The position numbers and the translations under genes are program-made. Below are positions 1-64,000 of a stretch of DNA of 64,000 bases, one piece after another. Source of the stretch: a virus; the IMG/VR virus record IMGVR_UViG_3300021437_000001, positions 53,955 to 117,954 of that record; one strand, given 5' to 3'. The notes under the pieces were generated by a model. It saw only the letters and a program-made list of their open reading frames with translations. It had not been told where the DNA came from and did not search any database. Position 1 is the stretch's first letter; the number at the start of each line of letters is the position of its first letter.

Positions 1-794
1 GTTCGGCTTTATTTTTTCAACAAATTGTTAATTACAAGCCTCAACATCGTGACCAAACTGAAGTTGTATTATTAGTGAATGGCGATATTATCGCAGGAGT
101 TATCCACAATCAAGAATGGTTTGTGGATTTGCTAACTACGCAATTTGCTGGCACTCTAAACATTCTTTGCCAGGGAATTTCTTATTTGGCTCAGAACTTT
201 AAAAAAGTACGAGTAGTTATGACACCTGGTAATCATGGTCGTTCGATGCACAAAGCCAGCACAGACCGTGGCACGACACATAAATACGACTCTTACGAGA
301 CTCAAATTTTTATTGCGGTGCGTGAGGTTATGAAGGCGAAATGTGCCAATGTTGAAGTCGAAGTTCCTGATAGTCCATTTGCCATCTTTAAAGCGCAAGG
401 GCATACCTATTTTGTTACGCATTCTGATACTGTCATCAATGTAGGAAATCCTGGCGCAGCCTTGAACATGAAGTCAATCAACAATCAGATCAACAAGCTA
501 AATGCTTCTGAGCTTGGTGGAGATGCTAAATTTGACGCCGTTATCTGTGGACACATTCATACTCCTACACTTCAGCTTATGGAATCAGGATGTATGTTAG
601 TTCTTAATGGCTGTTTGAGCGGCCTTGATCCTTATGCCTTATCTATAGGTATTTTTGACTCTAATCCAACCCAGCAATTATTCGAAGCTACGGAAAAGCA
701 TGCTGTAGGAGACGTCAGATTTATACAAGTGAAGTCTGCTGATAAAGATGCTCAATTGGATAAGATCATCGAAACTCCTAAAAGGCCTTATTAA
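1..794 (+). CDS. Calcineurin-like metallophosphoesterase, 5' end outside window
   Basis: The reading frame is open from the first bases of the window, so the start codon and the first metal-binding motif lie upstream. Visible motifs are NGDII near base 78, TPGNHGR near base 223, a histidine in VTHSD near base 415 and CGHIHTP near base 546. These match the GD, GNH, H and GHxH metal ligands of the calcineurin-like phosphoesterase fold. The substrate cannot be read from the sequence; DNA or RNA ends and cyclic nucleotides are possible. Its stop overlaps the next start by one base (taATG), so it is translated with the nuclease-like gene that follows, which favours a DNA-processing role. It is one of three metallophosphoesterases in the window. 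Confidence 0.85.
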   Translation, partial: SALFFQQIVNYKPQHRDQTEVVLLVNGDIIAGVIHNQEWFVDLLTTQFAGTLNILCQGISYLAQNFKKVRVVMTPGNHGRSMHKASTDRGTTHKYDSYETQIFIAVREVMKAKCANVEVEVPDSPFAIFKAQGHTYFVTHSDTVINVGNPGAALNMKSINNQINKLNASELGGDAKFDAVICGHIHTPTLQLMESGCMLVLNGCLSGLDPYALSIGIFDSNPTQQLFEATEKHAVGDVRFIQVKSADKDAQLDKIIETPKRPY

Positions 795-1246
795 TGAAAG
801 GGGTTAGAAAGCAGTTCAGCAAAGCCTTACATGATGGTCATGATGAGAAGGCTCGTAATCAAGCCAAGGCTTTCTGGACTAAGCGAGGTTATCTTGTGAA
901 GGATAATCCTAATACCAAAGGTGTTGACTTATTCTTATGCAATCCAGATACCGAAGAAATCATGGCCTATCTAGAAGTAGAAGTCAAAAACAACTGGAAT
1001 AGTAAAGCGTTTCAATATGACACACTTCAAATTCCAGAGCGTAAAGCTAGATATTTTGTAGAGTATGGCGACAAAATAATTTACATGGTGTTCTCAAAAG
1101 ACTTGACACAGGCCTTTATAGCCGATAGTCTTAGCTTTAAGAACGCTAAGTTAAAAGAAGTACCGAATAAGTTTGTTAGTAAAGGTGAGTATTTTTATCA
1201 AGTACCAGTTAAAGACTGTGACTTAGTATCAATGGAGGAAGCATGA
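794..1246 (+). CDS. PD-(D/E)XK nuclease-like protein
   Basis: A 150-residue protein. Residues 43-67 read GVDLFL, a turn, then YLEVEVKNNW. An aspartate followed by an E-x-E-x-K strand is the usual active-site pattern of the PD-(D/E)XK nuclease fold (Holliday junction resolvases, VRR-Nuc, restriction-like enzymes). The length fits a single catalytic domain. It overlaps both neighbours by a few bases and sits between a metallophosphoesterase and dNMP kinase. The fold assignment rests on the motif alone; the substrate is unknown. Confidence 0.6.
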   Translation: MKGVRKQFSKALHDGHDEKARNQAKAFWTKRGYLVKDNPNTKGVDLFLCNPDTEEIMAYLEVEVKNNWNSKAFQYDTLQIPERKARYFVEYGDKIIYMVFSKDLTQAFIADSLSFKNAKLKEVPNKFVSKGEYFYQVPVKDCDLVSMEEA

Positions 1247-1449
1247 CAGATTATGGTCAATTTTACGATAAAGATGGCAAGTTGTTGGACGATGATGTAA
1301 CGCCAAAAAAAGAAAGATGCTCAAGTAAGAGTACGTCTTTAAAAACGATTATACAGTATGCAAAAAAATTAAATTCATTAAGAAAAGCCGCCGCTAAAGA
1401 TGGAGTTTGTCTAGATGAGTTAGAAGAAGCGGCAAAGGAGTTAGCATGA
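1243..1449 (+). CDS. Small hypothetical protein, 68 aa
   Basis: I do not recognise a family. The N-terminus is acidic and polar and the C-terminal half (from about residue 30) is predicted helical, ending in an acidic LEEAAKELA stretch. It overlaps the upstream stop (ATGA) and the downstream start, so it is translationally coupled in the nucleotide-metabolism operon. Confidence 0.65.
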   Translation: MTDYGQFYDKDGKLLDDDVTPKKERCSSKSTSLKTIIQYAKKLNSLRKAAAKDGVCLDELEEAAKELA

Positions 1450-2216
1450 AGATTGTAAGTTTTACAGGACCTAAAGGAAGCGGAAAAGATACATCGGCAG
1501 ACATTCTCAAAGAGGAGAAGATTGCGTCAGGTAGTTTATCGTTCGCAGGACCTTTGAAAAAGATTTGTATGGAGGTGTTTAAACTCCATCACAATTACAT
1601 GAATGATCCAATTTTAAAAGAAAAAGAACTCGAAGAACCCATCGTTCTTAAATCAGCTCATTTTCGCAAGATCAACTTGCTAATGACCGATTTCCTAGAT
1701 CAGGACGAGTTCTTTTACAACCCTTACAAAGCTTCTATTGCTGGGCTTGAAGGCATGGTTATAACTACGCCTAGACAGCTTTTACAGGTAATAGGTACAG
1801 ATTACATTCGCAATCGAATTCACCCAGACTGGCACCTTCAGGCGGCCTTTTCAAAGACCAGCCTAGCTAAAATGGATGAGAATGGCTTGTATTGTGTCAC
1901 CGATGCAAGATTTCCTAATGAATATAGCTTCCTAGCCAATAAATTTGGCGAAGACTTTAAAGGATTCTATGTAGAGCGCCCAGAAGCAGAAGAAAAATTA
2001 GTTAATGGCGCACACGCATCTGAGATGAAAGTTCTAGAAGTCAAAGAATTAATCCCAACAGAAAACATTTTAAAGAATGACAAGACTGTTGACGACTTAA
2101 AGAAAAAGTTACTCGCCCTTAAGTTGGGCGATGCTCAACCCAAGAAGAAAGGACAGCAGACTGCAAGTAAGTTTAAATTTGCACAAGCTGGCAAAAGCGA
2201 TGAAGGAGCCTTCTGA
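1446..2216 (+). CDS. Deoxynucleoside monophosphate kinase
   Basis: Converts dNMPs to dNDPs for phage DNA synthesis. The N-terminus has a P-loop, GPKGSGKDT, at residues 8-16, the form typical of phage dNMP kinases of the T4 gene 1 and T5 dnk type. Further family-like blocks are LLQVIGTDYIRNRIHPDWH (about residues 112-130) and DARFPNEYSF (about 154-163), with the arginine and asparagine of the substrate site. Its 256 residues fit the family. The last 25 residues are lysine- and glutamine-rich and probably disordered. With NrdJ, dUTPase and ThyX elsewhere in the window it forms a dNTP-supply set. Confidence 0.88.
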   Translation: MKIVSFTGPKGSGKDTSADILKEEKIASGSLSFAGPLKKICMEVFKLHHNYMNDPILKEKELEEPIVLKSAHFRKINLLMTDFLDQDEFFYNPYKASIAGLEGMVITTPRQLLQVIGTDYIRNRIHPDWHLQAAFSKTSLAKMDENGLYCVTDARFPNEYSFLANKFGEDFKGFYVERPEAEEKLVNGAHASEMKVLEVKELIPTENILKNDKTVDDLKKKLLALKLGDAQPKKKGQQTASKFKFAQAGKSDEGAF

Positions 2217-2826
2217 TCTAGTAGAACCTAGCATTGAAGTAAAGGTCTCTAAACCAGACCTTCCTGTATTTGTTGAGTTCGAAACTAAATATAGAGTTGA
2301 CGACCCAAAGATTCTCTGGGATTTTAAACATTTGGTTGAAAAACAAATAGGTCGAAAAGACTTTATTTATATTCAATCAGATGACATCTATTATGTTAAA
2401 ACAGCAGACGAATTCATACGTTACCGTTTTTCTGAAAGTGATAAACGATCAGAATTAACTATTAAACGTAAAACAGGCACCGGAAATAACATTATCCGAG
2501 AAGAGACTAATTTAAGAGTTGATGGTAATTCATTTGATTTAGTTGAAAATTTTATAAAACAATTAGGTTTTACATTTAATTTTCGAATCAATAAGCAGTG
2601 TCATATTTACCACGGTGAAGAATGCACCCTTGTATTTTATTCAGTACGAGACTTAGAAACTAATAAGCTTGCGCATTTTATTGAAATTGAAGTTACTGAG
2701 GGCGCTGGCTTTACAGAAGACGAATCTTGGGCTATTATTAAGAAGTACGAAGGTTTACTAGCACCGTTAGGCGTAACTGCTCAAAAACGTTTGAGAAAAT
2801 CTTTGTTTGAAATGTATCGGAGATAG
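2200..2826 (+). CDS. CYTH-domain triphosphate tunnel protein
   Basis: Residues near 27-31 of this start read E-F-E-T-K, the ExExK signature of CYTH proteins (thiamine triphosphatase, inorganic triphosphatase, class IV adenylate cyclase). The rest of the barrel is visible: YRF, ELTIKRK, REET, VFYSVRD and FIEIEV strands with alternating acidic and basic residues, and a late KRLRKSLFEM. The family hydrolyses or cyclises triphosphates with divalent metal; the substrate is unknown. I chose ATG 2200 because the longer reading from 2131 overlaps the kinase gene by 86 bases and lacks a better ribosome site. Phage CYTH genes are uncommon. Confidence 0.82.
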   Translation: MKEPSDLVEPSIEVKVSKPDLPVFVEFETKYRVDDPKILWDFKHLVEKQIGRKDFIYIQSDDIYYVKTADEFIRYRFSESDKRSELTIKRKTGTGNNIIREETNLRVDGNSFDLVENFIKQLGFTFNFRINKQCHIYHGEECTLVFYSVRDLETNKLAHFIEIEVTEGAGFTEDESWAIIKKYEGLLAPLGVTAQKRLRKSLFEMYRR

Positions 2827-2827
2827 T

Positions 2828-2980
2828 GTGAGTGTAATAGAGACAGCTTTAATATTTTGCGCCGTGTTTCCATTTAGCTTAGTAGCTATTGGGGTAATTG
2901 CGCTTTTGAGAAAACGTAAAAAATCTAATTTAGTTCTTGTAGAACAAAAGGATGAAAATGGGAATAATTCAAAAAATTAA
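2828..2980 (+). CDS. Small single-pass membrane peptide, 50 aa
   Basis: A GTG-initiated frame two bases after the CYTH stop, preceded by GGAG with a 5-base spacer. The peptide begins MSVIETALIFCAVF and holds one hydrophobic helix (about residues 6-27), followed by RKRKK, giving N-out/C-in by the positive-inside rule. The C-terminus is polar. It overlaps the next membrane gene out of frame by 23 bases. A small membrane peptide before a two-helix protein is compatible with lysis or inner-membrane functions. Confidence 0.6.
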   Translation: MSVIETALIFCAVFPFSLVAIGVIALLRKRKKSNLVLVEQKDENGNNSKN

Positions 2981-3302
2981 AGATCTTTTTAAGATCAGCG
3001 CAGAACGTGGCATGTATTTGCCTTTAGCTTATGATGCTTCAAAAAAAGGTCCTAGCATTACTTTATTGACTTTTTATATTGCTATGGTGTTGTCTTCATT
3101 ATCACTTATAGCTTTTCACTTTTTGCCAGAGAAATTGTTGCAACCAAGTCTACTTACTTTGATGTTTCTAGCCATGAGTTTTGTATTTTATCGTATGCGA
3201 AACTTAGACAAGATCAAACTAGATTTAGACGATAAAAGTATTGAGTTAGAAGGTAACAACAAAGAAGAGGAATCTTCAACAACTAAAAAGGAGAAGGAAT
3301 GA
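2958..3302 (+). CDS. Two-helix membrane protein, possible holin
   Basis: A 114-residue protein with two hydrophobic segments at about residues 34-55 and 62-79, a short basic N-terminus and a highly charged C-terminal tail rich in E and K. ATG 2958 is preferred over ATG 2952 because AAGGA at 2947-2951 gives a 6-base spacer. Topology and size would fit a class II holin, but no lysozyme is adjacent (the transglycosylase is 9 kb away), so this is only a possibility. Confidence 0.6.
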   Translation: MGIIQKIKDLFKISAERGMYLPLAYDASKKGPSITLLTFYIAMVLSSLSLIAFHFLPEKLLQPSLLTLMFLAMSFVFYRMRNLDKIKLDLDDKSIELEGNNKEEESSTTKKEKE

Positions 3303-3625
3303 AAAATCTAATTTTAGCAGCTATTGTAGGTGCTGCGCTGGCGTCAGGAGCTTTGCTCGGTCAAGCTAAACTTGCAGATAAGGCTTTGAACGAAGTGCAG
3401 GAAGCTTATAGCGGAGCAAACGGCGAAGAGCCTATTTGTCTAGCACAGGAAGATGGCGGAGAAGCGTACATTATCCTAAATGCTGATAAAGAAGCAAAAA
3501 CATACAGCGGTATTCGAGTCTTGGTGATGCTACAAGTTCCTTTTCAAGTATCAGCTAGAGCCTTGAATCAACGTCCAGATCTTAAGCAAGTTGATTGCCG
3601 AACTGGTCAACCACTAGGAAAATAA
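3299..3625 (+). CDS. Hypothetical exported or membrane-anchored protein, 108 aa
   Basis: The N-terminus MKNLILAAIVGAALASGALL is a signal-like hydrophobic stretch with small residues. There is no lipobox cysteine. The remainder is hydrophilic with two cysteines (about residues 47 and 99) that could form a periplasmic disulfide. The start overlaps the preceding stop (ATGA). Its position between two membrane proteins suggests a shared envelope role. No family recognised. Confidence 0.65.
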   Translation: MKNLILAAIVGAALASGALLGQAKLADKALNEVQEAYSGANGEEPICLAQEDGGEAYIILNADKEAKTYSGIRVLVMLQVPFQVSARALNQRPDLKQVDCRTGQPLGK

Positions 3626-3626
3626 T

Positions 3627-4037
3627 ATGAACTATAAAATCATAGGTATTTATACCTTGGTTATTATTGCTTTGTCAGTAGCCGCTACTAAGCGGCTTTG
3701 GCCTACTATTGATACTCAAGTCAAAGTAGAAGAAAAGGAAATAATCAAAAAAGATATTCAAACGGTAATTAAAGAGCGCATCAAACCGGATGGTACTAAA
3801 GAAATTGAGACTGTTATTGTGGACCATACTAAAGAAGCGTCTACAAAAACTTTAGAGCAGGTGGTAACCAAGAAAAATGATTGGTATGTAGCTGCTGGCG
3901 CAGAGGCGCAACTTAGTAAGTTGAATGAGCCAAGTTACAAACTAGAAGTCAATCGTCGAATTATTGGCGATGTTTTTGTTGGAGCTACAGTCAACACTCA
4001 AGGTGCTTTCGGTTTGCAGGTGGGCTTTCAATTTTAA
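3627..4037 (+). CDS. Single-pass membrane protein with coiled coil and beta-rich C-terminus
   Basis: One transmembrane helix at residues 4-22, then a charged stretch (about 30-75) rich in E, K and I with coiled-coil character. The C-terminus alternates glycine and hydrophobic residues (GDVFVGATVNTQGAFGLQVG) and ends in aromatic F. A membrane helix plus a long periplasmic segment is reminiscent of inner-membrane spanin-type proteins, but this is inference. The similar end of the + strand gene at 49695 suggests a shared terminal beta-hairpin fold. Confidence 0.6.
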   Translation: MNYKIIGIYTLVIIALSVAATKRLWPTIDTQVKVEEKEIIKKDIQTVIKERIKPDGTKEIETVIVDHTKEASTKTLEQVVTKKNDWYVAAGAEAQLSKLNEPSYKLEVNRRIIGDVFVGATVNTQGAFGLQVGFQF

Positions 4038-4046
4038 GGAAGTTAA

Positions 4047-4439
4047 ATGAGCAAAGATACTAATGTAAGTCTTTATGATGCTGTTGATACAGAGCTAATG
4101 ATCGACATCAAAAACCTAAATGGTGAATTGATGGATCAAGCTCTGTTGATGCGTAAATGGACTAAAGCAAAAGCTATGGCGAGTAAACGAGCTAAAGCTA
4201 TCAGAGGTCAGTTGGCCTTTACTAAAGGCTCTCTGCACAAAGATCTGGCTCGCAAAGGCCTACGAGTAGGTGATATTGAGGCCGCTATAAATACAGATCC
4301 TACTATGATGAAATTAAATGACGAACTCAATGAAGCAGAATATGAATTTGATGCTTTAGATGGCATCGTGCGTGCTTTTTATCAAAAGCATGAATCTCTT
4401 AAAGAACTTTCATATAACTCTCGTAAAGGAATGGAATAA
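4047..4439 (+). CDS. uvsY: UvsY-like recombination mediator
   Basis: A 130-residue, largely helical, highly charged protein directly upstream of the RecA/UvsX-type recombinase. Length, the early KW motif (about residue 37), the run of basic residues (KAKAMASKRAKAIRGQ) and the C-terminal helix with AFYQKHESLK resemble T4-type UvsY, which loads UvsX onto SSB-coated single-stranded DNA. The assignment relies on general pattern plus gene order. It has a good ribosome site (AAGGAAG) and is followed by the recombinase one base later. Confidence 0.7.
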   Translation: MSKDTNVSLYDAVDTELMIDIKNLNGELMDQALLMRKWTKAKAMASKRAKAIRGQLAFTKGSLHKDLARKGLRVGDIEAAINTDPTMMKLNDELNEAEYEFDALDGIVRAFYQKHESLKELSYNSRKGME

Positions 4440-4440
4440 T

Positions 4441-5472
4441 ATGTCACGTTTTAAACGTTCAAAAGAAGAAACAACCGAAGTTAAAACAGAAATTGCACCC
4501 GCTACCGAAGAGACGACTGAAATTGTAGATTCCAAACGCTCTGAGTTTGCTAGTGCAATTAGAAAATTCAGTGGTTATATTAATGCTGAATATAAATCAG
4601 AAAAATCAAAAGTTCACGATCTAGAAGATTTAGGTAAGATAATCGTGAACGACTACGTCTCCATGCCAGAGGCGTTTGAAGAGGCAACAGAGTTGAAAGG
4701 ACTTCCTTTTGGCGTAATATCTTGTACCTATGGAAAACCCGATACCGGAAAAACTACATTGCTGATGGAAGGTATTAAAGGTTGTATTGAGGACATGGTA
4801 ATTCCAGTTCTTATCTTGACCGAGCATAAATTTGCGTATGATCGTTTGCAACACATGGGTGTCGATCTTATGCCAATCGTTGTACCTGTAGGTAGTATTG
4901 AAGAGGGTTATGACGTCTTGATCAAGATGCTTAGAGACCTTCAGCAAAATAAATTAAAATTTACTGACGATGAAGGCAAAGAGCAAGTAATCGACATGAC
5001 TAAAAATAAATGTTATTTCTTTTGGGATTCTATTGGAAACGTTATGTCTCAATCTGAAATGGACGCTGAAACTGAAGATTGGCAAAAAGGTATGATGAAA
5101 ACTGCCAAAGCTTTGCGAGTTCTTACTCGTAAGGTTAGTATGTTATTGAACAAGGTTAGAGAGAAAACAGGAATTCTGTTTCTTAATCAATCTTATATCA
5201 ACACCACTCCACAAGGAATTCAAATTGAAACTCCTACTGGTGGCGATGCAATTCCTTATTCCTCCGCTTTAGTTCTCAGAACTAGACGTAGAAAACGTCT
5301 TGACATGACTCAAGATGGTAAAGAAGTGGACATCGGACTTGAAACCATTATTGAAACTGTGAAGAATCATATTACAAATCGTAAAGTTACTGCCAGCGTG
5401 TTTACAGTCGCTTCCGGTATGATCCCAGCGACTAAAGAGGCATTAGATAACTATAAAAAGACCTTGCGTTAA
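4441..5472 (+). CDS. uvsX: UvsX/RecA-type recombinase
   Basis: Strand-exchange ATPase for recombination-dependent replication and repair. Walker A is GKPDTGKTT at about residues 98-106 and Walker B is CYFFWDSIG near residue 195, followed by a helix and the LFLNQSYI strand typical of RecA-fold ATPases. The 343-residue length from ATG 4441 matches UvsX. An upstream ATG at 4360 lies inside the UvsY-like gene and adds an unrelated extension, so I rejected it. A charged N-terminal linker rich in E, T and K (residues 5-25) precedes the core. Confidence 0.88.
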   Translation: MSRFKRSKEETTEVKTEIAPATEETTEIVDSKRSEFASAIRKFSGYINAEYKSEKSKVHDLEDLGKIIVNDYVSMPEAFEEATELKGLPFGVISCTYGKPDTGKTTLLMEGIKGCIEDMVIPVLILTEHKFAYDRLQHMGVDLMPIVVPVGSIEEGYDVLIKMLRDLQQNKLKFTDDEGKEQVIDMTKNKCYFFWDSIGNVMSQSEMDAETEDWQKGMMKTAKALRVLTRKVSMLLNKVREKTGILFLNQSYINTTPQGIQIETPTGGDAIPYSSALVLRTRRRKRLDMTQDGKEVDIGLETIIETVKNHITNRKVTASVFTVASGMIPATKEALDNYKKTLR

Positions 5473-5480
5473 AACTGCTC

Positions 5481-5891
5481 ATGGGTAATAATCGAATGAG
5501 TAGAGGTGGTCGTATGGCAAGACGAAACGGCGACAAAGAGTTGGATCAACTTCAAAGGCTAAAGTATGAGAATCAAAAGCTTAAAAAGGAAAACGCTAAG
5601 CTTAGAAAGCTCATTCAAAGAGGGCAAGCCGATCAAGAACTTTTGCACGAATTGGTTTTACAAAAAGATCGAGAAGAAGAACTTGCACAAGCTGAAAAAA
5701 TAGCGCAGAATAAGTGGAAATGCTTTGAGTGCGGCGAAGGAATAATGAAGATTCACACAATGAAACGCCTAGATGGTGTTTTTTATTGGAGAATTTGCAG
5801 TAATTCTGAGTGTGGGCATAAAACAAAGCTTCAACGTTACTCTAAAGATGTGGAAGGGGTTCGGCATGAATCTGAAGATGCTGATGAATAG
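5481..5891 (+). CDS. Coiled-coil zinc-ribbon protein
   Basis: 136 residues. The N-terminal half is strongly charged with heptads (about 18-75, many K, L, E and Q) and predicts a coiled coil. The C-terminal part carries four cysteines, CFEC near residue 81 and CSNSEC near residue 107, with aromatic residues between. This layout recalls Ogr/Delta-type zinc fingers. It could be a DNA-binding transcription or replication accessory factor; the recombination neighbours do not settle which. Confidence 0.65.
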   Translation: MGNNRMSRGGRMARRNGDKELDQLQRLKYENQKLKKENAKLRKLIQRGQADQELLHELVLQKDREEELAQAEKIAQNKWKCFECGEGIMKIHTMKRLDGVFYWRICSNSECGHKTKLQRYSKDVEGVRHESEDADE

Positions 5892-6243
5892 TTGGTACAA
5901 GGAATTTTCTTTTTACTCTTTTTGGGAAGGTCCTCCAAAATACTTGGATTGGGATGAAGAAGATCACACCAAGCCTTTGATTCATTTTTCATTTGAAACA
6001 TGGTTTACCGAGACCAGGCCCTTGACGTATTATGATTCTTGCGATAAAGGTCGATGGCGTGGGATTCATTTTAGAATGTACATTTCTAGACGTTTAATAG
6101 GATTGACAATTCCTTTTAAGCCTTTGCCAGATCATGTTCCTAGTGCTCGAGAGTTAAAGATGAGGGCTTTGCATGATACGCCTGAACATCGAGCTAAAAT
6201 GAAAGAACTTGCGGAGATGTTCAATGCCAATAAGAAAGTTTAA
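5866..6243 (+). CDS. Hypothetical protein, 125 aa, aromatic-rich
   Basis: Start chosen at ATG 5866, which follows AAGGGG with a suitable spacer and overlaps the zinc-ribbon gene by 26 bases. An earlier ATG at 5773 would add 31 residues inside that gene. The protein is rich in W, F and Y in its first half and ends in a basic helical segment. No family recognised. Confidence 0.6.
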   Translation: MNLKMLMNSWYKEFSFYSFWEGPPKYLDWDEEDHTKPLIHFSFETWFTETRPLTYYDSCDKGRWRGIHFRMYISRRLIGLTIPFKPLPDHVPSARELKMRALHDTPEHRAKMKELAEMFNANKKV

Positions 6244-6532
6244 TTGTAATAAGTGCAAGCATGAATGGACTCGTATAATTAAAGGCGTAAGTGATGATTG
6301 TCCAAAATGTAAATTATCTTCTATAGCTTTATTGCCTAAAGAATTAAATACTTTAGTTTATGAAATGAAAGACAAACACCGTGGAACTCAATTGCGCAAG
6401 AACCAAGAACAGAAAATGCGGAAGAGGATGAATGATCACCACGACCGCAATGAAGTAGCCGAGAAGATCGACAAACATGGTATGGATGACGCAGTGAGGA
6501 ACGGATGGCTAAAGAGAATAAAAAAAATATAA
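6224..6532 (+). CDS. Small zinc-ribbon protein
   Basis: 102 residues from ATG 6224, which has GGAG seven bases upstream. The N-terminus contains CNKCKHEW and CPKC, a typical four-cysteine zinc ribbon, and the C-terminal half is basic and helical (LRKNQEQKMRKRM). It overlaps both neighbours and is coupled to the RuvC-like resolvase, so a DNA-binding helper role is plausible. Confidence 0.65.
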   Translation: MPIRKFNCNKCKHEWTRIIKGVSDDCPKCKLSSIALLPKELNTLVYEMKDKHRGTQLRKNQEQKMRKRMNDHHDRNEVAEKIDKHGMDDAVRNGWLKRIKKI

Positions 6533-7137
6533 AGACCGTTCTGGGGCTAGACTTGTCTACGACGTCTACTGGATTTGCGCTATTAGATATGGACACGAAG
6601 AATCTAATTAAGTATGGATTCATTCTTCCAAAAATTAAAGGCATCTCCAAGCTCAAATACCCAAGAGCTGCTTTAGCTCGTATTCTAGACTTGGCTGTAA
6701 AAATTTCAGACCTAGTTAAAGAATACAATCCTGATCAACTAATTATTGAAGAAGTGAATCGTGGCAAAAACAGAATCTCTCAGAAGAGTCTTGATGCTCT
6801 ACACTTTTTGGTATTGCACTATATTGATCAGCATTCACCAAACTTAATTGATCAACTATTCTATTACGATTCGGACGGTAAAGTAGGTTGGCGAAAACAT
6901 TTAGGTTTAGTTCTTACAGAAGAAGACAAAGCCCATAACGCCCATATTAAAACCTTTAAGTCGAGTAGAAAAGTCGGAAAAAAGAAACCGAAGATCACTA
7001 AGAAACACCTCGCTATGAGGTATGTGCAGTCAGTGTATAATTTAAACTTGGATATTGACGAGAAAGTCGAGTACGAAGACATCAATGATGCCATCGCAAT
7101 GACTAGCTCTTACTTGATTCACGTTTGCAAACAGTAA
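6505..7137 (+). CDS. RuvC-like Holliday junction resolvase
   Basis: An RNase H-fold nuclease of 210 residues. Motifs in order: LGLDLSTTSTGFAL near residues 13-26 (first catalytic Asp), LIIEEV near residue 80 (catalytic Glu) and DINDAIAM near residue 192 (C-terminal Asp pair). A basic loop, KSSRKVGKKKPKITKK (about 151-166), could contact DNA. It would resolve branched replication and recombination intermediates before packaging. It lies downstream of the UvsY/UvsX pair in the same operon. Confidence 0.85.
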   Translation: MAKENKKNIKTVLGLDLSTTSTGFALLDMDTKNLIKYGFILPKIKGISKLKYPRAALARILDLAVKISDLVKEYNPDQLIIEEVNRGKNRISQKSLDALHFLVLHYIDQHSPNLIDQLFYYDSDGKVGWRKHLGLVLTEEDKAHNAHIKTFKSSRKVGKKKPKITKKHLAMRYVQSVYNLNLDIDEKVEYEDINDAIAMTSSYLIHVCKQ

Positions 7138-7154
7138 CAACATAAGGAGGAATC

Positions 7155-8786
7155 GTGTCAGAAAAAGGCACCTTTGACGTATTTTCTAACAAGTTCGCAC
7201 AAGATATTTTTCTTCAAAAATACAGTATGAATGGAACAGAGACCTGGGCTGATACCTGTGAAAGGGTTGTAAATGCCGTGTGTGGTCAGCTTTTGGACGC
7301 TAAGACCAAAGCTAAAATTTTAAAATTTATGAAAGAACGTAAGTTTATTCCAGGCGGACGATATTTATATTCTGCTGGACGTTCATTTCATCAGGTTAAC
7401 AATTGTTTTTTATTCAGGGCAGAAGACACTCGAGAGGGTTGGGCTGACTTGATGGGTAAAGCTAGTTCTGCTTTACTAACTGGTGGCGGAATAGGCGTGG
7501 ATTACACGGCCATTCGCTACAAAGGCGCTCCAATTAAGCGTACTGGCGGGTTTTGCACAGGTCCTATTTCTTTGATGGAAATGGTGAATGAAGCGGGCCG
7601 TCATGTAATGCAAGGTGGACAAAGGCGTTCAGCTATTTGGGCAGGTCTGCAATGGGACCATAAAGACATAAACGAATTCATTCATCTGAAAGATCATAAT
7701 GCCGATCTTAAAGCTATGAAAGAAAAAGATTTTAATTTTAGATTGCCTATGGAATTTACAAATATCTCTGTGATATACGACACAAATTTCTTTATCGCAA
7801 TTGAAGATGAAAGTCATCCAGATCATGCTAAAGCCAAAGCTGTATGGTTAGATAACTGTCGTCAAGCTTTCTCAACGGCTGAGCCTGGTATGGCATTTAA
7901 TTTCAGAAAAGATGCTGAATCATTAAGAAATGCTTGTACAGAAGTTACATCTGAAGAAGACTCTGATAAATGTAATTTAGGTACTGTATGGATGAATCGC
8001 TGTAAAGATAGAGAGGAATTTGCGGAAGTTTGCAAATTTGGAACTTTATTTTTGCTATGCGGTGGAATTTATTCTGATGTTCCAACTGAAAAAATTAAAG
8101 AAGTTGGTTTAAAAAATAACCGCATTGGGTTAGGGCTTGGCGGAATGCACGAATGGCTGATGCTGCGTGGCTCAAAGTACGAATGTACTCCAGAGCTTCA
8201 TAAATGGCTGGCTACCTACGAACGAGAATCTGACTCAGCCGCCTTTGTCGGCGCTAAGCAACTCGGAGTAGCTGTGCCTAAAGGTGTTAGAGCGATTGCT
8301 CCAACTGGGACGATAGGTATTATTGCAGAAACTACTACCGGAATTGAGCCGTTATTTTGTAAAAGCTACAAACGTCGATACTACAAAGAGGGTAAATGGA
8401 TGCACCAATATGTCGTAGATGGTGCTGTAAAACGTCTACTAGCTTTGGGTGTAAAACTCGAAGATATTCAAGACTCGTATGACATCTCTTTTAAAGAGCG
8501 TGTTAAGTTTCAAGCAGATGTTCAGCAATACGTTGATATGTCTATTTCATCTACTTGCAATATGGCTTCTTGGGGTTCGGAAGAGAACAACGAATCTACA
8601 CTTGAGAAAAATGCTATGGTACTATTAAAGTACGCCAAGCGCCTTCGAGGATTTACCGTATATCCAGATGGGTGTCGTGGTGGACAGCCTTTAACTCGAG
8701 CTGATCTTGAAGAGGCTATGGCTTCTGAAGGAAAAGTGTTTGAAGAAAAGGAAACCGAATGCGTAGGTGGAGTATGTGGAATTTAA
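7155..8786 (+). CDS. nrdJ: Class II (adenosylcobalamin-dependent) ribonucleotide reductase
   Basis: Reduces ribonucleotides to deoxyribonucleotides. The GTG start follows AAGGAGGA. Visible features are the N-terminal block GWADLMGKASSALLTGGGIG, the active-site pair in NACTEV (catalytic Cys and Glu) near residue 258, the redox cysteine in KCNLGT near residue 272, APTGTIG near 378, and a C-terminal ECVGGVC redox pair. The single 543-residue chain without a partner beta subunit, and without a glycyl-radical motif, fits the B12-dependent class. The phage would depend on host or environmental cobalamin. The C-terminus overlaps the next gene by 28 bases. Confidence 0.9.
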   Translation: MSEKGTFDVFSNKFAQDIFLQKYSMNGTETWADTCERVVNAVCGQLLDAKTKAKILKFMKERKFIPGGRYLYSAGRSFHQVNNCFLFRAEDTREGWADLMGKASSALLTGGGIGVDYTAIRYKGAPIKRTGGFCTGPISLMEMVNEAGRHVMQGGQRRSAIWAGLQWDHKDINEFIHLKDHNADLKAMKEKDFNFRLPMEFTNISVIYDTNFFIAIEDESHPDHAKAKAVWLDNCRQAFSTAEPGMAFNFRKDAESLRNACTEVTSEEDSDKCNLGTVWMNRCKDREEFAEVCKFGTLFLLCGGIYSDVPTEKIKEVGLKNNRIGLGLGGMHEWLMLRGSKYECTPELHKWLATYERESDSAAFVGAKQLGVAVPKGVRAIAPTGTIGIIAETTTGIEPLFCKSYKRRYYKEGKWMHQYVVDGAVKRLLALGVKLEDIQDSYDISFKERVKFQADVQQYVDMSISSTCNMASWGSEENNESTLEKNAMVLLKYAKRLRGFTVYPDGCRGGQPLTRADLEEAMASEGKVFEEKETECVGGVCGI

Positions 8787-9094
8787 AAACCAAAGCCCTT
8801 GTATATAAATACACGGGCTGGTATTTTGCGGATAAAGAGGAAAATGAGTATATTCAAAGTGACGAATGCTGGGAAAAGCTATTTAAGATCGTCAAGAATA
8901 AACAAAACGAATTAGATCCTCAGAGTGCTCAAGGTCTTTTAATAGGACTTTGGCAATCCGAACATGGCTTTCATAGACCTGCTTCTTTTTTAAAATACAA
9001 ACGGCCCAGAGCTTTCTGGCGTGTCGTGGCATGGTGGGTTGATCTTTATACCGTAATTAAATGGGATATTCAATCATGTCTACGAAAGAAGTAA
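8759..9094 (+). CDS. Hypothetical protein, 111 aa
   Basis: Starts inside the 3' end of nrdJ behind AAGGAAACCG, a good ribosome site. The protein is rich in W, K and Y, with a membrane-interface-like segment WRVVAWWVDLYTVIKWDI near residues 88-105. No family recognised; coupling suggests co-expression with the reductase. Confidence 0.55.
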   Translation: MRRWSMWNLKTKALVYKYTGWYFADKEENEYIQSDECWEKLFKIVKNKQNELDPQSAQGLLIGLWQSEHGFHRPASFLKYKRPRAFWRVVAWWVDLYTVIKWDIQSCLRKK

Positions 9095-9375
9095 AATTAA
9101 CAAATTTTCAAGTTCCTAGATCGCCAGAAGGTCAAATGCGAGATGCAATGGCCCAAGCGCCAGCTTTTAATCCTGATGACTATAAAAATCTAGGTAAAGT
9201 ACACAATACACAGACAGTAGAAGAAGTGGCAGAGCGCATGATGCAACGTCGTGAAGCAGTCACAGGTATTCCAATTAATAAGCCACCTGAAGAAGGTCCA
9301 CAGGTAAACACTAAGGGTGTTGTGGATGATCGAGCCAAAGAATTCTGGACGCCGCCTAGAATCGGTCGAAGATAA
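9076..9375 (+). CDS. Hypothetical protein, 99 aa
   Basis: Start at ATG 9076, with GGGA upstream, overlapping the previous gene by 19 bases. A soluble protein rich in P, E and R with no recognisable motif. It is the last gene before a rho-independent terminator, so it ends the first operon. Confidence 0.6.
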   Translation: MSTKEVKLTNFQVPRSPEGQMRDAMAQAPAFNPDDYKNLGKVHNTQTVEEVAERMMQRREAVTGIPINKPPEEGPQVNTKGVVDDRAKEFWTPPRIGRR

Positions 9376-9382
9376 CATTCTC

Positions 9383-9410
9383 AAAAAGCGACACTTTTCG
9401 GTGCTTTTTA
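9383..9410 (+). terminator. Rho-independent terminator after the nrdJ operon
   Basis: AAAAAGC pairs with GCTTTTT around a short interrupted stem and loop, ending in a T run. It lies 8 bases after the stop of the preceding gene. Confidence 0.55.
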
Positions 9411-9417
9411 AAAATGC

Positions 9418-9444
9418 TTGCATTTTGTAAACATACCTTATAGA
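9418..9444 (+). promoter_or_regulatory. Possible sigma-70-like promoter
   Basis: TTGCAT and TATAGA separated by 15 bases (16 if CTTGCA is used), directly after the terminator and before the membrane gene at 9453. The spacing is short, so this is tentative. Confidence 0.35.
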
Positions 9445-9452
9445 CTGTTTTC

Positions 9453-9758
9453 ATGAACAGGTTAGAAAAGTATTCTTTGTACCTTTTGGTTTATTCTTTC
9501 TTACTCAGCGTATTACGCCATAGCTTATGGTGTGGTGTTAATTCAGTGTGCCTAATGCTGGGCTTATTTGAAAACAGCATTCTACTTATATTTTTCCTAC
9601 CAACATTCTATCTCCATAAGAAATTCGTAGGTCCTAGAGAGGACTTTAAAAGCGATTTTTCTTATTACTTAGCAAATCTGCCTTTGGCGATATGGTTTGC
9701 TTTTGTAGTATTTTGCAACATACTAAAGATTTTTAACTTGACATTTCTATTCTATTAA
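9453..9758 (+). CDS. Three-helix membrane protein, 101 aa
   Basis: Hydrophobic segments at about residues 8-27, 33-53 and 74-98 with short charged loops (HKKFVGPREDFKSD). No clear Shine-Dalgarno sequence precedes ATG 9453, so translation may be weak or leaderless. Topology could fit a holin, but no lysis partner is adjacent. No family recognised. Confidence 0.55.
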   Translation: MNRLEKYSLYLLVYSFLLSVLRHSLWCGVNSVCLMLGLFENSILLIFFLPTFYLHKKFVGPREDFKSDFSYYLANLPLAIWFAFVVFCNILKIFNLTFLFY

Positions 9759-9800
9759 AGGATACTAATTTTGTCAGTTATTGTTATTTAAAGGAGCATT

Positions 9801-9980
9801 ATGACACAGGGAGACATGATACTACTCTGGCAACAAAGGCAAGAATATCTTGCAACGAAACAGTTTGAAGAGGGGCAGAGTTTTGTAGAAGATCCTCCAT
9901 ATTGTGAGGATGCGTATATTTCAGAAGAGGAAAGGTGGGAAGAGTTATGTCAACAGCAGCAATCGCAACCACGATCTTAA
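9801..9980 (+). CDS. Small acidic protein, 59 aa
   Basis: ATG 9801 has a perfect ribosome site (AAAGGAGC). The peptide is Q- and E-rich (LWQQRQEYL, EEERWEEL, CQQQQSQ) and soluble. It overlaps the next gene out of frame. The strong initiation site and tight packing make it likely real. Confidence 0.55.
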   Translation: MTQGDMILLWQQRQEYLATKQFEEGQSFVEDPPYCEDAYISEEERWEELCQQQQSQPRS

Positions 9981-10147
9981 TGATTTGCGGTAGTGGTGGA
10001 ACTGATAAGGACTTTGATTGTTACGATTACTATGTAAATTGTACAGTCAACCTTAAACCAGAACCAACGCTAAAAGAATTTGAAATTTGTAAACGAAATG
10101 AAAAATCAGGAATTAAACGGATAGAGAAACTAAAGGATACAAAATGA
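9947..10147 (+). CDS. Small exported or membrane-tethered protein, 66 aa
   Basis: Start ATG 9947 follows GGAAGAG. The N-terminus MSTAAIATTILMICGSGG resembles a signal peptide, with a cysteine where a lipoprotein site might be, but the residue before it (I) is not the usual A or G. The mature part is hydrophilic with several cysteines (FDCYDYYVNC). No family recognised. Confidence 0.5.
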   Translation: MSTAAIATTILMICGSGGTDKDFDCYDYYVNCTVNLKPEPTLKEFEICKRNEKSGIKRIEKLKDTK

Positions 10148-10440
10148 GCGATCAACTAAACACAGGACTACTTCCTATCGGGGCAGTCAAAATTCCAGCG
10201 GTGGCTCCAGTTAAACCAGTTGCCGAAAAGCCTAAATTACGAGGGCTTACGGCTACACACGTCATCGTTGACGAAGTAGAAATCCTAACACTCGCACAAG
10301 TCGAACAAGCTCAGATCGAGAAAGTTCTAGCAATCCTTGGCAACAACAAAGCCAAAGCTGCGAATGCTCTAGGAATTACTGTTAAAACACTTTATAACAA
10401 ACTTCATGACTATGGTTTGTTTGAGAAGTACAAGGCTTAA
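10144..10440 (+). CDS. Fis-type helix-turn-helix protein
   Basis: 98 residues. A flexible proline- and alanine-rich N-terminus (about 10-32) leads to a C-terminal segment LAQVEQAQIEKVLAILGNN followed by KAKAANALGITVKTLYNKLHDYGL. That is the classic Fis/NtrC C-terminal HTH: helix, turn (ALGIT), recognition helix (KTLYNKL). It probably binds DNA as a dimer and could regulate phage genes or bend DNA. Confidence 0.8.
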   Translation: MSDQLNTGLLPIGAVKIPAVAPVKPVAEKPKLRGLTATHVIVDEVEILTLAQVEQAQIEKVLAILGNNKAKAANALGITVKTLYNKLHDYGLFEKYKA

Positions 10441-10441
10441 T

Positions 10442-10723
10442 ATGGTTTGGTTAAGCAGGATTTTGAATCGAAGGATTGTTAAAGGTTTTGAGTATCGTTT
10501 GAAGTCTCTTGAAGACTTAATGGATTCGTGTCAAGCTCAGATGTCTGAGTTAGGAGAAAAACTCGACATGCTTCGACGAGAAACTCCAGAACCACAAGAA
10601 TCCATCAAAAAGATCAGTGGAGAATTTGAATTGTGGAGCCGCATGTATTGGGATGCTTACAATAGGCACGACGAAGTTACATCGGGTTTAATGCTTGTGA
10701 CTAAAGATTTTAATCGGAGGTAG
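10442..10723 (+). CDS. Hypothetical coiled-coil protein, 93 aa
   Basis: ATG 10442 directly follows the Fis-like gene stop and has AAGG upstream. Residues 15-45 (YRLKSLEDLMDSCQAQMSEL and on) are heptad-like. An in-frame ATG at 10406 would lie inside the previous gene. No family recognised. Confidence 0.55.
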   Translation: MVWLSRILNRRIVKGFEYRLKSLEDLMDSCQAQMSELGEKLDMLRRETPEPQESIKKISGEFELWSRMYWDAYNRHDEVTSGLMLVTKDFNRR

Positions 10724-10724
10724 C

Positions 10725-10961
10725 ATGGCAAAGAAGAAAGTTCGTCCTTTAGGAGACATAACTCTAGAGTTAGAACCACTTCTTCTTGAAATGGTATCAA
10801 GTCACGAGTTGCAACATGGAGAAATATTGAATATAATAAGAGGGTATTTGGAAATCCATTGCCCAGATGCGCAAGAACAATACACAGATGGCACTACACC
10901 AGTGTTCTTTTACGGACACGAGGAGACGTTAAATGAGCGACGAAAAAGACCCAAAAACTAA
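10725..10961 (+). CDS. Hypothetical protein, 78 aa
   Basis: Preceded by CGGAGGTAGC, a strong ribosome site. It has a basic N-terminus and a helical middle (LLLEMVSSHELQHGEILNII). The last 29 bases overlap the next gene. No family recognised. Confidence 0.6.
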   Translation: MAKKKVRPLGDITLELEPLLLEMVSSHELQHGEILNIIRGYLEIHCPDAQEQYTDGTTPVFFYGHEETLNERRKRPKN

Positions 10962-11310
10962 TTTACGAGTTCTCGAGTTTGAACGTAAAAAAGAAAGCAG
11001 CGAATCCAATAAGATTGTTGCAGATATGTTTCGAACTCTAGCTAAGCGTGCTGATGCTGGTGATATTGAAGACTTCGTAATTACCTTCAAGAGCGAATCT
11101 CGTGGAATTGAATCTATGATTGGCGCTGGTAGAAGTGTTAGAGGGTTTGATTTTATTGGTTATATCGGCATGCTTGAAGTTCTTAAACAACGACTTCTTG
11201 GCATCATGTCCCAAATGACTTACGCCTACACTTATGAAGGTGAAGAAAAAGAAGAACCAAAACAATCGGAGGATAAGGATGGACAACCAACCGAGCCAGA
11301 GAGCACTTAG
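10933..11310 (+). CDS. Hypothetical protein, 125 aa
   Basis: A soluble alpha/beta protein with a conserved-looking core (DIEDFVITFKSESRG, then GFDFIGYIGMLEVL) and a long acidic, disordered tail rich in E, K and P. Its 3' end overlaps the start of the next gene by 32 bases. No family recognised. Confidence 0.6.
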   Translation: MSDEKDPKTNLRVLEFERKKESSESNKIVADMFRTLAKRADAGDIEDFVITFKSESRGIESMIGAGRSVRGFDFIGYIGMLEVLKQRLLGIMSQMTYAYTYEGEEKEEPKQSEDKDGQPTEPEST

Positions 11311-11515
11311 AATAAATATTTCTAATATCTTTTTAGGGTTGCTGCTCTTGACTTTAGTAAATGCGATTTGTCCAGGCTTAGGCATTGATCCTAAAGCAGA
11401 ATCAGGTCAAGTATTTTACATGTTAATTGCAGTGATGACTGCTTTTATGTTTCCGTGGTTACAAGTTGTGGAGGTTGTAAATGATGACAGTGAAGATAAA
11501 ACGCCTAAGTCCTGA
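11279..11515 (+). CDS. Two-helix membrane protein, 78 aa
   Basis: ATG 11279 is preceded by GGAGGATAAGG. Hydrophobic stretches lie at about residues 14-31 and 46-63 and the C-terminal tail is acidic. An upstream ATG at 11234 would add a basic stretch inside the previous gene and was rejected. The 3' end overlaps dut. Confidence 0.6.
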   Translation: MDNQPSQRALRINISNIFLGLLLLTLVNAICPGLGIDPKAESGQVFYMLIAVMTAFMFPWLQVVEVVNDDSEDKTPKS

Positions 11516-11930
11516 AGCGATAGTTCCAAAATACGCTAAAAATGGTGACGCAGGAATGGATTTAGTCGCAACTTCAAAAGAATTTGAAACTAATGACGCT
11601 GGCCGTAAAATGCAAGTATTTGGTACAGGTCTGGCTTTTGAAATTCCAGAAGGCTATGTAGGATTGATCTTTCCTAGATCTTCTATTGCTAAGACTGATT
11701 TGTCTTTGACTAATTGTGTCGGTGTGATTGATAGTGGATATAGAGGAGAAGTCAAATTTAAGTTTGCTATTGACAGTGGGTCTCGACCTACGCAAGCTTC
11801 TTCTTATAAAGTGGGCGACAGAATTGGTCAAATTATCATTATGCCGTATCCTCAAGTTAAATTTGAAGAAGTTGACAGCCTAAGTGACTCAGAACGAGGC
11901 ACTGGTGGATTTGGAAGTTCGGGTACATAG
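11481..11930 (+). CDS. dut: dUTPase
   Basis: Hydrolyses dUTP to dUMP, which keeps uracil out of DNA and feeds thymidylate synthesis. The five trimeric dUTPase motifs are visible: AGMDLVA (about residues 23-29), FPRSSIA (about 67-73), GVIDSGYRGE (about 82-91), GDRIGQIII (about 112-120) and RGTGGFGSSG at the C-terminus. The 149-residue length is standard. The start is ATG 11481 or 11484, behind GGAGG. Confidence 0.95.
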   Translation: MMTVKIKRLSPEAIVPKYAKNGDAGMDLVATSKEFETNDAGRKMQVFGTGLAFEIPEGYVGLIFPRSSIAKTDLSLTNCVGVIDSGYRGEVKFKFAIDSGSRPTQASSYKVGDRIGQIIIMPYPQVKFEEVDSLSDSERGTGGFGSSGT

Positions 11931-11959
11931 TACACAGTCAACTATATACTATGTTCTGA

Positions 11960-11988
11960 TGCCTCAGTTTGATACTGGGGCATTTTTT
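11960..11988 (+). terminator. Rho-independent terminator after dut
   Basis: TGCCTCAGT pairs with ACTGGGGCA around a short loop and is followed by seven T residues. Confidence 0.8.
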
Positions 11989-11990
11989 TA

Positions 11991-12019
11991 TTGACTATCT
12001 TATATGGCTAGGAGATACT
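11991..12019 (+). promoter_or_regulatory. Sigma-70-like promoter fused to the terminator
   Basis: TTGACT begins two bases after the terminator T run and is followed, 17 bases later, by GATACT. It would restart transcription for the gene at 12026. The same terminator-then-TTGACT arrangement occurs at 59694-59749. Confidence 0.5.
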
Positions 12020-12025
12020 GACTTT

Positions 12026-12580
12026 ATGGAAAGAGATGATGAATCAAAGAAAATGCTCGATCAAGCTTTGTCAGCAGGGGATGACTGGCTTAGAAAACAG
12101 GGGGTCATTACCGACTTCTCTATTAACACGATCATTGCTTGGGTTTATTTGAACTTTGAGAAGGTTGAGAATGTGGAGTTAGATGTAGATCGGCCAAAAC
12201 AACGTATATACGCCCGTATATATTTAGGTTTTTGGACTCTTCTTTTAATGACACTTTTTCGACAAAAAGACGAACTTTTAGATACCATTTTTAATTGGCT
12301 TGCTGAGTATCTCCCTACTTATGAGATTTCAGTTGAGTTGAAGAGATGGAAAGGAGCAAAACGTGAGAAATTTAGCATTAATCCTATCGTTAGCAGCCCT
12401 GATGATACCGACAATGAGCTGCCAGAAGGTGAAGGCAATATCGCCGAAGCTCTCAGAGCAAGAAAAACACACATTGAAGATTCAAAGAACTCTACAAGCA
12501 TTGCAGCCAAACCTGAACAAAATGCAGAGTCTACAGTTAGCCCAGGCGATTCAGACTCAAGCGAAAATAAACAATCTTGA
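12026..12580 (+). CDS. Hypothetical membrane-associated protein overlapping the lytic transglycosylase
   Basis: 184 residues from ATG 12026, with AGGAGA some 12 bases upstream. The middle has a hydrophobic stretch (ARIYLGFWTLLLMTLF, about residues 67-82). The last 70 residues are acidic and low-complexity (E, S, D, N) and are encoded out of frame with the N-terminus of the transglycosylase, over a 218-base overlap. The overlap and an envelope-like hydrophobic core suggest a lysis-linked role such as a holin or regulator, but I do not recognise a family. Confidence 0.5.
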   Translation: MERDDESKKMLDQALSAGDDWLRKQGVITDFSINTIIAWVYLNFEKVENVELDVDRPKQRIYARIYLGFWTLLLMTLFRQKDELLDTIFNWLAEYLPTYEISVELKRWKGAKREKFSINPIVSSPDDTDNELPEGEGNIAEALRARKTHIEDSKNSTSIAAKPEQNAESTVSPGDSDSSENKQS

Positions 12581-12956
12581 TTGGAGACTGATAGTTGCTA
12601 TTTTCTTTCAAGAATCGTCCTTAAGCATTGACCCGCAAGGATGCCTTGCAAGTAAGAAACGCTGCACCGCCGATTATGGAATAGGACAGGTCAGAGCTAA
12701 GGTATGGGAAAAGGCGTTTCCAATTGATCGTAAAAAATTGATGTCTGACGTACACTATAGCGTACAGACTAGCGTGAAAGTTTTGACTTATTACAAAATG
12801 CGTTATGCACAAAAAGAACTTAACTGGTTTACTCGGTATCATTCCGGTTCACCAATTCATAGAGCTACTTATATGAAGAATCTTAACAAGGCTTTTGCAA
12901 AAATTAATAAGCATTTAAAAGATGACGAGGTGCGTCTAGTGGCAGCAACCCCTTGA
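12363..12956 (+). CDS. Exported SLT-type lytic transglycosylase
   Basis: The GTG start follows AAGGAGCAAAAC. An N-terminal signal sequence (residues 1-20, ending near IPTMSC) may be a lipoprotein signal, though the lipobox is imperfect. The catalytic domain is recognisable by FFQESSLSIDPQG (catalytic Glu near residue 88), DYGIGQVR (about 106-113) and a late YHSGSP block, as in soluble lytic transglycosylase folds that cleave peptidoglycan glycan strands. It would act in the periplasm for lysis or entry. The first 73 codons overlap the preceding gene in another frame. Confidence 0.82.
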   Translation: MRNLALILSLAALMIPTMSCQKVKAISPKLSEQEKHTLKIQRTLQALQPNLNKMQSLQLAQAIQTQAKINNLDWRLIVAIFFQESSLSIDPQGCLASKKRCTADYGIGQVRAKVWEKAFPIDRKKLMSDVHYSVQTSVKVLTYYKMRYAQKELNWFTRYHSGSPIHRATYMKNLNKAFAKINKHLKDDEVRLVAATP

Positions 12957-12980
12957 TTTCACCCCCTTTTGTGCTATAAT
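12953..12980 (+). promoter_or_regulatory. Strong sigma-70 promoter for the packaging genes
   Basis: TTGATT, 16 bases, then a perfect TATAAT. It lies 22 bases upstream of the terminase small-subunit start, with GGAG in the leader. Confidence 0.8.
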
Positions 12981-13001
12981 GAGACAATAAGCGGAGTAAA
13001 A

Positions 13002-13634
13002 ATGTCAGATAAGAAAAAAGATCAAGGTATTCAGGAATTTACGGTCTCAACAACTGAGCCTAATGTCGTTGATGTTGACAATCTACCTACCAAAGTATTT
13101 CAACCTAGTGATTTTGATAAAGAGCAGATGTATCAAGACTTTCGTAAAGGTAAAACTTTAGTTGAACTGGCTGAAAAATGGAATGTTTCCGAAAAAAGTA
13201 TGGGCCGTTATAAAAAAGACGGTAAATGGGATGAACGTCGGCAACGTGAGATTGATGAGAAGCGGAGTTTAGAGACTATCGAAATTGAAGAGATAGCCAA
13301 GCAGACATATTCTAAATTGTTAAAAGTCACCTATAAGTTAGTCAGTGATTTTGAACGTTATGTTTTTGATGGCGAAGAGCAAGGGTCTCCAGTTCCTTTG
13401 AAAGTTTTAACAGAGGCAGTCGAGAAGCTAACTAAATTGCATTATTTTGCTGCAAATGGCGGTGTGGAGCGCACTAAATCAGAAACGGTTACTAGAAACG
13501 TGACTGAGAAAATTGACTACGCTGCACTTGCTAAAATACACATGGAATCTAAAAAACTTAACCCTGGATATGACGAAAAAGGTCTACTTAAAGACGTGGT
13601 AGATGCGTCATACAAAAAATCGGATAAGAAATGA
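13002..13634 (+). CDS. terS: Terminase small subunit
   Basis: 210 residues. Residues about 47-75 form a helix-turn-helix (TLVELAEKWNVSEKSMGRYK) followed by DGKWDERRQ, typical of phage DNA-recognition subunits. A central helical region suits oligomerisation. Gene order (directly upstream of TerL, overlapping by 4 bases) supports the role of recognising phage DNA and regulating the packaging motor. ATG 13002 is used because it follows GCGGAG; the ATG at 12969 lies in the promoter spacer. Confidence 0.82.
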   Translation: MSDKKKDQGIQEFTVSTTEPNVVDVDNLPTKVFQPSDFDKEQMYQDFRKGKTLVELAEKWNVSEKSMGRYKKDGKWDERRQREIDEKRSLETIEIEEIAKQTYSKLLKVTYKLVSDFERYVFDGEEQGSPVPLKVLTEAVEKLTKLHYFAANGGVERTKSETVTRNVTEKIDYAALAKIHMESKKLNPGYDEKGLLKDVVDASYKKSDKK

Positions 13635-15445
13635 GTAATGATGTTCTAGAAACACTTGGAATAACTCCTATCAGCCGACCTCCTACTAAATTAGGAATGT
13701 CGCTGCTGGAATTCTTTGAGTGGGAAGCTACTCTAGGAATAAAAAATCTATCTCCCGCTCAAAAAATTACTTTGAAGGTTATTCAGGGTGAAAAACTCGA
13801 CGAAACTACTCCAATTCCAATTTCGCACCCTTATCAAGATAAGATTTTTGAAAACGAAGTTGAGATGTTTAAGTTTTTTTCTGGTAAAGACCATTACGAG
13901 CCAGTTATCTATTCAGATGTGTCCTTAGCTTGGGGGCGACGCTCAGGAAAGTCTACTACTATAGGTGCTGGAATTGCTATTTACTTTGCCACACAGTTTG
14001 ATTATATTCCTTTACTTGGAACTTCTCCCCACGCTACGATACCGATAGTAAGTCCTACCAAAGAACAAGCAGGAGAAATCTACGCCACTATAAAAAACAT
14101 GATGTTGCGCTCTACCTATTTATTTGATGAATTTCTTGATGGTAAGATTGATAACTTTCAAGACGAATACGATGAGGAAAAAGTCGGTAAAAAAGACGCC
14201 TTAATAGGCGGACAAATTAAATTGAACAACAAAGTCATTATCAAAGTGATCGCTGCCGATATTTCAAAACTAAGAGGTATGGCTGTACCCTTTGCGATAA
14301 TGGACGAGTGCTGTTTCATGGGAGTTATGGAAGGAACTGACAACAAAAACACGGATAAAGCTATTTACGAAGCCTTATCTCCGGCGTTATCTCAGTTTCA
14401 ACAGGTTGAAGGTATGGCTTTAATCTTGAAGATTAGTTCTCCAAATGGACAATCTGGATTAATGTATGGTGATTATGAAATGTCAAAAGATCATGACGTA
14501 TTGCACATGCAAGTGCCGTCTTGGTATGCGAATCCAACCATTCCGGTTAAATATCTTGAGAAACAAAAGAAAAAGGGTATTTCGTTCTTTCAACGAGAGT
14601 ATGGCGCTCAATATACAGCATCAGAAATATCTTACTTAGACCCCAACATGATAGATGCGGCTGTCATTTCGGGAGTGGATAGCTTACCCTTTAATCCTAA
14701 ATATAGATATGTGGCTGTTACAGATTTTGCCAGTAAAAATGACTATTGGGCTTTTGGAATTGGCCATAAAGAATATTATTGGGAAGGTAAAGAGAAGAAA
14801 TCTTTAGTGGTGATAGATTATAGTGTCGCTTGGAAAGGCTTAGCTGGACAAGAATTAGATCCGATGCTTATAATACCGTTAATAGCCCAGAAGATGAAAG
14901 AATACCAGATTGGCTATTGTATAGCCGATCAGTATGCTTTTGCGGCAGTTAAAGCAATGCTTCAGCAGGAAGGTTGTATAGCTAAAGAGTTCAAGGTTTC
15001 GCAACAATCAAAAATGAAGTATATGTATTCTTTACAGATTGCTGTAAATTCAAAAACATTTAAAATTGTAGATCATCCTTTATTAATCAAACATTTAAAA
15101 GATCTTAGAGAGCGCAGAAGTCAGAATGGACGAGTGCAAATCATGAATGCCCCAGGCTCTCATGACGATTTGGCAAACGTGGCAGCATTGATAACTTATC
15201 AATTTGACACGACATCTCCGATATACATAGGACATACAGACCATGATGATACGCAAATTCCTACAGACACTAAAGACCTGACTGGACGACAAATAGCGCC
15301 ACCTACAGCAGAAGAACTAGCTCAACTAAACGGTGTTGAAAAGTTTTATGACAATAGGGGCGAATTTGACGAAAAAGGTAATAGAAAACCTGGCACCGAT
15401 GATGATGAGTCTGGCGGTGGCGGCAACATGTGGTGGGTATTTTAA
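13631..15445 (+). CDS. terL: Terminase large subunit
   Basis: The packaging ATPase and nuclease, 604 residues. Walker A is GRRSGKST at about residues 101-108, after AW. Walker B with catalytic carboxylates is FAIMDECCF near residue 220. The C-terminal RNase H-like nuclease begins with VTDFASKNDYW near residue 362, and later acidic residues include the Asp in HDDLANVAAL (about residue 510). The length is usual for TerL. The stop overlaps the HNH gene start (taATG). Confidence 0.93.
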   Translation: MSNDVLETLGITPISRPPTKLGMSLLEFFEWEATLGIKNLSPAQKITLKVIQGEKLDETTPIPISHPYQDKIFENEVEMFKFFSGKDHYEPVIYSDVSLAWGRRSGKSTTIGAGIAIYFATQFDYIPLLGTSPHATIPIVSPTKEQAGEIYATIKNMMLRSTYLFDEFLDGKIDNFQDEYDEEKVGKKDALIGGQIKLNNKVIIKVIAADISKLRGMAVPFAIMDECCFMGVMEGTDNKNTDKAIYEALSPALSQFQQVEGMALILKISSPNGQSGLMYGDYEMSKDHDVLHMQVPSWYANPTIPVKYLEKQKKKGISFFQREYGAQYTASEISYLDPNMIDAAVISGVDSLPFNPKYRYVAVTDFASKNDYWAFGIGHKEYYWEGKEKKSLVVIDYSVAWKGLAGQELDPMLIIPLIAQKMKEYQIGYCIADQYAFAAVKAMLQQEGCIAKEFKVSQQSKMKYMYSLQIAVNSKTFKIVDHPLLIKHLKDLRERRSQNGRVQIMNAPGSHDDLANVAALITYQFDTTSPIYIGHTDHDDTQIPTDTKDLTGRQIAPPTAEELAQLNGVEKFYDNRGEFDEKGNRKPGTDDDESGGGGNMWWVF

Positions 15446-16026
15446 TGAAAGTCTGTTCTTTATGCGCAGAAACTAAGCCTCTAGAAGAATTTTCAAAAAA
15501 GACAGGTACTAGAAGGCAATCTCGATGCAAATCCTGTTTTAGAAGTGTACTAAAGCTCTATCGAAAACAGAACCAAGATAGTATAAGTAAGCGACGAAAA
15601 GCGGCATACAAAACAGACCCATTAAGATATAACAAGCAAAATCAAGACTCTTATATTAGAAACCATACTAAAAGAGTCAAGTATGCGTCAGAATATGTAA
15701 AAACTAAGTTAGAAACTGATCTTGTGTTTAAAGTTCGCCATAAAATTAGAGACAGATTTCATAAAGCCTTGAAAGGTAATTACAAGAAAGGTTCGGCGGT
15801 AAAAAACCTAGGTTGTTCGATTGAATTCCTAGTAAAATACTTAGAGACTAGGTTTGCAGTAGGCATGACTTGGGATAACTACGGTGTGCATGGTTGGCAT
15901 ATAGATCATATTATGCCCTTGTCTAAGTTTGATTTGAACGATCCTGTACAAATAGCAAAGGCGTGTCATTATACAAACTTGCAACCTTTGTGGGCTACTG
16001 ATAATATAAGAAAAGGCAATAGATGA
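15445..16026 (+). CDS. HNH homing endonuclease next to terL
   Basis: 193 residues. The N-terminus has a zinc-binding pattern CSLC and CKSC. The C-terminus carries GWHIDHIMPLSKFD and then CHYTNLQPLWATDNIRKGNR, the betabeta-alpha-metal HNH core with the trailing Asn and His. Free-standing HNH genes commonly sit beside conserved packaging genes, which they spread into by cutting alleles that lack them. Start ATG 15445 is coupled to the terL stop. Confidence 0.85.
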   Translation: MKVCSLCAETKPLEEFSKKTGTRRQSRCKSCFRSVLKLYRKQNQDSISKRRKAAYKTDPLRYNKQNQDSYIRNHTKRVKYASEYVKTKLETDLVFKVRHKIRDRFHKALKGNYKKGSAVKNLGCSIEFLVKYLETRFAVGMTWDNYGVHGWHIDHIMPLSKFDLNDPVQIAKACHYTNLQPLWATDNIRKGNR

Positions 16027-16181
16027 AGAAAGACTTGCACGCATTTAGAAAATTTCAAGCTGAGTGGATGACTAGTGATTTTAAGCCAAAAGGCAAAATT
16101 CTAAAGAAAATCAAACATTCTGCAAGACAGAACGCTAAAAAAGAGATTAATAAAGAGGTAAAGAATGGCAGAACAAAATAA
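16023..16181 (+). CDS. Small basic protein, 52 aa
   Basis: The start overlaps the HNH stop (ATGA) and the 3' end overlaps the portal start by 17 bases. The peptide is very lysine-rich (KILKKIKHSARQNAKK), suggesting nucleic-acid or scaffold contact. No family recognised. Confidence 0.5.
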   Translation: MKKDLHAFRKFQAEWMTSDFKPKGKILKKIKHSARQNAKKEINKEVKNGRTK

Positions 16182-18000
16182 GAGCTTCCTTGGAAAAGTA
16201 AGAGAAGCTGTTGATGTAACACTAGATTCCTATATTACAAAGAGCCGTTCAACAATCAATGAGACTCCGGCAGAAGCCGATTCTCGTGGTGATAAATTGT
16301 CTATTAGTGAGCTAGATTATGCTGGCAACGAACAATATGGATGGAAAGAAAAAGTCGGTATGGTCGGCAATCCTGTGCTTAAGAGCATGGCTCGACGAGA
16401 CTCCGTAGTTATCGCAATTCATCAAACTCGTATTGCTCAAACCTCGGCATTTACTAAAAAACAACGCTCTAGATATGTACCAGGATGGTTGATCGTACCA
16501 GAAGAGAGCGCAGACTTAACAGAAGATCAGAAACTTGAATTATCCGATCCAAATCTTTCTCCAGAAGAATACGCTCAAAAGCAGTATGAATTTGAAGAAG
16601 CTCGAGTAAAACTGAAAAAACAACAACTCAAAGAAATGAAGGAAATCGAAGACTTTATCCTTCACTGTGGAATGGACACTGATGAGTCAGATACGACTCA
16701 CAAGCGTGTCGATTTTGACAAATTTGTAAAGATTGCAGTTCGAGACCGTTTGACTTATAACTACGCTGCGGTTGAATTGATACCACAACGTAATCAAGAA
16801 CGTGCCCATCATTTTTATCCTGTATCGGCTGGTACTATTAAATTTGCCACTCGAAGATCAGCAGAACAACTGCAAAAACTCATGGTAGAAAACATGAAAT
16901 TAAGAGGTTTGACAGAGGAAGACATTGCCAGAAAAACTAACAAACCTTATAAATATGTGCAAGTTGTTCGAGGAGCGGTTCAAGCTGCTTGGTCAGAAGA
17001 TTGGTTTGTATTTGAACCAGCAAATCCAACTATAGATCCAGAAGATAATGGATACGCAATGGGCGAACTTGAAATGCTCATTCAAATTATCACTGCACAC
17101 TTATATGCCGAAGCGCACAATCGTAATTTCTTTGTGCAAGGTATTGGTACTAAAGGTTTATTGCACATAAAAGGGGAAAATATTTCTCGTGCGCAATTAG
17201 AAGCCTTCAAACGTCAATGGTTTAATCAAATTTCTAACACTCGTAACTCATTCAGACCGCCTATTATTGGTATGGCAGATGAAGTAAAATGGGTTCCACT
17301 TGCACAATCAAATCGTGAAATGGAATTTGAACAGTGGATGAATTATTTGATTCGTATTTGCTGTGCCGTTTATCAGATCGACCCAGCAGAAATCAATTTT
17401 GACATTTCTAAAGTGAACACCTCCACACTTAATGAGTCATCAAACGAAACTCGAATTAAGTCTTCTCGTGATAAAGGATTAAAACCTTTACTTGACTACG
17501 TTCAAAATTTAATCAATAACAACATTCTTCCTCGATGGAATCCAGAATATGCGAAAAAGTATCGTTTCGAGTTTGTTGGTCTTGATGCTGAAACAAGACA
17601 ACAAGAAATTGACCGTTTACAAAAAGAAACTAGCGTTTGGAAAACCATTAATGAGGCTAGAATCGAGATGGGTAAAGCCCCGCTTGAGGATGGTGACATA
17701 GTTCTTAATGCTATCTACTCTCAGTATCTTGCACAAAAAATGCAACAAGATCAAGCTGCGCAACAGCAAGATCAACAGCCTGTTGATGAAACAGGTGCAG
17801 GAGAGAATGGAGATGGAACAAATGGCCCTCCTAACTATGATCAACAAGCTCAACACAGCGAAGAGGCTCAGAAAATTGAAGAAGAATTCAATTCTGATTT
17901 AGAAAGCCTAGCTTCTGAGATTGGAAAACCAGAATCAAAACCTAAGAAGAAATCTGAAGACACTAAAAAGTCTATTGAGTATTTCTCCGATGAAGATTAA
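16165..18000 (+). CDS. Portal protein
   Basis: 611 residues. It sits at the usual place after TerL and before head morphogenesis. The sequence shows the portal style: an N-terminal alpha/beta part, a glutamine- and asparagine-rich C-terminus (QQDQAAQQQDQQPVDETG), and the central block AEINFDISKVNTSTLNESSNETRIKSS like the stem region of SPP1/HK97-type portals. It forms the dodecameric gate through which DNA is packaged. Ribosome site GAGGTAAAGA. Confidence 0.85.
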   Translation: MAEQNKSFLGKVREAVDVTLDSYITKSRSTINETPAEADSRGDKLSISELDYAGNEQYGWKEKVGMVGNPVLKSMARRDSVVIAIHQTRIAQTSAFTKKQRSRYVPGWLIVPEESADLTEDQKLELSDPNLSPEEYAQKQYEFEEARVKLKKQQLKEMKEIEDFILHCGMDTDESDTTHKRVDFDKFVKIAVRDRLTYNYAAVELIPQRNQERAHHFYPVSAGTIKFATRRSAEQLQKLMVENMKLRGLTEEDIARKTNKPYKYVQVVRGAVQAAWSEDWFVFEPANPTIDPEDNGYAMGELEMLIQIITAHLYAEAHNRNFFVQGIGTKGLLHIKGENISRAQLEAFKRQWFNQISNTRNSFRPPIIGMADEVKWVPLAQSNREMEFEQWMNYLIRICCAVYQIDPAEINFDISKVNTSTLNESSNETRIKSSRDKGLKPLLDYVQNLINNNILPRWNPEYAKKYRFEFVGLDAETRQQEIDRLQKETSVWKTINEARIEMGKAPLEDGDIVLNAIYSQYLAQKMQQDQAAQQQDQQPVDETGAGENGDGTNGPPNYDQQAQHSEEAQKIEEEFNSDLESLASEIGKPESKPKKKSEDTKKSIEYFSDED

Positions 18001-18229
18001 AGTTGAGTTAGAAAAAGGTGAAACAGTTGAGGCTGCTGACGAGTTCCTGGCAAAGGCACTCGCAGCTAAAACTGAATGCGAACATGGAGAGCGTTACTCC
18101 GATGACGCTATAAACGAAGCCCATGATCATATTTGCAAACTATTTAATTCTTTAACTACAGATTTGCATTTAACGATAAAGGACATAGTCGAAGATGCTA
18201 CTAGAACAAAGAACCCAGGACAGAATTAA
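17990..18229 (+). CDS. Hypothetical protein, 79 aa
   Basis: ATG 17990 overlaps the last 11 bases of the portal gene. Mixed alpha/beta, acidic, with two cysteines (ECEHGERYS and HICKLF). It lies between portal and head morphogenesis genes and could be a virion assembly factor. No family recognised. Confidence 0.55.
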   Translation: MKIKVELEKGETVEAADEFLAKALAAKTECEHGERYSDDAINEAHDHICKLFNSLTTDLHLTIKDIVEDATRTKNPGQN

Positions 18230-19034
18230 TGAAGCAGTAGATCAAGCTTACTTGTCATTTTTGATAAGTATGATTGGTTTTGCGGCGCTTTCAGAAGATG
18301 ATAAGCGTAAAGCGGCTGTACTAGGTCTTGTCCAAATCAATAGACCATTGATAGAATCTTTATATCAGATAGCTTTTCAACGAGGAAACGAAGCAAGTCA
18401 ACGTCCTGTGAAACTTCGAGATTTGATAGCTTATGCTGGCTTAGCTGGGGTCTTGCCTTTAACTGATGCTCAGGCCTATTCTTTAGAGCATGCAAAAAGA
18501 GAAATGTACGACGCTATTGAAAGTGCTCGTGAAGAATATAAAAAGAAAATTCGACAAGCCATTCTAAAATCAAATGCTGATGCTCGAGCTAGTGAATTAA
18601 CACAGTCTCTCTCAATACAGGAAAAGCAAGCCAAAAAAATAGAGTTAGTTAGTGCTCTATTAGCAAGTCTGGCGTTAATTTCCACTAAACTCGAAGACGC
18701 CTTTACAAAAGGGGCCACTAGTGCCTTAACAAATTTAGTCAATAATGCTGCGGTAGATGAGGCACTTACCAGTGTGCTAGTAAATCAAACTTCAGCAAAA
18801 AACTTGCGAGCCTATAAACGTGTTATAAACGATGGCAAATTATGCGGATGGTGTTCAAAATTTTATACCAATAAAGACGGTTCACCAAAAGTATATCCAT
18901 TGTCAGAATTAATTGCGAATGGATCTAACGATGGTTTACCGAAGAACGCTTGGAAGCCTGTCGTTGGAAAAACGCATGTACGTTGCCGTTGTCAGCTTCA
19001 TTATTTAGCTCCGAATCAACCTGATCCAAAGTAG
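18195..19034 (+). CDS. Phage head morphogenesis protein (Mu gpF/SPP1 gp7 type)
   Basis: 279 residues, mostly helical in the first two thirds. The C-terminus has CGWCSKFY near residue 216 and GKTHVRCRCQLHYL near residue 258, the conserved C- and H-containing tail of minor head proteins that follow the portal gene. These proteins are thought to be packaged in small numbers near the portal. The gene is convergent with the - strand block: its last 110 bases overlap a small - strand frame. Confidence 0.78.
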   Translation: MLLEQRTQDRINEAVDQAYLSFLISMIGFAALSEDDKRKAAVLGLVQINRPLIESLYQIAFQRGNEASQRPVKLRDLIAYAGLAGVLPLTDAQAYSLEHAKREMYDAIESAREEYKKKIRQAILKSNADARASELTQSLSIQEKQAKKIELVSALLASLALISTKLEDAFTKGATSALTNLVNNAAVDEALTSVLVNQTSAKNLRAYKRVINDGKLCGWCSKFYTNKDGSPKVYPLSELIANGSNDGLPKNAWKPVVGKTHVRCRCQLHYLAPNQPDPK

Positions 19035-19167
19035 CATCATCTTCAAAAAAAGAAGGTTGAGCTTTCTCTAAACAGTCTGCTGTTATTTGTTTTTCTGGCG
19101 CTTGAGTTGTTAATTTCTTGATTTTATTTCCACGTTTCAACCACTCGGAAATTGATTCAGTTTTCAC
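18925..19167 (-). CDS. Small hypothetical protein, 80 aa, convergent overlap
   Basis: GTG start with AAAGGA about 9 bases upstream, overlapping the HAD gene by 11 bases. The protein is polar and acidic with no recognised domain. Its 3' end overlaps the head morphogenesis gene on the other strand by 110 bases, which lowers confidence. Confidence 0.45.
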   Translation of the reverse strand: MKTESISEWLKRGNKIKKLTTQAPEKQITADCLEKAQPSFFEDDATLDQVDSELNNEADNGNVHAFFQRQASKRSSVNHR

Positions 19168-19513
19168 TTTTGTAAATCCTTTTTATGTATTGTTCTTCAA
19201 ATGGCATATCGTCTATATAAGATTCTGGCTTAGAAGCTATGACGTGGACATAATCGGCTAGGCCAATTTGTTTAACGACATTCTCAGCATGATCGCTACC
19301 TCCAGCAGACCAAACCACAACATTCCAACCTATAGCATGTAAATCTTTTACAAGTTGAATATGAGGTCGATGCAAGCGGACAACAATATTTCCACTTTCC
19401 AAAGTTAGAACTTTAGAAGTTGGATCATGAATATCAGCTCCCCACATGATTAGGGTGTCGTCCACGTCGCAATAAATTGTTCGTTTATCCGAGAGTTTAA
19501 AATAATTAGACAC
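19157..19513 (-). CDS. HAD-superfamily phosphatase
   Basis: 118 residues with a GTG start. YCDVDDTLIMWG (about residues 14-25) is HAD motif I (DxDxT). VVVWSAGG near residue 68 matches motif II (hydrophobic strand then S/T). A late DDM near residue 101 could be motif IV. The short single-domain form resembles polynucleotide or sugar phosphatases. Its place beside DNA ligase, RNA ligase and macro genes suggests end repair, but the substrate is unproven. Confidence 0.75.
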   Translation of the reverse strand: MSNYFKLSDKRTIYCDVDDTLIMWGADIHDPTSKVLTLESGNIVVRLHRPHIQLVKDLHAIGWNVVVWSAGGSDHAENVVKQIGLADYVHVIASKPESYIDDMPFEEQYIKRIYKSEN

Positions 19514-19703
19514 GTTTTAAATTTTCCTTTGTTCGCTCAATGTGCTGCTCAAGTTGCTGTCTATTAAATGTTAATTCTGTACTGCGAGTTATAATTTTTA
19601 CTTTTCCTTGCATGACGCCGGAACTTCCAGCTACCCAGAAATCCCAATTGCTGCGCATTCGTAGTAAAAATTTAAGATGTTCACGAATCGCTTGCTTTCT
19701 CAT
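19506..19703 (-). CDS. Small basic protein, 65 aa
   Basis: Rich in R, Q and L (IREHLKFLLRMRSNWD, RQQLEQHIERTKENLKRV) and mostly helical. It overlaps both neighbours by a few bases. No family recognised. Confidence 0.55.
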   Translation of the reverse strand: MRKQAIREHLKFLLRMRSNWDFWVAGSSGVMQGKVKIITRSTELTFNRQQLEQHIERTKENLKRV

Positions 19704-19945
19704 GGCTTTTCACCTACAAGATAAACAATATGCCCTTCTACCACTTGAACTGGAATTTCGTAACCTTCTACTCGAAAGCATTTAAAATCAGTAGAGCCGT
19801 AACTATTGATGGCAGTTTCTTTACCTAAAATTAATATTTTAGGCACTAAAAAATGTTCTAAACAAAACATCGCCTGTCTTTGAATAATCAAATTTAATTT
19901 TTCAGCTTCTCCAGTTGCTAATTCAAATTTACTCCAAGAATTCAT
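19700..19945 (-). CDS. Hypothetical protein, 81 aa
   Basis: ATG 19945 follows GAGGAAGG and overlaps the ligase stop, so it is coupled to ligase translation. The second half is strand-rich (GYEIPVQVVEGHIVYLV). No family recognised. Confidence 0.6.
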   Translation of the reverse strand: MNSWSKFELATGEAEKLNLIIQRQAMFCLEHFLVPKILILGKETAINSYGSTDFKCFRVEGYEIPVQVVEGHIVYLVGEKP

Positions 19946-21078
19946 AAACCTTCCTCTCGCAGACGCAAGCCCACTGGAAAGCGTGGAACTTTGTTCTTGC
20001 CAGTCAGTCCTTGAAATTGTACTGTAAGAAGTTTTCCCTTGCACAATGTGGGGTCATTCAGAAACTTCTTGGTTTCTTCCTGGTTTCCGGTCATCTTGAC
20101 CTCAAACTCAGTGCCATCTTGCGTCCTGCAAAGAAAAGCACCTAGTAGACCCTTCAATTTTCCCTTCCCCTCAACAACGTCCACTATCTCAAACTCCGCA
20201 TCGTCAAACTCTTTGACTTTTTGGAGGTTGTAGGACCGCTTGTTCTCATACATGCCATCTTTATTACGAAGCATTACACCTTCGTATCCGGCAGTTTTAT
20301 ATTTTTGAAATAGCTCAGACACATCTTCGTTATTATTTACAATAAGTGTCCAAAGAACCTTTAATGGTGGACGCACCACAATAGAATCTAAAAAATTAAT
20401 TCTATGATAGTTTGAGTGTTCGGTGTCAACCATATCATAAATGTGATATTCAATCTGCGCAGATTCAGGACTTGGATTTTCTTTACGAACGGCAGATACG
20501 ATCTTTTCAAAATCAGCCTTTAAAGCATGATTATAAAGCTCGCCATCAAGAATGATATTTGTAATATGTGCAAAATTAAGCGCAATTGCTTGCTCGATAT
20601 GAGGACAACTTGTAATTCTTTTACGAGTTCTTGACCAGAGTGTGACATTTTGACCTTTCTTAATAGCAATACAGCGAATACCGTCTAACTTAGGCTGAGC
20701 CAAGCAAGGAAATTTAATCTTATCTCCGTGCTTTTCATAGACATGTGCCAGCATTGGTTCAACTCCGCCCTCAATCAAATCATCGACTTCTCCGGCATTA
20801 GCTGATTCCAAGGATTCAACATAGCCTCGTTTTTTCTTCTTTTCCCATTTAGATTTGGCCTCATTTAAGGCTTGCTGCAATACGGTAGTCTCATTCTTTT
20901 TACCTACATTTTTACCTTCTGAAATCACATCAAAGGTACTTTGTAGCTTTCCGCCTGTCTCTCCATATACGGAAAATACCCTACATGTGCCATTTTCCAT
21001 GACTTCAACTTCGACTCCCCATTGCTCAATCTTACCTTGCGAAGACTTTTTATAAAGAATTGGAAAATTTGTAGTCAT
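19942..21078 (-). CDS. ATP-dependent DNA ligase with N-terminal WGR-like domain
   Basis: Seals nicks in duplex DNA. Residues about 10-85 (WGVEVEVMENG, SVYGETGGKLQS, QALNEAKSKWEKK) match a WGR-type nucleic-acid-binding module found in some phage ligases. The catalytic core follows: AQPKLDGIRC near residue 127 (KxDG, with the adenylated Lys), LDGELYN near 180 (motif III), YEGVMLRNKDG near 268 (motif IV) and KVKEFDDAEFEI with a late LLTVQFQGL OB-fold. Length 378. Confidence 0.93.
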   Translation of the reverse strand: MTTNFPILYKKSSQGKIEQWGVEVEVMENGTCRVFSVYGETGGKLQSTFDVISEGKNVGKKNETTVLQQALNEAKSKWEKKKKRGYVESLESANAGEVDDLIEGGVEPMLAHVYEKHGDKIKFPCLAQPKLDGIRCIAIKKGQNVTLWSRTRKRITSCPHIEQAIALNFAHITNIILDGELYNHALKADFEKIVSAVRKENPSPESAQIEYHIYDMVDTEHSNYHRINFLDSIVVRPPLKVLWTLIVNNNEDVSELFQKYKTAGYEGVMLRNKDGMYENKRSYNLQKVKEFDDAEFEIVDVVEGKGKLKGLLGAFLCRTQDGTEFEVKMTGNQEETKKFLNDPTLCKGKLLTVQFQGLTGKNKVPRFPVGLRLREEGL

Positions 21079-21080
21079 AT

Positions 21081-21323
21081 TTACTCCTCAAATCTAACTT
21101 CATGTTCACGGTCAAAGTAAGATTCCTTGCCGCAAGTATCACATTTATAATTGTGCATCCATACCCAGTCGTCCTCTAAATACTCAATTTCATCCACCAC
21201 ATCTTGATGGACAAATCCAACACAGCCAGGCTCGTCACATTTAGTAGGACCTGAACAACAACAGACTTTACAATTTCCACCTTTTACATGAGGAGGAAAC
21301 ATTCGGTCTTTTAGGGAGTCCAT
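21081..21323 (-). CDS. Cysteine-rich zinc-binding protein, 80 aa
   Basis: Nine cysteines in an 80-residue chain: CKVCCC, CDEPGC near residues 29-34, and a final CDTCGKESYFD ribbon. It probably binds two zinc ions. It overlaps the macro-domain gene by 13 bases and is three bases from the ligase start. Function unknown. Confidence 0.6.
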   Translation of the reverse strand: MDSLKDRMFPPHVKGGNCKVCCCSGPTKCDEPGCVGFVHQDVVDEIEYLEDDWVWMHNYKCDTCGKESYFDREHEVRFEE

Positions 21324-21751
21324 ATCCTTATCTCCTTATCCTTAAACTCTTCCACTATGGCGAGAGTTTTATCCCAAGGCACTCTAAACAATCCAGAGTT
21401 AATCTTAGGCATGTTTACAACATCAGTATCAGATACTTGATTGAATAAGTCAACTAAAGATTTACGAGTATTGTCGAGAATCTCATCTTGATACAGGGCA
21501 CGTTTACCGAAGCCTGTAGAAGTGAATAGACAGCCAACTCGATGCCATTTGCCATTCAAAATGAGACATGAGCCTAGAAGAGCGTTGCCTTTTAATTGGC
21601 AATGGGCTTGATAAGCTTTGTAGTAGCTAGGGTAAAGACGATTGAAAGTGGCGGCAATGCCAGCACCCCAAGCACCCTCGGTGTTACAGGCGTGAACAAG
21701 GAGTGAACCTTTGTCTGCGTCAAAAAGATTACCTTTAACATCTAAGATCAT
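21311..21751 (-). CDS. Macro domain protein (ADP-ribose-1''-phosphate phosphatase-like)
   Basis: 146 residues. GNLFD, VHACNTEGAWGAGIA (about residues 19-33) and MPKINSGLFRVPW (about 113-125) match the ADP-ribose-binding loops of Poa1p/Appr-1''-p processing proteins. The family removes phosphate from ADP-ribose-1''-phosphate or ADP-ribose from proteins and nucleic acids. Next to RNA and DNA ligases it could clear by-products of RNA repair or reverse an ADP-ribosylating host defence. Overlaps the metallophosphoesterase gene (ATGA). Confidence 0.87.
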   Translation of the reverse strand: MILDVKGNLFDADKGSLLVHACNTEGAWGAGIAATFNRLYPSYYKAYQAHCQLKGNALLGSCLILNGKWHRVGCLFTSTGFGKRALYQDEILDNTRKSLVDLFNQVSDTDVVNMPKINSGLFRVPWDKTLAIVEEFKDKEIRIWTP

Positions 21752-22401
21752 AAATCAAACTCCCTTACTGGATTTGTAGGCATGTACATTTCATCGCAAA
21801 TGCTTGCATTGATGTATTTGACGCCATTGAAAACAGTCTCTCCGGCAGAGCCGTGAATATGTCCAAAAGCGTGAAGTTTTAACTGCTTTAATTGATTGAT
21901 GCGATCCATTAGATCGTGACAGCCAACTCGCTCTTTCGGAGTGACTCCATCTGTGAAATATACGACATCTAAAATACCTGCTGGAGGACCGTGAGTGATG
22001 AGTATTTGCGTATCGTCAGGAATAACATCCCAATGACGTTTAATTTCTGGTCCTCGACGTCTATTCCATGCCCAGTCATAGAACCAAGGAGTGATGGCCG
22101 AGCCGTGGATTTTTATACCTTCAATATCTACAGTGCCTTCGTCAATAAAGTGGACTCCAGGGCAAGCTTTTTCGGCCAGTTCTTTAGCTTCCGTAAAATT
22201 TTTTTCTACCCAAGTTTCGTGATTTCCTTGAACTGAAATGATGTGCCCCGCTTCTTGCTTATTTAACCATTCATGAAAATCTTTGACCATGTGTCTTTCA
22301 CCACGAAAACTATAGTCTCCGCAACTAATAAGAATATCGCATTCAGGAATTTGTAGTTTATTCCATTTCCCATGAACGTCGGAAATTAAAACTATTTTCA
22401 T
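21748..22401 (-). CDS. Calcineurin-like metallophosphoesterase
   Basis: 217 residues with a full set of ligands: ISDVHGKW (about residue 6), CGDYSFRG (about 27), QGNHETW (about 58), THGPPAG (about 135) and FGHIHGSAG (about 178). The layout is that of small cytosolic phosphodiesterases. Coupled to the macro-domain gene, it may act on a linked nucleotide or RNA-end substrate. Confidence 0.9.
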   Translation of the reverse strand: MKIVLISDVHGKWNKLQIPECDILISCGDYSFRGERHMVKDFHEWLNKQEAGHIISVQGNHETWVEKNFTEAKELAEKACPGVHFIDEGTVDIEGIKIHGSAITPWFYDWAWNRRRGPEIKRHWDVIPDDTQILITHGPPAGILDVVYFTDGVTPKERVGCHDLMDRINQLKQLKLHAFGHIHGSAGETVFNGVKYINASICDEMYMPTNPVREFDL

Positions 22402-22589
22402 TAGCCACCCACTCTATAGGCGATGATAAGCCACATAAGTAAAGGCACGATTACTACCATAAATGGTACGGTTACTTTGGCCCCAAGATATTTTACTTCT
22501 CTTGAATTGAGCATTACCCAAAGTTGTAAACCAAAAAATAAACACCACAAGATACTAATAACTAAAAGTGTCCAATCAAATGCTCTCAT
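22401..22589 (-). CDS. Small two-helix membrane protein, 62 aa
   Basis: Hydrophobic segments at residues 6-27 and 40-58, with SREVKYLGAK between. The stop overlaps the next gene by one base. No family recognised. Confidence 0.6.
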   Translation of the reverse strand: MRAFDWTLLVISILWCLFFGLQLWVMLNSREVKYLGAKVTVPFMVVIVPLLMWLIIAYRVGG

Positions 22590-23170
22590 TTATCCTCCAT
22601 ATTCATAGAACTAAGACTCAAACTTTTAAAACGAAGTTTTATTACACGAACCGGACGTTCGCATAAAAGAAACCCATGCGCTGTCTTGTGTCCTCGCTTA
22701 TCGACATCCACCAAATGCAATTTAAAATCGTCTTGATCTACTATCACCGCAGTGTTCTTATCCACTAAGACAAAATGCCCATCGCTGCCAAACTGTTCAG
22801 CAAATTTAATATCAGCGGCGTACACATCATCTATAGATAACTCTCTATCAACTTCAAGTGCGGCTGGAATAATATCTAGTAAATTTTTAAATTCCTTAAC
22901 TACAAAATGTTCAAGAGCTAATCGTTTAAAACGTTCGTGTTCTTGAGGAAAAACTTCAGAGCTATAAATAGGACTAAAAGTTTTTCTAGATTTTTTAAAT
23001 GTTAGACCCTCTGAACTGACATCTCCTACTGATACGAAATCCATCTCGATAGGGTCATCAAATCTAGTGTAAATCGTGGGATGTTGGACCTTTCCAATAT
23101 GCAAAGTTGCAAATCTGCCCAGACCTATAATAGATAACCTGCCGCTAGGTAAACAAAATTCAAAACTCAT
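22586..23170 (-). CDS. Hypothetical protein, 194 aa
   Basis: A soluble alpha/beta protein overlapping the RNA ligase stop by four bases. It contains a strand-rich segment FVLVDKNTAVIVDQDDFKLH near residues 133-152. No family recognised; operon position suggests a link to RNA repair. Confidence 0.6.
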   Translation of the reverse strand: MSFEFCLPSGRLSIIGLGRFATLHIGKVQHPTIYTRFDDPIEMDFVSVGDVSSEGLTFKKSRKTFSPIYSSEVFPQEHERFKRLALEHFVVKEFKNLLDIIPAALEVDRELSIDDVYAADIKFAEQFGSDGHFVLVDKNTAVIVDQDDFKLHLVDVDKRGHKTAHGFLLCERPVRVIKLRFKSLSLSSMNMEDK

Positions 23171-24060
23171 AAAGCCCCCTGTTTAGCTACGCACTCTCTA
23201 GCAAACTTAAACAATTCTCCGCCCAAAGCCTTCTTAACGGCTTTCACTTCATCGGCATCGCCAACAATCTGCCCTTCTGACAACAAATCCGATACATAGT
23301 CAGCACAAATTTGTGGCAAAGATTTAGGATAATCAGTTAAGTAACGCTCGTCTCTAGAGAGTAATTTTTCCATACGAATAGGTTGAAACAGGTGTGCATA
23401 CTTTGTCAAGGCTAAATTTTCCTGTTCTGTCTTAATTGCTTTGGCCTTTTCATCGCCTCGTTTCCAGGCAGTTTCTTCGGCCTCGAATACCTTTTTGAGA
23501 CGGTGTCCCATCGTGTCAATCACTACACCTTCTGGCCGCATAAATCCTGGACATAGCTTAGAGCCATTCGTCTTAAGATCTGTCATCACCTCTTCGATCT
23601 TTTCCAGATTGAAAGGACCTTTATATAGCACAGGCACAACTGTCGTCTGTGGTGGCAATGGACGTTCAGGTGGGTACTTCCAATGATCGAACAATACAAA
23701 AACCTTACTATCAAGACCTTCGCCTGAATTTATACCTAATCCTGCCCATTCTCCAAAATGTTGCCCAACGCCCAGCTTTTGCACAAACTCTTCTTTATGC
23801 TTATCCACAAACGCAGCAAAACCGTAGTTGTCGTCTCCTGGATAAATCCAACGAGTACGGCTTCCGGCTCTAATTAGATACCCTTTACCGTCAATCGTCA
23901 CATTAGGCAACGGCAGTCCTCGCTTTTCGTCTGGAATAGTGTCCGTAGGTAATGGAACTTCGATGATAAATACCTGAGCATTAGTGCCGTGAATCTTCTG
24001 TGTAATACACATTTCTATCTTCTTTAATGCTGTAATTTTTTCAAAAGGTTTAAACTCCAT
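23167..24060 (-). CDS. RNA ligase (Rnl2-like)
   Basis: 297 residues from ATG 24060, which follows AGGAGGACAC. Motif I is TQKIHGTNAQ near residue 21 (the Lys is the adenylation site), with RAGSRTRW (about 60), GEWAG near 103 (motif III region), RPEGVVI near 182 (motif IV) and a downstream Lys. The KxHGTN form is that of Rnl2/RNA-editing ligases, which join nicked or cleaved RNA. In phages such enzymes often repair tRNAs cut by host anticodon nucleases. It heads the - strand repair island. Confidence 0.88.
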   Translation of the reverse strand: MEFKPFEKITALKKIEMCITQKIHGTNAQVFIIEVPLPTDTIPDEKRGLPLPNVTIDGKGYLIRAGSRTRWIYPGDDNYGFAAFVDKHKEEFVQKLGVGQHFGEWAGLGINSGEGLDSKVFVLFDHWKYPPERPLPPQTTVVPVLYKGPFNLEKIEEVMTDLKTNGSKLCPGFMRPEGVVIDTMGHRLKKVFEAEETAWKRGDEKAKAIKTEQENLALTKYAHLFQPIRMEKLLSRDERYLTDYPKSLPQICADYVSDLLSEGQIVGDADEVKAVKKALGGELFKFARECVAKQGAL

Positions 24061-24081
24061 GTGTCCTCCTATGTAAAACAT

Positions 24082-24108
24082 ACTATATTGGTCAATTTTA
24101 ATAGTCAA
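24082..24108 (-). promoter_or_regulatory. Candidate promoter for the repair island
   Basis: On the - strand TTGACT (24103-24108) and TATAGT (24082-24087) are separated by 15 bases, ahead of the RNA ligase leader. Confidence 0.45.
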
Positions 24109-24123
24109 GTGAAAAAGTACGGC

Positions 24124-24152
24124 TTGACTATTGTTGATCGTTTTGATACTTT
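24124..24152 (+). promoter_or_regulatory. Candidate divergent promoter for the PPIase/clpP operon
   Basis: TTGACT at 24124-24129, then either GATACT at 15 bases or TACTTT at 17 bases. It faces the gene at 24180 and is divergent from the RNA ligase promoter 16 bases away. Confidence 0.45.
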
Positions 24153-24179
24153 GGTTAAAGAGGAAACGGAGGAAATTTA

Positions 24180-24725
24180 ATGAGCGTACAAGATAAGATC
24201 GCTGAACTTGAACGTCAAGTTGCCCGTAAAAAGGCGCTTGTAAATGCCAAGATCACACTACCTAAAGAAACGCCAGAAGATGTCAAAAAAGAAGTTGCTG
24301 CTCTAATACAAGAGGCTCTTTTGAAATTGGCAGATAATGATGCAGTTTCAAGCGGTGGAAAATTTACTGACGAAGAAGTTACAGTATTGAAATTATTGGC
24401 AAATAGAGCTTTAACAAAGCCCGCTGAAACAAAGAAACCTACGCAACATACCCCAAATGTGGTATCGACGTCGGCTGATTTAGGAGATAAGGCTTTGGGA
24501 AAGATAGATAAAAACCCTGAGCAAAGCGGCGAATACCTAGGTCGTGAAGCTGAAATTATTTCATTGGACGCTGTTCCTGTTCGTCAAAGAGGAAAAGTCT
24601 CTTCGATGGAAAAGTGCAAAGTTATGGAAGTTAGACCTGATGGTCTATTACATATCTTGACTATTGGCGGCGTTCGTTTTAACGTATCACCTGAAGATTT
24701 AAACTTCGACATTGGGTCGAACTAA
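24180..24725 (+). CDS. Hypothetical protein, 181 aa
   Basis: First gene of the + strand operon, with GAGGAAA upstream. A coiled-coil-like N-terminus (IAELERQVARKKALV), a flexible middle (about 80-115) and a compact C-terminal domain with short strands (CKVMEVRPDGLLHILTIGG). No family recognised. As first gene before the PPIase/ClpP pair it could be a partner or substrate. Confidence 0.6.
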   Translation: MSVQDKIAELERQVARKKALVNAKITLPKETPEDVKKEVAALIQEALLKLADNDAVSSGGKFTDEEVTVLKLLANRALTKPAETKKPTQHTPNVVSTSADLGDKALGKIDKNPEQSGEYLGREAEIISLDAVPVRQRGKVSSMEKCKVMEVRPDGLLHILTIGGVRFNVSPEDLNFDIGSN

Positions 24726-24740
24726 TAAAGGAGAAAGAAA

Positions 24741-25310
24741 ATGGCTGGCGGATTCAACAAAAATAAGAAGCAAATGACTAAGCGTGAGATGCAAGAGCAA
24801 GTGGGAACTCAAGCTAATAACGCTGTTCAAATGGTACAAGGATTGGCGATGGTTGTTAATCAACAAATTCGCAATCTTAAACTAGAGACCTCAAACCTTG
24901 CCGCAATGTCAATCATGCGAGAAGACGGTGGTGAAATTGGCAAATCCTCAATTGCTTATATCGACTTCGTAGGAACACTTGATGGCGAAGCTTTCGAAGG
25001 CGGAGAAGGTATTGGGGTGTTCGTTGATATGGAAGTTCATCAATTTCTATCTGATTTTCAATCAGCACTTGCTGGTATGAAAGCTGGAGAAACTAAGATC
25101 TTTGACGTAAAATTTCCTGAGAATTATCAGGCTAAAGAACTTGCGGCTAAAACTGCACAGTTTGAAGTCTGTGTTCGTAAAGTTTTGAATGAGATTCCGT
25201 CTCCTGTCGCTCTAAAGGCGCTAGAGATTCAAAAGGCTCGTGCCGCTAAAAAGGCTGCTGAGCAACAAGCTGCACAAACACAGGAGCAATCCGCTACTGT
25301 TGAAGGATAA
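24741..25310 (+). CDS. Trigger-factor-type PPIase domain protein
   Basis: 189 residues. A helical N-terminus (about 1-58) is followed by a domain that reads like the FKBP-type PPIase domain of bacterial trigger factor: YIDFVGTLDGEAFEGGEG (about 74-91), then a helix ending FQSALAGMKAGE, then IFDVKFPENYQAKELAAK and FEVCVRKVLNEIPSP. The trigger factor ribosome-binding and long helical chaperone domains are missing, so this is a one-domain form. It is four bases from clpP, which copies the bacterial order tig-clpP. Confidence 0.82.
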   Translation: MAGGFNKNKKQMTKREMQEQVGTQANNAVQMVQGLAMVVNQQIRNLKLETSNLAAMSIMREDGGEIGKSSIAYIDFVGTLDGEAFEGGEGIGVFVDMEVHQFLSDFQSALAGMKAGETKIFDVKFPENYQAKELAAKTAQFEVCVRKVLNEIPSPVALKALEIQKARAAKKAAEQQAAQTQEQSATVEG

Positions 25311-25313
25311 CTT

Positions 25314-25904
25314 ATGTCGAGTCGAGTAAAAAAAATAAGCTCGGCTCGCTCTAAGGATTCAACGCACTACGAGAATTTATTCGAGTATAACGTTAACTTC
25401 AAAGAACGAGTCGTATATTTGAACGATGAGATTAGTGTCGGTTCTTTAGAACTTATACAAAAAGCATTTGACGAATTTGATACTGCACCTGAAAAACCAG
25501 TCCGCATTGAGATTTCATCTTATGGTGGCTCTGTGTATGACATGTTCGGTATCATTGATAGAATCAAGGCTTCACCTTGTACTGTCATCACTAGAGGTTT
25601 CGGCAAAATCATGTCCGCAGCTACTTTTATTTTAGCTGCTGGAGATGAACGTTATATCGGCAATCATTCTTGGGTCATGATCCATGAGATGAGTGACGTT
25701 GTGAAAGGTAAAATGGCCGATCTTGAAAATGACATGAAACACAATGCCAATTTGCAAAAGCAAATGTACAGCATGTATGAGAAACTTTCCGGTGGGAAAA
25801 TTTCAGCGAAAACATGGGCAAAACTTTGTTCTAAAGACCACTACATATCAGCATCAGAAGTTTTAGAACTAGGGTTGGTGGATCATGTCACAGAAGAAGC
25901 GTAA
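25314..25904 (+). CDS. clpP: ClpP-like serine protease
   Basis: 196 residues. SSYGGSVYDMFGI (about 64-76) is the ClpP oxyanion/handle block. GKIMSAATFILAAG (about 99-112) holds the catalytic Ser. VMIHEMSD near 127 holds the catalytic His, and an Asp in the LENDMKH region or later would complete the triad. The length equals bacterial ClpP. No ClpX-like ATPase is adjacent. It could be a prohead protease or could team with the host unfoldase. A separate S78-type prohead protease at 56457 argues for a distinct role. Confidence 0.9.
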   Translation: MSSRVKKISSARSKDSTHYENLFEYNVNFKERVVYLNDEISVGSLELIQKAFDEFDTAPEKPVRIEISSYGGSVYDMFGIIDRIKASPCTVITRGFGKIMSAATFILAAGDERYIGNHSWVMIHEMSDVVKGKMADLENDMKHNANLQKQMYSMYEKLSGGKISAKTWAKLCSKDHYISASEVLELGLVDHVTEEA

Positions 25905-26130
25905 AAAGAATGTAGTAGTAGATTCTAAAGAGTTTCTTGCTGGCATTCAAGCATTGACTATATACTACGAGCGTAAAGTGCAAGAATATACGCAAGTAAA
26001 AATGCAGTTAAATGATGAGCGCATCAACGAATCAATGCTAGAAGATCTAGAAATTTTAGGAGATGTTTTAAACCACCTTACGACATTGGTGGGTGATCAA
26101 TTAAAAAACGAAGGCGATAGTCTAAATTGA
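25885..26130 (+). CDS. Small helical protein, 81 aa
   Basis: Starts inside the 3' end of clpP. A basic N-terminus (SQKKRKKN) then long amphipathic helices. No family recognised. Confidence 0.55.
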   Translation: MSQKKRKKNVVVDSKEFLAGIQALTIYYERKVQEYTQVKMQLNDERINESMLEDLEILGDVLNHLTTLVGDQLKNEGDSLN

Positions 26131-26136
26131 GGTTGT

Positions 26137-26892
26137 ATGAGCGATAAAATATATAAAGTAAGTTTAAGTGTGTGCGTGATTGGTATCTTGGCTGGTGTAG
26201 GTCTTTTAGCTAAAGGGTTACATGGTAAAGCTAAAAAATATAGAGCGCAAGCTGCTATAGAAAAACAAAAAGCTATGATCGAAAATCTAAAAGACAACAC
26301 ACTCTATATTGTCACATGCGACGCTGCGAAAAGATGTTTTACTGGTACTGGTTTTGTAATTAAGTCTGACAATCAAGGTTCATGGATTTTGACTAATAAG
26401 CACGTTTGCAACCATAGCAGACTTTCAAGTAAAGATGCTGCTAAGAGTGGAAATATACATCAGTATTTACCAATAGGACTTGAAAGTCGTAAATTGGCTC
26501 GTACAGGTGGAGTTATAACTAAGGTAGGAGATAACACTGATCTGTGTTTGATTAGATCAGAAGAACGTTTCCCTCATCCTTTAAAGCTTGCGAAAGAAGC
26601 AATTCCACAAGAGAAAATGTTTACTTTCGGTTTTCCAAATAGTCAACCAGAAGTAAACGAAGGAATTTATTTGCGCACAGAAGGTATTCCCCTCGCTTTT
26701 AATTCAGTCAGTTCTGCAAAAATATGGTTCGGTGCCAGTGGTTCTGCTGCTGTGAATAGTAAAGGTGAAGTGATTGGTGTTATGGCCGCCATTCGTCAAA
26801 TACCTAACAAAGATCCTAAAGATAGAAAAAATGTATCTGAAAGTTTATTTATACCTCTCGAAACAGTTCGAGAGTTTATTGGAGGAATTTAA
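26137..26892 (+). CDS. Membrane-anchored trypsin-like serine protease
   Basis: 251 residues. Transmembrane anchor at residues 7-27, then a linker helix. The catalytic triad is readable as TNKHVC (His, about residue 89), NTDLCLI (Asp, about 133) and WFGASGSAAVNS (Ser, about 198). This is the chymotrypsin/DegP fold without a PDZ domain. It would act in the periplasm or at the membrane. Three proteases of different folds lie within 4 kb: this one, ClpP and the subtilase at 27449. Confidence 0.85.
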   Translation: MSDKIYKVSLSVCVIGILAGVGLLAKGLHGKAKKYRAQAAIEKQKAMIENLKDNTLYIVTCDAAKRCFTGTGFVIKSDNQGSWILTNKHVCNHSRLSSKDAAKSGNIHQYLPIGLESRKLARTGGVITKVGDNTDLCLIRSEERFPHPLKLAKEAIPQEKMFTFGFPNSQPEVNEGIYLRTEGIPLAFNSVSSAKIWFGASGSAAVNSKGEVIGVMAAIRQIPNKDPKDRKNVSESLFIPLETVREFIGGI

Positions 26893-26893
26893 T

Positions 26894-27250
26894 ATGATCA
26901 CTGCAAAAGTACAGTACGCTTTAACGCTGCTGAGAGACGTCCGAGATAAGGCAGATGGTCGTCCTATAAAACTAAAAGATGTGTCTAAGGCTCATCAATT
27001 AGATTTAAACTTCTTAGAACAAGTCGCACGATCCTTGCGTATTGCAGGAGTTTTGCGCTCTGTTCGAGGACCTGGAGGCGGTTACGTTTCTGGTCGAGAA
27101 CTATCAGGCATGAATCTGCTTGAAGTTATGGACGCCGTTGACGCAGCTAAGCAATTAAAGCATGCAACGCCTTCTGAAGGACCAATGCAGCTTAATCAAG
27201 CTGTCCATGCCGAACTAATGAAAGTAATCTCAACTATTCCGGTGTTGTAA
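26894..27250 (+). CDS. Rrf2-family transcriptional regulator
   Basis: 118 residues from ATG 26894, behind GGAGGAAT. VQYALTLLRDVRD, then IKLKDVSKAHQLDLNFLEQVARSLRIAGVLRS and RGPGGGYVSGRE follow the Rrf2 winged-helix pattern (winged HTH with the GxxGG wing), ending with NLLEVMDAVD. The three cysteines that hold the Fe-S cluster in IscR/NsrR are absent, so it should sense something else or act constitutively. Rrf2 genes are rare in phages. Confidence 0.85.
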   Translation: MITAKVQYALTLLRDVRDKADGRPIKLKDVSKAHQLDLNFLEQVARSLRIAGVLRSVRGPGGGYVSGRELSGMNLLEVMDAVDAAKQLKHATPSEGPMQLNQAVHAELMKVISTIPVL

Positions 27251-27251
27251 G

Positions 27252-27473
27252 ATGAGAGTCTTATCTGAAAGAGAAAGACTATTGGTTGAGCTAGTTCATT
27301 TACTTTCTTACGGAGATAAGATTGATTTCGGACTGACTCTAGAAGAAGTTCAAACTTATCTAGAAAAGCCGATACCTCGTAAGAAAAACAGAAACGCCCT
27401 TCAATGTCTTGATGCCGATGGAGAACGTTTTCTGCAACAATTAAAAGATCATTTAGCTGAACGTAAACGCTGA
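27252..27473 (+). CDS. Small hypothetical protein, 73 aa
   Basis: Coupled one base after the Rrf2 stop. Charged, helical (RERLLVELVHLLSYGD). Its last 25 bases overlap the convergent subtilase gene. No family recognised. Confidence 0.5.
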   Translation: MRVLSERERLLVELVHLLSYGDKIDFGLTLEEVQTYLEKPIPRKKNRNALQCLDADGERFLQQLKDHLAERKR

Positions 27474-28177
27474 CAAGCCGCTTGCAATAGCTCATGCGTA
27501 TAGATTGCAGTGGCTTGAGAACTTCCGCTCATACTGGCTTTTCCTGAGCGTTTATCAAAAGAAATAATGTGCTCTCCCTCTCTCCAAATCATTCCTGGTA
27601 GGCCAAAATTTGAACTAGGACTTCTTTGTTTTTCATTGACGCCATTACCTACCACTCGCATATTAGGTAGGTTTAAAGATGCAGGATAATAAGGCTCTTT
27701 GCTAATGTCCCATGCGGCCTTTTTAATTCTGCCGACTGTGTCTAATTCATAATTACCCGAGGCCACGACAATAATACCAGAGTAGGCTTTTACAGCTTTA
27801 GTCTCTTCTTTAATTTCCTCTCTGCCACCACCAGAAAAATTAACTATCTCTACGCCTAGGGTTTTTGCAAGTTCAAAACATTCAGCCGTTGAATGTGTTG
27901 CTGGATTGAAGAATTTGCATGAAATTATTTCGACTTCAGGGCACACTTTATCCGAAAGTTTTGGACCGAACAATATCAGTCCAGTGATGTGCGTGCCGTG
28001 TCCGTGTCTGTCTATTAAGTCAGAATCCGAGTTATGTTTAGATAAGAACGGCTGCAATTCGTCAATCTGACTGATGCCTGTATCTATTACCATTACTCGT
28101 ATCGAGTGTAGATTGGGTTCGCTTGCGCAAACCCCACCCATCAAAAAAGCTATTGAAAATAAAAATAGTTTTCTCAC
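27449..28177 (-). CDS. Secreted subtilase (S8) serine protease
   Basis: 242 residues with an N-terminal signal peptide (about 1-19, ending VCAS). The triad is visible: Asp in VMVIDTG (about residue 32), His in DRHGHGTHITG (about 60) and Ser in MSGSSQATA (about 219), plus VVASGN with the oxyanion Asn (about 140). It is short for a subtilisin and has no obvious pro-domain. Signal and fold suggest export to the periplasm or outside. Confidence 0.88.
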   Translation of the reverse strand: MRKLFLFSIAFLMGGVCASEPNLHSIRVMVIDTGISQIDELQPFLSKHNSDSDLIDRHGHGTHITGLILFGPKLSDKVCPEVEIISCKFFNPATHSTAECFELAKTLGVEIVNFSGGGREEIKEETKAVKAYSGIIVVASGNYELDTVGRIKKAAWDISKEPYYPASLNLPNMRVVGNGVNEKQRSPSSNFGLPGMIWREGEHIISFDKRSGKASMSGSSQATAIYTHELLQAACQRLRSAK

Positions 28178-28185
28178 AAAAAATC

Positions 28186-28623
28186 CTAATCTTTATCAGA
28201 ATGCTCTTTGTCATCCGAAGATTTAAGCATCATACACAAAACACTTCGTTGAAAGTTAAGGTCAATTCCAGCCTCATAAGTTCCATTGTTATTAATATCT
28301 GTAAAGCTATCAATAACAACTCCACCATTAGGGCAAAGTGAACTTGGGGCAAGATATTGTTTGATCACTGCATTAGCACCATGCGGTCCAGTGTCGCCTT
28401 TAGGACCTACGCTGCCCGTTGCACCGTTATAACCGTTCATGCCGTTAAGACCACGAGGGCCGACTGGACCAGTAGCACCTGTCAATCCAGTATCTCCTTT
28501 GTCTCCCTTATCACCTTTAAGTCCTTGCTTCCCTTGTACGGTTTTGACTTCGGAATAACCGTCATTACACCCTGAAAGTCCAATTGCAATTGCGATAAAA
28601 AACAACATCACTGCCAATTTCAT
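28186..28623 (-). CDS. Lipoprotein with collagen-like repeats
   Basis: 145 residues from ATG 28623, behind AAAGGAG. The signal ends in the lipobox LSGC (residues 15-18). Residues about 33-84 are G-x-y repeats (GLKGDKGDKGDTGLTGATG and on), which form collagen-like triple helices. A globular C-terminal part carries two cysteines. It is likely displayed on the cell surface as a trimer. With the subtilase it makes a surface pair, perhaps for superinfection exclusion or for modifying the host envelope. Confidence 0.85.
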   Translation of the reverse strand: MKLAVMLFFIAIAIGLSGCNDGYSEVKTVQGKQGLKGDKGDKGDTGLTGATGPVGPRGLNGMNGYNGATGSVGPKGDTGPHGANAVIKQYLAPSSLCPNGGVVIDSFTDINNNGTYEAGIDLNFQRSVLCMMLKSSDDKEHSDKD

Positions 28624-28636
28624 AAAATCTCCTTTG

Positions 28637-29557
28637 TTAGATAAGATTTGCATCGGTTAAAACTTCACGAATAGTCTCTTCGTCCTCGTAAGAGTCTTCT
28701 GAGACTCGCATTACGAGATTGTCACCTTCGTATTGATCATGCAGCGCCGCAAGATCTAGAATATCTTGGCGAGTAACTTCATCAATTGAATACTCTTCCT
28801 CGTCTAATTCAGTTTCATAGTCCTCATCAGTAAATTGATTCTCACGACCATATACTGTTTGATTCTCAATGGGCTTTTCACAAACTTGCAACACTTCAAA
28901 CTTACAAATACGCATCTTTTCACCGTTGTAGTCGATAGGTACTGCAACGACATCTTTAGGATTGATCTTTACTTCGACACGAGTCCCAGACCAATTAGAG
29001 GCATAGTTCCACGCTGCGGCATGCAATCCTGCCGAACACGTTCTAGTAGGGTCATCATCCACTTGCTCTCTAGGCATTTCACAAATAGCTCCTGGACTAT
29101 TGTCAAACTTTCCGGTGTGCTTGTCTTTAAAGTCCTCAGTCACGCCACGGTAGGCAATAAAACAACCGTCGTCAGTAAAAGGGTGTCCATTATGTTCAAG
29201 GAATTTAAACAATTGCTCTCGGGAACGGTAACTTGGATTCTGTTTGAGATTCTCCCAAAACTTAAGCAAGTAAGCAAATGGAATTCCTTCACGTTTAAAC
29301 TCTAAAATGCGGGCATTTAGTTCAGTTGGTAAAGCCTCACCTGTCGAAGTGATAACTTGACCGTCTACAATTCGCAAACCGTCTTTGGCAAATTGTGCAG
29401 AGATGTCAACGAGTTCGGGAATTTCTGCGATTCGCCCTTCTTTAATTGCCAAGATAACTTTACCAAAACGGTCGTCACCTCGAGCGATAGCCAGTGTTTT
29501 ACCGTCAAAATTTACAGTCACGCTGTTTTGTGTGATGTGATAATTTATTTTTCCCAT
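28637..29557 (-). CDS. rIIB: rIIB-like protein
   Basis: 306 residues. The block CFIAYRGVTEDFKDKHTGKF (about 132-151) and the CSAGLHAAAWNYAS block (about 174-187) match T4-type rIIB proteins. The C-terminus is acidic. In T4, rIIA and rIIB act together at the membrane, control lysis timing and counter rexAB-type exclusion. A sigma-28-type promoter (29581-29607) lies 24 bases upstream of the start. Confidence 0.88.
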   Translation of the reverse strand: MGKINYHITQNSVTVNFDGKTLAIARGDDRFGKVILAIKEGRIAEIPELVDISAQFAKDGLRIVDGQVITSTGEALPTELNARILEFKREGIPFAYLLKFWENLKQNPSYRSREQLFKFLEHNGHPFTDDGCFIAYRGVTEDFKDKHTGKFDNSPGAICEMPREQVDDDPTRTCSAGLHAAAWNYASNWSGTRVEVKINPKDVVAVPIDYNGEKMRICKFEVLQVCEKPIENQTVYGRENQFTDEDYETELDEEEYSIDEVTRQDILDLAALHDQYEGDNLVMRVSEDSYEDEETIREVLTDANLI

Positions 29558-29580
29558 ACTTATCTCCTTTGTTACTTCTC

Positions 29581-29607
29581 TTATCGGTATAATTTTTTAA
29601 AACTTTA
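29581..29607 (-). promoter_or_regulatory. Sigma-28 (FliA)-type promoter for rIIB
   Basis: TAAAGTTT-N11-ACCGATAA on the - strand, a single mismatch to the FliA consensus TAAAGTTT-N11-GCCGATAA. The TAA of the -35 box is also the stop codon of the upstream gene. Confidence 0.8.
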
Positions 29608-29919
29608 GTGATTTATTGATTGATCTAGCAATTTTTTTAAAGCCTCTCGACCTTCTGCCATTGCTGCCAAGCTGACCGTGTTGTCTGGCGTATGCTCTCT
29701 CAATAGATTAAACATACGATCATACTCAGTAAACACTTCGGCCTTGCTAGTCACTAGCTGACCGATACTGTAAAGCACGGACAATTGAGCATCGGTTAGC
29801 ATTTTGAAACGCATGACTGTCATCCTATCGTCAATCTCTGAGTTATCCACGATAAGCGCATACTGTATCGTATTGATAAATGCCCTAGCCATGACTGCGT
29901 TAATATTAAGTTTTTCCAT
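29605..29919 (-). CDS. Hypothetical protein between rIIA and rIIB, 104 aa
   Basis: ATG 29919 is five bases after AAGGAG. Helical, with a long C-terminal segment (REHTPDNTVSLAAMAEGREALKK). It sits between rIIA and rIIB, which are adjacent in many phages. No family recognised. Confidence 0.6.
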   Translation of the reverse strand: MEKLNINAVMARAFINTIQYALIVDNSEIDDRMTVMRFKMLTDAQLSVLYSIGQLVTSKAEVFTEYDRMFNLLREHTPDNTVSLAAMAEGREALKKLLDQSINH

Positions 29920-29928
29920 ATTCACTCC

Positions 29929-31986
29929 TTATTTATTGTTTAGATACCATGTCATTTCACGTCTACATTCTGCATCTGAGTAACGGTCCATGTGTTTCAA
30001 CAATGGATATTTATCGTTAACTAACGCTTTCATTTCGGCGTCTTGTTCTAAAAACTTCACATACTCAGCATCATCTTTGAACCTTGTTACTAATACCGGA
30101 GGCACGTCCCTACCTTTATAAGCCTTGTTCATCATCTTGTATTGATCGACCATTTTAGTCAACTTTTTATTTTTAATGCCCTCAAGTTGAGACAGTTTCT
30201 CAATGATGTGTAAGTTTAAAGCCTTAGCACGCATCATTCTGAGACGTATGTCTTCGGTGATAGTGATTTGATCTGCCCAATCTTTATACAGAGTGAAGCC
30301 TTTTTCACCTTGTACGATTTCAAATGTTTCTTTCGAGACCGCAATAAAGATCGGCTTTTTGTTTTTTGCGTCGTGTCGTGAACCACCAAATTCTCGAATC
30401 ATTGTGTTCATTGATTCTTTTTTGTCTTGCCAGTCTGACAGTAAACAGTAAATATATTCTCGACCGCTTGCAGACATTGCCGATGCAGTTTCGGCGTTCG
30501 TGTCTCGACCGTAACCATTCAAGTAATGGATATTTTGTTGACTCGCAAGCTTGGCCGCCTTGATTGCTTTTGGTGTTCGTGGAGGCAAAACAAAAGTAAT
30601 GGCATGAAAGTCGTGAAACTTTCCTAAGATGTCTTGAAGGTCTTTCAAGGCCTTAGTTGGTGCCACGTCAAACTTTAATTGAGTGACTGTGCCTAGGCTA
30701 TCCGTTGTCGTGGTAGGTCTTGCTCGAATGATATACATATCTTTATTTGCACTAAGCACAGACTTGATTCGACGATTCATTGTCACTATCGACTCATCTT
30801 GATTGATCAAGTAGATGTTATGCAAATGATCAAATGGAATTCCCTTCACATTTGAGTCTTTGATCTTGTCACCACGCATTGTGTACTGGCGAAAAGTAAC
30901 AGAGCCAAGTAAGTTTGTATATAAATATTGACCGTCAAAACGAAAACCTTTGTATTCGTTATTTTGCATTACAAAATATTTGTACATACTGTGATAAACA
31001 GTGACGAATTCTTTGACAGTAGAGATTGCATTGATCTTTGCATTGACATGGTTTTTCACGTCAGTTAGAAGTTTAGTGCCGATCTTTGCAAGACCTTTGC
31101 GAGTAAAATCAGAATCATCAAGTTTTTCACGACTTGCGGAAACTTGCACAAGTCCATTAGGAATTCTGATCACCATGTAACCTGCTAATTCCTTGCGTAG
31201 GTTTTCCATTGGCGCTACTTTCTCTAATAGGTCAGAAGGTAGGGCATAAGGAATGCCGTCGATAACTAATAGACCTGAACGATTGTAGCCACTTGTAAGA
31301 TAACTAGGTAAAAAATCACTGCTATTAGTAATTAACAAAGGGCCAACTTCATAGCCTCGTAGCATAGAATCTAATGTCAAATTCTTTACCACTGGCATTT
31401 CTTCTTGTGTCCAAAAGTAACAGGCACGCTTGATCGAGTTACAAAATTCTGTAACATCTCTAGGATTGACTGCAATCTGTATTTCGCAGCCATTAGGCTG
31501 ATCAGTTTGAACTGTTTCGATTAAGTCCAATTGACCAACATTTGATGAGCCGACGTGCGCATTGTAGGTGCGACGTGTGCCGTTGACTGTGGATTGAATG
31601 ATAAAACCGTCTGCATAAGACCAAGCAGACTTAGCGCCAATGCCGAAGCCGCCTGTCTGTGTATTGTTTGTGCGCTTAGTAGAGGCACCATAAAGCACGA
31701 ACACATTAGCCATTCTGTCTGGACTAATACCAGGACCAAAGTCTCGAACTTTAAATGTTGGCTCAAGTTGAGTCGGCGCAACAACTTCGATGCGTCGAGT
31801 CTGTCCGATTTCACGATGTGCGTCACGAGCATTGCTCATGTATTCTTGTACAAGTGTGCGAATTTTATGCTCATATAAACGATTGCGAAGAATCTCAATA
31901 ACGACCGAAGGATCACCGATGCCAAATGATTGAGATTGAACGTCTTGATTTGATTCGTACTTGTTATTATGTCCAGCGATTCTCAT
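29929..31986 (-). CDS. rIIA: rIIA-like GHKL ATPase
   Basis: 685 residues. The N-terminal GHKL ATPase signatures are clear: EYMSNARDAHRE (about residues 43-54, the E-x-x-x-N-A-x-D helix), VRDFGPGISP (about 77-86, DxGxG) and TGGFGIGAKSAW (about 110-121, the ATP lid). This matches T4-type rIIA. Together with rIIB it guards against exclusion systems and affects lysis. Its start overlaps a CAAAGGAG leader that follows a sigma-28-type promoter. Confidence 0.88.
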   Translation of the reverse strand: MRIAGHNNKYESNQDVQSQSFGIGDPSVVIEILRNRLYEHKIRTLVQEYMSNARDAHREIGQTRRIEVVAPTQLEPTFKVRDFGPGISPDRMANVFVLYGASTKRTNNTQTGGFGIGAKSAWSYADGFIIQSTVNGTRRTYNAHVGSSNVGQLDLIETVQTDQPNGCEIQIAVNPRDVTEFCNSIKRACYFWTQEEMPVVKNLTLDSMLRGYEVGPLLITNSSDFLPSYLTSGYNRSGLLVIDGIPYALPSDLLEKVAPMENLRKELAGYMVIRIPNGLVQVSASREKLDDSDFTRKGLAKIGTKLLTDVKNHVNAKINAISTVKEFVTVYHSMYKYFVMQNNEYKGFRFDGQYLYTNLLGSVTFRQYTMRGDKIKDSNVKGIPFDHLHNIYLINQDESIVTMNRRIKSVLSANKDMYIIRARPTTTTDSLGTVTQLKFDVAPTKALKDLQDILGKFHDFHAITFVLPPRTPKAIKAAKLASQQNIHYLNGYGRDTNAETASAMSASGREYIYCLLSDWQDKKESMNTMIREFGGSRHDAKNKKPIFIAVSKETFEIVQGEKGFTLYKDWADQITITEDIRLRMMRAKALNLHIIEKLSQLEGIKNKKLTKMVDQYKMMNKAYKGRDVPPVLVTRFKDDAEYVKFLEQDAEMKALVNDKYPLLKHMDRYSDAECRREMTWYLNNK

Positions 31987-32033
31987 TGTGTTACTCCTTT
32001 GCTTGGCTTCATTGCCTTGCTTTCATATAATAC

Positions 32034-32060
32034 TTATCGGCAGGTTTTCAAAAAACTTTA
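32034..32060 (-). promoter_or_regulatory. Sigma-28 (FliA)-type promoter for rIIA, exact consensus
   Basis: TAAAGTTT-N11-GCCGATAA with no mismatches on the - strand, 48 bases upstream of the rIIA start. Confidence 0.88.
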
Positions 32061-32063
32061 GAA

Positions 32064-32342
32064 CTATTTTGAATTTCTTTTTTTATACTCTGACATATAA
32101 GACTCTTCCTTAGCGATTCGAGCCGCTTGCTCTTCATCCGTCTCATCTCGATAAGAATTCCAGCAAACATAAATATCTTGAGAAAAATTTGTATCTTCTG
32201 CCACAAAAACAAAAGTATTATGGCCCACAATTTCTTGTAACTGTTCAATATTAATTGCTTTATCTGGCAAAAGGGCTTTATGACTGGTCTGTACTTTTTG
32301 TTTTTCATAATTAATTTTAATAGCGTATGCGTATGCTGGCAT
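32064..32342 (-). CDS. Hypothetical protein, 92 aa
   Basis: ATG 32342 follows CAAGGAGA. A small alpha/beta protein with alternating strands (YAYAIKINYE, NTFVFVAED) and a charged C-terminal helix. It has its own sigma-28-type promoter 22 bases upstream. No family recognised. Confidence 0.6.
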   Translation of the reverse strand: MPAYAYAIKINYEKQKVQTSHKALLPDKAINIEQLQEIVGHNTFVFVAEDTNFSQDIYVCWNSYRDETDEEQAARIAKEESYMSEYKKRNSK

Positions 32343-32363
32343 TAAAATCTCCTTGTTTAATAC

Positions 32364-32390
32364 TTATCGGCAGAATTTTAAAAAACTTTA
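32364..32390 (-). promoter_or_regulatory. Sigma-28 (FliA)-type promoter, exact consensus
   Basis: TAAAGTTT-N11-GCCGATAA without mismatches. The TAA of its -35 box is the stop codon of the RepA-like gene. Confidence 0.88.
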
Positions 32391-33164
32391 GTCTTTTTTA
32401 ATAAATTTTTGTATATCGTCCATTGATATAAGTCCCATAGGTGCCAAGCCATTATTTACACTCTTCAATTCAAAAAAGAAGTCTGGCTGTTCACCGAAGG
32501 CTTTAAATTCAAAACCGACTTGCGTCACATGGCCCACGGGTTTAGTCAAAAAATAAGCGGCATCATACCAAGACCGCAAGTCTGAACTGCCTCGGATATT
32601 GTCTGCGGCATTCTTAGACTTTGACGTCTTATTGTGATGCACAAGCATGATCGCCGTGCCACTGTCCCGCTGTAAGTGTCTCAATTTGGTAAGTATCTTA
32701 CTCATTTGAGACGTGCTACCTTCGGCAGTGTTCGGAATGAGACGCACCAATGGGTCCATAATGATAAGCAATGGCCTCTCTTCAGTCACTTGCTTTCGCA
32801 ATGCCTCAAAATGCTCATCGTTATCTAGTGCGAAGTTTTGCCCTGCCACGATTGACACGTTTTGTCGTAGGTCTCGCATTGAGGCTTGTTTTGCTCTGCA
32901 AATTTGCTCTAGACGTTCTTTGATAATTGCACCGCTATCCTCGCCTTGTATCATCATGACTCTGCCTTGTTTCAATACGTTATACATTCCAAAACATTTT
33001 TCACCTGTGGCAATACTGACCAACAATTCACCAGCAAGCCAAGACTTTCTCGTTTTGGGATCACCTGCCACAAGACACGTTGACGACTCTGGTAGTAGTC
33101 TCTCAATGAGCCATGATGTGTTGCCTTTATCATCTAGTTGATCAATTGATTCAAACTTAAACAT
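32388..33164 (-). CDS. RepA-like hexameric ATPase/helicase (AAA_25)
   Basis: 258 residues. A RecA-fold ATPase with a divergent Walker A, AGDPKTRKSW (about 33-42), as found in RSF1010 RepA-type proteins where the middle Gly is replaced. Further blocks are VMMIQGEDSG (about 69), PLLIIMDPL (about 130, Walker B), IMLVHHNKTSKS (about 171) and IRGSSDLRSWYDAA (about 188). The family includes replicative helicases and recombination mediators. No RepA-type C-terminal primase is present. Confidence 0.82.
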   Translation of the reverse strand: MFKFESIDQLDDKGNTSWLIERLLPESSTCLVAGDPKTRKSWLAGELLVSIATGEKCFGMYNVLKQGRVMMIQGEDSGAIIKERLEQICRAKQASMRDLRQNVSIVAGQNFALDNDEHFEALRKQVTEERPLLIIMDPLVRLIPNTAEGSTSQMSKILTKLRHLQRDSGTAIMLVHHNKTSKSKNAADNIRGSSDLRSWYDAAYFLTKPVGHVTQVGFEFKAFGEQPDFFFELKSVNNGLAPMGLISMDDIQKFIKKD

Positions 33165-33188
33165 TTGGCCCTTGCCTTTCTCCTATCC

Positions 33189-33216
33189 TTATCGGTAGGT
33201 ATATTGAAAAACTTTA
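33189..33216 (-). promoter_or_regulatory. Sigma-28 (FliA)-type promoter, 12-base spacer
   Basis: TAAAGTTT-N12-ACCGATAA on the - strand, 25 bases before the RepA-like start. Confidence 0.75.
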
Positions 33217-33253
33217 GCAAAATAGTCAACTATTACAATAAAAAAATGTCTAC

Positions 33254-33475
33254 CTAGTTGAACTGAGACGTCTCAGGTAGATACATTTCATTGAGTTGAT
33301 CAAGTAAAATGCTAGCGTACACCTCGGGTGTATTGATATGAGACGGTAGGTTCGTGATTAGTACCACGAACCCAGACGCCTCGAGTGTTTCAATCCAGGA
33401 CATTGCCTCATCATCTAATTCATTGACAAGACGTTCTGCTGTAGCATATTGAGATTTACCTTTGATTAGTATCAT
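33254..33475 (-). CDS. Small hypothetical protein, 73 aa
   Basis: ATG 33475 lies in GGAGTCAAAATG. A compact alpha/beta protein (SWIETLEASGFVVLITNLPS). No family recognised. First of a tight four-gene run whose ends overlap. Confidence 0.6.
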   Translation of the reverse strand: MILIKGKSQYATAERLVNELDDEAMSWIETLEASGFVVLITNLPSHINTPEVYASILLDQLNEMYLPETSQFN

Positions 33476-33666
33476 TTTGACTCCAATTTTTGGTTTATTA
33501 ATTCTTGCAATCCTCGTGCCGATACCATTAATGAATGAATTTCTAACATTAAGACGCCACAAACTAACGGCATATCAGATTGATTCAAGTGGCCGTGTCT
33601 CTCCATTTGAGACACTAATGCCTTGAGTTTGTTTGCTCTGTCAATCATAAACTGAACCTGTTCCAT
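33472..33666 (-). CDS. Small helical protein, 64 aa
   Basis: Start in AGGAGTCTCATAATG, so half of the GTCTCA motif separates the ribosome site and the ATG. Two helices likely (VQFMIDRANKLKALVSQME, ILEIHSLMVSARGLQEL). No family recognised. Confidence 0.6.
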   Translation of the reverse strand: MEQVQFMIDRANKLKALVSQMERHGHLNQSDMPLVCGVLMLEIHSLMVSARGLQELINQKLESK

Positions 33667-33968
33667 TATGAGACTCCTAGGAATTTGTAGCGTTTTGTTA
33701 CGACGTGTACTGTATTAAATTGAGACGTGTTGACTATTTCTCCAGTCTCGACGTTCAATAGTTCAAAACTTGAGTCTGAAATCAGTACCTCAGTGACGTC
33801 TTGACTTAGTCGGTAGCATCCTATCTTTTTGCCCTCTGAGTACTTGCGGACCCATGCGGTAGCATCGGCGAAAGTGTCAAGCGGTGTCGATAAGTCTCGA
33901 CCGTTTTGCGTGACCATGTACCAAGACCGTTGACCAAGGGTATGTCTTAAAATGAAACACTTATCCAT
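33666..33968 (-). CDS. Hypothetical protein, 100 aa
   Basis: A beta-rich small protein (CFILRHTLGQRSWYMVTQNG, VTEVLISDSSFELLNVETG). Overlaps the neighbours by one to eight bases. No family recognised. Confidence 0.6.
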   Translation of the reverse strand: MDKCFILRHTLGQRSWYMVTQNGRDLSTPLDTFADATAWVRKYSEGKKIGCYRLSQDVTEVLISDSSFELLNVETGEIVNTSQFNTVHVVTKRYKFLGVS

Positions 33969-34191
33969 TTGACACCTTCTTGTTTCGTTTTGATACAGGT
34001 AGGTTTCGAGACTCTTTCAAGGCTTGCTGCGCATCTTGAATCATGCTTTCGACTGCGGTCAATGTAACTTTTGCGCCGTGAGCCTTAACAACGGCTAGCA
34101 AAACTTGTGCCAAATTCATTATTAACACCGTGTCCTCATTGAAGACAGGATTAGGTTGTTTCAATTTGATAACTTTCGCATTCTGTTCCAT
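33961..34191 (-). CDS. Small hypothetical protein, 76 aa
   Basis: Leader CAAAGGAGTATCAAAATG, a form shared with three other genes in this region. The C-terminus is basic (SKRNKKVSNG). It carries a sigma-28-type promoter 33 bases upstream, so it heads the run 34191-33254. No family recognised. Confidence 0.6.
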   Translation of the reverse strand: MEQNAKVIKLKQPNPVFNEDTVLIMNLAQVLLAVVKAHGAKVTLTAVESMIQDAQQALKESRNLPVSKRNKKVSNG

Positions 34192-34223
34192 TTTGATACT
34201 CCTTTGTTTAGTGTTCGTTTTTC

Positions 34224-34251
34224 TTATCGGACGATTGAGTCAAAAACTTAA
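34224..34251 (-). promoter_or_regulatory. Sigma-28 (FliA)-type promoter, 12-base spacer
   Basis: TTAAGTTT-N12-TCCGATAA on the - strand. The weakest of the eight (two base changes and a long spacer), but in the same position relative to a start codon. Confidence 0.65.
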
Positions 34252-34270
34252 GAACTATTTTTGTCTCAAA

Positions 34271-34873
34271 TTAGCACGCTCCCCAGCCAGCAAGCATCGT
34301 CTCAAATTGAGACTCTTTTTTGATTGCTTTTTCACGTTCAATTTTTATTTTTGCGTCAAGTTTTGCCTTGACCGTTGCAATTTTTGTCTTGAGGCTTGCA
34401 ATCCTTTTTTGCAAGCCTTGCGGTCTCAAGTCACCTTGACAGACTGGACATTTTGCGGACTGATAGACTTTCAAGGCAAGCAATCGAGACTTGCAAGCGC
34501 CGCAAGTGTGAAAGGCTTTCGACCGTGTCAACGGCTTGCTTTCAAGGTCACGCAATTGCGTCGATAGCGCCTTGACTCGGTCTTGCAATTTTGACAGTGA
34601 CTTGCTTTCGATAGTCACCTCACAAAAATAAACAGCCACAACGGTGTCCCATTTTGAGGCATTTTTCAAACAAAAATCATGTGCCTCATTATAAGACGTA
34701 AAGACTTGATCAAGTCTATAGTCTACTTTTGAGACAGTTTGAAAGTCGCCGCTATAACCGTCTTGATGTCCATTTTCGAGACGGTCTTGATCTTGTTTTG
34801 ACTTAAATAGATCATAAATCTCATTTCGAGACAACTTTCCTTTTCTAGTTGTCTCAATATTACACGCTCCCAT
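34271..34873 (-). CDS. Zinc-ribbon protein with helical coil, 200 aa
   Basis: Residues about 120-150 have CGACKSRLLALKVY and CPVCQGDLRPQG, a rubredoxin-like zinc ribbon. It is flanked by helical, lysine-rich stretches (LQKRIASLKTKIATVKAKLD). The N-terminus has a compact domain (IYDLFKSKQDQDRLENGHQD). Phage proteins of this form are common but uncharacterised. No sigma-28-type promoter precedes it; it follows the MGYTHYW gene terminator. Confidence 0.62.
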   Translation of the reverse strand: MGACNIETTRKGKLSRNEIYDLFKSKQDQDRLENGHQDGYSGDFQTVSKVDYRLDQVFTSYNEAHDFCLKNASKWDTVVAVYFCEVTIESKSLSKLQDRVKALSTQLRDLESKPLTRSKAFHTCGACKSRLLALKVYQSAKCPVCQGDLRPQGLQKRIASLKTKIATVKAKLDAKIKIEREKAIKKESQFETMLAGWGAC

Positions 34874-34920
34874 TTGACACGCTCCTTTTTGATACGTTGT
34901 TTAGTAGACGTCACGAAAAA

Positions 34921-34948
34921 GGCCCCATCTCAAAATGAGACAGGGCCA
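34921..34948 (-). terminator. Terminator hairpin built around the GTCTCA palindrome
   Basis: On the - strand a GGCCC stem closes on TGTCTCATTTTGAGAT and GGGGCC and is followed by TTTTTC. It lies 8 bases after the stop of the MGYTHYW gene. The palindrome forms the upper half of the stem. Confidence 0.7.
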
Positions 34949-34955
34949 CAAAGGA

Positions 34956-35438
34956 TTACACCGCCTCATCCTGAGACGTTTTTCGGACATTTGGTTGTAT
35001 TGAATTGGGAATCTGTATTCTTTTGAGACCAGTTATTTTGCGTGCCAAAATGAGACCATCATTCCAGTCGTCTTGACGTCCGTCGCTTGCGACGTCGATA
35101 AGATCACCTAGACGATGTTTCAAAATGATAAGGCAAGCGGTCACGACTGTATCATACGGATACATATTCGTTTTGCAAAAATCTGACTCATTTTGAGACA
35201 AGTGCTCTCGCATAACGAAGTCCTCACATGAGCCGACTCGTTCTGAGCCATTCACTTTGAGACCACCATAGAGTTTTGGCTCACAATGAGCCGAAAATCC
35301 AGCGAGACCGCCAAACGTCTCAGAATAATACCGTATCGTTTTGGCACATTCATAAATCGCTTTTTGATACGCTGCCTCAGATTGAGTCGCTTTGCCTTTC
35401 GGCGCTTTTTTGAAAGTCCAGTAATGCGTATATCCCAT
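34956..35438 (-). CDS. Phage MGYTHYW-type conserved protein
   Basis: 160 residues beginning MGYTHYWTFKKAPKG, a start seen in a widespread but uncharacterised phage protein family. The middle has GLAGFSAHCEP and GSCEDFVM. Several places where palindrome copies fall give the peptide pattern SQxE (SQNESD, SQDEAV). Function unknown. A sigma-28-type promoter is 68 bases upstream. Confidence 0.65.
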   Translation of the reverse strand: MGYTHYWTFKKAPKGKATQSEAAYQKAIYECAKTIRYYSETFGGLAGFSAHCEPKLYGGLKVNGSERVGSCEDFVMREHLSQNESDFCKTNMYPYDTVVTACLIILKHRLGDLIDVASDGRQDDWNDGLILARKITGLKRIQIPNSIQPNVRKTSQDEAV

Positions 35439-35505
35439 TTTGATACTCCTTTGTTTTGAGACCGTCGTCTTGACAAGTCTCGGTTTTGTTTTGCTGTCTT
35501 ATCTC

Positions 35506-35532
35506 TTATCGGTCACTTTTTTAAAAACTTGA
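35506..35532 (-). promoter_or_regulatory. Sigma-28 (FliA)-type promoter
   Basis: TCAAGTTT-N11-ACCGATAA on the - strand, two mismatches to the consensus. Confidence 0.75.
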
Positions 35533-35558
35533 GGCTTTCAGTCAACTTTTTTAAAAAA

Positions 35559-35846
35559 TCACGCCGCTTTAAATTGATTCAATATGTCCCAATCTGAGAC
35601 AGTTTCATTGGTATCGTCCCAAACTAAGACAGTACGTCCAGCGTGACCGTGCAATAGGATAGCGTCAACCCATGTCTCAAATTGAGTCACTGAATTGATC
35701 TTGCGAGTCGAGCCGTCCGCAAGTTTTGCGTCAACGGTCCAGCGGACTTGCGTCAAGCCTTGCGCATTGACTTGACCGCTTGCAACGTGTCCAGTGCCCG
35801 ACGTGCCTGTCAAGTCTTGCAATCGTATCAACTTAAATGTTCTCAT
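35559..35846 (-). CDS. Hypothetical protein, 95 aa
   Basis: Start ATG 35846 lies in CAAAGGAGTCTCAAAATGAGA, so the whole palindrome covers the start codon. The longer frame from 35906 adds an unlikely N-terminus. Beta-rich (GTGHVASGQV, TVLVWDDTNETV). No family recognised. Confidence 0.6.
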   Translation of the reverse strand: MRTFKLIRLQDLTGTSGTGHVASGQVNAQGLTQVRWTVDAKLADGSTRKINSVTQFETWVDAILLHGHAGRTVLVWDDTNETVSDWDILNQFKAA

Positions 35847-35932
35847 TTTGAGACTCCTTTGTTTACGTCTTGCGTCAATATTGACAGACGACGTCAAAAC
35901 AGTCAAGTAAAAAATACAGTCTCATTTTGAGA

Positions 35933-36130
35933 CTAAAGACCGTACCATGTCAAACTGAGACGGTCTTGATTTTCATTCAATCGGTCAAGTTCAAGGTCTG
36001 TCAAGTCTTGCAACGTGTCAAGATAGCTTGCGGACTGGACAAAAAAGCCGTCGCCGTCCAGTGACTCGACGCAAGCCTCAATTTTTCGACCGTCAACGGT
36101 CAAAACAAGATCTTTTTTGCGTTGTCTCAT
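35933..36130 (-). CDS. Small hypothetical protein, 65 aa
   Basis: Begins MRQRKK; the stop lies at the edge of an exact palindrome copy (35919-35933). Leu- and Asp-rich second half (LTDLELDRLNENQDRLSL). No family recognised. Confidence 0.55.
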   Translation of the reverse strand: MRQRKKDLVLTVDGRKIEACVESLDGDGFFVQSASYLDTLQDLTDLELDRLNENQDRLSLTWYGL

Positions 36131-36131
36131 A

Positions 36132-36800
36132 TTAAGCCACCTTATCCCACGTCGTGTTTTGATAGTTTTTTGCGCCGTGATAGACTAGACCGATTTTGTT
36201 TTGCTTGCCTTGCGCCGCTATCAAGTCGTCTTGCGTGCTGTCAACGTAGCCAGCCGCTTGCAATGCCTCTAGACTTTCAAACACTTTCGAGTGAAAGTCT
36301 GTCTCAATTTGAATCAAGTCGTCTTGTTTGCCACCGAAGGAAAAAATGACTCGGAATGAGACAGGCAAGTTTTTATAGGACTGTATCATTTTGACCATTT
36401 TTGAATAGGCATAAAATGAGACACGTTTTTCTGTCTCAAAATGGCGCATGATTGCAATCCATTTTTCAAAATATTCAAGGCTGTAAAAATCACCCGCATC
36501 ATGAATTCTCACTTTGAGATTTTCAACGCTTCTCTTTTTGAGCCATGTCTCAATTTCGGAAATCATTGCAGGGACAAAATTCTCACTTTGAGACAGTTCA
36601 AGTTTTGCATTATGAGCCGATACGGACGACTTGAAACGATACGTTCCAGATCGAGCGTAGCATCCTGAGACGCATGCGCTTGCCATTGGGCACGTCTTGA
36701 AACCTGTCTCAGATTGAAACGCTGGCAAGGTCCAGTTAACGACCGTTGTCCCACTTTGAGACGACTTTTTCATTTTTGCATTTTGAGTTAACAATATCAT
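36132..36800 (-). CDS. Gp88-like phage protein
   Basis: 222 residues. CPMASACVSGCYARSGTY (about 37-54) and VRIHDAGDFYSLEYFEKW (about 96-113) match the Gp88 family of phage proteins. The cysteine cluster suggests metal or Fe-S binding. Copies of the palindrome inside the gene are read as FQSETG, LSQSEN and IQIETD. Its start codon sits in CAAAGGAGTATCAAAATG. A sigma-28-type promoter is 48 bases upstream. Confidence 0.75.
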   Translation of the reverse strand: MILLTQNAKMKKSSQSGTTVVNWTLPAFQSETGFKTCPMASACVSGCYARSGTYRFKSSVSAHNAKLELSQSENFVPAMISEIETWLKKRSVENLKVRIHDAGDFYSLEYFEKWIAIMRHFETEKRVSFYAYSKMVKMIQSYKNLPVSFRVIFSFGGKQDDLIQIETDFHSKVFESLEALQAAGYVDSTQDDLIAAQGKQNKIGLVYHGAKNYQNTTWDKVA

Positions 36801-36847
36801 TTTGATACTCCTTTGTTTTGCAAGCCGTCTTGACTTGCTTGACTATC

Positions 36848-36874
36848 TTATCGGTCACTTTTTTAAAAACTTGA
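36848..36874 (-). promoter_or_regulatory. Sigma-28 (FliA)-type promoter for the Gp88-like gene
   Basis: TCAAGTTT-N11-ACCGATAA on the - strand, identical in core and spacer to the 35506 element. Confidence 0.75.
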
Positions 36875-36887
36875 GGCCTTTTTTGCA

Positions 36888-36931
36888 AAAAAATAAAAAA
36901 AGAGGCCGTATCAGATTGATACAGCCCCTAT
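36888..36931 (-). terminator. Terminator with a GTATCA-N3-TGATAC stem
   Basis: On the - strand AGGGGCTGTATCA pairs with TGATACGGCCTCT and is followed by a long T-rich tail. It ends the DUF932-like gene, 11 bases after its stop. The stem is the GTATCA variant of the regional palindrome. Confidence 0.75.
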
Positions 36932-36941
36932 TCGTCTCAAA

Positions 36942-37730
36942 TTAAGCCGCTTTGATCAATTGAGTCGCAGCGTCCCATATTGAGGCGTTCAAGTCGATAG
37001 CTTTCACGCTTTCAGTCTTGATTTTGCGTGCTGTCATGTTGCGGACGTTTTGCACGCCGTTCTCATCTTGAGACACTGTTTGGTATCTCAATCCGAAACG
37101 AATAATGTTCTCTTGTATCACATTGAGACAACTAAACAAGTCATTTTTTGCGTCGTCTTGACGTCGGACTTTCAGCAAGTCCGCAATCTCAATCTTGACA
37201 ACGTTGTCAATGCCTTGCAATCGGATTGACGCAACGTCTTGCGCAAGCTTGATCAACTCACTCGGTGACACGTCACGGGCTTGCATCATTTTGACCGTAT
37301 CAACTAAAGACTCACGTTGAGCAACTAGTCTCGGAATGAGACTGTCAAGTTCTTGATACGGATTGCCTAAGTGTTTCACTTTGATTGTCTCAAAATGAGT
37401 CCCAACGTTCAATTGGTTGGCGCAAGTCCCACGGAAAAGACCTAAAACGCCTTGAAGTGAGCCGTATAAATGTGGGACTTTAAAAATGATGTCAAAACCG
37501 AGGCCGTCAATTGCAAAACCGTCTCTTGATCGGTATCTTGCAACGGTCGTTTGAAAGTCTTGACGGTCTGGACTTTTTGCCTTGCCTGTCTTAAGATGAA
37601 CTAGGTCAAAACCGTGACTGTCTAGGACTTCAGCTATCAATGCGGGCTTGATAGCTTGAAAGCGGTCTGATTTTGAAACGTGTTTTTGATCTTGCACGAA
37701 GCTAGTTGAAACTGTGTTATTTTGAGACAT
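36942..37730 (-). CDS. DUF932-like phage/plasmid protein
   Basis: 262 residues. The core YGSLQGVLGLFRGTCANQLNVG (quoted in part) and the upstream GLGFDIIFKVPH resemble DUF932 proteins, found on phages and plasmids beside DNA-handling genes. ATG 37730 follows CAAAGGAAGTGC. A longer ATG at 37763 lacks a ribosome site. A sigma-28-type promoter lies 53 bases upstream and a terminator directly downstream, so it is a single-gene unit. Confidence 0.6.
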   Translation of the reverse strand: MSQNNTVSTSFVQDQKHVSKSDRFQAIKPALIAEVLDSHGFDLVHLKTGKAKSPDRQDFQTTVARYRSRDGFAIDGLGFDIIFKVPHLYGSLQGVLGLFRGTCANQLNVGTHFETIKVKHLGNPYQELDSLIPRLVAQRESLVDTVKMMQARDVSPSELIKLAQDVASIRLQGIDNVVKIEIADLLKVRRQDDAKNDLFSCLNVIQENIIRFGLRYQTVSQDENGVQNVRNMTARKIKTESVKAIDLNASIWDAATQLIKAA

Positions 37731-37782
37731 TTTGCACTTCCTTTGTTTTAACGGTCGCATCATTGCGCCGTCGATAGTTAAC

Positions 37783-37809
37783 TTATCGGTGACTTTTTAA
37801 AAAACTTGA
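37783..37809 (-). promoter_or_regulatory. Sigma-28 (FliA)-type promoter
   Basis: TCAAGTTT-N11-ACCGATAA on the - strand, two mismatches to consensus; the right-most copy. Confidence 0.75.
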
Positions 37810-37828
37810 GGCCTTTTTTAAAAAAAAC

Positions 37829-37954
37829 TTATCTTTTTTGCATCGACTCGACAACTGTCTTAATTTGAGCCGTTGTCGGTATTGACACCATCAAGCACGC
37901 CGCCCCATAAAGATACAGTCCTAAAATGAGACTAAAAGCTATTAACTGTTTCAT
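37829..37954 (-). CDS. Small signal-bearing peptide, 41 aa
   Basis: ATG 37954 starts a frame reading MKQLIAFSLILGLYLYGAAC, a signal-like or transmembrane start with a cysteine that is not in a canonical lipobox. A short polar tail follows, ending MQKR. The start is preceded by GGAGAATCTCAAT. Confidence 0.45.
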   Translation of the reverse strand: MKQLIAFSLILGLYLYGAACLMVSIPTTAQIKTVVESMQKR

Positions 37955-37966
37955 ATTGAGATTCTC

Positions 37967-38116
37967 CTATTGTTTAGTATTTAAGTCAAGTATATTCTCA
38001 TCTTGAGACGAAAAAGACTCGACCGCTAAGTATCCCAATATGAGACACCAAGCTGTTGTGTATCCATTTGAGCCGAAAGTCAAGTAAACAAAAATAAGCA
38101 ATGAAAACTGTTTCAT
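37967..38116 (-). CDS. Small membrane protein, 49 aa
   Basis: ATG 38116 begins MKQFSLLIFVYLTFG, with further hydrophobic residues to about 35 and an acidic tail. It resembles the 41-aa peptide next to it in the MKQ start, size and membrane character, perhaps a duplicated pair. The in-frame upstream ATG at 38206 lies inside another gene. Confidence 0.45.
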   Translation of the reverse strand: MKQFSLLIFVYLTFGSNGYTTAWCLILGYLAVESFSSQDENILDLNTKQ

Positions 38117-38132
38117 ATTGATACGCCCCTTT

Positions 38133-38402
38133 TTATTCAAAATCAGATAAGTCAAAACCCATTGAGTCAACGGCTTGCAAGACAGGCGTCTCAAAATGAG
38201 ACTCATATAGACTTATCAAGTCTTGACCTAGGTCTTGCACGGCTTGACTTTTTGACGCTTGCATTGCACGCAAGGCTTTCGACTTATAACTCATGTCACC
38301 ACCCATGCAACGGTCAAGCTGTCTCAAAGTGAGATGCTCAACGATTTCTGTCCAGATTTGAGACATTTGAGCTTGAACTTGACGATTTTTGTCTTGTCTC
38401 AT
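38133..38402 (-). CDS. Hypothetical helical protein, 89 aa
   Basis: MRQDKNRQ start, Q- and S-rich, largely helical (KALRAMQASKSQAVQDLGQD). It carries one exact palindrome copy (38188-38202) read as SHFETP. The start lies right after the stop of the next upstream gene. No family recognised. Confidence 0.55.
   Translation of the reverse strand: MRQDKNRQVQAQMSQIWTEIVEHLTLRQLDRCMGGDMSYKSKALRAMQASKSQAVQDLGQDLISLYESHFETPVLQAVDSMGFDLSDFE
38188..38202. repeat. Exact copy of GTCTCA-N3-TGAGAC inside a coding region
   Basis: A perfect 15-base palindrome with AAA in the centre, located inside the 89-aa gene. Confidence 0.9.
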
Positions 38403-38403
38403 A

Positions 38404-38565
38404 TTAAGCCGCCTTTCTCAAAACGATACATACGGTTGGATTGTTCTCAAATTGAGCCTGTTGCTTTTTGATACGTTTTGGCTTGCTTGCGCCCTCGGCG
38501 TGTCCAGCCTTAAGTTTTGTCAAAATCACGTTTTTTTGTCCAGCTATCAGTTTAGGTTGTCTCAT
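38404..38565 (-). CDS. Small basic protein, 53 aa
   Basis: A frame from ATG 38565 to TAA 38404. It begins MRQPKLIAGQKNVIL and has K/R-rich stretches (KPKRIKKQQ). It shares the MRQ start with three other local genes. A strong sigma-70-like promoter lies about 170 bases upstream, and it is the first gene of the leftward block. Confidence 0.5.
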   Translation of the reverse strand: MRQPKLIAGQKNVILTKLKAGHAEGASKPKRIKKQQAQFENNPTVCIVLRKAA

Positions 38566-38734
38566 TTTGAAGCCTTTCGTTTCGGGTTGATACTTAACTA
38601 TCTTGCACGCCGCATGCCAACGTAAACACCTGAATTCACTTAAGTCTCAATCTGAGAAAGCGTCGATCTTTTAGTCAATCCAGCCCCTAAACCCTAAACC
38701 CCAGCAAAACCCACTACTTAAGGCCTGTCAATCT

Positions 38735-38762
38735 TATATACAAGAGTGACAGTTTTTGTCAA
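38735..38762 (-). promoter_or_regulatory. Strong sigma-70 promoter reading left
   Basis: TTGACA (38757-38762) and TATATA (38735-38740) on the - strand with a 16-base spacer, close to consensus. It would transcribe the genes from 38565 leftward. Confidence 0.75.
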
Positions 38763-38880
38763 GTATCTCATATTGGTACACTGCCACGTTTTCACCTATA
38801 TATAGAAAAACAACATAATCCCATAGTGAGACATATACACTTATTAAGGTCTATCTAGTCAAGGTCAAGTCTAGACCTAG

Positions 38881-39032
38881 GTCAACGGATAGCGTGACGA
38901 TAGGTCAAGGCCTTGAGATAGTATTGCGGCAAGGTCAACGGATAGCAAGACAGAAAGGATTGAAATCTCAATATGAGACATGAATGGGTGTGAGTGTGTT
39001 GGAATGAGACAATCAGCGGATAGCAAGACAGA
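38881..39032. repeat. Direct repeat CGGATAGC(A/G)(A/T)GAC, three copies
   Basis: GTCAACGGATAGCGTGAC at 38881, GGTCAACGGATAGCAAGAC at 38933 and ATCAGCGGATAGCAAGACAG at 39012, spaced 52 and 79 bases apart with GGTCAAG words between. Iteron-like arrangement. Confidence 0.75.
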
Positions 39033-39277
39033 CGACCGTTGTCAAGCGTCAAAAAACTATCTAGTCGAGCGCAAAGCGTTTCAATTTGAGAATCTATGCG
39101 AAAATAAAAAAGAAAAAAGAAAGCGTCTCAAAATGAGACTCTGACGATAATGTATATTATCATCACGTTTCAAAATGAGAATCCTCAATGAATACGGGGG
39201 GATAGCTGCGTTGCAGTGCCGAGGCCCTATGCTTGTGCCTAGTAGTCTCTCACAATTTTTTTAGCATTATATTAGTT

Positions 39278-39290
39278 GACGCACTGCGTT
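39278..39290. promoter_or_regulatory. Operator-like palindrome GACGCACTGCGTT
   Basis: ACGCA-C-TGCGT inverted repeat, just downstream of a TATATT stretch. Related copies are at 39416, 39538 and 56093. Confidence 0.5.
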
Positions 39291-39415
39291 AAGCCTACAG
39301 TTTGCCAGACAGTTGATTTCCAGAAACGAAAATCCTGATTGAAAATTTTATTTTTTGAGTGTGTAATAAGTTCTTGATTAGATTGCTAGTTTTTGTATTT
39401 TTTACACTTATAAAT

Positions 39416-39428
39416 GACGCATTGCATC
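39416..39428. promoter_or_regulatory. Operator-like palindrome GACGCATTGCATC
   Basis: Second copy; follows TATAAAT directly and touches the stop of the 85-aa membrane gene. Confidence 0.45.
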
Positions 39429-39685
39429 TAAAAGTTAGTTTTGCTTCTACCTGTCCGGTTCAGTGTCGTTTCCAGACAGCTTAGGGTCATCCCAGGGAAA
39501 CTTACAGGACTTCTTGTGCATGTCGGACGTATTGTTTGACGCACTGCATCTGAGGCTTTCTCGACGGTTTCACGAACCATATAATGAGCTACGATGATAC
39601 TCAATCCTCCGACAACAATTGTCAAGCCGACTCCCCATGCAACGGCACATGCGATAGAATCAGCCACACTGTGAAATTTTTTCAT
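39428..39685 (-). CDS. Small membrane protein, 85 aa
   Basis: A transmembrane helix at about residues 14-33 (AWGVGLTIVVGGLSIIVAHY), then a polar tail with two cysteines. One operator-like palindrome (39538-39550) lies inside the gene. The start overlaps the PDZ gene stop, with TAGGCGGTAGG as leader. No family recognised. Confidence 0.55.
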   Translation of the reverse strand: MKKFHSVADSIACAVAWGVGLTIVVGGLSIIVAHYMVRETVEKASDAVRQTIRPTCTRSPVSFPGMTLSCLETTLNRTGRSKTNF

Positions 39686-40212
39686 TTCCTACCGCCTAGG
39701 CAGATCTTGTCTCTAGTCATCGTCAAAGTCAGAAATTCTCCGGTACTTGGTCGAAAAATCATAAGTCGTACAATAGTCCCAGGTTCTCCCCTAATTTCGG
39801 GTCCGGTCTGAGAATCTACAGATTTTATGACATCTCCAATGCGCAACCCAGCTTTATCCGCTGGATAGCCTTTTGCAACTTCGTCTACTGTATCAGTCAG
39901 GAAATCTTGTTGTATCCCAACCCCACCGTACCAACGGTCATCTTGGCATTCTGTCAACCCTTCGACTTTTTCTTTTTTAAGCTTTTCGATTGTCGCCTCA
40001 TCTTCTTGAGGTTCTGGAGGTTCAACCATTTCCACTTCTATGACTTTTGGCAGAATATCTTGAAAAGTCTCTTTAGACCCAGCCCTCTGCCCTATACCTT
40101 CTCCAGACTTACCTTGTTTTTCTTCAGATGGAATATAAAGCACAACGGCTAGCAAGACAGCTAGGTGTAAAAGTAAACTTGTCACAAAAGGTAAGTATTT
40201 TTTGTAATTCAT
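39682..40212 (-). CDS. Membrane-anchored PDZ-domain protein
   Basis: 176 residues. N-terminal anchor at about 8-27 (VTSLLLHLAVLLAVVLYIP), then a polar, proline- and glutamate-rich linker like that of TonB-type proteins (VEPPEPQEDEATIEKLKKEK). It ends in a PDZ domain with GYPADKAGLRIGDVIKSVD (about 114-132), the peptide-binding loop and helix. No protease domain is fused. It may bring periplasmic partners such as the trypsin-like protease to the membrane. Confidence 0.78.
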   Translation of the reverse strand: MNYKKYLPFVTSLLLHLAVLLAVVLYIPSEEKQGKSGEGIGQRAGSKETFQDILPKVIEVEMVEPPEPQEDEATIEKLKKEKVEGLTECQDDRWYGGVGIQQDFLTDTVDEVAKGYPADKAGLRIGDVIKSVDSQTGPEIRGEPGTIVRLMIFRPSTGEFLTLTMTRDKICLGGRK

Positions 40213-40218
40213 TAATCC

Positions 40219-40389
40219 TCAACTAAAATACAATTGCAGGGCTTTTGCACAGGCTTCGGCCTGACTCTCAGTCAAAAACCTATCGTAGATTTCTTCACCA
40301 AGCAGTACAAACCAAGCACCTTGCTTCTGGACAGTGGATTTTCGTAACTGTTCGAAACTTAGAGCTTTTTGGTGAACAACTCTAATCAT
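40219..40389 (-). CDS. Small hypothetical protein, 56 aa
   Basis: ATG 40389 overlaps the stop of the preceding gene (taATG). It begins MIRVVHQKALSFEQL, ends LQLYFS, and has one strand-helix-strand pattern (GAWFVLLGEEIYDRFLTESQ). Coupling and length support it. No family recognised. Confidence 0.5.
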   Translation of the reverse strand: MIRVVHQKALSFEQLRKSTVQKQGAWFVLLGEEIYDRFLTESQAEACAKALQLYFS

Positions 40390-40631
40390 TAAACCGCCCC
40401 GCTATCTCTGTCATCATCCCAGAAAGGTTTTACTTTCTCATTTTTAAACCCTTTACCAGGATTTACAACTTCCACTAATTCTACCCGTACCTTAACGACT
40501 CCGCAACTCTCAACGCAACGACGTTCACGTCGCAAGTCTTCGACACTGCAATAGACTTCAGTTCCGCCAAGAGCTTCTCCAATTTCCCAATCCCAATCGG
40601 TCTGGCACATATAGCCGTATTTGTCGCTCAT
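40389..40631 (-). CDS. Hypothetical protein, 80 aa
   Basis: Charged, two cysteines spaced as CVESC near residue 39. Overlaps both neighbours by a few bases. No family recognised. Confidence 0.55.
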   Translation of the reverse strand: MSDKYGYMCQTDWDWEIGEALGGTEVYCSVEDLRRERRCVESCGVVKVRVELVEVVNPGKGFKNEKVKPFWDDDRDSGAV

Positions 40632-40834
40632 TCAAACAAATCCTTTTTGTAATTTTTACTCGCATCTTTACCAAGATCAACTTTCAGTAGTCCTGGAGTA
40701 GTATCCTTCTCTTTGCACTCCCACGAACAAAAGTGCACAACACTCCCCTTCTTCGTGTGCCGCTCATACGGCGCACACTCAGTCGAGATTAGTTTCCGAC
40801 AAATGTCACAAATCGTACCGCCCAGCTTTTTCAC
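40628..40834 (-). CDS. Small zinc-finger protein, 68 aa
   Basis: GTG start. CDIC near residue 9 and C at 20, then FCSWEC near residue 36, a treble-clef style zinc-binding set, with a lysine-rich tail. Likely nucleic-acid or protein binding. Function unknown. Confidence 0.6.
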   Translation of the reverse strand: MKKLGGTICDICRKLISTECAPYERHTKKGSVVHFCSWECKEKDTTPGLLKVDLGKDASKNYKKDLFE

Positions 40835-41001
40835 AACTCATACCCCGTGAAAACTTGACAATTACATTTGTACACCACTAAATAATGGTCTAAAACATAA
40901 TCTACAATACGAATTTCAATAATTTGGGCATTGTAGTTTCCCAGTACAGATACGACACCTGATAGGTTTGATTGATAAAACGTAAAACTATAAGTTGTCA
41001 T
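40831..41001 (-). CDS. Small hypothetical protein, 56 aa
   Basis: ATG 41001, with GGGAGAATG upstream. A beta-rich peptide (YSFTFYQSNLSGVVSVLGNY, quoted in part) ending in CNCQVFTGYEL. Overlaps both neighbouring genes. No family recognised. Confidence 0.5.
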   Translation of the reverse strand: MTTYSFTFYQSNLSGVVSVLGNYNAQIIEIRIVDYVLDHYLVVYKCNCQVFTGYEL

Positions 41002-41296
41002 TACATTCTCCCTTCATAATTTTGCCTGCTGATTCGAGTGCTGATTCTAATATGCCAGAAACAGTAACCGCACATAGCTCATCCTCAACTCTAATTGCTT
41101 CCTTGATTCCATCCCGCAGCACTTCATTCGCAGCTCGAAGTTTCTCGATTATATCCAGCATATTAATGCTAGTAGTTATTGGTGATTCGGCTTTTAGTTC
41201 AGCTATCTCAGCCTCAAGTTGCTCGATTCTTTTTTGCCCAAGTTTTAACTCGTCTTCGTGAATATACGTTCCTAGTTTATAGTCAGCTTTATTCAT
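40988..41296 (-). CDS. Hypothetical coiled-coil protein, 102 aa
   Basis: ATG 41296 is preferred over the in-frame 41320 because the leader is better placed. Strong heptads at about residues 20-40 (KRIEQLEAEIAELKAES) and a second helix. No family recognised. Confidence 0.55.
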   Translation of the reverse strand: MNKADYKLGTYIHEDELKLGQKRIEQLEAEIAELKAESPITTSINMLDIIEKLRAANEVLRDGIKEAIRVEDELCAVTVSGILESALESAGKIMKGECNDNL

Positions 41297-41492
41297 TCCG
41301 CACCAACCTTCTTTCTTCACAAGACATATAGTCTCCGACTGTACATGAATTTCCCCATTCTATTAGTTTCACGCTGCCATTAACTTTTTTTGCTTTTTTC
41401 TTGGCCCAAAATAATGACTTATAATACGCCAGATTGATAATGTTTGATTTTTTGGTGGTCCACTCAACTACGAACTTCACTCCGCCCTCCAT
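41289..41492 (-). CDS. Small hypothetical protein, 67 aa
   Basis: Basic, with alternating strand and helix segments (VKFVVEWTTKKSNIINLAYY) and two cysteines late in the chain. Overlaps the next gene. No family recognised. Confidence 0.55.
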   Translation of the reverse strand: MEGGVKFVVEWTTKKSNIINLAYYKSLFWAKKKAKKVNGSVKLIEWGNSCTVGDYMSCEERRLVRNE

Positions 41493-41611
41493 TTACCTTT
41501 AGGGCAACTCGCCCATTTAACTCTCACCTTCACTTCTATGAAACATTTACACGCACCACAGCGTATTCCTACCTTCGCAGGGCATTTCCCACATATCTCT
41601 AAACGTTTCAT
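41477..41611 (-). CDS. Small cysteine-rich peptide, 44 aa
   Basis: ATG 41611. CGKCP, then CGACKC, then SCPKGKW: a pattern seen in short phage zinc peptides. Basic throughout. Overlaps the 67-aa gene out of frame. Confidence 0.55.
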   Translation of the reverse strand: MKRLEICGKCPAKVGIRCGACKCFIEVKVRVKWASCPKGKWRAE

Positions 41612-41625
41612 TACATAATCTTTCA

Positions 41626-42321
41626 CTACTGTGATTCCTTCTTTAGTTCCTGTTCACTATATAATAGTTGATTCAATCTGTCAACTTCTTTTCTGAGTCT
41701 CTCTATTTCGGTTTCATAGTAAAGAGTGTGATCTACCCGTTTTACAATAAATGTCGCAGTCATGTTACTGCCACCTTGCCAGGCTGTCTTCGAGGCTTGG
41801 CCGAGAGACAGGTCTCGGTAATCGGGGAAGATGAGGTGCCATTCATCGGGTGCTAGGTTCGGGTCAGCCGTTATTTCAAATGCTTTTTTGTAATCGGCGA
41901 TTTGCTGTGGACTCATGAACATTTCGGGTTGGGACATTGGTTTAATGGGTTGACCGCCGATAGTAACGACGGCGTCAGAACTCTTTAATACTTTCGGTTC
42001 TACCTCTGGTAGTGGAAGATGGCCGAATGAGTCTTGTGCTCGCTTCTGGACAGAAATCTGTTCAGTCGCCTTGCGCTCATAGCTCTCTACCACAGGGCAT
42101 GTAATTTTTACCTCATCTGCAATATGTTGCATCTGGGAAAAATCGGGCGACCCCTTCGGGGTAAGAATAAGTTCAAATCTAGAAGAAGCATACGTCGCAC
42201 ATTGACCTTCATCATCGACAACCGTGAACCACTTCGCATCTTTATCAGGTTCGCCGACAATCGTATAGATTCGATCTTTAGTTAGGTTGCCGATGGGAGA
42301 AATGCACTTAGCCTGTTTCAT
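41626..42321 (-). CDS. Hypothetical protein with N-terminal SH3-like and C-terminal coil, 231 aa
   Basis: The N-terminus reads like a small beta barrel (AKCISPIGNLTKDRIYTIVG, then a charged loop and WFTVVDDEG). The middle is proline-rich and the end is a coiled coil (TEIERLRKEVDRLNQLL). No function recognised. Confidence 0.55.
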   Translation of the reverse strand: MKQAKCISPIGNLTKDRIYTIVGEPDKDAKWFTVVDDEGQCATYASSRFELILTPKGSPDFSQMQHIADEVKITCPVVESYERKATEQISVQKRAQDSFGHLPLPEVEPKVLKSSDAVVTIGGQPIKPMSQPEMFMSPQQIADYKKAFEITADPNLAPDEWHLIFPDYRDLSLGQASKTAWQGGSNMTATFIVKRVDHTLYYETEIERLRKEVDRLNQLLYSEQELKKESQ

Positions 42322-42587
42322 AGATGCTCCCTTTCATTCAAAAGAATATCTAACTGATGTTTTCCTTGAATAACAAAATTTATCTCGTAATAAGAATGTT
42401 CTTTTATGAAAACTTTTTGATGAAGTTCTGGATATTCCGAAAATTCCCAAGAATCAATTTCGGGTATCATCTTTCTCAAGGCCTCTAAAGCCGCTTCCTT
42501 AGATGAAAAATAGCCGTGAAATTTTTCTTCTGCTTTGCTTTTGTATCTGGTTGGAACTCTCGTTTGTTTTAAAGTCCACAGTCTCAT
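42318..42587 (-). CDS. Hypothetical protein, 89 aa
   Basis: Tryptophan- and tyrosine-rich small domain (FHGYFSSKEAALEALRKM). Overlaps the neighbours by four bases. No family recognised. Confidence 0.55.
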   Translation of the reverse strand: MRLWTLKQTRVPTRYKSKAEEKFHGYFSSKEAALEALRKMIPEIDSWEFSEYPELHQKVFIKEHSYYEINFVIQGKHQLDILLNEREHL

Positions 42588-42811
42588 ACCAGCACTACAT
42601 CTTTCACTTCAGGATAGTGCTCAATCAGGAAAGGTCTGATACCTTCACTGAAAGTTCGGGCTTTACCTGGACAGCCTTGACATTGGCCATTCATTGAAAC
42701 TTTTACAATACCATCTTCAAAACTCTGAAACGTACAACAGCCGCCATGACCTTCTAGGCTGGGGTTAATCACTTCTTCAATTACTGTCTTGATTTCGTCG
42801 GCTTTACTCAT
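42584..42811 (-). CDS. Nfu/NifU C-terminal-type Fe-S protein
   Basis: 75 residues, just the Nfu domain: VINPSLEGHGGCCTFQSFED (about 14-33), GIVKVSMNG and then QCQGCPGKARTF (about 43-54). The CxxC binds a [4Fe-4S] cluster at the dimer interface in NfuA-type carriers. The tail HYPEVKDVVLV fits the family end. It may deliver clusters to Fe-S enzymes during infection. Phage versions are uncommon, and the window also holds an Rrf2-type regulator. Confidence 0.85.
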   Translation of the reverse strand: MSKADEIKTVIEEVINPSLEGHGGCCTFQSFEDGIVKVSMNGQCQGCPGKARTFSEGIRPFLIEHYPEVKDVVLV

Positions 42812-43116
42812 TTCAGCCTCACACGATATTCAGCACAAACAGTCTCTTTAAATAATTTGTCAGTGCAGGGCGGAGAATTATCTTGATAAGCAGGATTCAA
42901 TGGACTGATTGGACTCAGCGGATTTGCAGGATTCATAAACCAATCATCTGCTTGAGCTTTTGGTATAAGCAACTCCCACAAACTTACGCACCGTTTGACC
43001 AAGACTTCTTTTGTTTGCACGCATGAAATATCATATTTCCTGGTATCAAAACTTTTGTCATAATTAGTACATCCTGTTGCAAGAAGTAGCAAAATGCTAC
43101 AAATTACCTTTTTCAT
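42808..43116 (-). CDS. Putative lipoprotein, 102 aa
   Basis: The N-terminus MKKVICSILLLLATGC ends in a lipobox (ATGC at 13-16). The mature part has a proline- and asparagine-rich stretch (NPANPLSPISPLNP) and six further cysteines, likely disulfide-bonded in the periplasm. No family recognised. Confidence 0.65.
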   Translation of the reverse strand: MKKVICSILLLLATGCTNYDKSFDTRKYDISCVQTKEVLVKRCVSLWELLIPKAQADDWFMNPANPLSPISPLNPAYQDNSPPCTDKLFKETVCAEYRVRLK

Positions 43117-43331
43117 TGAAAACTCCTAATCGCCATAACACCATCTTGAGTTACTTTCGTATCTTCATCAATTAGCCCTAATGAGTACAACTTGTACCAC
43201 GCCATGCCAAAACAAAAAAATGCCTCTGGTGGGGCACTTGCAGATTGAATTAAAAGATCAATATCAGATGTTCTTAAATCTTCTAATTTGTACTCTTTCT
43301 TCTTTTTCTTTTTTAAGACGGTCTTAGTCAT
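43113..43331 (-). CDS. Small hypothetical protein, 72 aa
   Basis: Lysine run at the N-terminus (TVLKKKKKKEYK), then a small helical domain (SDIDLLIQSASAPPEAF). No family recognised. Confidence 0.55.
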   Translation of the reverse strand: MTKTVLKKKKKKEYKLEDLRTSDIDLLIQSASAPPEAFFCFGMAWYKLYSLGLIDEDTKVTQDGVMAIRSFQ

Positions 43332-43369
43332 ATACCTACCTTATAATAGTTGATAAAAAATGTCAATTA

Positions 43370-43702
43370 TCATTGTTCTAATAAATAATAAGAATTTTCA
43401 GTTTCGATTTTAAAACCGTTCGATACCTTCTTACAACTTATAACCGGACTAGTTTTAAACCAATCTCGAAGACCAGTTACAAAAATTGCAGCAAAGTCTT
43501 CATTTCCAATCAAGCAAACAGCACCTTTGCAAACAGTGTACATATCTGGATAACCTCTAGGCGAAGGATTCTTAGATCCAAGTTTCTTTAGAGTGTAATA
43601 GCCAGAATAGTCAATTTCTTGTAGACCGACCTTAGCAGCATTCGCTTTAATTGCTTTAGCTAGTTCTGGACGTTCTTGTTCGATCATTTCATGAATTTTC
43701 AT
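43370..43702 (-). CDS. Hypothetical protein, 110 aa
   Basis: ATG 43702 follows GGAGGACTCC. A longer frame from 43747 was rejected. Small soluble alpha/beta chain with three cysteines. No family recognised. Confidence 0.55.
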   Translation of the reverse strand: MKIHEMIEQERPELAKAIKANAAKVGLQEIDYSGYYTLKKLGSKNPSPRGYPDMYTVCKGAVCLIGNEDFAAIFVTGLRDWFKTSPVISCKKVSNGFKIETENSYYLLEQ

Positions 43703-44408
43703 CGGAGTCCTCCTGTTCAAGTTTGATCTTAGTGAGCATTTGCGCATCTGTCAATTCTTTTCTGCAAAACTCTAAAAGTTCTCGTTCTGAGACAGGTTTC
43801 CAATCCCACACGTCAACTCCGAGGTTAATCTGTGGAATAAAGCGTTTTTGCTCTTCACTCCAAAACATTCTAGATTTCCAAGCATTATGGACGTGCCCAT
43901 GCAATAGCACCTGACAAAGCTCCGAAGGTTTAGGTCGTAGTTGTTGGTATCTAGGCGTGTATTCAAAATTTCCATGATCTTCTTGAAAAGGAAAATGGCA
44001 AATTTGTGCTGCTACTTTATTCTCATCCATAATGTCGATTGCTGGTTTTTCTTCAGCTTCAGAAAGAATCAATGAGTAATACTCAGGACAGATAACAAAT
44101 CCCATATCTTCATAGCGTTTATAGGAATTGGCTTTCTTTTCAGCTTTATTTTTGTGCATGACGCTGTGACATTTGTCATGATTACCAGGAATCAAGAACC
44201 ATCTTCCGTTGAGATACTTACGCATCTCGGCACCCTGATAACTTAGACTAAAGTCACCAAAACAAAAAACTTCGTCTTCAGGTTTGACTAAAGCATTGAA
44301 GTTGTCAACAATGCCTTTATTCATCTCCTCTACGCTACTCCAAGGTCTGCCTGAGTATTGAATTATGTTTCTGTGCCAGAAGTGGATGTCACTTGTAAAC
44401 CATCGCAT
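43689..44408 (-). CDS. Calcineurin-like metallophosphoesterase
   Basis: 239 residues. Motifs in order: SDIHFWHRNI (about 6), FGDFSLS (about 50), PGNHDKCHS (about 74), CHFPFQED (about 136, His ligand) and LHGHVHNAW (about 168). The HFWHRNI form is typical of phage and bacterial members of unknown substrate. Third such gene in the window. Confidence 0.87.
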   Translation of the reverse strand: MRWFTSDIHFWHRNIIQYSGRPWSSVEEMNKGIVDNFNALVKPEDEVFCFGDFSLSYQGAEMRKYLNGRWFLIPGNHDKCHSVMHKNKAEKKANSYKRYEDMGFVICPEYYSLILSEAEEKPAIDIMDENKVAAQICHFPFQEDHGNFEYTPRYQQLRPKPSELCQVLLHGHVHNAWKSRMFWSEEQKRFIPQINLGVDVWDWKPVSERELLEFCRKELTDAQMLTKIKLEQEDSDENS

Positions 44409-44767
44409 AAATGTTTCCTTTTATAAGATTTTCTAATTCGAGCAGATTCTTTACCGTGATCAGAATGTGACATAATAGTCAAATTGCCCTTTGTATTATT
44501 AAGAGTGTCATGGTCTTCGTGATTCACATCTAATTGAGGATCAGTTACACCTTTGACCAAACGGTGTAAATAAATCGTTCTGCCACCTGGAGCCCTTGCA
44601 ACAACTCGCTCATATACATAAGAAGAATAGCTGCCATCTTTCTTTAGGACAAATTTTTTATGAAGAAGCCAGTTGAAGCCACGAACTTTATCAAAGTCTT
44701 CGGCATCAATAGTTGCATATTTGCCTTTTCCATATTTACCGCCAAGTGGTATTTGCATGGTTCTCAT
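44363..44767 (-). CDS. HNH endonuclease next to the metallophosphoesterase
   Basis: 134 residues. An N-terminal IPLGGKYGKGKYATIDAEDF block, then TIYLHRLV and the HNH region DVNHEDHDTLNNTKGNLTIM, as in AP2/HNH-type homing enzymes. The 3' end overlaps the metallophosphoesterase start by 46 bases. Probably a selfish invader. Confidence 0.82.
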   Translation of the reverse strand: MRTMQIPLGGKYGKGKYATIDAEDFDKVRGFNWLLHKKFVLKKDGSYSSYVYERVVARAPGGRTIYLHRLVKGVTDPQLDVNHEDHDTLNNTKGNLTIMSHSDHGKESARIRKSYKRKHLCDGLQVTSTSGTET

Positions 44768-44769
44768 AA

Positions 44770-45684
44770 TTACCCCTCAATCTCAAAAGATTCAATTTCT
44801 TCATATTCTTCTGGTTCGCACTCTTCAGCCAGCAAACCTTTAACTTTTCGCAAACGTTCAACAACTCGCTTGAAAGGTTCGCCAATTAAATAGCAAGACT
44901 GAATAACCTCTTTCAAATCGTCAATCGAGAAGTTTCGAGTATTCTTTGCCCACATATCCAAATCAGCAAAATCTTTCCCAAGTTTGCTAATTAGATAATG
45001 ACGACGAGCTTTGATAGAAGGTAGCAAAACCTCTACAGTTTGACTAAAACGTCCAGGACGTAAAAAGCGTGCTGGAATTTTATGCAGATAGTTTGTAGTT
45101 CCTAATACGATTGTGTTTGGTCTTTGCATTTGACCATCTAGAAATACCAGCAATTGATGCTCAGAACGCTCAATCATTTCATCAACTTCTTCTAAAATCA
45201 AAACCAACAGCGTGTCTGGGTTAGTATCTTTAAACCAGTTCAAAATAACTTCCAACAACAAAACACCATCTACATTTCCTGTAGCAGTTTTGCGATCCAC
45301 AAATAAACACACTGCGTTTTGGTTCTTAACAGCAGAAGAAGCCAAACGGTTAACCAAGATAGTTTTTCCTGCTCCTGGCACTCCGTGCATCAAAAGATTA
45401 CGTTTATAAAGAAATCCCATCTTTTCGTAACCAGTTCGTACTTCTGGCAATAGAAAACGCCCCATAGTTCTAAGCACTTCTTGATACTCTTCACTAGGTA
45501 GATCTAGAATCTGATCGTGAATCAGTTCAGTCTCATATAAATATGCACGTTTCATATTGTGGTCAAAGTCTAACCTGTAAACTCCAGCCTCAATCTTTTC
45601 CTGACGGTTTGTCGCTTTGTGCAATACAAAGTATTTATCGTTTTCTCTTGAATAGCCATCGTAGCTTAGTTCTCTTGTTTTCAT
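44770..45684 (-). CDS. AAA+ ATPase
   Basis: 304 residues. An N-terminal region of about 85 residues, then Walker A HGVPGAGKT (about 100-108), Walker B VLILEEVDEM (about 161-170), sensor 1 in LGTTN (about 194) and ARFLRPGRFSQTVEV (about 204-218) with arginine-finger residues, as in FtsH/proteasomal ATPases. It is likely a hexameric remodeller. The substrate is unknown. Confidence 0.85.
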   Translation of the reverse strand: MKTRELSYDGYSRENDKYFVLHKATNRQEKIEAGVYRLDFDHNMKRAYLYETELIHDQILDLPSEEYQEVLRTMGRFLLPEVRTGYEKMGFLYKRNLLMHGVPGAGKTILVNRLASSAVKNQNAVCLFVDRKTATGNVDGVLLLEVILNWFKDTNPDTLLVLILEEVDEMIERSEHQLLVFLDGQMQRPNTIVLGTTNYLHKIPARFLRPGRFSQTVEVLLPSIKARRHYLISKLGKDFADLDMWAKNTRNFSIDDLKEVIQSCYLIGEPFKRVVERLRKVKGLLAEECEPEEYEEIESFEIEG

Positions 45685-45775
45685 TTTTTTCCTTTCAATG
45701 TCGTGTCGCTATATACTCATATTTCAATACTTGATTTAAAAAGTCAATATTTATTTACTATCAGTCGATTTTAAT

Positions 45776-46648
45776 TTAATAACGTTTCACAATGGGACGA
45801 GCGAGTTCCGCAAGTTCTGGATTTCCATCTGGTGCTCGGTGATACCAAGCGAGGGCACCCATAATATTGTCAGTCTCACCTAGAACAGTGTTTCCATACG
45901 TCTTACCTCGTAGAGTTTTGTAAATTTTACGAGCTAACCATGAAAGCGGAGTTTGGTAAACGTGTTGAGATACCATAAGAACGTTGTTCATATTGTCATC
46001 GTCAACATCATCCAGACCAGGCATACGAAACTGTAAAGTGCCATCTTTGTTGATAGGCGCACCTACTTTAAATAGTGCTGATAAAACTAAGAAGACGTCG
46101 CCTAAAATTATGAACGGAATGGCTATTGGAAAATACCAAGTATTGACAAAACCTCTAGCAAAAACTCCCCACAAATCAAAATTCAAAAAGTCTGGAGTTT
46201 TAGGTTTAACCGTCTCTTTTCGTGGATCAACCCAGTTAGGGTAAATGTTTTGTGCAAACATATAACGCTTAAGGCATTCTTTTAGAAGCGTCAAAAGCTT
46301 ACTTCTATACTCTTTGCCAATGTCTCCAGATCGAGATGCTAAAAAAGCTAAATAACAAATCACAGGCGTTAATTGATCACGAGAGCAATTTCTGGGATCT
46401 GACCCCCAAAACTCTGGATCACAGTGGCGTCTATAAATGCCAGGAGAAGCTTGCAGCAAAGTTTCCACTTCTTGCATAGAAGCTAATTGTGAAAACACTG
46501 GATTCTTTACTATATCTGGGATTGGTTGTTTGTCCTCAATGACAATTTTAAAATTCAAAAGCATCCTTAGACCCATAGTAAACATTCGATGACAAGTATC
46601 TCCGCCATCACCACCAGATCTAATTAATTTAAAATTATCTATATTCAT
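45776..46648 (-). CDS. Hypothetical protein with hydrophobic segment, 290 aa
   Basis: An early GGDGGDTCHRMFTMG block and, near residue 84, NCSRDQLTPVICYLAFLASR suggest an enzyme-like conserved core. A hydrophobic stretch (YFPIAIPFIILGDVFLVLSA, about 173-192) may enter the membrane. I do not recognise the family. Its position before the AAA+ ATPase may mean they work together. Confidence 0.55.
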   Translation of the reverse strand: MNIDNFKLIRSGGDGGDTCHRMFTMGLRMLLNFKIVIEDKQPIPDIVKNPVFSQLASMQEVETLLQASPGIYRRHCDPEFWGSDPRNCSRDQLTPVICYLAFLASRSGDIGKEYRSKLLTLLKECLKRYMFAQNIYPNWVDPRKETVKPKTPDFLNFDLWGVFARGFVNTWYFPIAIPFIILGDVFLVLSALFKVGAPINKDGTLQFRMPGLDDVDDDNMNNVLMVSQHVYQTPLSWLARKIYKTLRGKTYGNTVLGETDNIMGALAWYHRAPDGNPELAELARPIVKRY

Positions 46649-46878
46649 ACCGGAAACCCTGCCTTTCGTAATTCTGCTCTTTCATATTGCTGAATTGCAG
46701 CCATATAATAATGTTCCCAGTCTGTGTATTTGACTAAATCATGTCGCAATAACAAACGAAACATTGGTTCTGCTTGCTCGAATGCAAATCTATTTGGATC
46801 GCTTACGTTTGGCCAATTTAGACTTTTTAGATGCGCTAACATTATTTCTTTTATTTTCGCTTTGGTCTTTTGATCCAT
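46645..46878 (-). CDS. Small helical protein, 77 aa
   Basis: Helical, aromatic-rich (LVKYTDWEHYYMAAIQQYE). Stop overlaps the next start; the 5' part overlaps the 74-aa gene by 89 bases in another frame. No family recognised. Confidence 0.5.
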   Translation of the reverse strand: MDQKTKAKIKEIMLAHLKSLNWPNVSDPNRFAFEQAEPMFRLLLRHDLVKYTDWEHYYMAAIQQYERAELRKAGFPV

Positions 46879-47014
46879 CTTGCACCTTTACCATTTCTGT
46901 AGCTAGAATGACATTTATAACTTGTTCAGTTGTGACGTCTGCCAGTTCTGCAATCTTATTTAATTTCTCTAAGGTCACAAGATTTAGAAAAATTTCTATT
47001 TCTACTTTTTTCAT
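46790..47014 (-). CDS. Small protein, ribbon-helix-helix-like, 74 aa
   Basis: The N-terminus MKKVEIEIFLNLVTLEKLNK with ELADVTTEQVINVIL resembles a short strand followed by two helices, as in ribbon-helix-helix DNA binders. The tail is basic (KSKLAKRKRSK). Tentative. Confidence 0.5.
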   Translation of the reverse strand: MKKVEIEIFLNLVTLEKLNKIAELADVTTEQVINVILATEMVKVQDGSKDQSENKRNNVSASKKSKLAKRKRSK

Positions 47015-47364
47015 TTAACCTCTGTAGGATCGTATCCATAATCGACTAAAATTTCTGAGCCAGCTTTTATTTTCTTAATCGCTGTAACTTTTACAACAGG
47101 CAATCCTCGTCGATCAACCATAGTATCAAAATCTGCGTTTGGTCTAGTATCGGAATGATTCATTAAGGAAGCTAGTCCCAAAGCTATGCCACTTTGAAAA
47201 TCTTGATCAGGAAAAGAAAAATCATACCTTCGCAAAGTTAGACTTCCATTTCTATCTGCCTCAGTTATCAGTAACAGATGATTTGTAATAAACGTGACAC
47301 CCTTTTCAATATCTTTAGTAGTATACACGCCTCTGCCGTATTTATTTTTCTTTACTTGTAACAT
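47011..47364 (-). CDS. SET-domain protein
   Basis: 117 residues from ATG 47364, behind AAAGGATTTTTA. KYGRGVYTTKDIEKGVTF (about 8-25) is the first SET block. LMNHSDTRPNADF (about 67-79) is the NH-x-C-x-P/N-type block. The segment up to VTAIKKIKAGSEILVDYGYDP (last third, quoted in part) is the final block with the catalytic-pocket Tyr. Stand-alone SET proteins methylate lysines on other proteins. Rare in phages of bacteria; the target is unknown. Confidence 0.82.
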   Translation of the reverse strand: MLQVKKNKYGRGVYTTKDIEKGVTFITNHLLLITEADRNGSLTLRRYDFSFPDQDFQSGIALGLASLMNHSDTRPNADFDTMVDRRGLPVVKVTAIKKIKAGSEILVDYGYDPTEVK

Positions 47365-47557
47365 TAAAAATCCTTTCAATAGCTACTTTCACTCGCTGCA
47401 AAATAGAAATAGATTCTTCATTAAAAGAAATCACATTACCGTCAATTGTCACATCGCAATTTATGAGCAATTGTCCAAATCGTTGATCTGGATATAGTTC
47501 GTTGATTGCGGCAAGTCTAGAGATAATATCTCTATTTATATCCTGTCTAGATTTCAT
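47342..47557 (-). CDS. Small hypothetical protein, 71 aa
   Basis: Alpha-beta-alpha pattern (INRDIISRLAAINELYPDQR, CDVTIDGNVISFNE). Overlaps the SET gene start by 23 bases. No family recognised. Confidence 0.55.
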   Translation of the reverse strand: MKSRQDINRDIISRLAAINELYPDQRFGQLLINCDVTIDGNVISFNEESISILQRVKVAIERIFNVTSKEK

Positions 47558-47754
47558 GTGTTACCTACAATTCTAGGACCTTGTCCTATATAAAGAACTC
47601 CACCATTCTCATCACAAATCCAAAAACGTTGTCCTGGGCTTGCAAACATTTTTGCCACTTCTACAGCTTCTTCCTGTGAGGTGAAATAGTTATTCTCGTG
47701 TCTGGCTTTTGCAGAATCAAAATTCTCACCCATCCAAACTATATACAACTTCAT
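47554..47754 (-). CDS. Small hypothetical protein, 66 aa
   Basis: ATG 47754 follows GAGGTCTTGGGG. Beta-alpha-beta (KLYIVWMGENFDSAKARHEN). Similar in type to the 89-aa protein at 42318, with the YFTSQEEAVEVAKMF helix. No function recognised. Confidence 0.55.
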   Translation of the reverse strand: MKLYIVWMGENFDSAKARHENNYFTSQEEAVEVAKMFASPGQRFWICDENGGVLYIGQGPRIVGNT

Positions 47755-48170
47755 CCCCAAGACCTCGTGTAACAAGCTATCACTCGCATTTCTCCAGAAT
47801 CTCTATAAATTTTTACATTTAGCGAATAATGCACATGCAATACTTTGTCTACTCCTGTTAAAACAAGCCAGATTGCTTCTTCGGAATTTTGGTAAGCGCC
47901 AGTGTTTATTTCCATCTCTACAGGTTTCATACGCTCTGTTGCTAATTTTCTACCTAGCTTTTTGTTAAAAGGGTCCTTGTAATGGCATAAAGCAGCGCCA
48001 ATGTTTACAGATATTTTTGGAATTGATAAGCAAGATCTTGTATATTGCTTTCGCAACTCTTGTAAAATCTCTAAAACATGCGGCTTTTCGAGAACCACAG
48101 TAGACCGAGTTCCTTTGTTGTATTTAGGAAACTCTTCTACTTCCATGTTATGACGTATTAGGATGTTCAT
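47751..48170 (-). CDS. Hypothetical protein, 139 aa
   Basis: Soluble alpha/beta chain (HVLEILQELRKQYTRSC, KVLHVHYSLNVKIYRDSGE). Overlaps neighbours by four bases. No family recognised. Confidence 0.55.
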   Translation of the reverse strand: MNILIRHNMEVEEFPKYNKGTRSTVVLEKPHVLEILQELRKQYTRSCLSIPKISVNIGAALCHYKDPFNKKLGRKLATERMKPVEMEINTGAYQNSEEAIWLVLTGVDKVLHVHYSLNVKIYRDSGEMRVIACYTRSWG

Positions 48171-48388
48171 CGTCCTCTCACTTTCACCGTTAAAATTACG
48201 GCATCACTGTTTACAGAACAAGGATCAACTGAATAACCTTGCTCTAAAAGAACTTCTTTATTTGGGTGCTGCTGTCCAACAAGAAATTTGACGGCTTGTT
48301 GAGTGTCGTACAAGTTGTACGCATTTTTAACGTCCATTAAATCTCGAGTCGAAATACGCATTTGAATTGTTTCAACTTGCGCTTGCAT
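48167..48388 (-). CDS. Small hypothetical protein, 73 aa
   Basis: MQAQVETIQMRISTRDLMDV start; a strand-helix pattern with a later VDPCSVNSDAVILTVKV strand pair. No family recognised. Confidence 0.55.
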   Translation of the reverse strand: MQAQVETIQMRISTRDLMDVKNAYNLYDTQQAVKFLVGQQHPNKEVLLEQGYSVDPCSVNSDAVILTVKVRGR

Positions 48389-48665
48389 TCTTATTACCTT
48401 TTGTTAAAAGCTGTAGAACGTTTTTCCAATAGGCAGCAGATTCATTGGGTGCTACAGGGGTGCCTGTGTTGTCTTTAAAAGATGATACCGTCAATGGTTC
48501 TACAATTCGCTTAGCTTTCTCAAGCCCATGAGAGCGAAGTAAGCCATCTGCCATTTTAGATGGTTTCAAAGCTTTTGCATCACTGCGAGTATGCTTAGTG
48601 TCCTTTTTAAGAGAAAAGTCATACGGATGCGGTCCTTTTTGTTCTGTATCTTTTTTTGATTTCAT
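48372..48665 (-). CDS. Hypothetical protein, 97 aa
   Basis: Very basic and polar first half (KKDTKHTRSDAKALKPSK), then a helical end (ESAAYWKNVLQLLTKG). No family recognised. Confidence 0.55.
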   Translation of the reverse strand: MKSKKDTEQKGPHPYDFSLKKDTKHTRSDAKALKPSKMADGLLRSHGLEKAKRIVEPLTVSSFKDNTGTPVAPNESAAYWKNVLQLLTKGNKNASAS

Positions 48666-48666
48666 T

Positions 48667-49176
48667 TTATGCTCCTACCGTTTCAATACCAAGTTCTTTT
48701 CTAATTACACGACTTACATGTGATCTAGAAATTTTTCTTCGAAAACGTCGTGCAATTTTTGCAACAGAATACCCTTCACAAAACAATCCAACCATAGTAT
48801 CTATTTGTTTCTGTGATAGACGTTTAGTAACTCCTCGAGTAAGTTGCTTTGGCAATACAGCTCTAAGATTCTTCATAGAATCATCTAGGCTAGTACCATT
48901 TTTTCGCAACATTACATATTTTTGTAATTCTTGAGCGGCAGTAGAAGTATCAAAACCATACAACTCTACTAGAATTTTTGCAGCAACCGCACGAGCAGTC
49001 ACTATTTTTGTACCTTTGTATGAAACGACATTATAGCCATGACGCTCAGTTCCAACTTCTGCATATTTTCCATCAGATCGAAGTTTTTTAATAACTCCAT
49101 TCTTTTGGATTTTATAGCGACGGTCTGTCGCAAGTTGTACGGCCAGTTTATTATTTGTTGCTTTTGAAGTAGACAT
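48667..49176 (-). CDS. HTH protein with HNH-associated N-terminal module
   Basis: 169 residues. Residues about 19-72 (RRYKIQKNGVIKKLRSDGKY, then GYNVVSYKGTK and a helix) look like the N-terminal module often found with HNH endonucleases. No HNH core follows. The C-terminus LSQKQIDTMVGLFCEGYSVA and ARRFRRKISRSHVSRVIRKE is a resolvase-like helix-turn-helix. It may be an eroded homing endonuclease reused as a regulator. Confidence 0.6.
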   Translation of the reverse strand: MSTSKATNNKLAVQLATDRRYKIQKNGVIKKLRSDGKYAEVGTERHGYNVVSYKGTKIVTARAVAAKILVELYGFDTSTAAQELQKYVMLRKNGTSLDDSMKNLRAVLPKQLTRGVTKRLSQKQIDTMVGLFCEGYSVAKIARRFRRKISRSHVSRVIRKELGIETVGA

Positions 49177-49202
49177 TTTCCCTCCTATGTTACTTCTGTT
49201 AA

Positions 49203-49466
49203 TTAATCTTCAATTTCAAATGTTTTCTTTTTTGGTGTAGCAAAATTAAACTTTTCTTCAGATGGCAAAGAAGAACGCATTTTTTCATTCTTCGCTTTCA
49301 CATAAATGGCTTCTTTAGTGAAGTTATTAAAACTTTTTAGTTTGAAAACTTCCACTTTAAAAACGCCATCACTATCTGGAGTTTTGCCAACTTTTCTGTA
49401 AAACTTAGGTGGCGATTCGTAGTTCAACTCAAACTCAGTCTCTTGTACACCTTTAACTTTAATCAT
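49203..49466 (-). CDS. Hypothetical protein, 87 aa
   Basis: ATG 49466 with AGGAGC upstream. A beta-rich basic protein (FELNYESPPKFYRKVG, KVEVFKLKSFNNF). No family recognised. Confidence 0.55.
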   Translation of the reverse strand: MIKVKGVQETEFELNYESPPKFYRKVGKTPDSDGVFKVEVFKLKSFNNFTKEAIYVKAKNEKMRSSLPSEEKFNFATPKKKTFEIED

Positions 49467-49677
49467 TTTGTTGCTCCTGATTCTGTTGTACCTTGTGAGG
49501 GGTATGTATGTCAAATGTTTTTATAAAAAAATTTTCTGGTGTCTCAAGTTGAAGCAGTACATCTGACATGGCCGTGCTATAGCCCTTATCAAAACCAGAA
49601 TGCCATCCTAAGAGAAGTACATTGACTAGTATCAAAATGAGAACTAAAGACCAAAGAGCTTTTCTAAGTAATTCCAT
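49459..49677 (-). CDS. Single-pass membrane protein, 72 aa
   Basis: Helix at about residues 5-25 (RKALWSLVLILILVNVLLLG) then a polar tail. It overlaps the 87-aa gene and diverges from the + strand gene that starts 17 bases away. No family recognised. Confidence 0.55.
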   Translation of the reverse strand: MELLRKALWSLVLILILVNVLLLGWHSGFDKGYSTAMSDVLLQLETPENFFIKTFDIHTPHKVQQNQEQQND

Positions 49678-49694
49678 TGTGGTATCCTTTTCTC

Positions 49695-50024
49695 ATGATG
49701 TTATCTCCGTTGATAGTAGCAGTATGTTTAACTTCCGGTCCAACGTATGATGTGGCTTGTCGCACGTCTTTAGAACAGGCGGCAGCACAAACTGGATTTG
49801 CCTCGCAAATAGAAGAACTTAAAAATAAAACAGAACATAGAGTCATACGGTACATAAACCCTTCTAAAGAAGTTGAAGTTTTTGTCGGCGGTTTAGGATA
49901 CGCTGTGCAGCTCATTTCCAGAAGACAGGCGACGATAGCTTTGCCGACTGGTTTTAAAAATTCGTCTTTTAGTATGAGTGTAGGTAGCACTAGTACCTCT
50001 ATTGGCTTAAACATCGGTTTCTAG
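49695..50024 (+). CDS. Putative exported protein, the only + strand gene in the - block
   Basis: 109 residues from ATG 49695. A signal-like start (MMLSPLIVAVCLTSG), a helical charged middle (SLEQAAAQTGFASQIEELKN) and a glycine-rich, strand-like C-terminus (VGGLGYAVQLISRR, TSTSIGLNIGF). The ending resembles that of the membrane protein at 3627-4037. The opposite-strand frame here has no such pattern. No strong ribosome site, so moderate confidence. Confidence 0.5.
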   Translation: MMLSPLIVAVCLTSGPTYDVACRTSLEQAAAQTGFASQIEELKNKTEHRVIRYINPSKEVEVFVGGLGYAVQLISRRQATIALPTGFKNSSFSMSVGSTSTSIGLNIGF

Positions 50025-50386
50025 CCTCTCTCCAACCAAGTTTTGCACTCTTGTAAAATTTTCATTTCATATTGTTTATCATTCAATTTTCTATTTCTTC
50101 CAGAAGGATGTGGAAGTTTAAAGAAATTTGTTACTCCATAAGCGATCAAAGCTTTAGAAGCTTCCTCTCCCAAGGCAATTATTTGAAATGAATTTAAGGT
50201 TGCGTAAATAAGATGTTGATCAAATCTAGGATCGACTCTATTGATCAATTGTATTTTAGCTTCGTTATCTAGAATAACGGCCAGCCACTTTTGTAATCTG
50301 GTATGCGAAGCCGTACCTATAAAAGCAATGGCGGAGTCTGTATTTTTACTAGATGGTTTATCTCCCACGAGAAGGAGCTTACGCAT
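50021..50386 (-). CDS. Uracil-DNA glycosylase superfamily-like protein
   Basis: 121 residues from ATG 50386. LLVGDKPSSKNT (about 5-16) and AFIGTASHTRLQKWL (about 21-35), then LPHPSGRNRKLN near residue 98, follow the UDG-superfamily layout (N-terminal loop, GxxPS-like region and the HPSxxNR loop). A short form. It could remove damaged or uracil bases, or bind DNA in an altered way. Stop and start overlap neighbours. Confidence 0.7.
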   Translation of the reverse strand: MRKLLLVGDKPSSKNTDSAIAFIGTASHTRLQKWLAVILDNEAKIQLINRVDPRFDQHLIYATLNSFQIIALGEEASKALIAYGVTNFFKLPHPSGRNRKLNDKQYEMKILQECKTWLERG

Positions 50387-50645
50387 CAAACTTACCGCCG
50401 TGATCATCACCAGTATTAAAAACTTCTTCATTCCTACTATCTTGAAGTTGAGACAAGATCATATTGTGAAGATCTGTGAGTGCTTCAATAGCTCCTGCTG
50501 CTGCGATTCTATTTTGATCTGTTAAAGCTGTATTAGTTTTTACTTGATCTTTCATAGTTTGAATAGATGAAGATAATAACTGCAATAAACTTTTTGCAGA
50601 TAGCATATCGGTTTCTTTTACTAAAACGTGTGTAGGACCGCTCAT
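50379..50645 (-). CDS. Hypothetical helical protein, 88 aa
   Basis: Two long helices likely (SAKSLLQLLSSSIQTMKDQV, AAAGAIEALTDLHNMILSQL) and a polar end. No family recognised. Confidence 0.55.
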   Translation of the reverse strand: MSGPTHVLVKETDMLSAKSLLQLLSSSIQTMKDQVKTNTALTDQNRIAAAGAIEALTDLHNMILSQLQDSRNEEVFNTGDDHGGKFDA

Positions 50646-50653
50646 AAAATCTC

Positions 50654-51220
50654 CTATTTACCTTTTCGCATTAATTCAAGCATCTTCTCCAAAACGGAAA
50701 TTGTCATAAATACGTCGTGGTCCGCAGTGTGCGCTTGCGTGGTGTCGATATTAAAATACTCTGCAACAGAAGATAAACTTCCAGATACAGAAGTTGGCAT
50801 TAATCCAGCTTGAATGCAAGCTCGAGCAATAACACCAGTGTCCATAGTTCTGTAAGAAACAAATTTTTGCCAAGTTCCTTTGTTTATTAGAAATTCATAC
50901 AACTTTAAAATATCAAAAGCTACGTTATGCCCAACTGGAATAAGTTTCTCACTGCCTAGTATGGAATTGCCGTTTAAAAAATTGTAAAGCTTAGTTCCAG
51001 CTTCTTTGTAAGTAATTGCTCTTTGATCGTGCAATTTTAAATCAATACCATTGATTCGAAGAGCCTCGGCAGTAACAACGTATTTACCATCTTCAGGTTT
51101 CATTTCTAAAAGTAAATTATCCAACTCATTAAAATTTTCATCCAGAACAGAAAAGTAGGCTGTCAATAAAGACGTCCCTTCAAAACCTCCAGTTTCGGTA
51201 TCTAATGCTATGTACTTCAT
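50654..51220 (-). CDS. DEDDh 3'-5' exonuclease (DnaQ-like)
   Basis: 188 residues. IALDTETGG (about 4-12, DxE), VGHNVAFDI (about 95-103) and HTADHDVFM (about 163-171, H-x4-D form) are the Exo I, II and III motifs. It probably proofreads or trims DNA or RNA. The polymerase is not in the window. Confidence 0.87.
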   Translation of the reverse strand: MKYIALDTETGGFEGTSLLTAYFSVLDENFNELDNLLLEMKPEDGKYVVTAEALRINGIDLKLHDQRAITYKEAGTKLYNFLNGNSILGSEKLIPVGHNVAFDILKLYEFLINKGTWQKFVSYRTMDTGVIARACIQAGLMPTSVSGSLSSVAEYFNIDTTQAHTADHDVFMTISVLEKMLELMRKGK

Positions 51221-51235
51221 CTTTTGCCTTCTTTC

Positions 51236-52081
51236 TTAAAAGTTCAGCTTCATTGCTGAAGAATTTTTTATTCCATCTCGTTTTTTGTCATACGAGCCAA
51301 TTGTAGTATTTACACTAGAATGTCCTGCAAAGTCAGCAACATTTCTAGGAGATTCACCATTTTCCAGTAATTGTGAAATTGCTGTGGCACGACAAGAATG
51401 TGGTGATACTTTACGAGTAACTCCTATCATTTTTGCATACCTCTTTACCAAGTGATAAATAGTAGATCCAGTTACCTGTAATAGAAATCTTTCTGAATTT
51501 TGCGGCCACAAAGGTGAATTAACCAATTGTGGCAATAGAAGTTCAGCTAATTTTGGATGTGCTGGAATCATGCGGTATTTGCCGCCTTTGCCGTCTATAC
51601 GCAAAACAATTTGTCCATCCATATCTTTTATATCGCAAAATCGTAAATAAGCAATTTCTGAGCGTCTTAAACCTGCGTAAAACAAAAGAGCTAAAATTAA
51701 CAAATCTCGTTCTCGTTCAACAGGAGTGGCTCGCTCTTTGACAGCTTTAAACATTTTTCGTACTTCATCATCAGTAAAAGCTTGTGTAGGCTCTGAGACA
51801 GATACTTTTGGAGATTTTACTCCGGCAAATGGGTCAATGCCCAATTTACCCTGTCCTCGTAGAAATTGACAAAAACTTCTAACGCTAGACATTTTTCTAG
51901 CTACGCTAGAAGATGTGAGGCCTTTTCGTACTAAAGTGTCTCGAAATAAGATTACAGACGGTCTATCAAGAACTCCTCCTGTGATTTCTCGGTACTGTCT
52001 TAAATCTAGCCCATAAGACCTGACAGTCTCATCTGTGCTTTGTCCTCCAATAAATTCCAGCATATCCATGTTGAAATCCAC
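51236..52081 (-). CDS. Tyrosine recombinase (integrase/Xer-like)
   Basis: 281 residues; GTG start. An N-terminal SAM-like core-binding domain (about 1-100), then the catalytic domain: GLRRSEIAYL (Arg, about 156), GKGGKYRMIP (Lys, about 184), SPHSCRATA (HxxR, about 228), GHSSVNTTIGSYDKKR (His, then nucleophile Tyr, about 249-264). It could integrate the genome, resolve multimers or act in an Xer-like role. No att site was identified. Confidence 0.9.
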   Translation of the reverse strand: MDFNMDMLEFIGGQSTDETVRSYGLDLRQYREITGGVLDRPSVILFRDTLVRKGLTSSSVARKMSSVRSFCQFLRGQGKLGIDPFAGVKSPKVSVSEPTQAFTDDEVRKMFKAVKERATPVERERDLLILALLFYAGLRRSEIAYLRFCDIKDMDGQIVLRIDGKGGKYRMIPAHPKLAELLLPQLVNSPLWPQNSERFLLQVTGSTIYHLVKRYAKMIGVTRKVSPHSCRATAISQLLENGESPRNVADFAGHSSVNTTIGSYDKKRDGIKNSSAMKLNF

Positions 52082-52088
52082 ACTAACC

Positions 52089-52391
52089 TCATTTCAAATG
52101 TTCAATAGAAATCTCTAAGTCTTCTATACCTGTTTCCTTCTCACATTCAATATTCTGAACTTTATATCCCAAATCTTCAAGTTCTTTTTTTACAATTTCA
52201 AGACCCCAGTGCCATTCTTCTTGCATTATTACTTCACATGAAACAACACCATCATCAATCATTTTGTGTATGGCCTCAAATGCAGCATGTCGTAATTCTC
52301 TTGCTGCTAAGTTTTTTCGTGCGACTGCATTAGTTTTTGCTTTAGCTATTGCATCAGCCGCCGATATTGCTTTGACCCGTAGATTTGCCAT
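52089..52391 (-). CDS. Hypothetical protein, 100 aa
   Basis: ATG 52391 follows GAAAGGAACAACAAG. Alanine- and lysine-rich helices (AADAIAKAKTNAVARKNLAA) and a C-terminal alpha/beta part (LEIVKKELEDLGYKVQNIEC). No family recognised. Confidence 0.55.
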   Translation of the reverse strand: MANLRVKAISAADAIAKAKTNAVARKNLAARELRHAAFEAIHKMIDDGVVSCEVIMQEEWHWGLEIVKKELEDLGYKVQNIECEKETGIEDLEISIEHLK

Positions 52392-52605
52392 CTTGTTGTT
52401 CCTTTCGTTTTTTAAACTCATTAAAATCTAATACTGTTGCCATAGGCTGCGCAACAATCTCGTAAAAACCATTCGCATTAGGTTTAGTAGCTAGAGTCCC
52501 AATACAGCCACATTTAGTACACTCATCTCGCCATGCAAAACAATCATCAAAATGCTCCTGTTTAACGGCTACAAACTTATGCTCACAAGTCTTCCAACTA
52601 TTCAT
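52354..52605 (-). CDS. Small zinc-ribbon protein, 83 aa
   Basis: One His-Lys pair near CEHKF, then DECTKCGCIG, a zinc-ribbon-like set with an upstream Cys (DDCFAW). Flexible C-terminus. Overlaps the 100-aa gene. Function unknown. Confidence 0.55.
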   Translation of the reverse strand: MNSWKTCEHKFVAVKQEHFDDCFAWRDECTKCGCIGTLATKPNANGFYEIVAQPMATVLDFNEFKKRKEQQDGKSTGQSNIGG

Positions 52606-52643
52606 CTTGACCTCCTACATTCAAGGTATAATGCTTGAGTTAA

Positions 52644-52850
52644 TTAGTCAAGAATTATTTTTAAAAAACCTTGTGAACGTAAATGCGCTTGTACGGCCAT
52701 AACATAACAATATGTCCTAAATTGAGAATCATCTAGCTTTAAGCGTTTAGGGTCTAGATCTGTGTACAGTTTTATGGCATGGGACCTAATTGCTTCCAAA
52801 TCCGTTTTTGTAAGAATTACCCTTGGGTCGTCGTGTCTAGGCTCGTCCAT
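52644..52850 (-). CDS. Small helical protein, 68 aa
   Basis: Two helices (TDLEAIRSHAIKLYTDLD, YCYVMAVQAHLRSQGF). Start overlaps the thyX stop by 34 bases. No family recognised. Confidence 0.55.
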   Translation of the reverse strand: MDEPRHDDPRVILTKTDLEAIRSHAIKLYTDLDPKRLKLDDSQFRTYCYVMAVQAHLRSQGFLKIILD

Positions 52851-53503
52851 CCCAGTGCCTCCGCTATAGTTGGAAGTTCTTTTACCAAAATGTCTCTAAT
52901 TGCTAACGCAATAGCCTGGTGTTCTTTTTGAGTTCCATTTCCGCAACGAAGATTCAAATAGTGAATCCAGGAGCGAAGGGAGCCATTCATGTAAAGTTTA
53001 GTCGTAGTCGATTGCGGCAATAGAAAGCGAGCTTGTTCTTTTGCTATACCTTTTCGTAAAGCTAAATTATAAATACGCTCGCAGTTTTCTTGAACCTCGT
53101 CTTGTCGATCTTTAAACCACTGCTTATCTTCTTCAGACATATCATCAACGGAATTTTGTCGATTTTTTGAATCTTGACGTCTAGCCTCATACGTTTCAAA
53201 CGATTGCACAGCCGCATACCGTTGAGAAAATTCCTGAAAACTAAATGACCGATGTCTAAGTATCTGAGTAGCAATAGCTCTAGAAGTCTCAATTTCAAAA
53301 ACCATATTTGCCATTTCAAAAATAGAGACGTGTCCATTATCTAGGCAATATTTGAGAAGTTTAGGATTCCCTGAAGTTTGGTTTGAAGGATTAGACACCC
53401 TAGCGCAATACATAACAAGTTCTTCTGGATTGTCAAAACAATTAAGTTCAGCTTCCAAAACAGGATCACAAATTTGAGTTTTTGCAATTAATCGTACTTT
53501 CAT
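52817..53503 (-). CDS. thyX: Flavin-dependent thymidylate synthase
   Basis: Converts dUMP to dTMP using methylene-tetrahydrofolate and NADPH, with FAD. The ThyX signature RHRSFSFQEFSQRY (about residues 82-95) is intact. The N-terminal ARVSNPSNQ and the later STTTKLYMNGSLRSWIHYL block with the active-site Arg and Ser are present. Its 228 residues are typical. With dut and nrdJ it completes the dTTP route. Confidence 0.95.
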   Translation of the reverse strand: MKVRLIAKTQICDPVLEAELNCFDNPEELVMYCARVSNPSNQTSGNPKLLKYCLDNGHVSIFEMANMVFEIETSRAIATQILRHRSFSFQEFSQRYAAVQSFETYEARRQDSKNRQNSVDDMSEEDKQWFKDRQDEVQENCERIYNLALRKGIAKEQARFLLPQSTTTKLYMNGSLRSWIHYLNLRCGNGTQKEHQAIALAIRDILVKELPTIAEALGWTSLDTTTQG

Positions 53504-53695
53504 TTATTCCTCAACAATCTCATATTGCTCTTTAAGAAGTTCCGACGCCATAGCCATTGCTCCATTTCTAAACATCCAATGTTGATGACTTAGATGAGAC
53601 TCTTCTCGAATGTTATGTTCTTTGCGTGTAAGCTTTTCAGCCAGATCCATGCACTTTCCTATAAATTGATCTTTAGTAATTTTCTTTTTTTCCAT
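53504..53695 (-). CDS. Small hypothetical protein, 63 aa
   Basis: ATG 53695 with AAGGGAG upstream. Helical (FIGKCMDLAEKLTRKEHNIR) with several His. The much longer frame from 53953 overlaps another gene and was rejected. Confidence 0.55.
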   Translation of the reverse strand: MEKKKITKDQFIGKCMDLAEKLTRKEHNIREESHLSHQHWMFRNGAMAMASELLKEQYEIVEE

Positions 53696-53705
53696 AAAAC
53701 TCCCT

Positions 53706-54245
53706 TTAATCCCACCAAGATTCTTGATATTTAGCCATAATCCCAAAAAACCAACGAGTATCTCGAACTTTAATTGAATCGTCTTTACGGCACGCTTCCA
53801 AAAATTCGGCACGCTCTTCTTCTTCTTTTTCTTTCGGTACTCCTGGTCTTCCCATTCCAGTGTATTTGCGTCCAGTCTTTTCGTCAACTTTTTCGATGAA
53901 CTCAAGATCACCCCACTTTGCATTGTGCAGACCGTGATGATAGAAATAATCATCTTTTCTCAATTTCTCACCTAACTTAATACATAATTTCAAACTTTGA
54001 ATAGGAGCTTTTTCAGGAATATGGTGCCCTTCTTCAAAAATTGCTTTTTGCATACGCTTCATTTTGAAAACCATAACGTCTAAAAGGTAAGCGTGATCCC
54101 AGTCATAGTTATTCCAGCCAAGACGTGCCCATGCTAAGGAGCGACAAATCTGATGGTACAACCGTCGTAGTGGCCAGAGTCTATGTTTCAGTTCGTCTTT
54201 TAAATCCCACTTAGGCATTTCTTTTATCATTTTCACGTCAAACAT
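53706..54245 (-). CDS. Hypothetical protein, 179 aa, tryptophan- and histidine-rich
   Basis: Helical protein with many W, H and Y (LWPLRRLYHQICRSLAWAR, YDWDHAYLLDVMVFKMKR). A lysine/glutamate-rich segment lies near residue 140. Proteins of this type occur in other large phages, with no known function that I can state. Confidence 0.55.
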   Translation of the reverse strand: MFDVKMIKEMPKWDLKDELKHRLWPLRRLYHQICRSLAWARLGWNNYDWDHAYLLDVMVFKMKRMQKAIFEEGHHIPEKAPIQSLKLCIKLGEKLRKDDYFYHHGLHNAKWGDLEFIEKVDEKTGRKYTGMGRPGVPKEKEEEERAEFLEACRKDDSIKVRDTRWFFGIMAKYQESWWD

Positions 54246-54498
54246 TTGAATTCTCCCAAGATTTCATATCAATAAAGATGCCGTAAACTCTTCTATACAT
54301 TTTTTGATTTTCGTCATTTCGTAATTCAGTATCGTATTGAACAAGTACAAATGGTATCTTTTGGGACTTAAAACGCTTTACCCAAAATTCTTGATCTTCC
54401 CTCTGAGTCGTAGGCTCTGACCAAAGATTAGAAGGTCTTAGTGCAATGGTTTTTAAAAGTGGTTCATTATTTGTATCTAGCACTTTTATATTTTTCAT
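54238..54498 (-). CDS. Hypothetical protein, 86 aa
   Basis: Small alpha/beta protein (IPFVLVQYDTELRND, RVYGIFIDM). Overlaps the neighbours by a few bases. No family recognised. Confidence 0.55.
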   Translation of the reverse strand: MKNIKVLDTNNEPLLKTIALRPSNLWSEPTTQREDQEFWVKRFKSQKIPFVLVQYDTELRNDENQKMYRRVYGIFIDMKSWENSNV

Positions 54499-55409
54499 CT
54501 GTCAATTCCTCTTGTTGCTTTTGTAATCTCGTATCGCACTAAACGAGCTACCTTTCCAGGCTCACCAGAACCAATAATTCTACCGTCAACTTTTATAATA
54601 GGAGCAGTTTCGACATAAGTACCGCTAATGAAAATTTCGTCTGCTGTATAAATATCAGGTTTAGTCAAACGACGCTCAATTACTTGATAGCCTTTTTCTT
54701 GCAAAAGTTGAGCAAACCATTGACGTGTTAATCCAGATAAAATAGAACCTGTTTGAGGTGGTGTAAATACGACACCTTGTTTTACGACAAAAATATTTGC
54801 AACAGAAGCTTCAACAACATAGCCATCATTATCACAAAAAAGAACTTCATCGACACCTTCAAACTCGTGTTTGCAGTTGTGCAAAACTGCATAATTTGCA
54901 GTAGTCTTAGCTTGCATTTGATAATTTGGATAGCCTCTAGGAGTTGCTGAAATTCTCGCAGTTATTCCGTTTTCTTTATTTACTGGTTTTATAGGAAAAG
55001 CATATATGTCTAATGCAATTCGATTTGTTTGCGCTCGTACTGATTCGGCATCTTGTGTTGCATAAGCAATCGGACGAAGATATAAATCTCCACCACCAGC
55101 GGCCTCTACAACTTCTTGACAAGCCTCTATTACTTGTTCAACAGTGTATGGAATTTCTATGTTCAAAATTTTTGCTGAATTGAAGAGACGAATAATGTGC
55201 TGTTTTAATAGCCAAATCTGAGTTGTGCCATCTTCTTTTAGGTAAGAACGAATTCCTTCCCAAACCGCTGGAGCACCGTAGTGCATAACAAAATTGAAAC
55301 TGTCAATTGGTGTTTTATGAGAAGAAATTGACCCATCTGCCCAGACACGAAATTGTCCTACAGGTTTAGGTTTTTGTTTTGCTGATCTAATTTTAAAACC
55401 TGCTCCCAT
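54495..55409 (-). CDS. ilvE: Branched-chain amino-acid aminotransferase (class IV)
   Basis: 304 residues, a complete PLP fold-type IV enzyme. The blocks HYGAPAVWEGIR (43-54), LYLRPIAY (109-116), QAKTTANYAVL with PLP-binding Lys168, VVEASVANIFVV and TPPQTGSILSGLTRQW (PLP-phosphate loop) and ISGTYVETAPI match IlvE-type enzymes. It would transfer amino groups to or from Leu, Ile and Val. This is not a usual phage gene and looks like a host-derived metabolic gene. A folded leader RNA lies just upstream. Confidence 0.9.
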   Translation of the reverse strand: MGAGFKIRSAKQKPKPVGQFRVWADGSISSHKTPIDSFNFVMHYGAPAVWEGIRSYLKEDGTTQIWLLKQHIIRLFNSAKILNIEIPYTVEQVIEACQEVVEAAGGGDLYLRPIAYATQDAESVRAQTNRIALDIYAFPIKPVNKENGITARISATPRGYPNYQMQAKTTANYAVLHNCKHEFEGVDEVLFCDNDGYVVEASVANIFVVKQGVVFTPPQTGSILSGLTRQWFAQLLQEKGYQVIERRLTKPDIYTADEIFISGTYVETAPIIKVDGRIIGSGEPGKVARLVRYEITKATRGIDR

Positions 55410-55421
55410 AACTCCCCTAAA

Positions 55422-55506
55422 ATGTGGGGGCCGTGCCTATCACTCCATTCGTCAGAATGGTTCTCCGTGGGACGATCAACTCCCTCCAACCTCAGCACGA
55501 CCCCAT
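55422..55506 (-). ncRNA. Structured leader RNA upstream of ilvE
   Basis: Outer pairing GGGG and CGTGC with GCACG and CCCC, with an inner hairpin CCATTC-GTCA-GAATGG. On the - strand it ends 12 bases before the ilvE start, with AGGGGAG just after it. It may be a riboswitch-like or processing element. No known class matched by eye. Confidence 0.45.
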
Positions 55507-55513
55507 TAAAATT

Positions 55514-55590
55514 TGGTTGCGGGGGTGGGACTTGAACCCACGACCTCTAGGTTATGAGCCTAGCAAGCTAACCAACTGCTCCACCCCGCT
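55514..55590 (-). tRNA. Initiator-type tRNA-fMet (CAT) with encoded CCA
   Basis: 77 bases. The anticodon is CAT in the loop CTCATAA. The acceptor has an unpaired 1-72 (A-A) and a 6-bp stem GCGGGG/CCCCGC. The D stem has the A11-T24 pair that marks initiators. The TTCAAGT T-loop and encoded CCA are present. The anticodon stem is CTAGG/CCTAG, so only two of the three usual G-C pairs of initiators are kept. The sequence closely follows bacterial fMet tRNAs. Confidence 0.85.
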
Positions 55591-55671
55591 AAAATTAAAT
55601 CAAATGTACGGATTAGGCGCTACCCTAATTATTCCGATGGCGTTCGGATATACATCACCCACGGACTAAAT

Positions 55672-55724
55672 AGCTTTAGGTTGCTAATTTAACTCAGGAC
55701 AACTTCTTCCACCTGGCTAAAGCT
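55672..55724 (-). ncRNA. Hairpin element C of the RNA region
   Basis: AGCTTTAG and CTAAAGCT form an 8-bp stem; an inner CAGG/CCTG pair and an A/T-rich loop lie inside. Part of a possible longer RNA with element B. Confidence 0.4.
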
Positions 55725-55745
55725 TTTTAATCGTATTGCGTGTCT

Positions 55746-55823
55746 CTAGCGACGGCTGTCCTGGTAACAAACCAGGGCCTATCGCAGCTTTCCACGCCGC
55801 CGTACAAAACCAGCTTGCGCTAG
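55746..55823 (-). ncRNA. Hairpin element B of the RNA region
   Basis: Nested pairs: CTAGCG/CGCTAG outside, ACGGC/GCCGT next, CCTGGT-AACAA-ACCAGG inside. Three coaxial stems in 78 bases argue for a real RNA. It does not match tRNA, tmRNA, 6S or RNase P consensus that I can recall. Confidence 0.45.
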
Positions 55824-55956
55824 ATTGGAAATAAAGTCAATAAAAAATTTTATATGGTAAATTTTACTAAATCCAGATTTGGCTTGAGCGGAACAATTTT
55901 CCTAAAACTAGGAATTGTTGCTGTGTTTTTTGATTGCAAACGGGTATCAGATTATT

Positions 55957-55986
55957 AATACTCTGATCTTATGTGTTCAGAGTATT
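55957..55986. repeat. Inverted repeat, 10-bp arms
   Basis: AATACTCTGA, 10 bases, TCAGAGTATT. A third partial copy (TCTGAGTATT) follows near 55995. There is no T run after the right arm; operator or recombination site possible. Confidence 0.6.
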
Positions 55987-56061
55987 ATTTAAGTTCTGAG
56001 TATTTAGTAGTTAATGTAGTAGGACACCCCTACCCCTCAAATTAGACTATTTTTAAAACGC

Positions 56062-56089
56062 TTGTCAAGTCCAATGTAAATTATATAAT
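56062..56089 (+). promoter_or_regulatory. Strong sigma-70 promoter
   Basis: TTGTCA (56062-56067), 16 bases, TATAAT (56084-56089). It drives the sigma region-4-like gene at 56157 and probably the head operon. Confidence 0.75.
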
Positions 56090-56092
56090 AAT

Positions 56093-56105
56093 GACACATT
56101 GCGTC
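56093..56105. promoter_or_regulatory. Operator-like palindrome over the start site
   Basis: GACACATTGCGTC, four bases after the -10 box. It belongs to the GACGCA-Y-TGC(G/A)TC set at 39278, 39416 and 39538. Its position fits a repressor site. Confidence 0.5.
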
Positions 56106-56156
56106 AGAAACACGAGTGAACTTGACAACTTACACGAAAACGTTTAGATTTGAGAC

Positions 56157-56414
56157 ATGAGTAAAGTAATACATCGAGATAATTGTAAATGCAATGAGAA
56201 CCCAGAGGAATGGCGTGTAAATGCCCCTGAGTATCACAATTGCTTTTTTACTTACATGCGTCATAATTCTAGACCTCATACACTGAATGAAATTAGTAAA
56301 CTATTAGGAATGTCTATAGCCGCTGTCACCGCAATTGAGAAAAAAGCTTTGACTAAAGCTCAACGTCGCTTAAACGACCTCGAGAAAGTAAAAAAGCTTA
56401 AGGGCATGTGCTAA
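56157..56414 (+). CDS. Sigma-factor region 4-like HTH protein
   Basis: 85 residues. HTLNEISKLLGMSIAAVTAI, directly followed by EKKALTKAQRRL (about 42-73), reads like sigma region 4.2, including the IEKKAL helix. The N-terminus has two Cys and two His that may bind zinc. It may be a stand-alone -35-binding or anti-sigma-like protein that redirects RNA polymerase. It is the first gene of the structural operon and has a strong promoter and operator. Confidence 0.65.
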   Translation: MSKVIHRDNCKCNENPEEWRVNAPEYHNCFFTYMRHNSRPHTLNEISKLLGMSIAAVTAIEKKALTKAQRRLNDLEKVKKLKGMC

Positions 56415-56456
56415 TCTAGAATCTGTACCTGCATAGTCAGGTTTCAAGGGAAAATC

Positions 56457-57299
56457 GTGTCTGACGAAAAACTAGTAAAATCATTTCAAATTCATGTACC
56501 AGTAGAGCTTGAAAAATCAAAAGACGCTGATGGTGAAGATACTTGGGTTGTTAAAGGCATTGCCTCAACAGCCGACCAAGATCTACAAGGTGAGATAGTT
56601 GACCAAAATGGTCTGGATATAGCACCTTTAAAGGCCGGACGTGGATTGTTTAATGTCGATCATCAAAAAGGACCTGAAAACGTTATAGGTCAAATTGAAG
56701 ATGCAGAGTTTGTTAAAGCTGATGGACGCAAAGTTTTGATGGTAAAAGGCTATCTTTTTAAACATCAACCTCGTGCTCAAGCGTTCTATAACATCATGAA
56801 ATCAGTGAAGAAAGGCGGAGCACCTAGAGTTCACATGAGCATTGAAGGGAAGATTCTTCAACGAGATGCTGTAAATAAATCTGTTATTAGAAATGCTCGA
56901 ATTGATAAGGTGGCGTTGACTTTAGACCCAGTGAACCCTTATACTTATGCAGACCTTTCAAAGTCGCTCGCTTCTGGTAATATGGATGAAATACCTGAAC
57001 CTGCATATTTGACAATGGAACGAACTGAATTAGAAAAAGCTATTGAAGTTGGAGTAGCAAAAGCTATGGCAGCAGGTGCCGGATCAGCTTTAGCACCCTC
57101 AATGAGAGTAGCTGGCGAAGCGATGAGTAAAGAGTCTTTGGAGTCTAAGCTCAAGAAGATCAACAAAAAAGACAAAAAAAGTCAAAAACGAATGTTAAAA
57201 TCAATCTTGCAGCGCATGTGCGAACTGCACCCTGATGAAGATCCTCGTGATCTATTTAAGGTGATCGCATCCAAGCTCAAGAGCATTGAAGGAGAATAA
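56457..57299 (+). CDS. Prohead protease (S78/HK97-like)
   Basis: 280 residues; GTG or ATG-type start after GGGAAAATC. The core GIASTADQDLQGEIVDQNGL (about 35-54) with FNVDHQKGP (His, about 64) and HMSIEGKIL (Ser, about 127) fits the phage prohead protease with His and Ser catalytic residues. The basic C-terminal tail (KKINKKDKKSQKRMLK) may bind the scaffold. It is followed by a scaffold-like gene and the capsid gene. Confidence 0.82.
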   Translation: MSDEKLVKSFQIHVPVELEKSKDADGEDTWVVKGIASTADQDLQGEIVDQNGLDIAPLKAGRGLFNVDHQKGPENVIGQIEDAEFVKADGRKVLMVKGYLFKHQPRAQAFYNIMKSVKKGGAPRVHMSIEGKILQRDAVNKSVIRNARIDKVALTLDPVNPYTYADLSKSLASGNMDEIPEPAYLTMERTELEKAIEVGVAKAMAAGAGSALAPSMRVAGEAMSKESLESKLKKINKKDKKSQKRMLKSILQRMCELHPDEDPRDLFKVIASKLKSIEGE

Positions 57300-57300
57300 G

Positions 57301-58182
57301 ATGTCTGACGCTAAGAAAAAAATGACTGAAGAAGAAATTCTAAAGTCGCTCGATGCAATCATCGACGAGACTATGGGTAAAGACGAAGTTACTGAACCTG
57401 TAGCTAAGTCTGAAGAGTCGAAAAATGAGAATAAAGAAGCTAACGGTGGAGAAGACAAAATTAAGTCTGGTTCTCCTATGACCGAAGAGCAAAAAGCCGA
57501 AGAAGCTAAAAAAGCTAAGGCTAAAAAAGAAAAAGAAGATGCCGAAAAAGAAAAGGCTATGAAAGAGAAAGAAGAAGCTGAGAAATCAGCTCAAGCTGAA
57601 GCTGACTTGAAAAAATCTGCTGATAAAGATGCAGATGACAAGAAGAATGCTAAAGAAAAAGAAGACAAAGATGCTGACGATAAAAAGAAAGCTATGGCAA
57701 AAAAGATGAAAAAGTCTATTGCTGAATTGTCAGAAGTTCTTGATGCTGACGAGCTAGAACTCGTAAAAGCATGGAGAGAAGAAAACTCTGAAGATGAAAC
57801 TGAAGAGAGTTCTGTAGACATTGCTAAGTCAGTTGCACAAGCTGTCGGAGCACAATTGGAAGACATCCGTAAATCTTTCAATGAAAAATTGTCAGAAAAG
57901 GATGATATGATTAAATCGTTGAGTGCGGAAGTCAAGAAACTTTCGTCACAACCTGCTCATGGTAGACAGTCTGTTGATAGTCTTGAGACAATTGAGAAAT
58001 CCGGTTCTAGCACAACTGAAATTTCTAAAGCTCAAGTTCTAGATACGATGTTAGAACTTCAAAAAGCTGGAAAAGGCATCAACAGCCATCACATTGCCGA
58101 ATTTGAGGCTACTCGAAATTTGAGTAACCCACAAGTAAAAAGCCTTGTAATGGAAGCAACTAAAAAACGTTTTACAAACTAA
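57301..58182 (+). CDS. Scaffold-like protein
   Basis: 293 residues from ATG 57301. Residues about 60-140 are an unbroken K/E/A/D low-complexity helix; later coil and a conserved-looking end (STTEISKAQVLDTMLELQ). Size, charge and position between protease and capsid are typical of scaffolding proteins removed during head maturation. Confidence 0.75.
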   Translation: MSDAKKKMTEEEILKSLDAIIDETMGKDEVTEPVAKSEESKNENKEANGGEDKIKSGSPMTEEQKAEEAKKAKAKKEKEDAEKEKAMKEKEEAEKSAQAEADLKKSADKDADDKKNAKEKEDKDADDKKKAMAKKMKKSIAELSEVLDADELELVKAWREENSEDETEESSVDIAKSVAQAVGAQLEDIRKSFNEKLSEKDDMIKSLSAEVKKLSSQPAHGRQSVDSLETIEKSGSSTTEISKAQVLDTMLELQKAGKGINSHHIAEFEATRNLSNPQVKSLVMEATKKRFTN

Positions 58183-58204
58183 AGATTTTCTTTAAGGAGA
58201 AATC

Positions 58205-59668
58205 ATGAATCAAAATTATAATTTCGTAAATTTTGGCGAAGGTTTCGGAGCAACTACTTCAACTGAAGTAGGTGAACTGAACAAAGCCCTTGAAGCAGGT
58301 TCCGGTTATTCTGGCGCTCCTACTTCTCTAACTAATGGTGGAGCACTACAAGTTGAGTCTCTTGACTCTTCATTGAAGTCTGTTACCTATGAAATGAAAC
58401 ACCTTAAGTTGTGGCCAATGATCGACAAAGATCAAGCTTTCAACACAATCGAAGAGTACAATCGTACTGATGCTTACGGTGATCAAGGCCGTGGGTTTAT
58501 CCGTGAAGGCGCTCTTCCACGCTCTGAAGATGCGAGCTACACTCGTCAAATCCAAAGAGTTCGTTTTATCGGCGTTACTCGTGAATTAACTCACGTTTAC
58601 ACGTTGGTTCGAAACGCTCATGGCGATGCTATCGCTCGTGAAATCAGAAACGGTACTATGCGTATCCTAGAAATCGTTGAGCGAGCACTTTATGATGGTC
58701 GTGGTCACTACGCTTCTGCGTCTGGTGTTCATGATGGATCTGATGCTGCTATCCTTGACGACGATCAAGCATGGGAAGGTATTGATAAACAAATCCGTAA
58801 AGGTAATACAGATGCTTCTGCTAAAGCTAAAGCATTCACTGGTTACGGAGTTGAAGAAGACGTAATTCGTGACATCCGTGGAGATGTTTTGGATTCTGAT
58901 CTTTTAGAAGATGCTGCTCGTGTAGTCGGAGAGAATTTCGGTATTCCTTCTGTTATGTCTCTTGATACTAAGGCGCACTCTGACCTTGGTCGTCAATTCT
59001 TCCCTAAAGAGCGTGTTAACCCAATGGGTATCGCTCAAGGTAAAGCTGGTTTCGTTCTTCAGTCTTTCGTAGCTGCCGCTGGTGAATTCTCACTTATGTC
59101 TTCAGTTTTCTTGAGACCAAAACGCACTCCTGCTGCTCCTTTGGCTGGAATCGCTGCTCCTTCTGCTCCAACTTTGACACCAAACGCTTCAAATGCGTTG
59201 TCAAAATTCACTTCTGCTGATGCTGGTGCGTACACTTATCGTGCTACTGCAATCACTGATGCTGGTGAAGGCGCTGTTTCAGTTGTTTCTTCTGCTGCTT
59301 CAGTTGTAGCGGGCGGATCAATGTCAGTAGCTATCGCAGGTGTAGCGGGTGCAATTGCTTACGCAGTTTACCGTTCTCCTAAAGGTGCTTCTACTGGTCA
59401 CGAGTTTATCGGTTTCGTAGCTCCTGCTGCGGTTGGTGGCAATGCTACTATGATCGACTTGAACCACAAACTTCCTGGATTGTCTCAGGCTTACTTGTTG
59501 ACTAAAGATGCAGAAGTTCTGCGCTTTAAACAACTTGCTCCTTTGATGAAGATGGATTTGGCAGTAGTTGCAACAGCTTACAGATGGATGCAGCTCCTGT
59601 ACGGCACGCCGATTTTGTATGCTCCTCGCAAAAATTTCCTTATTGAAAACATTGGCCGTGCGGCATAA
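58205..59668 (+). CDS. Major capsid protein with inserted Ig-like domain
   Basis: 487 residues; HK97-fold by context and layout, with AAGGAG at the start. The N-arm (1-90) and the RFIGVTRELTHVYTLV core fit large-phage capsids. Residues about 307-425 (from TPAAPLAG to about HKLPGLSQAYLL) form a separate alanine/serine/threonine-rich beta domain of the fibronectin/Ig-like type inserted before the C-terminal core (VLRFKQLAPLMKMD). A terminator follows. Confidence 0.85.
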   Translation: MNQNYNFVNFGEGFGATTSTEVGELNKALEAGSGYSGAPTSLTNGGALQVESLDSSLKSVTYEMKHLKLWPMIDKDQAFNTIEEYNRTDAYGDQGRGFIREGALPRSEDASYTRQIQRVRFIGVTRELTHVYTLVRNAHGDAIAREIRNGTMRILEIVERALYDGRGHYASASGVHDGSDAAILDDDQAWEGIDKQIRKGNTDASAKAKAFTGYGVEEDVIRDIRGDVLDSDLLEDAARVVGENFGIPSVMSLDTKAHSDLGRQFFPKERVNPMGIAQGKAGFVLQSFVAAAGEFSLMSSVFLRPKRTPAAPLAGIAAPSAPTLTPNASNALSKFTSADAGAYTYRATAITDAGEGAVSVVSSAASVVAGGSMSVAIAGVAGAIAYAVYRSPKGASTGHEFIGFVAPAAVGGNATMIDLNHKLPGLSQAYLLTKDAEVLRFKQLAPLMKMDLAVVATAYRWMQLLYGTPILYAPRKNFLIENIGRAA

Positions 59669-59693
59669 TATTCAATAAAATCAATTAGTTAAG

Positions 59694-59719
59694 AAGGGTA
59701 GAGAAATCTACCCTTTTTT
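59694..59719 (+). terminator. Rho-independent terminator after the capsid gene
   Basis: AAGGGTAGA-GAAA-TCTACCCTT: a 9-bp stem with a GAAA tetraloop and a T run. Confidence 0.85.
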
Positions 59720-59720
59720 A

Positions 59721-59749
59721 TTGACTTTATTGGATGCAATTGTTATTCT
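59721..59749 (+). promoter_or_regulatory. Sigma-70-like promoter fused to the terminator
   Basis: TTGACT, 17 bases, TATTCT, starting one base after the terminator T run and 18 bases before the HNH start. GGAGG is the ribosome site. Confidence 0.6.
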
Positions 59750-59766
59750 AATTTTGGAGGTATTTT

Positions 59767-60393
59767 ATGAGTTATGATGAAATTCTTAAACAAGAAGGTT
59801 CACTTAGAAAAGCTGCTTTAAAATTAGGACTTACAAAATCAAAACTTATGGTTTTGTGGAAAAAGGAGTTGGGACTTTGTACCGCAACCACTAGTTGTCA
59901 AAACACACCCAAACAAGGTTGTACTAGATGTGAATTGCATCTAAAATACGCAGTAGAAACGGCAGATAAAAAAAGAGCAAGTTTATATTTTAAAAAATTT
60001 AGAGAGGCCAATAAAAAATATCTGTCTAGTTATCACAAACAATGGCAAAAAGATAATAAAGAACGAGTGAACAGTAGTAATAGAAAATATGCCAAAACTG
60101 AAAAAGGTAGAGTAGTTAACAATGCCAAACACGCTTATAGAAGGGCTTTACAGAAGGCTGCCACACCTGCTTGGGTGGACAAGAAAGCTCTCAAACAAGT
60201 ATATAAAAATTGCCCTAAAGGTTACCATGTTGATCACATCATACCCCTCGATAATGACTTGATTTGTGGCTTACATGTACCGTGGAATCTTCAAATTCTT
60301 TCTGCATACGAAAATGACTCTAAAGGAAATAAATGGGATGGTACATACGAAAACGAGACTTGGCGCAAGGACTTGAAAAAGGAAGTAAAGTAG
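59767..60393 (+). CDS. HNH homing endonuclease next to the capsid gene
   Basis: 208 residues. An N-terminal HTH-like stretch ([20 protein letters not shown]), Cys pairs ([12 protein letters not shown]), a lysine-rich middle and the HNH core [20 protein letters not shown] followed by [19 protein letters not shown]. It has its own promoter and the capsid terminator upstream, so it is a cassette inserted after the capsid gene. Confidence 0.87.
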
Positions 60394-60425
60394 TGTTATA
60401 TTGAGACTAGGACTGCAATAGTTCT

Positions 60426-60450
60426 GTGATCGAATTCCCCTTCAGATCAC
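60426..60450 (+). repeat. Hairpin before the terminator
   Basis: GTGATC, 13 bases, GATCAC. A small stem-loop upstream of the 60466 terminator; role unknown. Confidence 0.4.
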
Positions 60451-60465
60451 TTTCCTCCTCCTTGG

Positions 60466-60495
60466 CCCCTGGTGTTCTGCCAGGGGTCTTTTTTT
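60466..60495 (+). terminator. Rho-independent terminator after the HNH gene
   Basis: CCCCTGG-TGTTCTG-CCAGGGG followed by TCTTTTTTT. Confidence 0.85.
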
Positions 60496-60541
60496 GAATA
60501 GCTAGTTGCCTTTATGCTAAACTTGAGATAGTCTGTAATCT

Positions 60542-60844
60542 ATGAAAGAATTTAAGACCGATAATCTTGCTTTATGTCCTTTTTTGGAAATGCAGGGTTT
60601 AAAATTCTTACGCACAGAAGTCTCGTTGGGTAAATACGATAAGCCAACTGTGCTGTTTGTATTTCAAGATGACTTAGGTCAAGGACGTGATTTTCAATTG
60701 GATTTCATGCGTTCAGACTTTAAAAAGTACAGAGACTTACTCTTCTTTTTTAGAAATGAAATTGAGAAAGTAAATAGAAATTTAAACCAAAGAAGAACTT
60801 CTCCGATTGAAGAAGATCTAAAAGGTGAGGAAGAAAATGACTAA
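60542..60844 (+). CDS. Hypothetical protein (DUF5659-like), 100 aa
   Basis: Starts MKEFKTDNLALCPFLEMQGL; a compact alpha/beta domain (VLFVFQDDLGQGRDFQLDF) and a basic-acidic helix end. The pattern resembles DUF5659, seen next to virion genes in phages. No Shine-Dalgarno sequence precedes the ATG. Confidence 0.55.
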   Translation: MKEFKTDNLALCPFLEMQGLKFLRTEVSLGKYDKPTVLFVFQDDLGQGRDFQLDFMRSDFKKYRDLLFFFRNEIEKVNRNLNQRRTSPIEEDLKGEEEND

Positions 60845-61223
60845 CAATTTGAATTTAAAAAACAAAGCTAGAAATCCTGGCTCAATTGCAAATGACGAGC
60901 ATAACGATGCCGCAGGCGCAAATCGTTCAGCAAATGGCGATATTCTTGCTATTGACAGAATAATTCCGGCATCTGAGGCGATTGTTGCAGCCAATGTTCC
61001 TGAGAGAGGAACTTTGCGTATTGCAAATACGACTTCAAGTTGGCAATTTTTATTCATAGGCGATCAAGACCAAGCCCCAGGTACATTGACGATTGCAAAT
61101 TCTATGGCAGTAGCTCCGAACTCTTCTAGCATGCTTTTTACAGGCTTAGCAAGTTCTGACATGAAATCTTTAATTGTTAAAGTTTCTGACGCTGGTGTAC
61201 AAGTAATCATAATGCAATCTTAA
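60837..61223 (+). CDS. Probable virion or tail-associated protein, 128 aa
   Basis: ATG 60837 follows GAGGAAGAAA and overlaps the previous gene by 8 bases. A short polar N-terminus, then a beta-rich domain (GTLRIANTTSSWQFLFIGD, GVQVIIMQS). Position and composition suggest a decoration or connector protein. No family recognised. Confidence 0.55.
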   Translation: MTNNLNLKNKARNPGSIANDEHNDAAGANRSANGDILAIDRIIPASEAIVAANVPERGTLRIANTTSSWQFLFIGDQDQAPGTLTIANSMAVAPNSSSMLFTGLASSDMKSLIVKVSDAGVQVIIMQS

Positions 61224-61236
61224 TGCGAGGGTTCCA

Positions 61237-61704
61237 ATGTCGAACAATCGCATTCGTGGGAATCAGATAAAAGATCCTCGAACCATTCGTCAGAATGAGC
61301 ACGAGGATAATGCAGACGCTCGTAGAACGGTACTGGTTGATGAGAATGGAAATCTCATTAACCAAGATAATCCGCTTCATACGGACGCTGTTATAAATCT
61401 TAATTCCACAAAGCCAGGAACTCCTACCAGACTGGCGACATTGGTCACAACCGCAAATACCGAATACTCCTTAACTCTCCCTGCTAAAACTGAAATTTTT
61501 ACCATATCTGTGAAAAGTAGCAAAGCTATTGTGCTACAGTATAGTTATCAAGCCGGACAGTCTGCAAGTAATTTTTTCACTGTTCGACCTGGCGTCACGA
61601 GTAAAACCGAAGGTATTTACTTAGACACACCGACTCAAATCTATTTTCAATTAAATAGAGTCGAACTCGGCGGAACTACTGTAGAAATAGAAACGTGGAG
61701 TTAA
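61237..61704 (+). CDS. Probable virion protein, 155 aa
   Basis: Asn/Arg-rich N-terminus (NNRIRGNQIKDPRTIRQNEH) and a beta-sandwich-like rest (EIFTISVKSSKAIVLQYSY). Shares the N-terminal RNEH/NDEHND style with the preceding gene, so the two may be paralogues. Confidence 0.55.
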   Translation: MSNNRIRGNQIKDPRTIRQNEHEDNADARRTVLVDENGNLINQDNPLHTDAVINLNSTKPGTPTRLATLVTTANTEYSLTLPAKTEIFTISVKSSKAIVLQYSYQAGQSASNFFTVRPGVTSKTEGIYLDTPTQIYFQLNRVELGGTTVEIETWS

Positions 61705-61723
61705 TCCACAGGAGAGAGACTAA

Positions 61724-62518
61724 ATGAAAAATCAATTAATTTTTGATACTACCGACGCTCAAAGTATCGCTGATAGCGATAGCGTAGGTGCCTTTGTAAG
61801 ATCAAGTGATGGTACACTCATCACGCATAGCGTAGTTGGTTCTAAAAAAGCTTTAGACGTTGCCGCTGCCCTTTCGGACGGTTCTGGAAATGCTATTACA
61901 TCAACCGCTGGCGCACTTGACGTTAATATTAAGTCGCCAATCAATGTTGCCGTAGACCTTGATGGTATTTACGATGTAACAAACAACCCAACTCCAGATA
62001 ATGTTGGTATGATTGCGCACTCTCGAGGAGCTACTCCTGGTGCTGCTGATCAAGTACAGCGCACTACTGCTGCCGCAGCTAGCTCTGATGCTGTTGTTGC
62101 TGCAAACGTACATGCACTAGATGTTAACGCTTTCGGTATGGCTTTCAACGGCACTACATGGGATCGTTTGAAATCAGATGGTTCTGGCAACTTGAAAGTA
62201 AATGTTCAAGCTGGTTCTATAACTACTTCTGATGCTGCTCTAGCCAATGTAGCTGTAGCCAACGCTTCTAATACGCTTGCAGTAGCTAATACTGATCAAG
62301 CCGCAGTTGCATCGCCACTCGCTGCTCGTAAGTACCTTTTCCTTCAAAATAACGATAATACTAAAGTATTTATCGGAGCTTCTGGAGTTACTCCTGCAAA
62401 TGGCTTTCCTATTGCCCCTGGTTCTGTTATCGAACTACGAGCTGGAGCTGCTGTTGCATTGAATTTTGTTGGTCAATCTGGCAAAACTCCAAACATCAGA
62501 ACACTTGAACTTAGCTAA
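61724..62518 (+). CDS. Probable structural protein, 264 aa
   Basis: Alanine-, asparagine-, valine- and serine-rich and beta-rich (VAVANASNTLAVANTDQAAV). The C-terminus is compact (KVFIGASGVTPANGFPIAPG). This composition fits a decoration or tail/fibre structural protein. A strong terminator follows. Confidence 0.6.
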   Translation: MKNQLIFDTTDAQSIADSDSVGAFVRSSDGTLITHSVVGSKKALDVAAALSDGSGNAITSTAGALDVNIKSPINVAVDLDGIYDVTNNPTPDNVGMIAHSRGATPGAADQVQRTTAAAASSDAVVAANVHALDVNAFGMAFNGTTWDRLKSDGSGNLKVNVQAGSITTSDAALANVAVANASNTLAVANTDQAAVASPLAARKYLFLQNNDNTKVFIGASGVTPANGFPIAPGSVIELRAGAAVALNFVGQSGKTPNIRTLELS

Positions 62519-62556
62519 TCTTTAGAGTAGACTAATAAAGTAGATACCTGTATAAG

Positions 62557-62586
62557 GGGAGTGTATTTACACTCCCTTTTGTTTTT
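62557..62586 (+). terminator. Rho-independent terminator
   Basis: GGGAGTGTA-TT-TACACTCCC followed by a T-rich tail. Confidence 0.85.
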
Positions 62587-62595
62587 GGAGGTTAT

Positions 62596-62835
62596 ATGAA
62601 CGAACTAAATTTTAATGAAGAAGATAAAGCTAAGTTTATTGAATTTCTAAACGCCGTCGCAAGGCATGCAGATTTTAAGATGAACACTATTGAATTAGTC
62701 AACTATTTCAAATTGTTATCTTATATGCAACAAAAGATTTTAGCTAAGATTGACGCCAATATTTTAGAAGTGAAACAAGTGGTTGAGCCTGAAGAGAAGC
62801 CTAAAAAAGAGGCAAGAACCAAAGGTAAGGAATAA
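62596..62835 (+). CDS. Small hypothetical protein, 79 aa
   Basis: Preceded by GGAGG. Helical first two thirds (EDKAKFIEFLNAVARHADFK) and a charged tail. The stop overlaps the next start. No family recognised. Confidence 0.6.
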   Translation: MNELNFNEEDKAKFIEFLNAVARHADFKMNTIELVNYFKLLSYMQQKILAKIDANILEVKQVVEPEEKPKKEARTKGKE

Positions 62836-63143
62836 TGCTACAACCTTTAGATGGCCCATCCACTCAAGATAAGATCGCCGTCACAGATACGGTTGTGGTA
62901 GAATTGAAGGCAGGCGCAAGTCCTTTAGAAGACAGACAAGTTATTACTATTCAACCACTTGACGGTAATATCAGAATTTACTTTGGCGATGGGACAACTA
63001 CCCCTTCAGCCAGTACAGTGCTGCAAAAAGGATTTAAGCAAACTAAGTTAGCAAAAGAATCATACGAAGCCGGAGATAAGCAGAAAGTCTATGTGATTTC
63101 TGAATCAGGTACGACAAATGTGATTTTTGCGGAGCGATCATAA
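62835..63143 (+). CDS. Small beta-rich protein, 102 aa
   Basis: Strand-rich (VVVELKAGASPLEDRQVIT, NIRIYFGDGTTTPS). Likely virion-associated by position. No family recognised. Confidence 0.55.
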   Translation: MLQPLDGPSTQDKIAVTDTVVVELKAGASPLEDRQVITIQPLDGNIRIYFGDGTTTPSASTVLQKGFKQTKLAKESYEAGDKQKVYVISESGTTNVIFAERS

Positions 63144-63398
63144 ATGAGAGATGTTTTTCAACCTACAGCAGGTTCTATAGGATTCGACAATTCCAACAAT
63201 GGATTTGCCGCATCTGATGTTCAAGCTGCAATTGAGGAAGCTCGTAGCACTTCTGGTGCTCAAGAACAATTTAGCCATAGCGGAATTGACCTTAATTTGA
63301 TTATTCCAATTAAACGTCAAATGCTTGTTTATCAAGAAATTGAAATAGAAGCAGGTAAAACTTTGGATATTTTGGGCGAATTAGTTCTATTAGATTAG
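63144..63398 (+). CDS. Probable tail-fibre-associated protein, 84 aa
   Basis: Residues 12-31 (IGFDNSNNGFAASDVQAAIE) are a motif common in tail fibre and baseplate-linked phage proteins. A beta end follows (EIEIEAGKTLDILG). Starts directly at the previous stop. Confidence 0.6.
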   Translation: MRDVFQPTAGSIGFDNSNNGFAASDVQAAIEEARSTSGAQEQFSHSGIDLNLIIPIKRQMLVYQEIEIEAGKTLDILGELVLLD

Positions 63399-63407
63399 AG
63401 GAAAAAT

Positions 63408-64000
63408 ATGTCAACGATTTTATTTACAACACAAACAACTCCAGCAAGTCCTACCACAGGTAAAGTTCGTTTATTTATAGATTCTGTTGATGGTGTTTTA
63501 AAGAGTATTGATTCTTTTGGAGTTATTACACCTTACACAGGAACTTCTGATGAACACATTCAAGACGTTGTAGGTGCTTTAATTTCTGCGGCAAGCCCTA
63601 AAGTTGTCGTAACTTATAATGATTTAGGAAACGTCTTAACTATAGATATTGATGCAACGCAAATTGATCACACTCAATTGCAAAATATCGGCACAAATAC
63701 ACACGCACAGATTGATTCGCATATTGCTAACACTAGCAACCCGCATTCAGTAACTAAAGCCCAAGTGGGGTTAGGAAATGTTGATAATACTTCTGATGCT
63801 AATAAACCAATCAGCACTGCTACTCAAACTGCTCTGAATGCTAAAGAAAATAGCATCACAGCAGGAACTACTGCTCAATACTGGAGAGGAGATAAAACTT
63901 TTCAGACACTTGACAAAACAGCGGTTGGTCTTTCAAATGTTGATAATACTTCTGATGCTAATAAACCAATCAGCACTGCTACTCAAACTGCTCTGAATGC
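63408..64000 (+). CDS. Tail-fibre-like protein, 3' end outside window
   Basis: Starts MSTILFTTQTTPASPTTGK, preceded by GAGGAAAAAT. The NPHSVTKAQVGLGNVDNTSD motif and its repeat (VGLSNVDNTSDANKPIS) are typical of repetitive tail-fibre shafts. The frame is open to the window end. The repeated unit spans 159 bases (53 codons), so the reading frame is kept. Confidence 0.8.
   Translation, partial: MSTILFTTQTTPASPTTGKVRLFIDSVDGVLKSIDSFGVITPYTGTSDEHIQDVVGALISAASPKVVVTYNDLGNVLTIDIDATQIDHTQLQNIGTNTHAQIDSHIANTSNPHSVTKAQVGLGNVDNTSDANKPISTATQTALNAKENSITAGTTAQYWRGDKTFQTLDKTAVGLSNVDNTSDANKPISTATQTALN
63776..64000 (+). repeat. In-frame direct repeat in the fibre gene
   Basis: About 66 identical bases at 63776-63841 recur at 63935-64000, offset 159 bases. 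The array continues past the window. Confidence 0.9.

Follow-up and report, generated by a model that had tools for sequence, protein, structure and literature searches.

Why should a phage carry, in front of one block of its genes, a cluster of elements resembling promoters of the flagellar sigma factor sigma-28 (FliA; consensus as published in PMC2859248), and which RNA polymerase would read them? The question is raised by a large uncultured bacteriophage represented in IMG/VR by a record of 117,954 bp (IMGVR_UViG_3300021437_000001), of which a stretch of 64,000 nucleotides (positions 53,955 to 117,954 of the record), here called the window, was analysed. Between positions 29581 and 37809, the minus strand holds eight TAAAGTTT-N11/12-GCCGATAA elements with zero to two mismatches each (Table 1). 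A first-pass annotation had listed two exact elements, one with a single mismatch, three with two mismatches and two with N12 spacing, and all were recovered at their positions. The two exact sites match the consensus at 16/16 positions, while the remaining six differ at no more than two. The -35 octamer TAAAGTTT is intact in half of the sites and carries a single change (TCAAGTTT or TTAAGTTT) in the other four. Within the -10 octamer GCCGATAA, CCGATAA is present in all eight, the first base being G in two sites and A or T in six. The octamers are separated by N11 in six sites and by N12 in two.

Table 1. Coordinates in the window of the predicted promoters, genes and other features discussed in the text
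Feature	Position	Strand	Basis or remark
Sigma-28-type promoter TCAAGTTT-N11-ACCGATAA, 5' of DUF932 gene	37783..37809	-	2 mismatches; also in G001 and G006 orthologues
Sigma-28-type promoter TCAAGTTT-N11-ACCGATAA, 5' of GP88-family gene	36848..36874	-	2 mismatches; motif match
Sigma-28-type promoter TCAAGTTT-N11-ACCGATAA, 5' of conserved 160-aa gene	35506..35532	-	2 mismatches; motif match
Sigma-28-type promoter TTAAGTTT-N12-TCCGATAA, 5' of 76-aa gene	34224..34251	-	2 mismatches; N12 also in G001, G006
Sigma-28-type promoter TAAAGTTT-N12-ACCGATAA, 5' of RepA-like AAA_25 ATPase gene	33189..33216	-	1 mismatch; motif match
Exact sigma-28 consensus (N11), 5' of 92-aa gene	32364..32390	-	0 mismatches
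Exact sigma-28 consensus (N11), 5' of rIIA	32034..32060	-	0 mismatches; also in G001, G041/L193
Sigma-28-type promoter TAAAGTTT-N11-ACCGATAA, 5' of rIIB	29581..29607	-	1 mismatch; also in G001, G041/L193
DUF932 protein gene	36942..37730	-	Pfam PF06067 1.3e-11
GP88-family protein gene, 222 aa	36132..36800	-	Pfam PF17338 1.5e-37
160-aa protein gene, function not assigned	34956..35438	-	The module's best-conserved marker (48-72% in relatives)
76-aa protein gene	33961..34191	-	ORF
RepA-like AAA_25 ATPase gene, 258 aa	32388..33164	-	Pfam PF13481 3.5e-29; phrog_3123
92-aa protein gene, function not assigned	32064..32342	-	ORF
rIIA gene, 685 aa	29929..31986	-	phrog_612 1e-74
rIIB gene, 306 aa	28637..29557	-	phrog_609 5e-66
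Candidate sigma-54-type promoter TTGGCATGCGGCGTGCA, 5' of 53-aa gene 38404-38565	38604..38620	-	Sigma-28 site in G001 orthologue instead
Candidate sigma-54-type site TCGGCACGAGGATTGCA, 5' of gene 33254-33475	33506..33522	-	Weaker evidence; not kept in G001
Array of ~90 palindromes GTCTCA-N3-TGAGAC	32700..39300	.	<=3 mismatches; overlaps 5/8 sigma-28-type promoters
98-aa Fis-like protein (HTH_8)	10144..10440	+	Candidate binder of the palindrome array (prediction)
85-aa protein, sigma region-4-like helix-turn-helix, without region 2	56157..56414	+	Domain/fold match

All eight sites share one orientation, and each is followed by a start codon with a Shine-Dalgarno sequence, 21-67 bp from the end of the -10 octamer, in line with the earlier description of elements lying close upstream of start codons. 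The names given there to rIIB, rIIA and the RepA-like ATPase were likewise right. Counted from an upstream ATG at 37763, the DUF932 protein would have 273 aa; the Shine-Dalgarno start is at 37730. The proposal of one promoter per transcription unit stands in part: the sites occupy eight gene starts, and that before the GP88-family gene is preceded by a terminator-like hairpin (36929-36901), but genes 34271-34873 and 35559-35846 start behind such a hairpin without a sigma-28 site. No support was found for the accompanying proposal of sigma-70-like promoters before the structural genes: sigma-70-like matches occurred at chance level (41 vs 40.3, 36 vs 41.4 and 41 vs 49.9).

Chance does not account for the cluster. 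Sixty second-order Markov genomes gave a mean of 0.27 and a maximum of two sites with at most two mismatches, against the eight observed, and as many matches were reached in none of 100 shuffles, so the motif is not equally frequent in shuffled sequence. The annotation had found no other copy in the window; this was borne out, and a scan of the whole record gave no further sigma-28-type element in the other ~110 kb. Searches of IMG/VR found the exact pattern in at least 119 stretches, many with 2-4 copies, and the reversed pattern in 31 stretches, with one copy each and no clusters. Core sites number 3-10 per contig in unrelated cluster-bearing viral contigs, compared with one in total across 31 control contigs. 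A chance origin was rejected on all four counts. No earlier report of phage sigma-28 promoter clusters was found in the openly accessible literature.

Related phages add a second line of evidence. When promoters of orthologous genes were compared between this phage and three related contigs (G001, G006 and G041/L193), the -35 and -10 octamers were each 97% identical, while the spacer was 54% and the flanks 55-58% identical. This pattern shows that the recognition octamers are under selection in the relatives. For example, the exact rIIA site and the one-mismatch rIIB site are retained in G041/L193, where rIIA protein identity is 57%, and the rIIA site is retained in G001 at 72% protein identity; even the N12 spacing before the 76-aa gene is common to three phages. 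On the opposing side, sigma-28 sites were not found in the distant relatives of the module examined. Assignment to the sigma-28 (FliA) promoter type is well supported by the consensus match, the clustered arrangement, the placement ahead of start codons and the footprint-like conservation.

Which factor would read these sites? A profile search did not find sigma region 2 (PF04542) in the ~118-kb record, and RNA polymerase carrying a host sigma-28-family factor is therefore the likeliest reader. We consider it highly probable that the sites are promoters for RNA polymerase with a host factor of the sigma-28 (FliA) clade and that they drive the block. It is improbable that the reader is encoded by the phage, be it a sigma factor or another specificity protein with a sigma-28-like preference, and that the sites are ordinary middle or late promoters independent of host state. 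The sigma region-4-like fold of the 85-aa protein could suggest such a reader, but this protein is too small for a sigma factor, and the region-2 domain that reads the -10 was not detected. Elsewhere, two other cluster-bearing phages (G010 and G044) encode weak sigma region-2-like genes and a third (G012) carries sigma-28-type sites before its terminase small subunit and portal genes, both of which speak for a phage-encoded reader. The present record is also a linear one and perhaps not complete, so that a sigma gene of the phage could lie outside it. Nevertheless, the motif agrees with the consensus of the host factor at the -35, at the -10 and in the distance between them. The sigma factors known from phages, T4 gp55 for example, recognise different sequences.

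A dense array of palindromes occupies the same region. Its interpretation as RNA hairpins was rejected because the half-sites vary independently. The presence of this second array of protein sites lends something to the idea that the octamers are themselves sites for a phage DNA-binding protein, with an accidental likeness to sigma-28 promoters. We regard this as very improbable, given that the eight sites are co-oriented just upstream of Shine-Dalgarno start codons and that, at two of them, boxes and spacing match a known promoter 16/16.

The preferred reading, recognition by a host sigma-28-clade factor, gains breadth from relatives of the module, in which sigma-54-type motifs replace or accompany sigma-28 sites. 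These were defined as TGGCAC/T plus TTGCA/T (-24/-12) with GG and GC 10 bases apart. Across 80 loci, 109 such motifs were found, compared with 6 for the reversed control, and 11 loci held at least three. Their spacing is strict, with 104 at N6 and 1-3 at other spacings. Their association with gene starts is only partial: roughly 40% of coding-strand motifs lie near gene starts, against a background of about 15%; about 30% of all motifs are on the opposite strand and lack this association. For two pairs of orthologous genes, a sigma-28 site in one phage is replaced by a sigma-54-type site in the other, and two candidate sites of the latter type occur in the window itself. With these observations the scope is no longer flagellar sigma-28 alone but alternative sigma factors of the host in general, and the entire block is probably wired to them.

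It is a separate question which programme the host factor serves. A sigma-28-clade factor could read the sites but run a non-flagellar programme, such as development, predation or sporulation, so that the phage would be coupled to another cell state. WhiG, which controls a non-flagellar programme (PMC8325347), and Bdellovibrio FliA, for which TTAAG-N16-CCGATA is found at two thirds of attack-phase promoters (PMC3627812), share the promoter specificity of the clade. However, the extended enteric/pseudomonad octamer and the sigma-54-type sites of the relatives fit flagellate Proteobacteria, making this alternative rather unlikely. In these bacteria, according to PMC12316311 and its Vibrio cholerae reference, the flagellar hierarchy is served by both sigma-54 and sigma-28. 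Coupling between the module's part of infection and the motility or flagellar state of the host is plausible. More tentatively, and with somewhat more doubt than confidence, the module may be a widespread one wired to sigma-54 or sigma-28, depending on which member of this hierarchy suits the host, with the promoter class swapped gene by gene in evolution. These phages would then sense the motile state of the host, and part of the infection would be confined to motile cells or proceed more strongly in them.

Under host sigma-28 control, infection of a cell holding active sigma-28 would lead its polymerase to switch on the eight promoters. A separate block (DUF932, GP88-like and small proteins, the RepA-like ATPase, rIIA and rIIB) would then be expressed as several short transcription units, and the regulatory state of the host would set the output, and presumably the timing, of this part of infection. 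As relatives keep sigma-28 switches or carry sigma-54 motifs, this part is probably run by host lifestyle sigma factors. If true, a conserved block behind host sigma-28 promoters would tie infection to a lifestyle switch, and the resulting link of phage development to motility could be tested directly. Since the pattern recurs in many uncultured phages, control of phage genes through alternative sigma factors of the host may be common and have been overlooked.

The signature could also help host prediction for uncultured phages, by limiting the candidates to bacteria in which sigma-28 is active. Here, no close cultured relative was found, the capsid protein being 31-35% identical to those of SPO1-like phages. 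In the genome contigs searched, relatives of the capsid protein were absent and the initiator-type tRNA of the phage had no exact match; the other cluster-bearing contigs had no near match in the phage collection. The gene beside the tRNA is not an integrase but encodes a branched-chain aminotransferase. The tyrosine recombinase gene lies at 51236-52081, so that nothing points to an att site at the tRNA.

Phages usually rely on the housekeeping sigma factor or bring along their own. T4 (gp55) and SPO1 (gp28, gp34) similarly devote a promoter class to one block of phage genes, but they encode the sigma factor concerned, whereas no sigma region 2 was detected in this record. Bacterial class 3 flagellar promoters, such as that of E. 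coli tar (TAAAGTTT...GCCGATAA; PMC4183435), have identical octamers and spacing. The phage sites differ in lying before phage genes, in including three TCAAGTTT/ACCGATAA variants and two N12 spacings, and in being predicted from sequence.

Phages that engage the flagellar system are known. Enterobacter prophages do so by remodelling the host flagellin through phage-encoded flagellin and TldR systems (PMC13418256); in the present phage, Pfam scans gave no flagellin domain, and a search for an FlgM-like anti-sigma gene was negative. In several lineages of alphaproteobacterial phages, clusters of CtrA sites in one genome region have been linked to 'lytic deferment' (PMC9437464). Both there and here, sites for a regulator of host cell state are concentrated in one region, although the present ones are predicted sigma-factor promoters rather than activator or repressor operators. 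Pseudomonas phage YuA, whose development depends on host sigma-54 according to a statement in PMC5053324, offers a further parallel when compared by promoter type: host alternative-sigma promoters (here predicted) occur without a phage sigma factor of the same kind being detected in the record, which may be incomplete, and relatives of this module carry sigma-54-type sites. Unlike in YuA, sigma-28-type sites predominate in the window.

The eight elements that the first-pass annotation had placed on the minus strand and read as sigma-28 (FliA)-type promoters were all recovered by a pattern scan of the window (bases 53955-117954 of a virus record of 117,954 bp in total). Two match TAAAGTTT-N11-GCCGATAA at 16/16 bases and the rest carry one or two changes, with N12 spacing in two of the eight. 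The published E. coli sigma-28 consensus has the same two-box pattern (PMC2859248), and E. coli tar is headed by identical octamers (PMC4183435). A whole-record scan found no further copies in the remainder of the record, extending beyond the window the earlier claim that the window holds no others. Counting up to two mismatches, the eight sites compare with a mean of 0.27 and a maximum of 2 in 60 simulated second-order Markov genomes, a comparison with random sequence that bears out the annotation. Assignment of the elements to the sigma-28 promoter type is strongly supported by their sequence.

The sites stand at the heads of a run of short transcription units, preceding genes for DUF932 (PF06067), a GP88 family protein (PF17338), a conserved 160-aa protein, a 76-aa protein, a RepA-like AAA_25 ATPase, a 92-aa protein, rIIA and rIIB. 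Start codons follow at 21-67 bp, each with a Shine-Dalgarno sequence, and terminator-like hairpins lie ahead of some sites. The description of one promoter per transcription unit holds insofar as sites head short units, but it is not a strict rule, since two genes of the module have no sigma-28 site. Two subtypes occur. rIIA and the 92-aa gene have TAAAGTTT/GCCGATAA; the genes for DUF932, GP88 and the 160-aa protein have TCAAGTTT/ACCGATAA, a form that the relatives retain at the same genes.

Relatives picked via a related capsid protein (86-91%) carry nine (G001) and four (G006) core sigma-28 sites, all within the module, in unchanged orientation and before the same orthologues. Octamers of orthologous promoters are 97% identical, compared with 54% for spacers, 58% for the 20 bp upstream and 55% for the 15 bp downstream, and the N12 spacing at the 76-aa gene is preserved in three phages. 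In a third lineage (rIIA 57% identical), rIIA is still preceded by an exact site and rIIB by a site with one mismatch, both with different spacers. No sigma-28 site is present in lineages whose rIIA is 34-36% identical.

Among uncultured viruses in IMG/VR, the exact pattern was found in at least 119 stretches, with two to four copies in many of the matches listed, compared with 31 stretches in total, one copy apiece, for a reversed-pattern control. Whole records behind the true matches hold up to ten core sites (ten in G010, seven in G044, six each in G009, G012 and G018), and the 31 control records together hold one. A Shine-Dalgarno start lies within 120 bp downstream of 58/93 exact matches listed, compared with 6/30 controls. 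In G012, sites precede the terminase small subunit and portal genes, so the gene class varies among phages. TTGACA-like sequences inside spacers in several cluster-bearing phages may be overlapping sigma-70 promoters. TTGAC was seen in spacers of G044, G014, G016, G024, G036 and G074, and the G044 sites are followed by an additional TATAGT-like box, which gives each the look of a site overlaid by a sigma-70 promoter.

Two large contigs, G081 and G082, encode the same module as the window, with the 160-aa protein, rIIA, rIIB and either GP88 or DUF932. It has no sigma-28 sites in either contig and carries TGGCAC/T-N6-TGCA/T, the -24/-12 motif of sigma-54, described elsewhere as TGGCAC and TGC with 5-7 bases between (PMC12316311). 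G082 has 18 such motifs, 17 between 48 and 71 kb (control 1), and G081 has eight, seven between 26 and 38 kb (control 3). G067 and G078 have eight each (controls 0 and 2), and G006 has three alongside its sigma-28 sites. Across 80 loci gathered through the 160-aa protein, 109 sites were found compared with six of the reversed pattern, with at least three sites in 11 loci. N6 alone is enriched (104 versus 1-3 at other spacings), and free positions favour T before TGC and either A or G following TGGCAY, a bias shared with sigma-54 promoters. A start codon lies downstream of about 40% of coding-strand sites, compared with about 15% of random positions, and opposite-strand sites have no such association, so some sites need not be promoters.

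The two classes also change places at individual genes. Before the 53-aa gene, the window has a sigma-54-type site where G001 has a sigma-28 site. Of the orthologues of gene 35559-35846, that in G001 follows a sigma-28 site and that in G006 a sigma-54-type one. rIIA, which in the window clade follows a sigma-28 site, has in G082 a sigma-54-type site 27 bp upstream of its start. These swaps suggest that the module is selected for drive by host alternative sigma factors, with a class able to change. Only the window clade has a sigma-28 site at the 160-aa gene, and the other loci have neither motif there, making such wiring a tendency of the module and not a gene-by-gene rule.

Which factor reads the sigma-28 sites can be approached through the record itself, in which no sigma region 2 was detectable. 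A Pfam scan covering most larger reading frames yielded a single protein with a sigma region-4-like helix-turn-helix, without region 2, and its 85 aa mean that it cannot act alone as a sigma factor. A search for FlgM found none. The absence of region 2 from the record and the insufficiency of this protein by itself point to a host sigma-28-clade factor. A phage-encoded factor may serve instead, as the record is linear and possibly incomplete and the gene could lie outside it; weak sigma region-2-like genes in G010 and G044 bear most on those other phages.

Much of the module is also covered by a 15-bp palindrome, GTCTCA-N3-TGAGAC, present in about 90 copies (3 expected) at a median spacing of 50 bp. 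The copies fall in every reading phase and also in intergenic DNA. The array recurs in G001 (87 copies), G006 (64), G082, G067 and G078. Half-sites vary independently of each other, which fits the DNA site of a dimeric protein and disfavours an RNA hairpin. As a guess, a 98-aa Fis-like protein is a candidate binder: G082 has both array and Fis-like gene and G081 neither, and there is no Fis-like match in array-bearing G001, G006, G067 and G078, at least some of which are partial contigs.

Coordinates of features in the window and in loci (L) cut from viral contigs
Feature	Position	Strand	Remark
Sigma-28-type elements	29581-37809	-	eight
Terminator-like hairpin	36929-36901		example
Genes without sigma-28 site	34271-34873; 35559-35846		
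53-aa gene	38404-38565		
Palindrome array	32700-39300		coding and non-coding
Palindrome array, relatives	L135 3.2-12 kb; L136 from 5.5 kb; L195, L196, L138, L150		
Fis-like protein	10144-10440	+	HTH_8, 3e-12
Region-4-like protein	56157-56414	+	
Weak region-2-like genes	L145:630-1040; L146:111-1106		two other phages with sigma-28-type clusters; first gp55-like by eye
Sigma-54-type clusters	L194, L195, L202-L219		module of related phages
TTGAC in spacers	L144, L147, L149		G044
Initiator-type tRNA-Met	55514-55590	-	encoded CCA
Branched-chain aminotransferase	54495-55409		adjoins tRNA-Met
Host-like genes	19157-28653; 37967-55409		alignments A2, A4; NifU-like, Rrf2, FKBP, Clp protease, SET domain, ThyX
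XerC-like recombinase	51236-52081		host-like
Phage GroEL chaperonin	L009:4663-6312	+	full-length; phrog_5725, 1.9e-116

Motility, the host state proposed in the first-pass annotation, is a first guess, since in many Proteobacteria with polar flagella the flagellar hierarchy is described as run jointly by sigma-54 and sigma-28 (PMC12316311, citing Vibrio cholerae). The sites may instead be tied to another host programme: sigma-54 has many roles besides flagella, the sigma-28-clade factor WhiG serves another programme (PMC8325347), and so does FliA in Bdellovibrio, where it acts in the attack phase (PMC3627812). The literature searched yielded no account of sigma-28 clusters in phages. Precedents for tuning to host regulators include phage YuA, described in a passage of PMC5053324 as dependent on host sigma-54, and phages with CtrA-site clusters, whose expression is tied to the host cell cycle (PMC9437464). 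The present case would be another of a phage using a host alternative sigma factor, here sigma-28.
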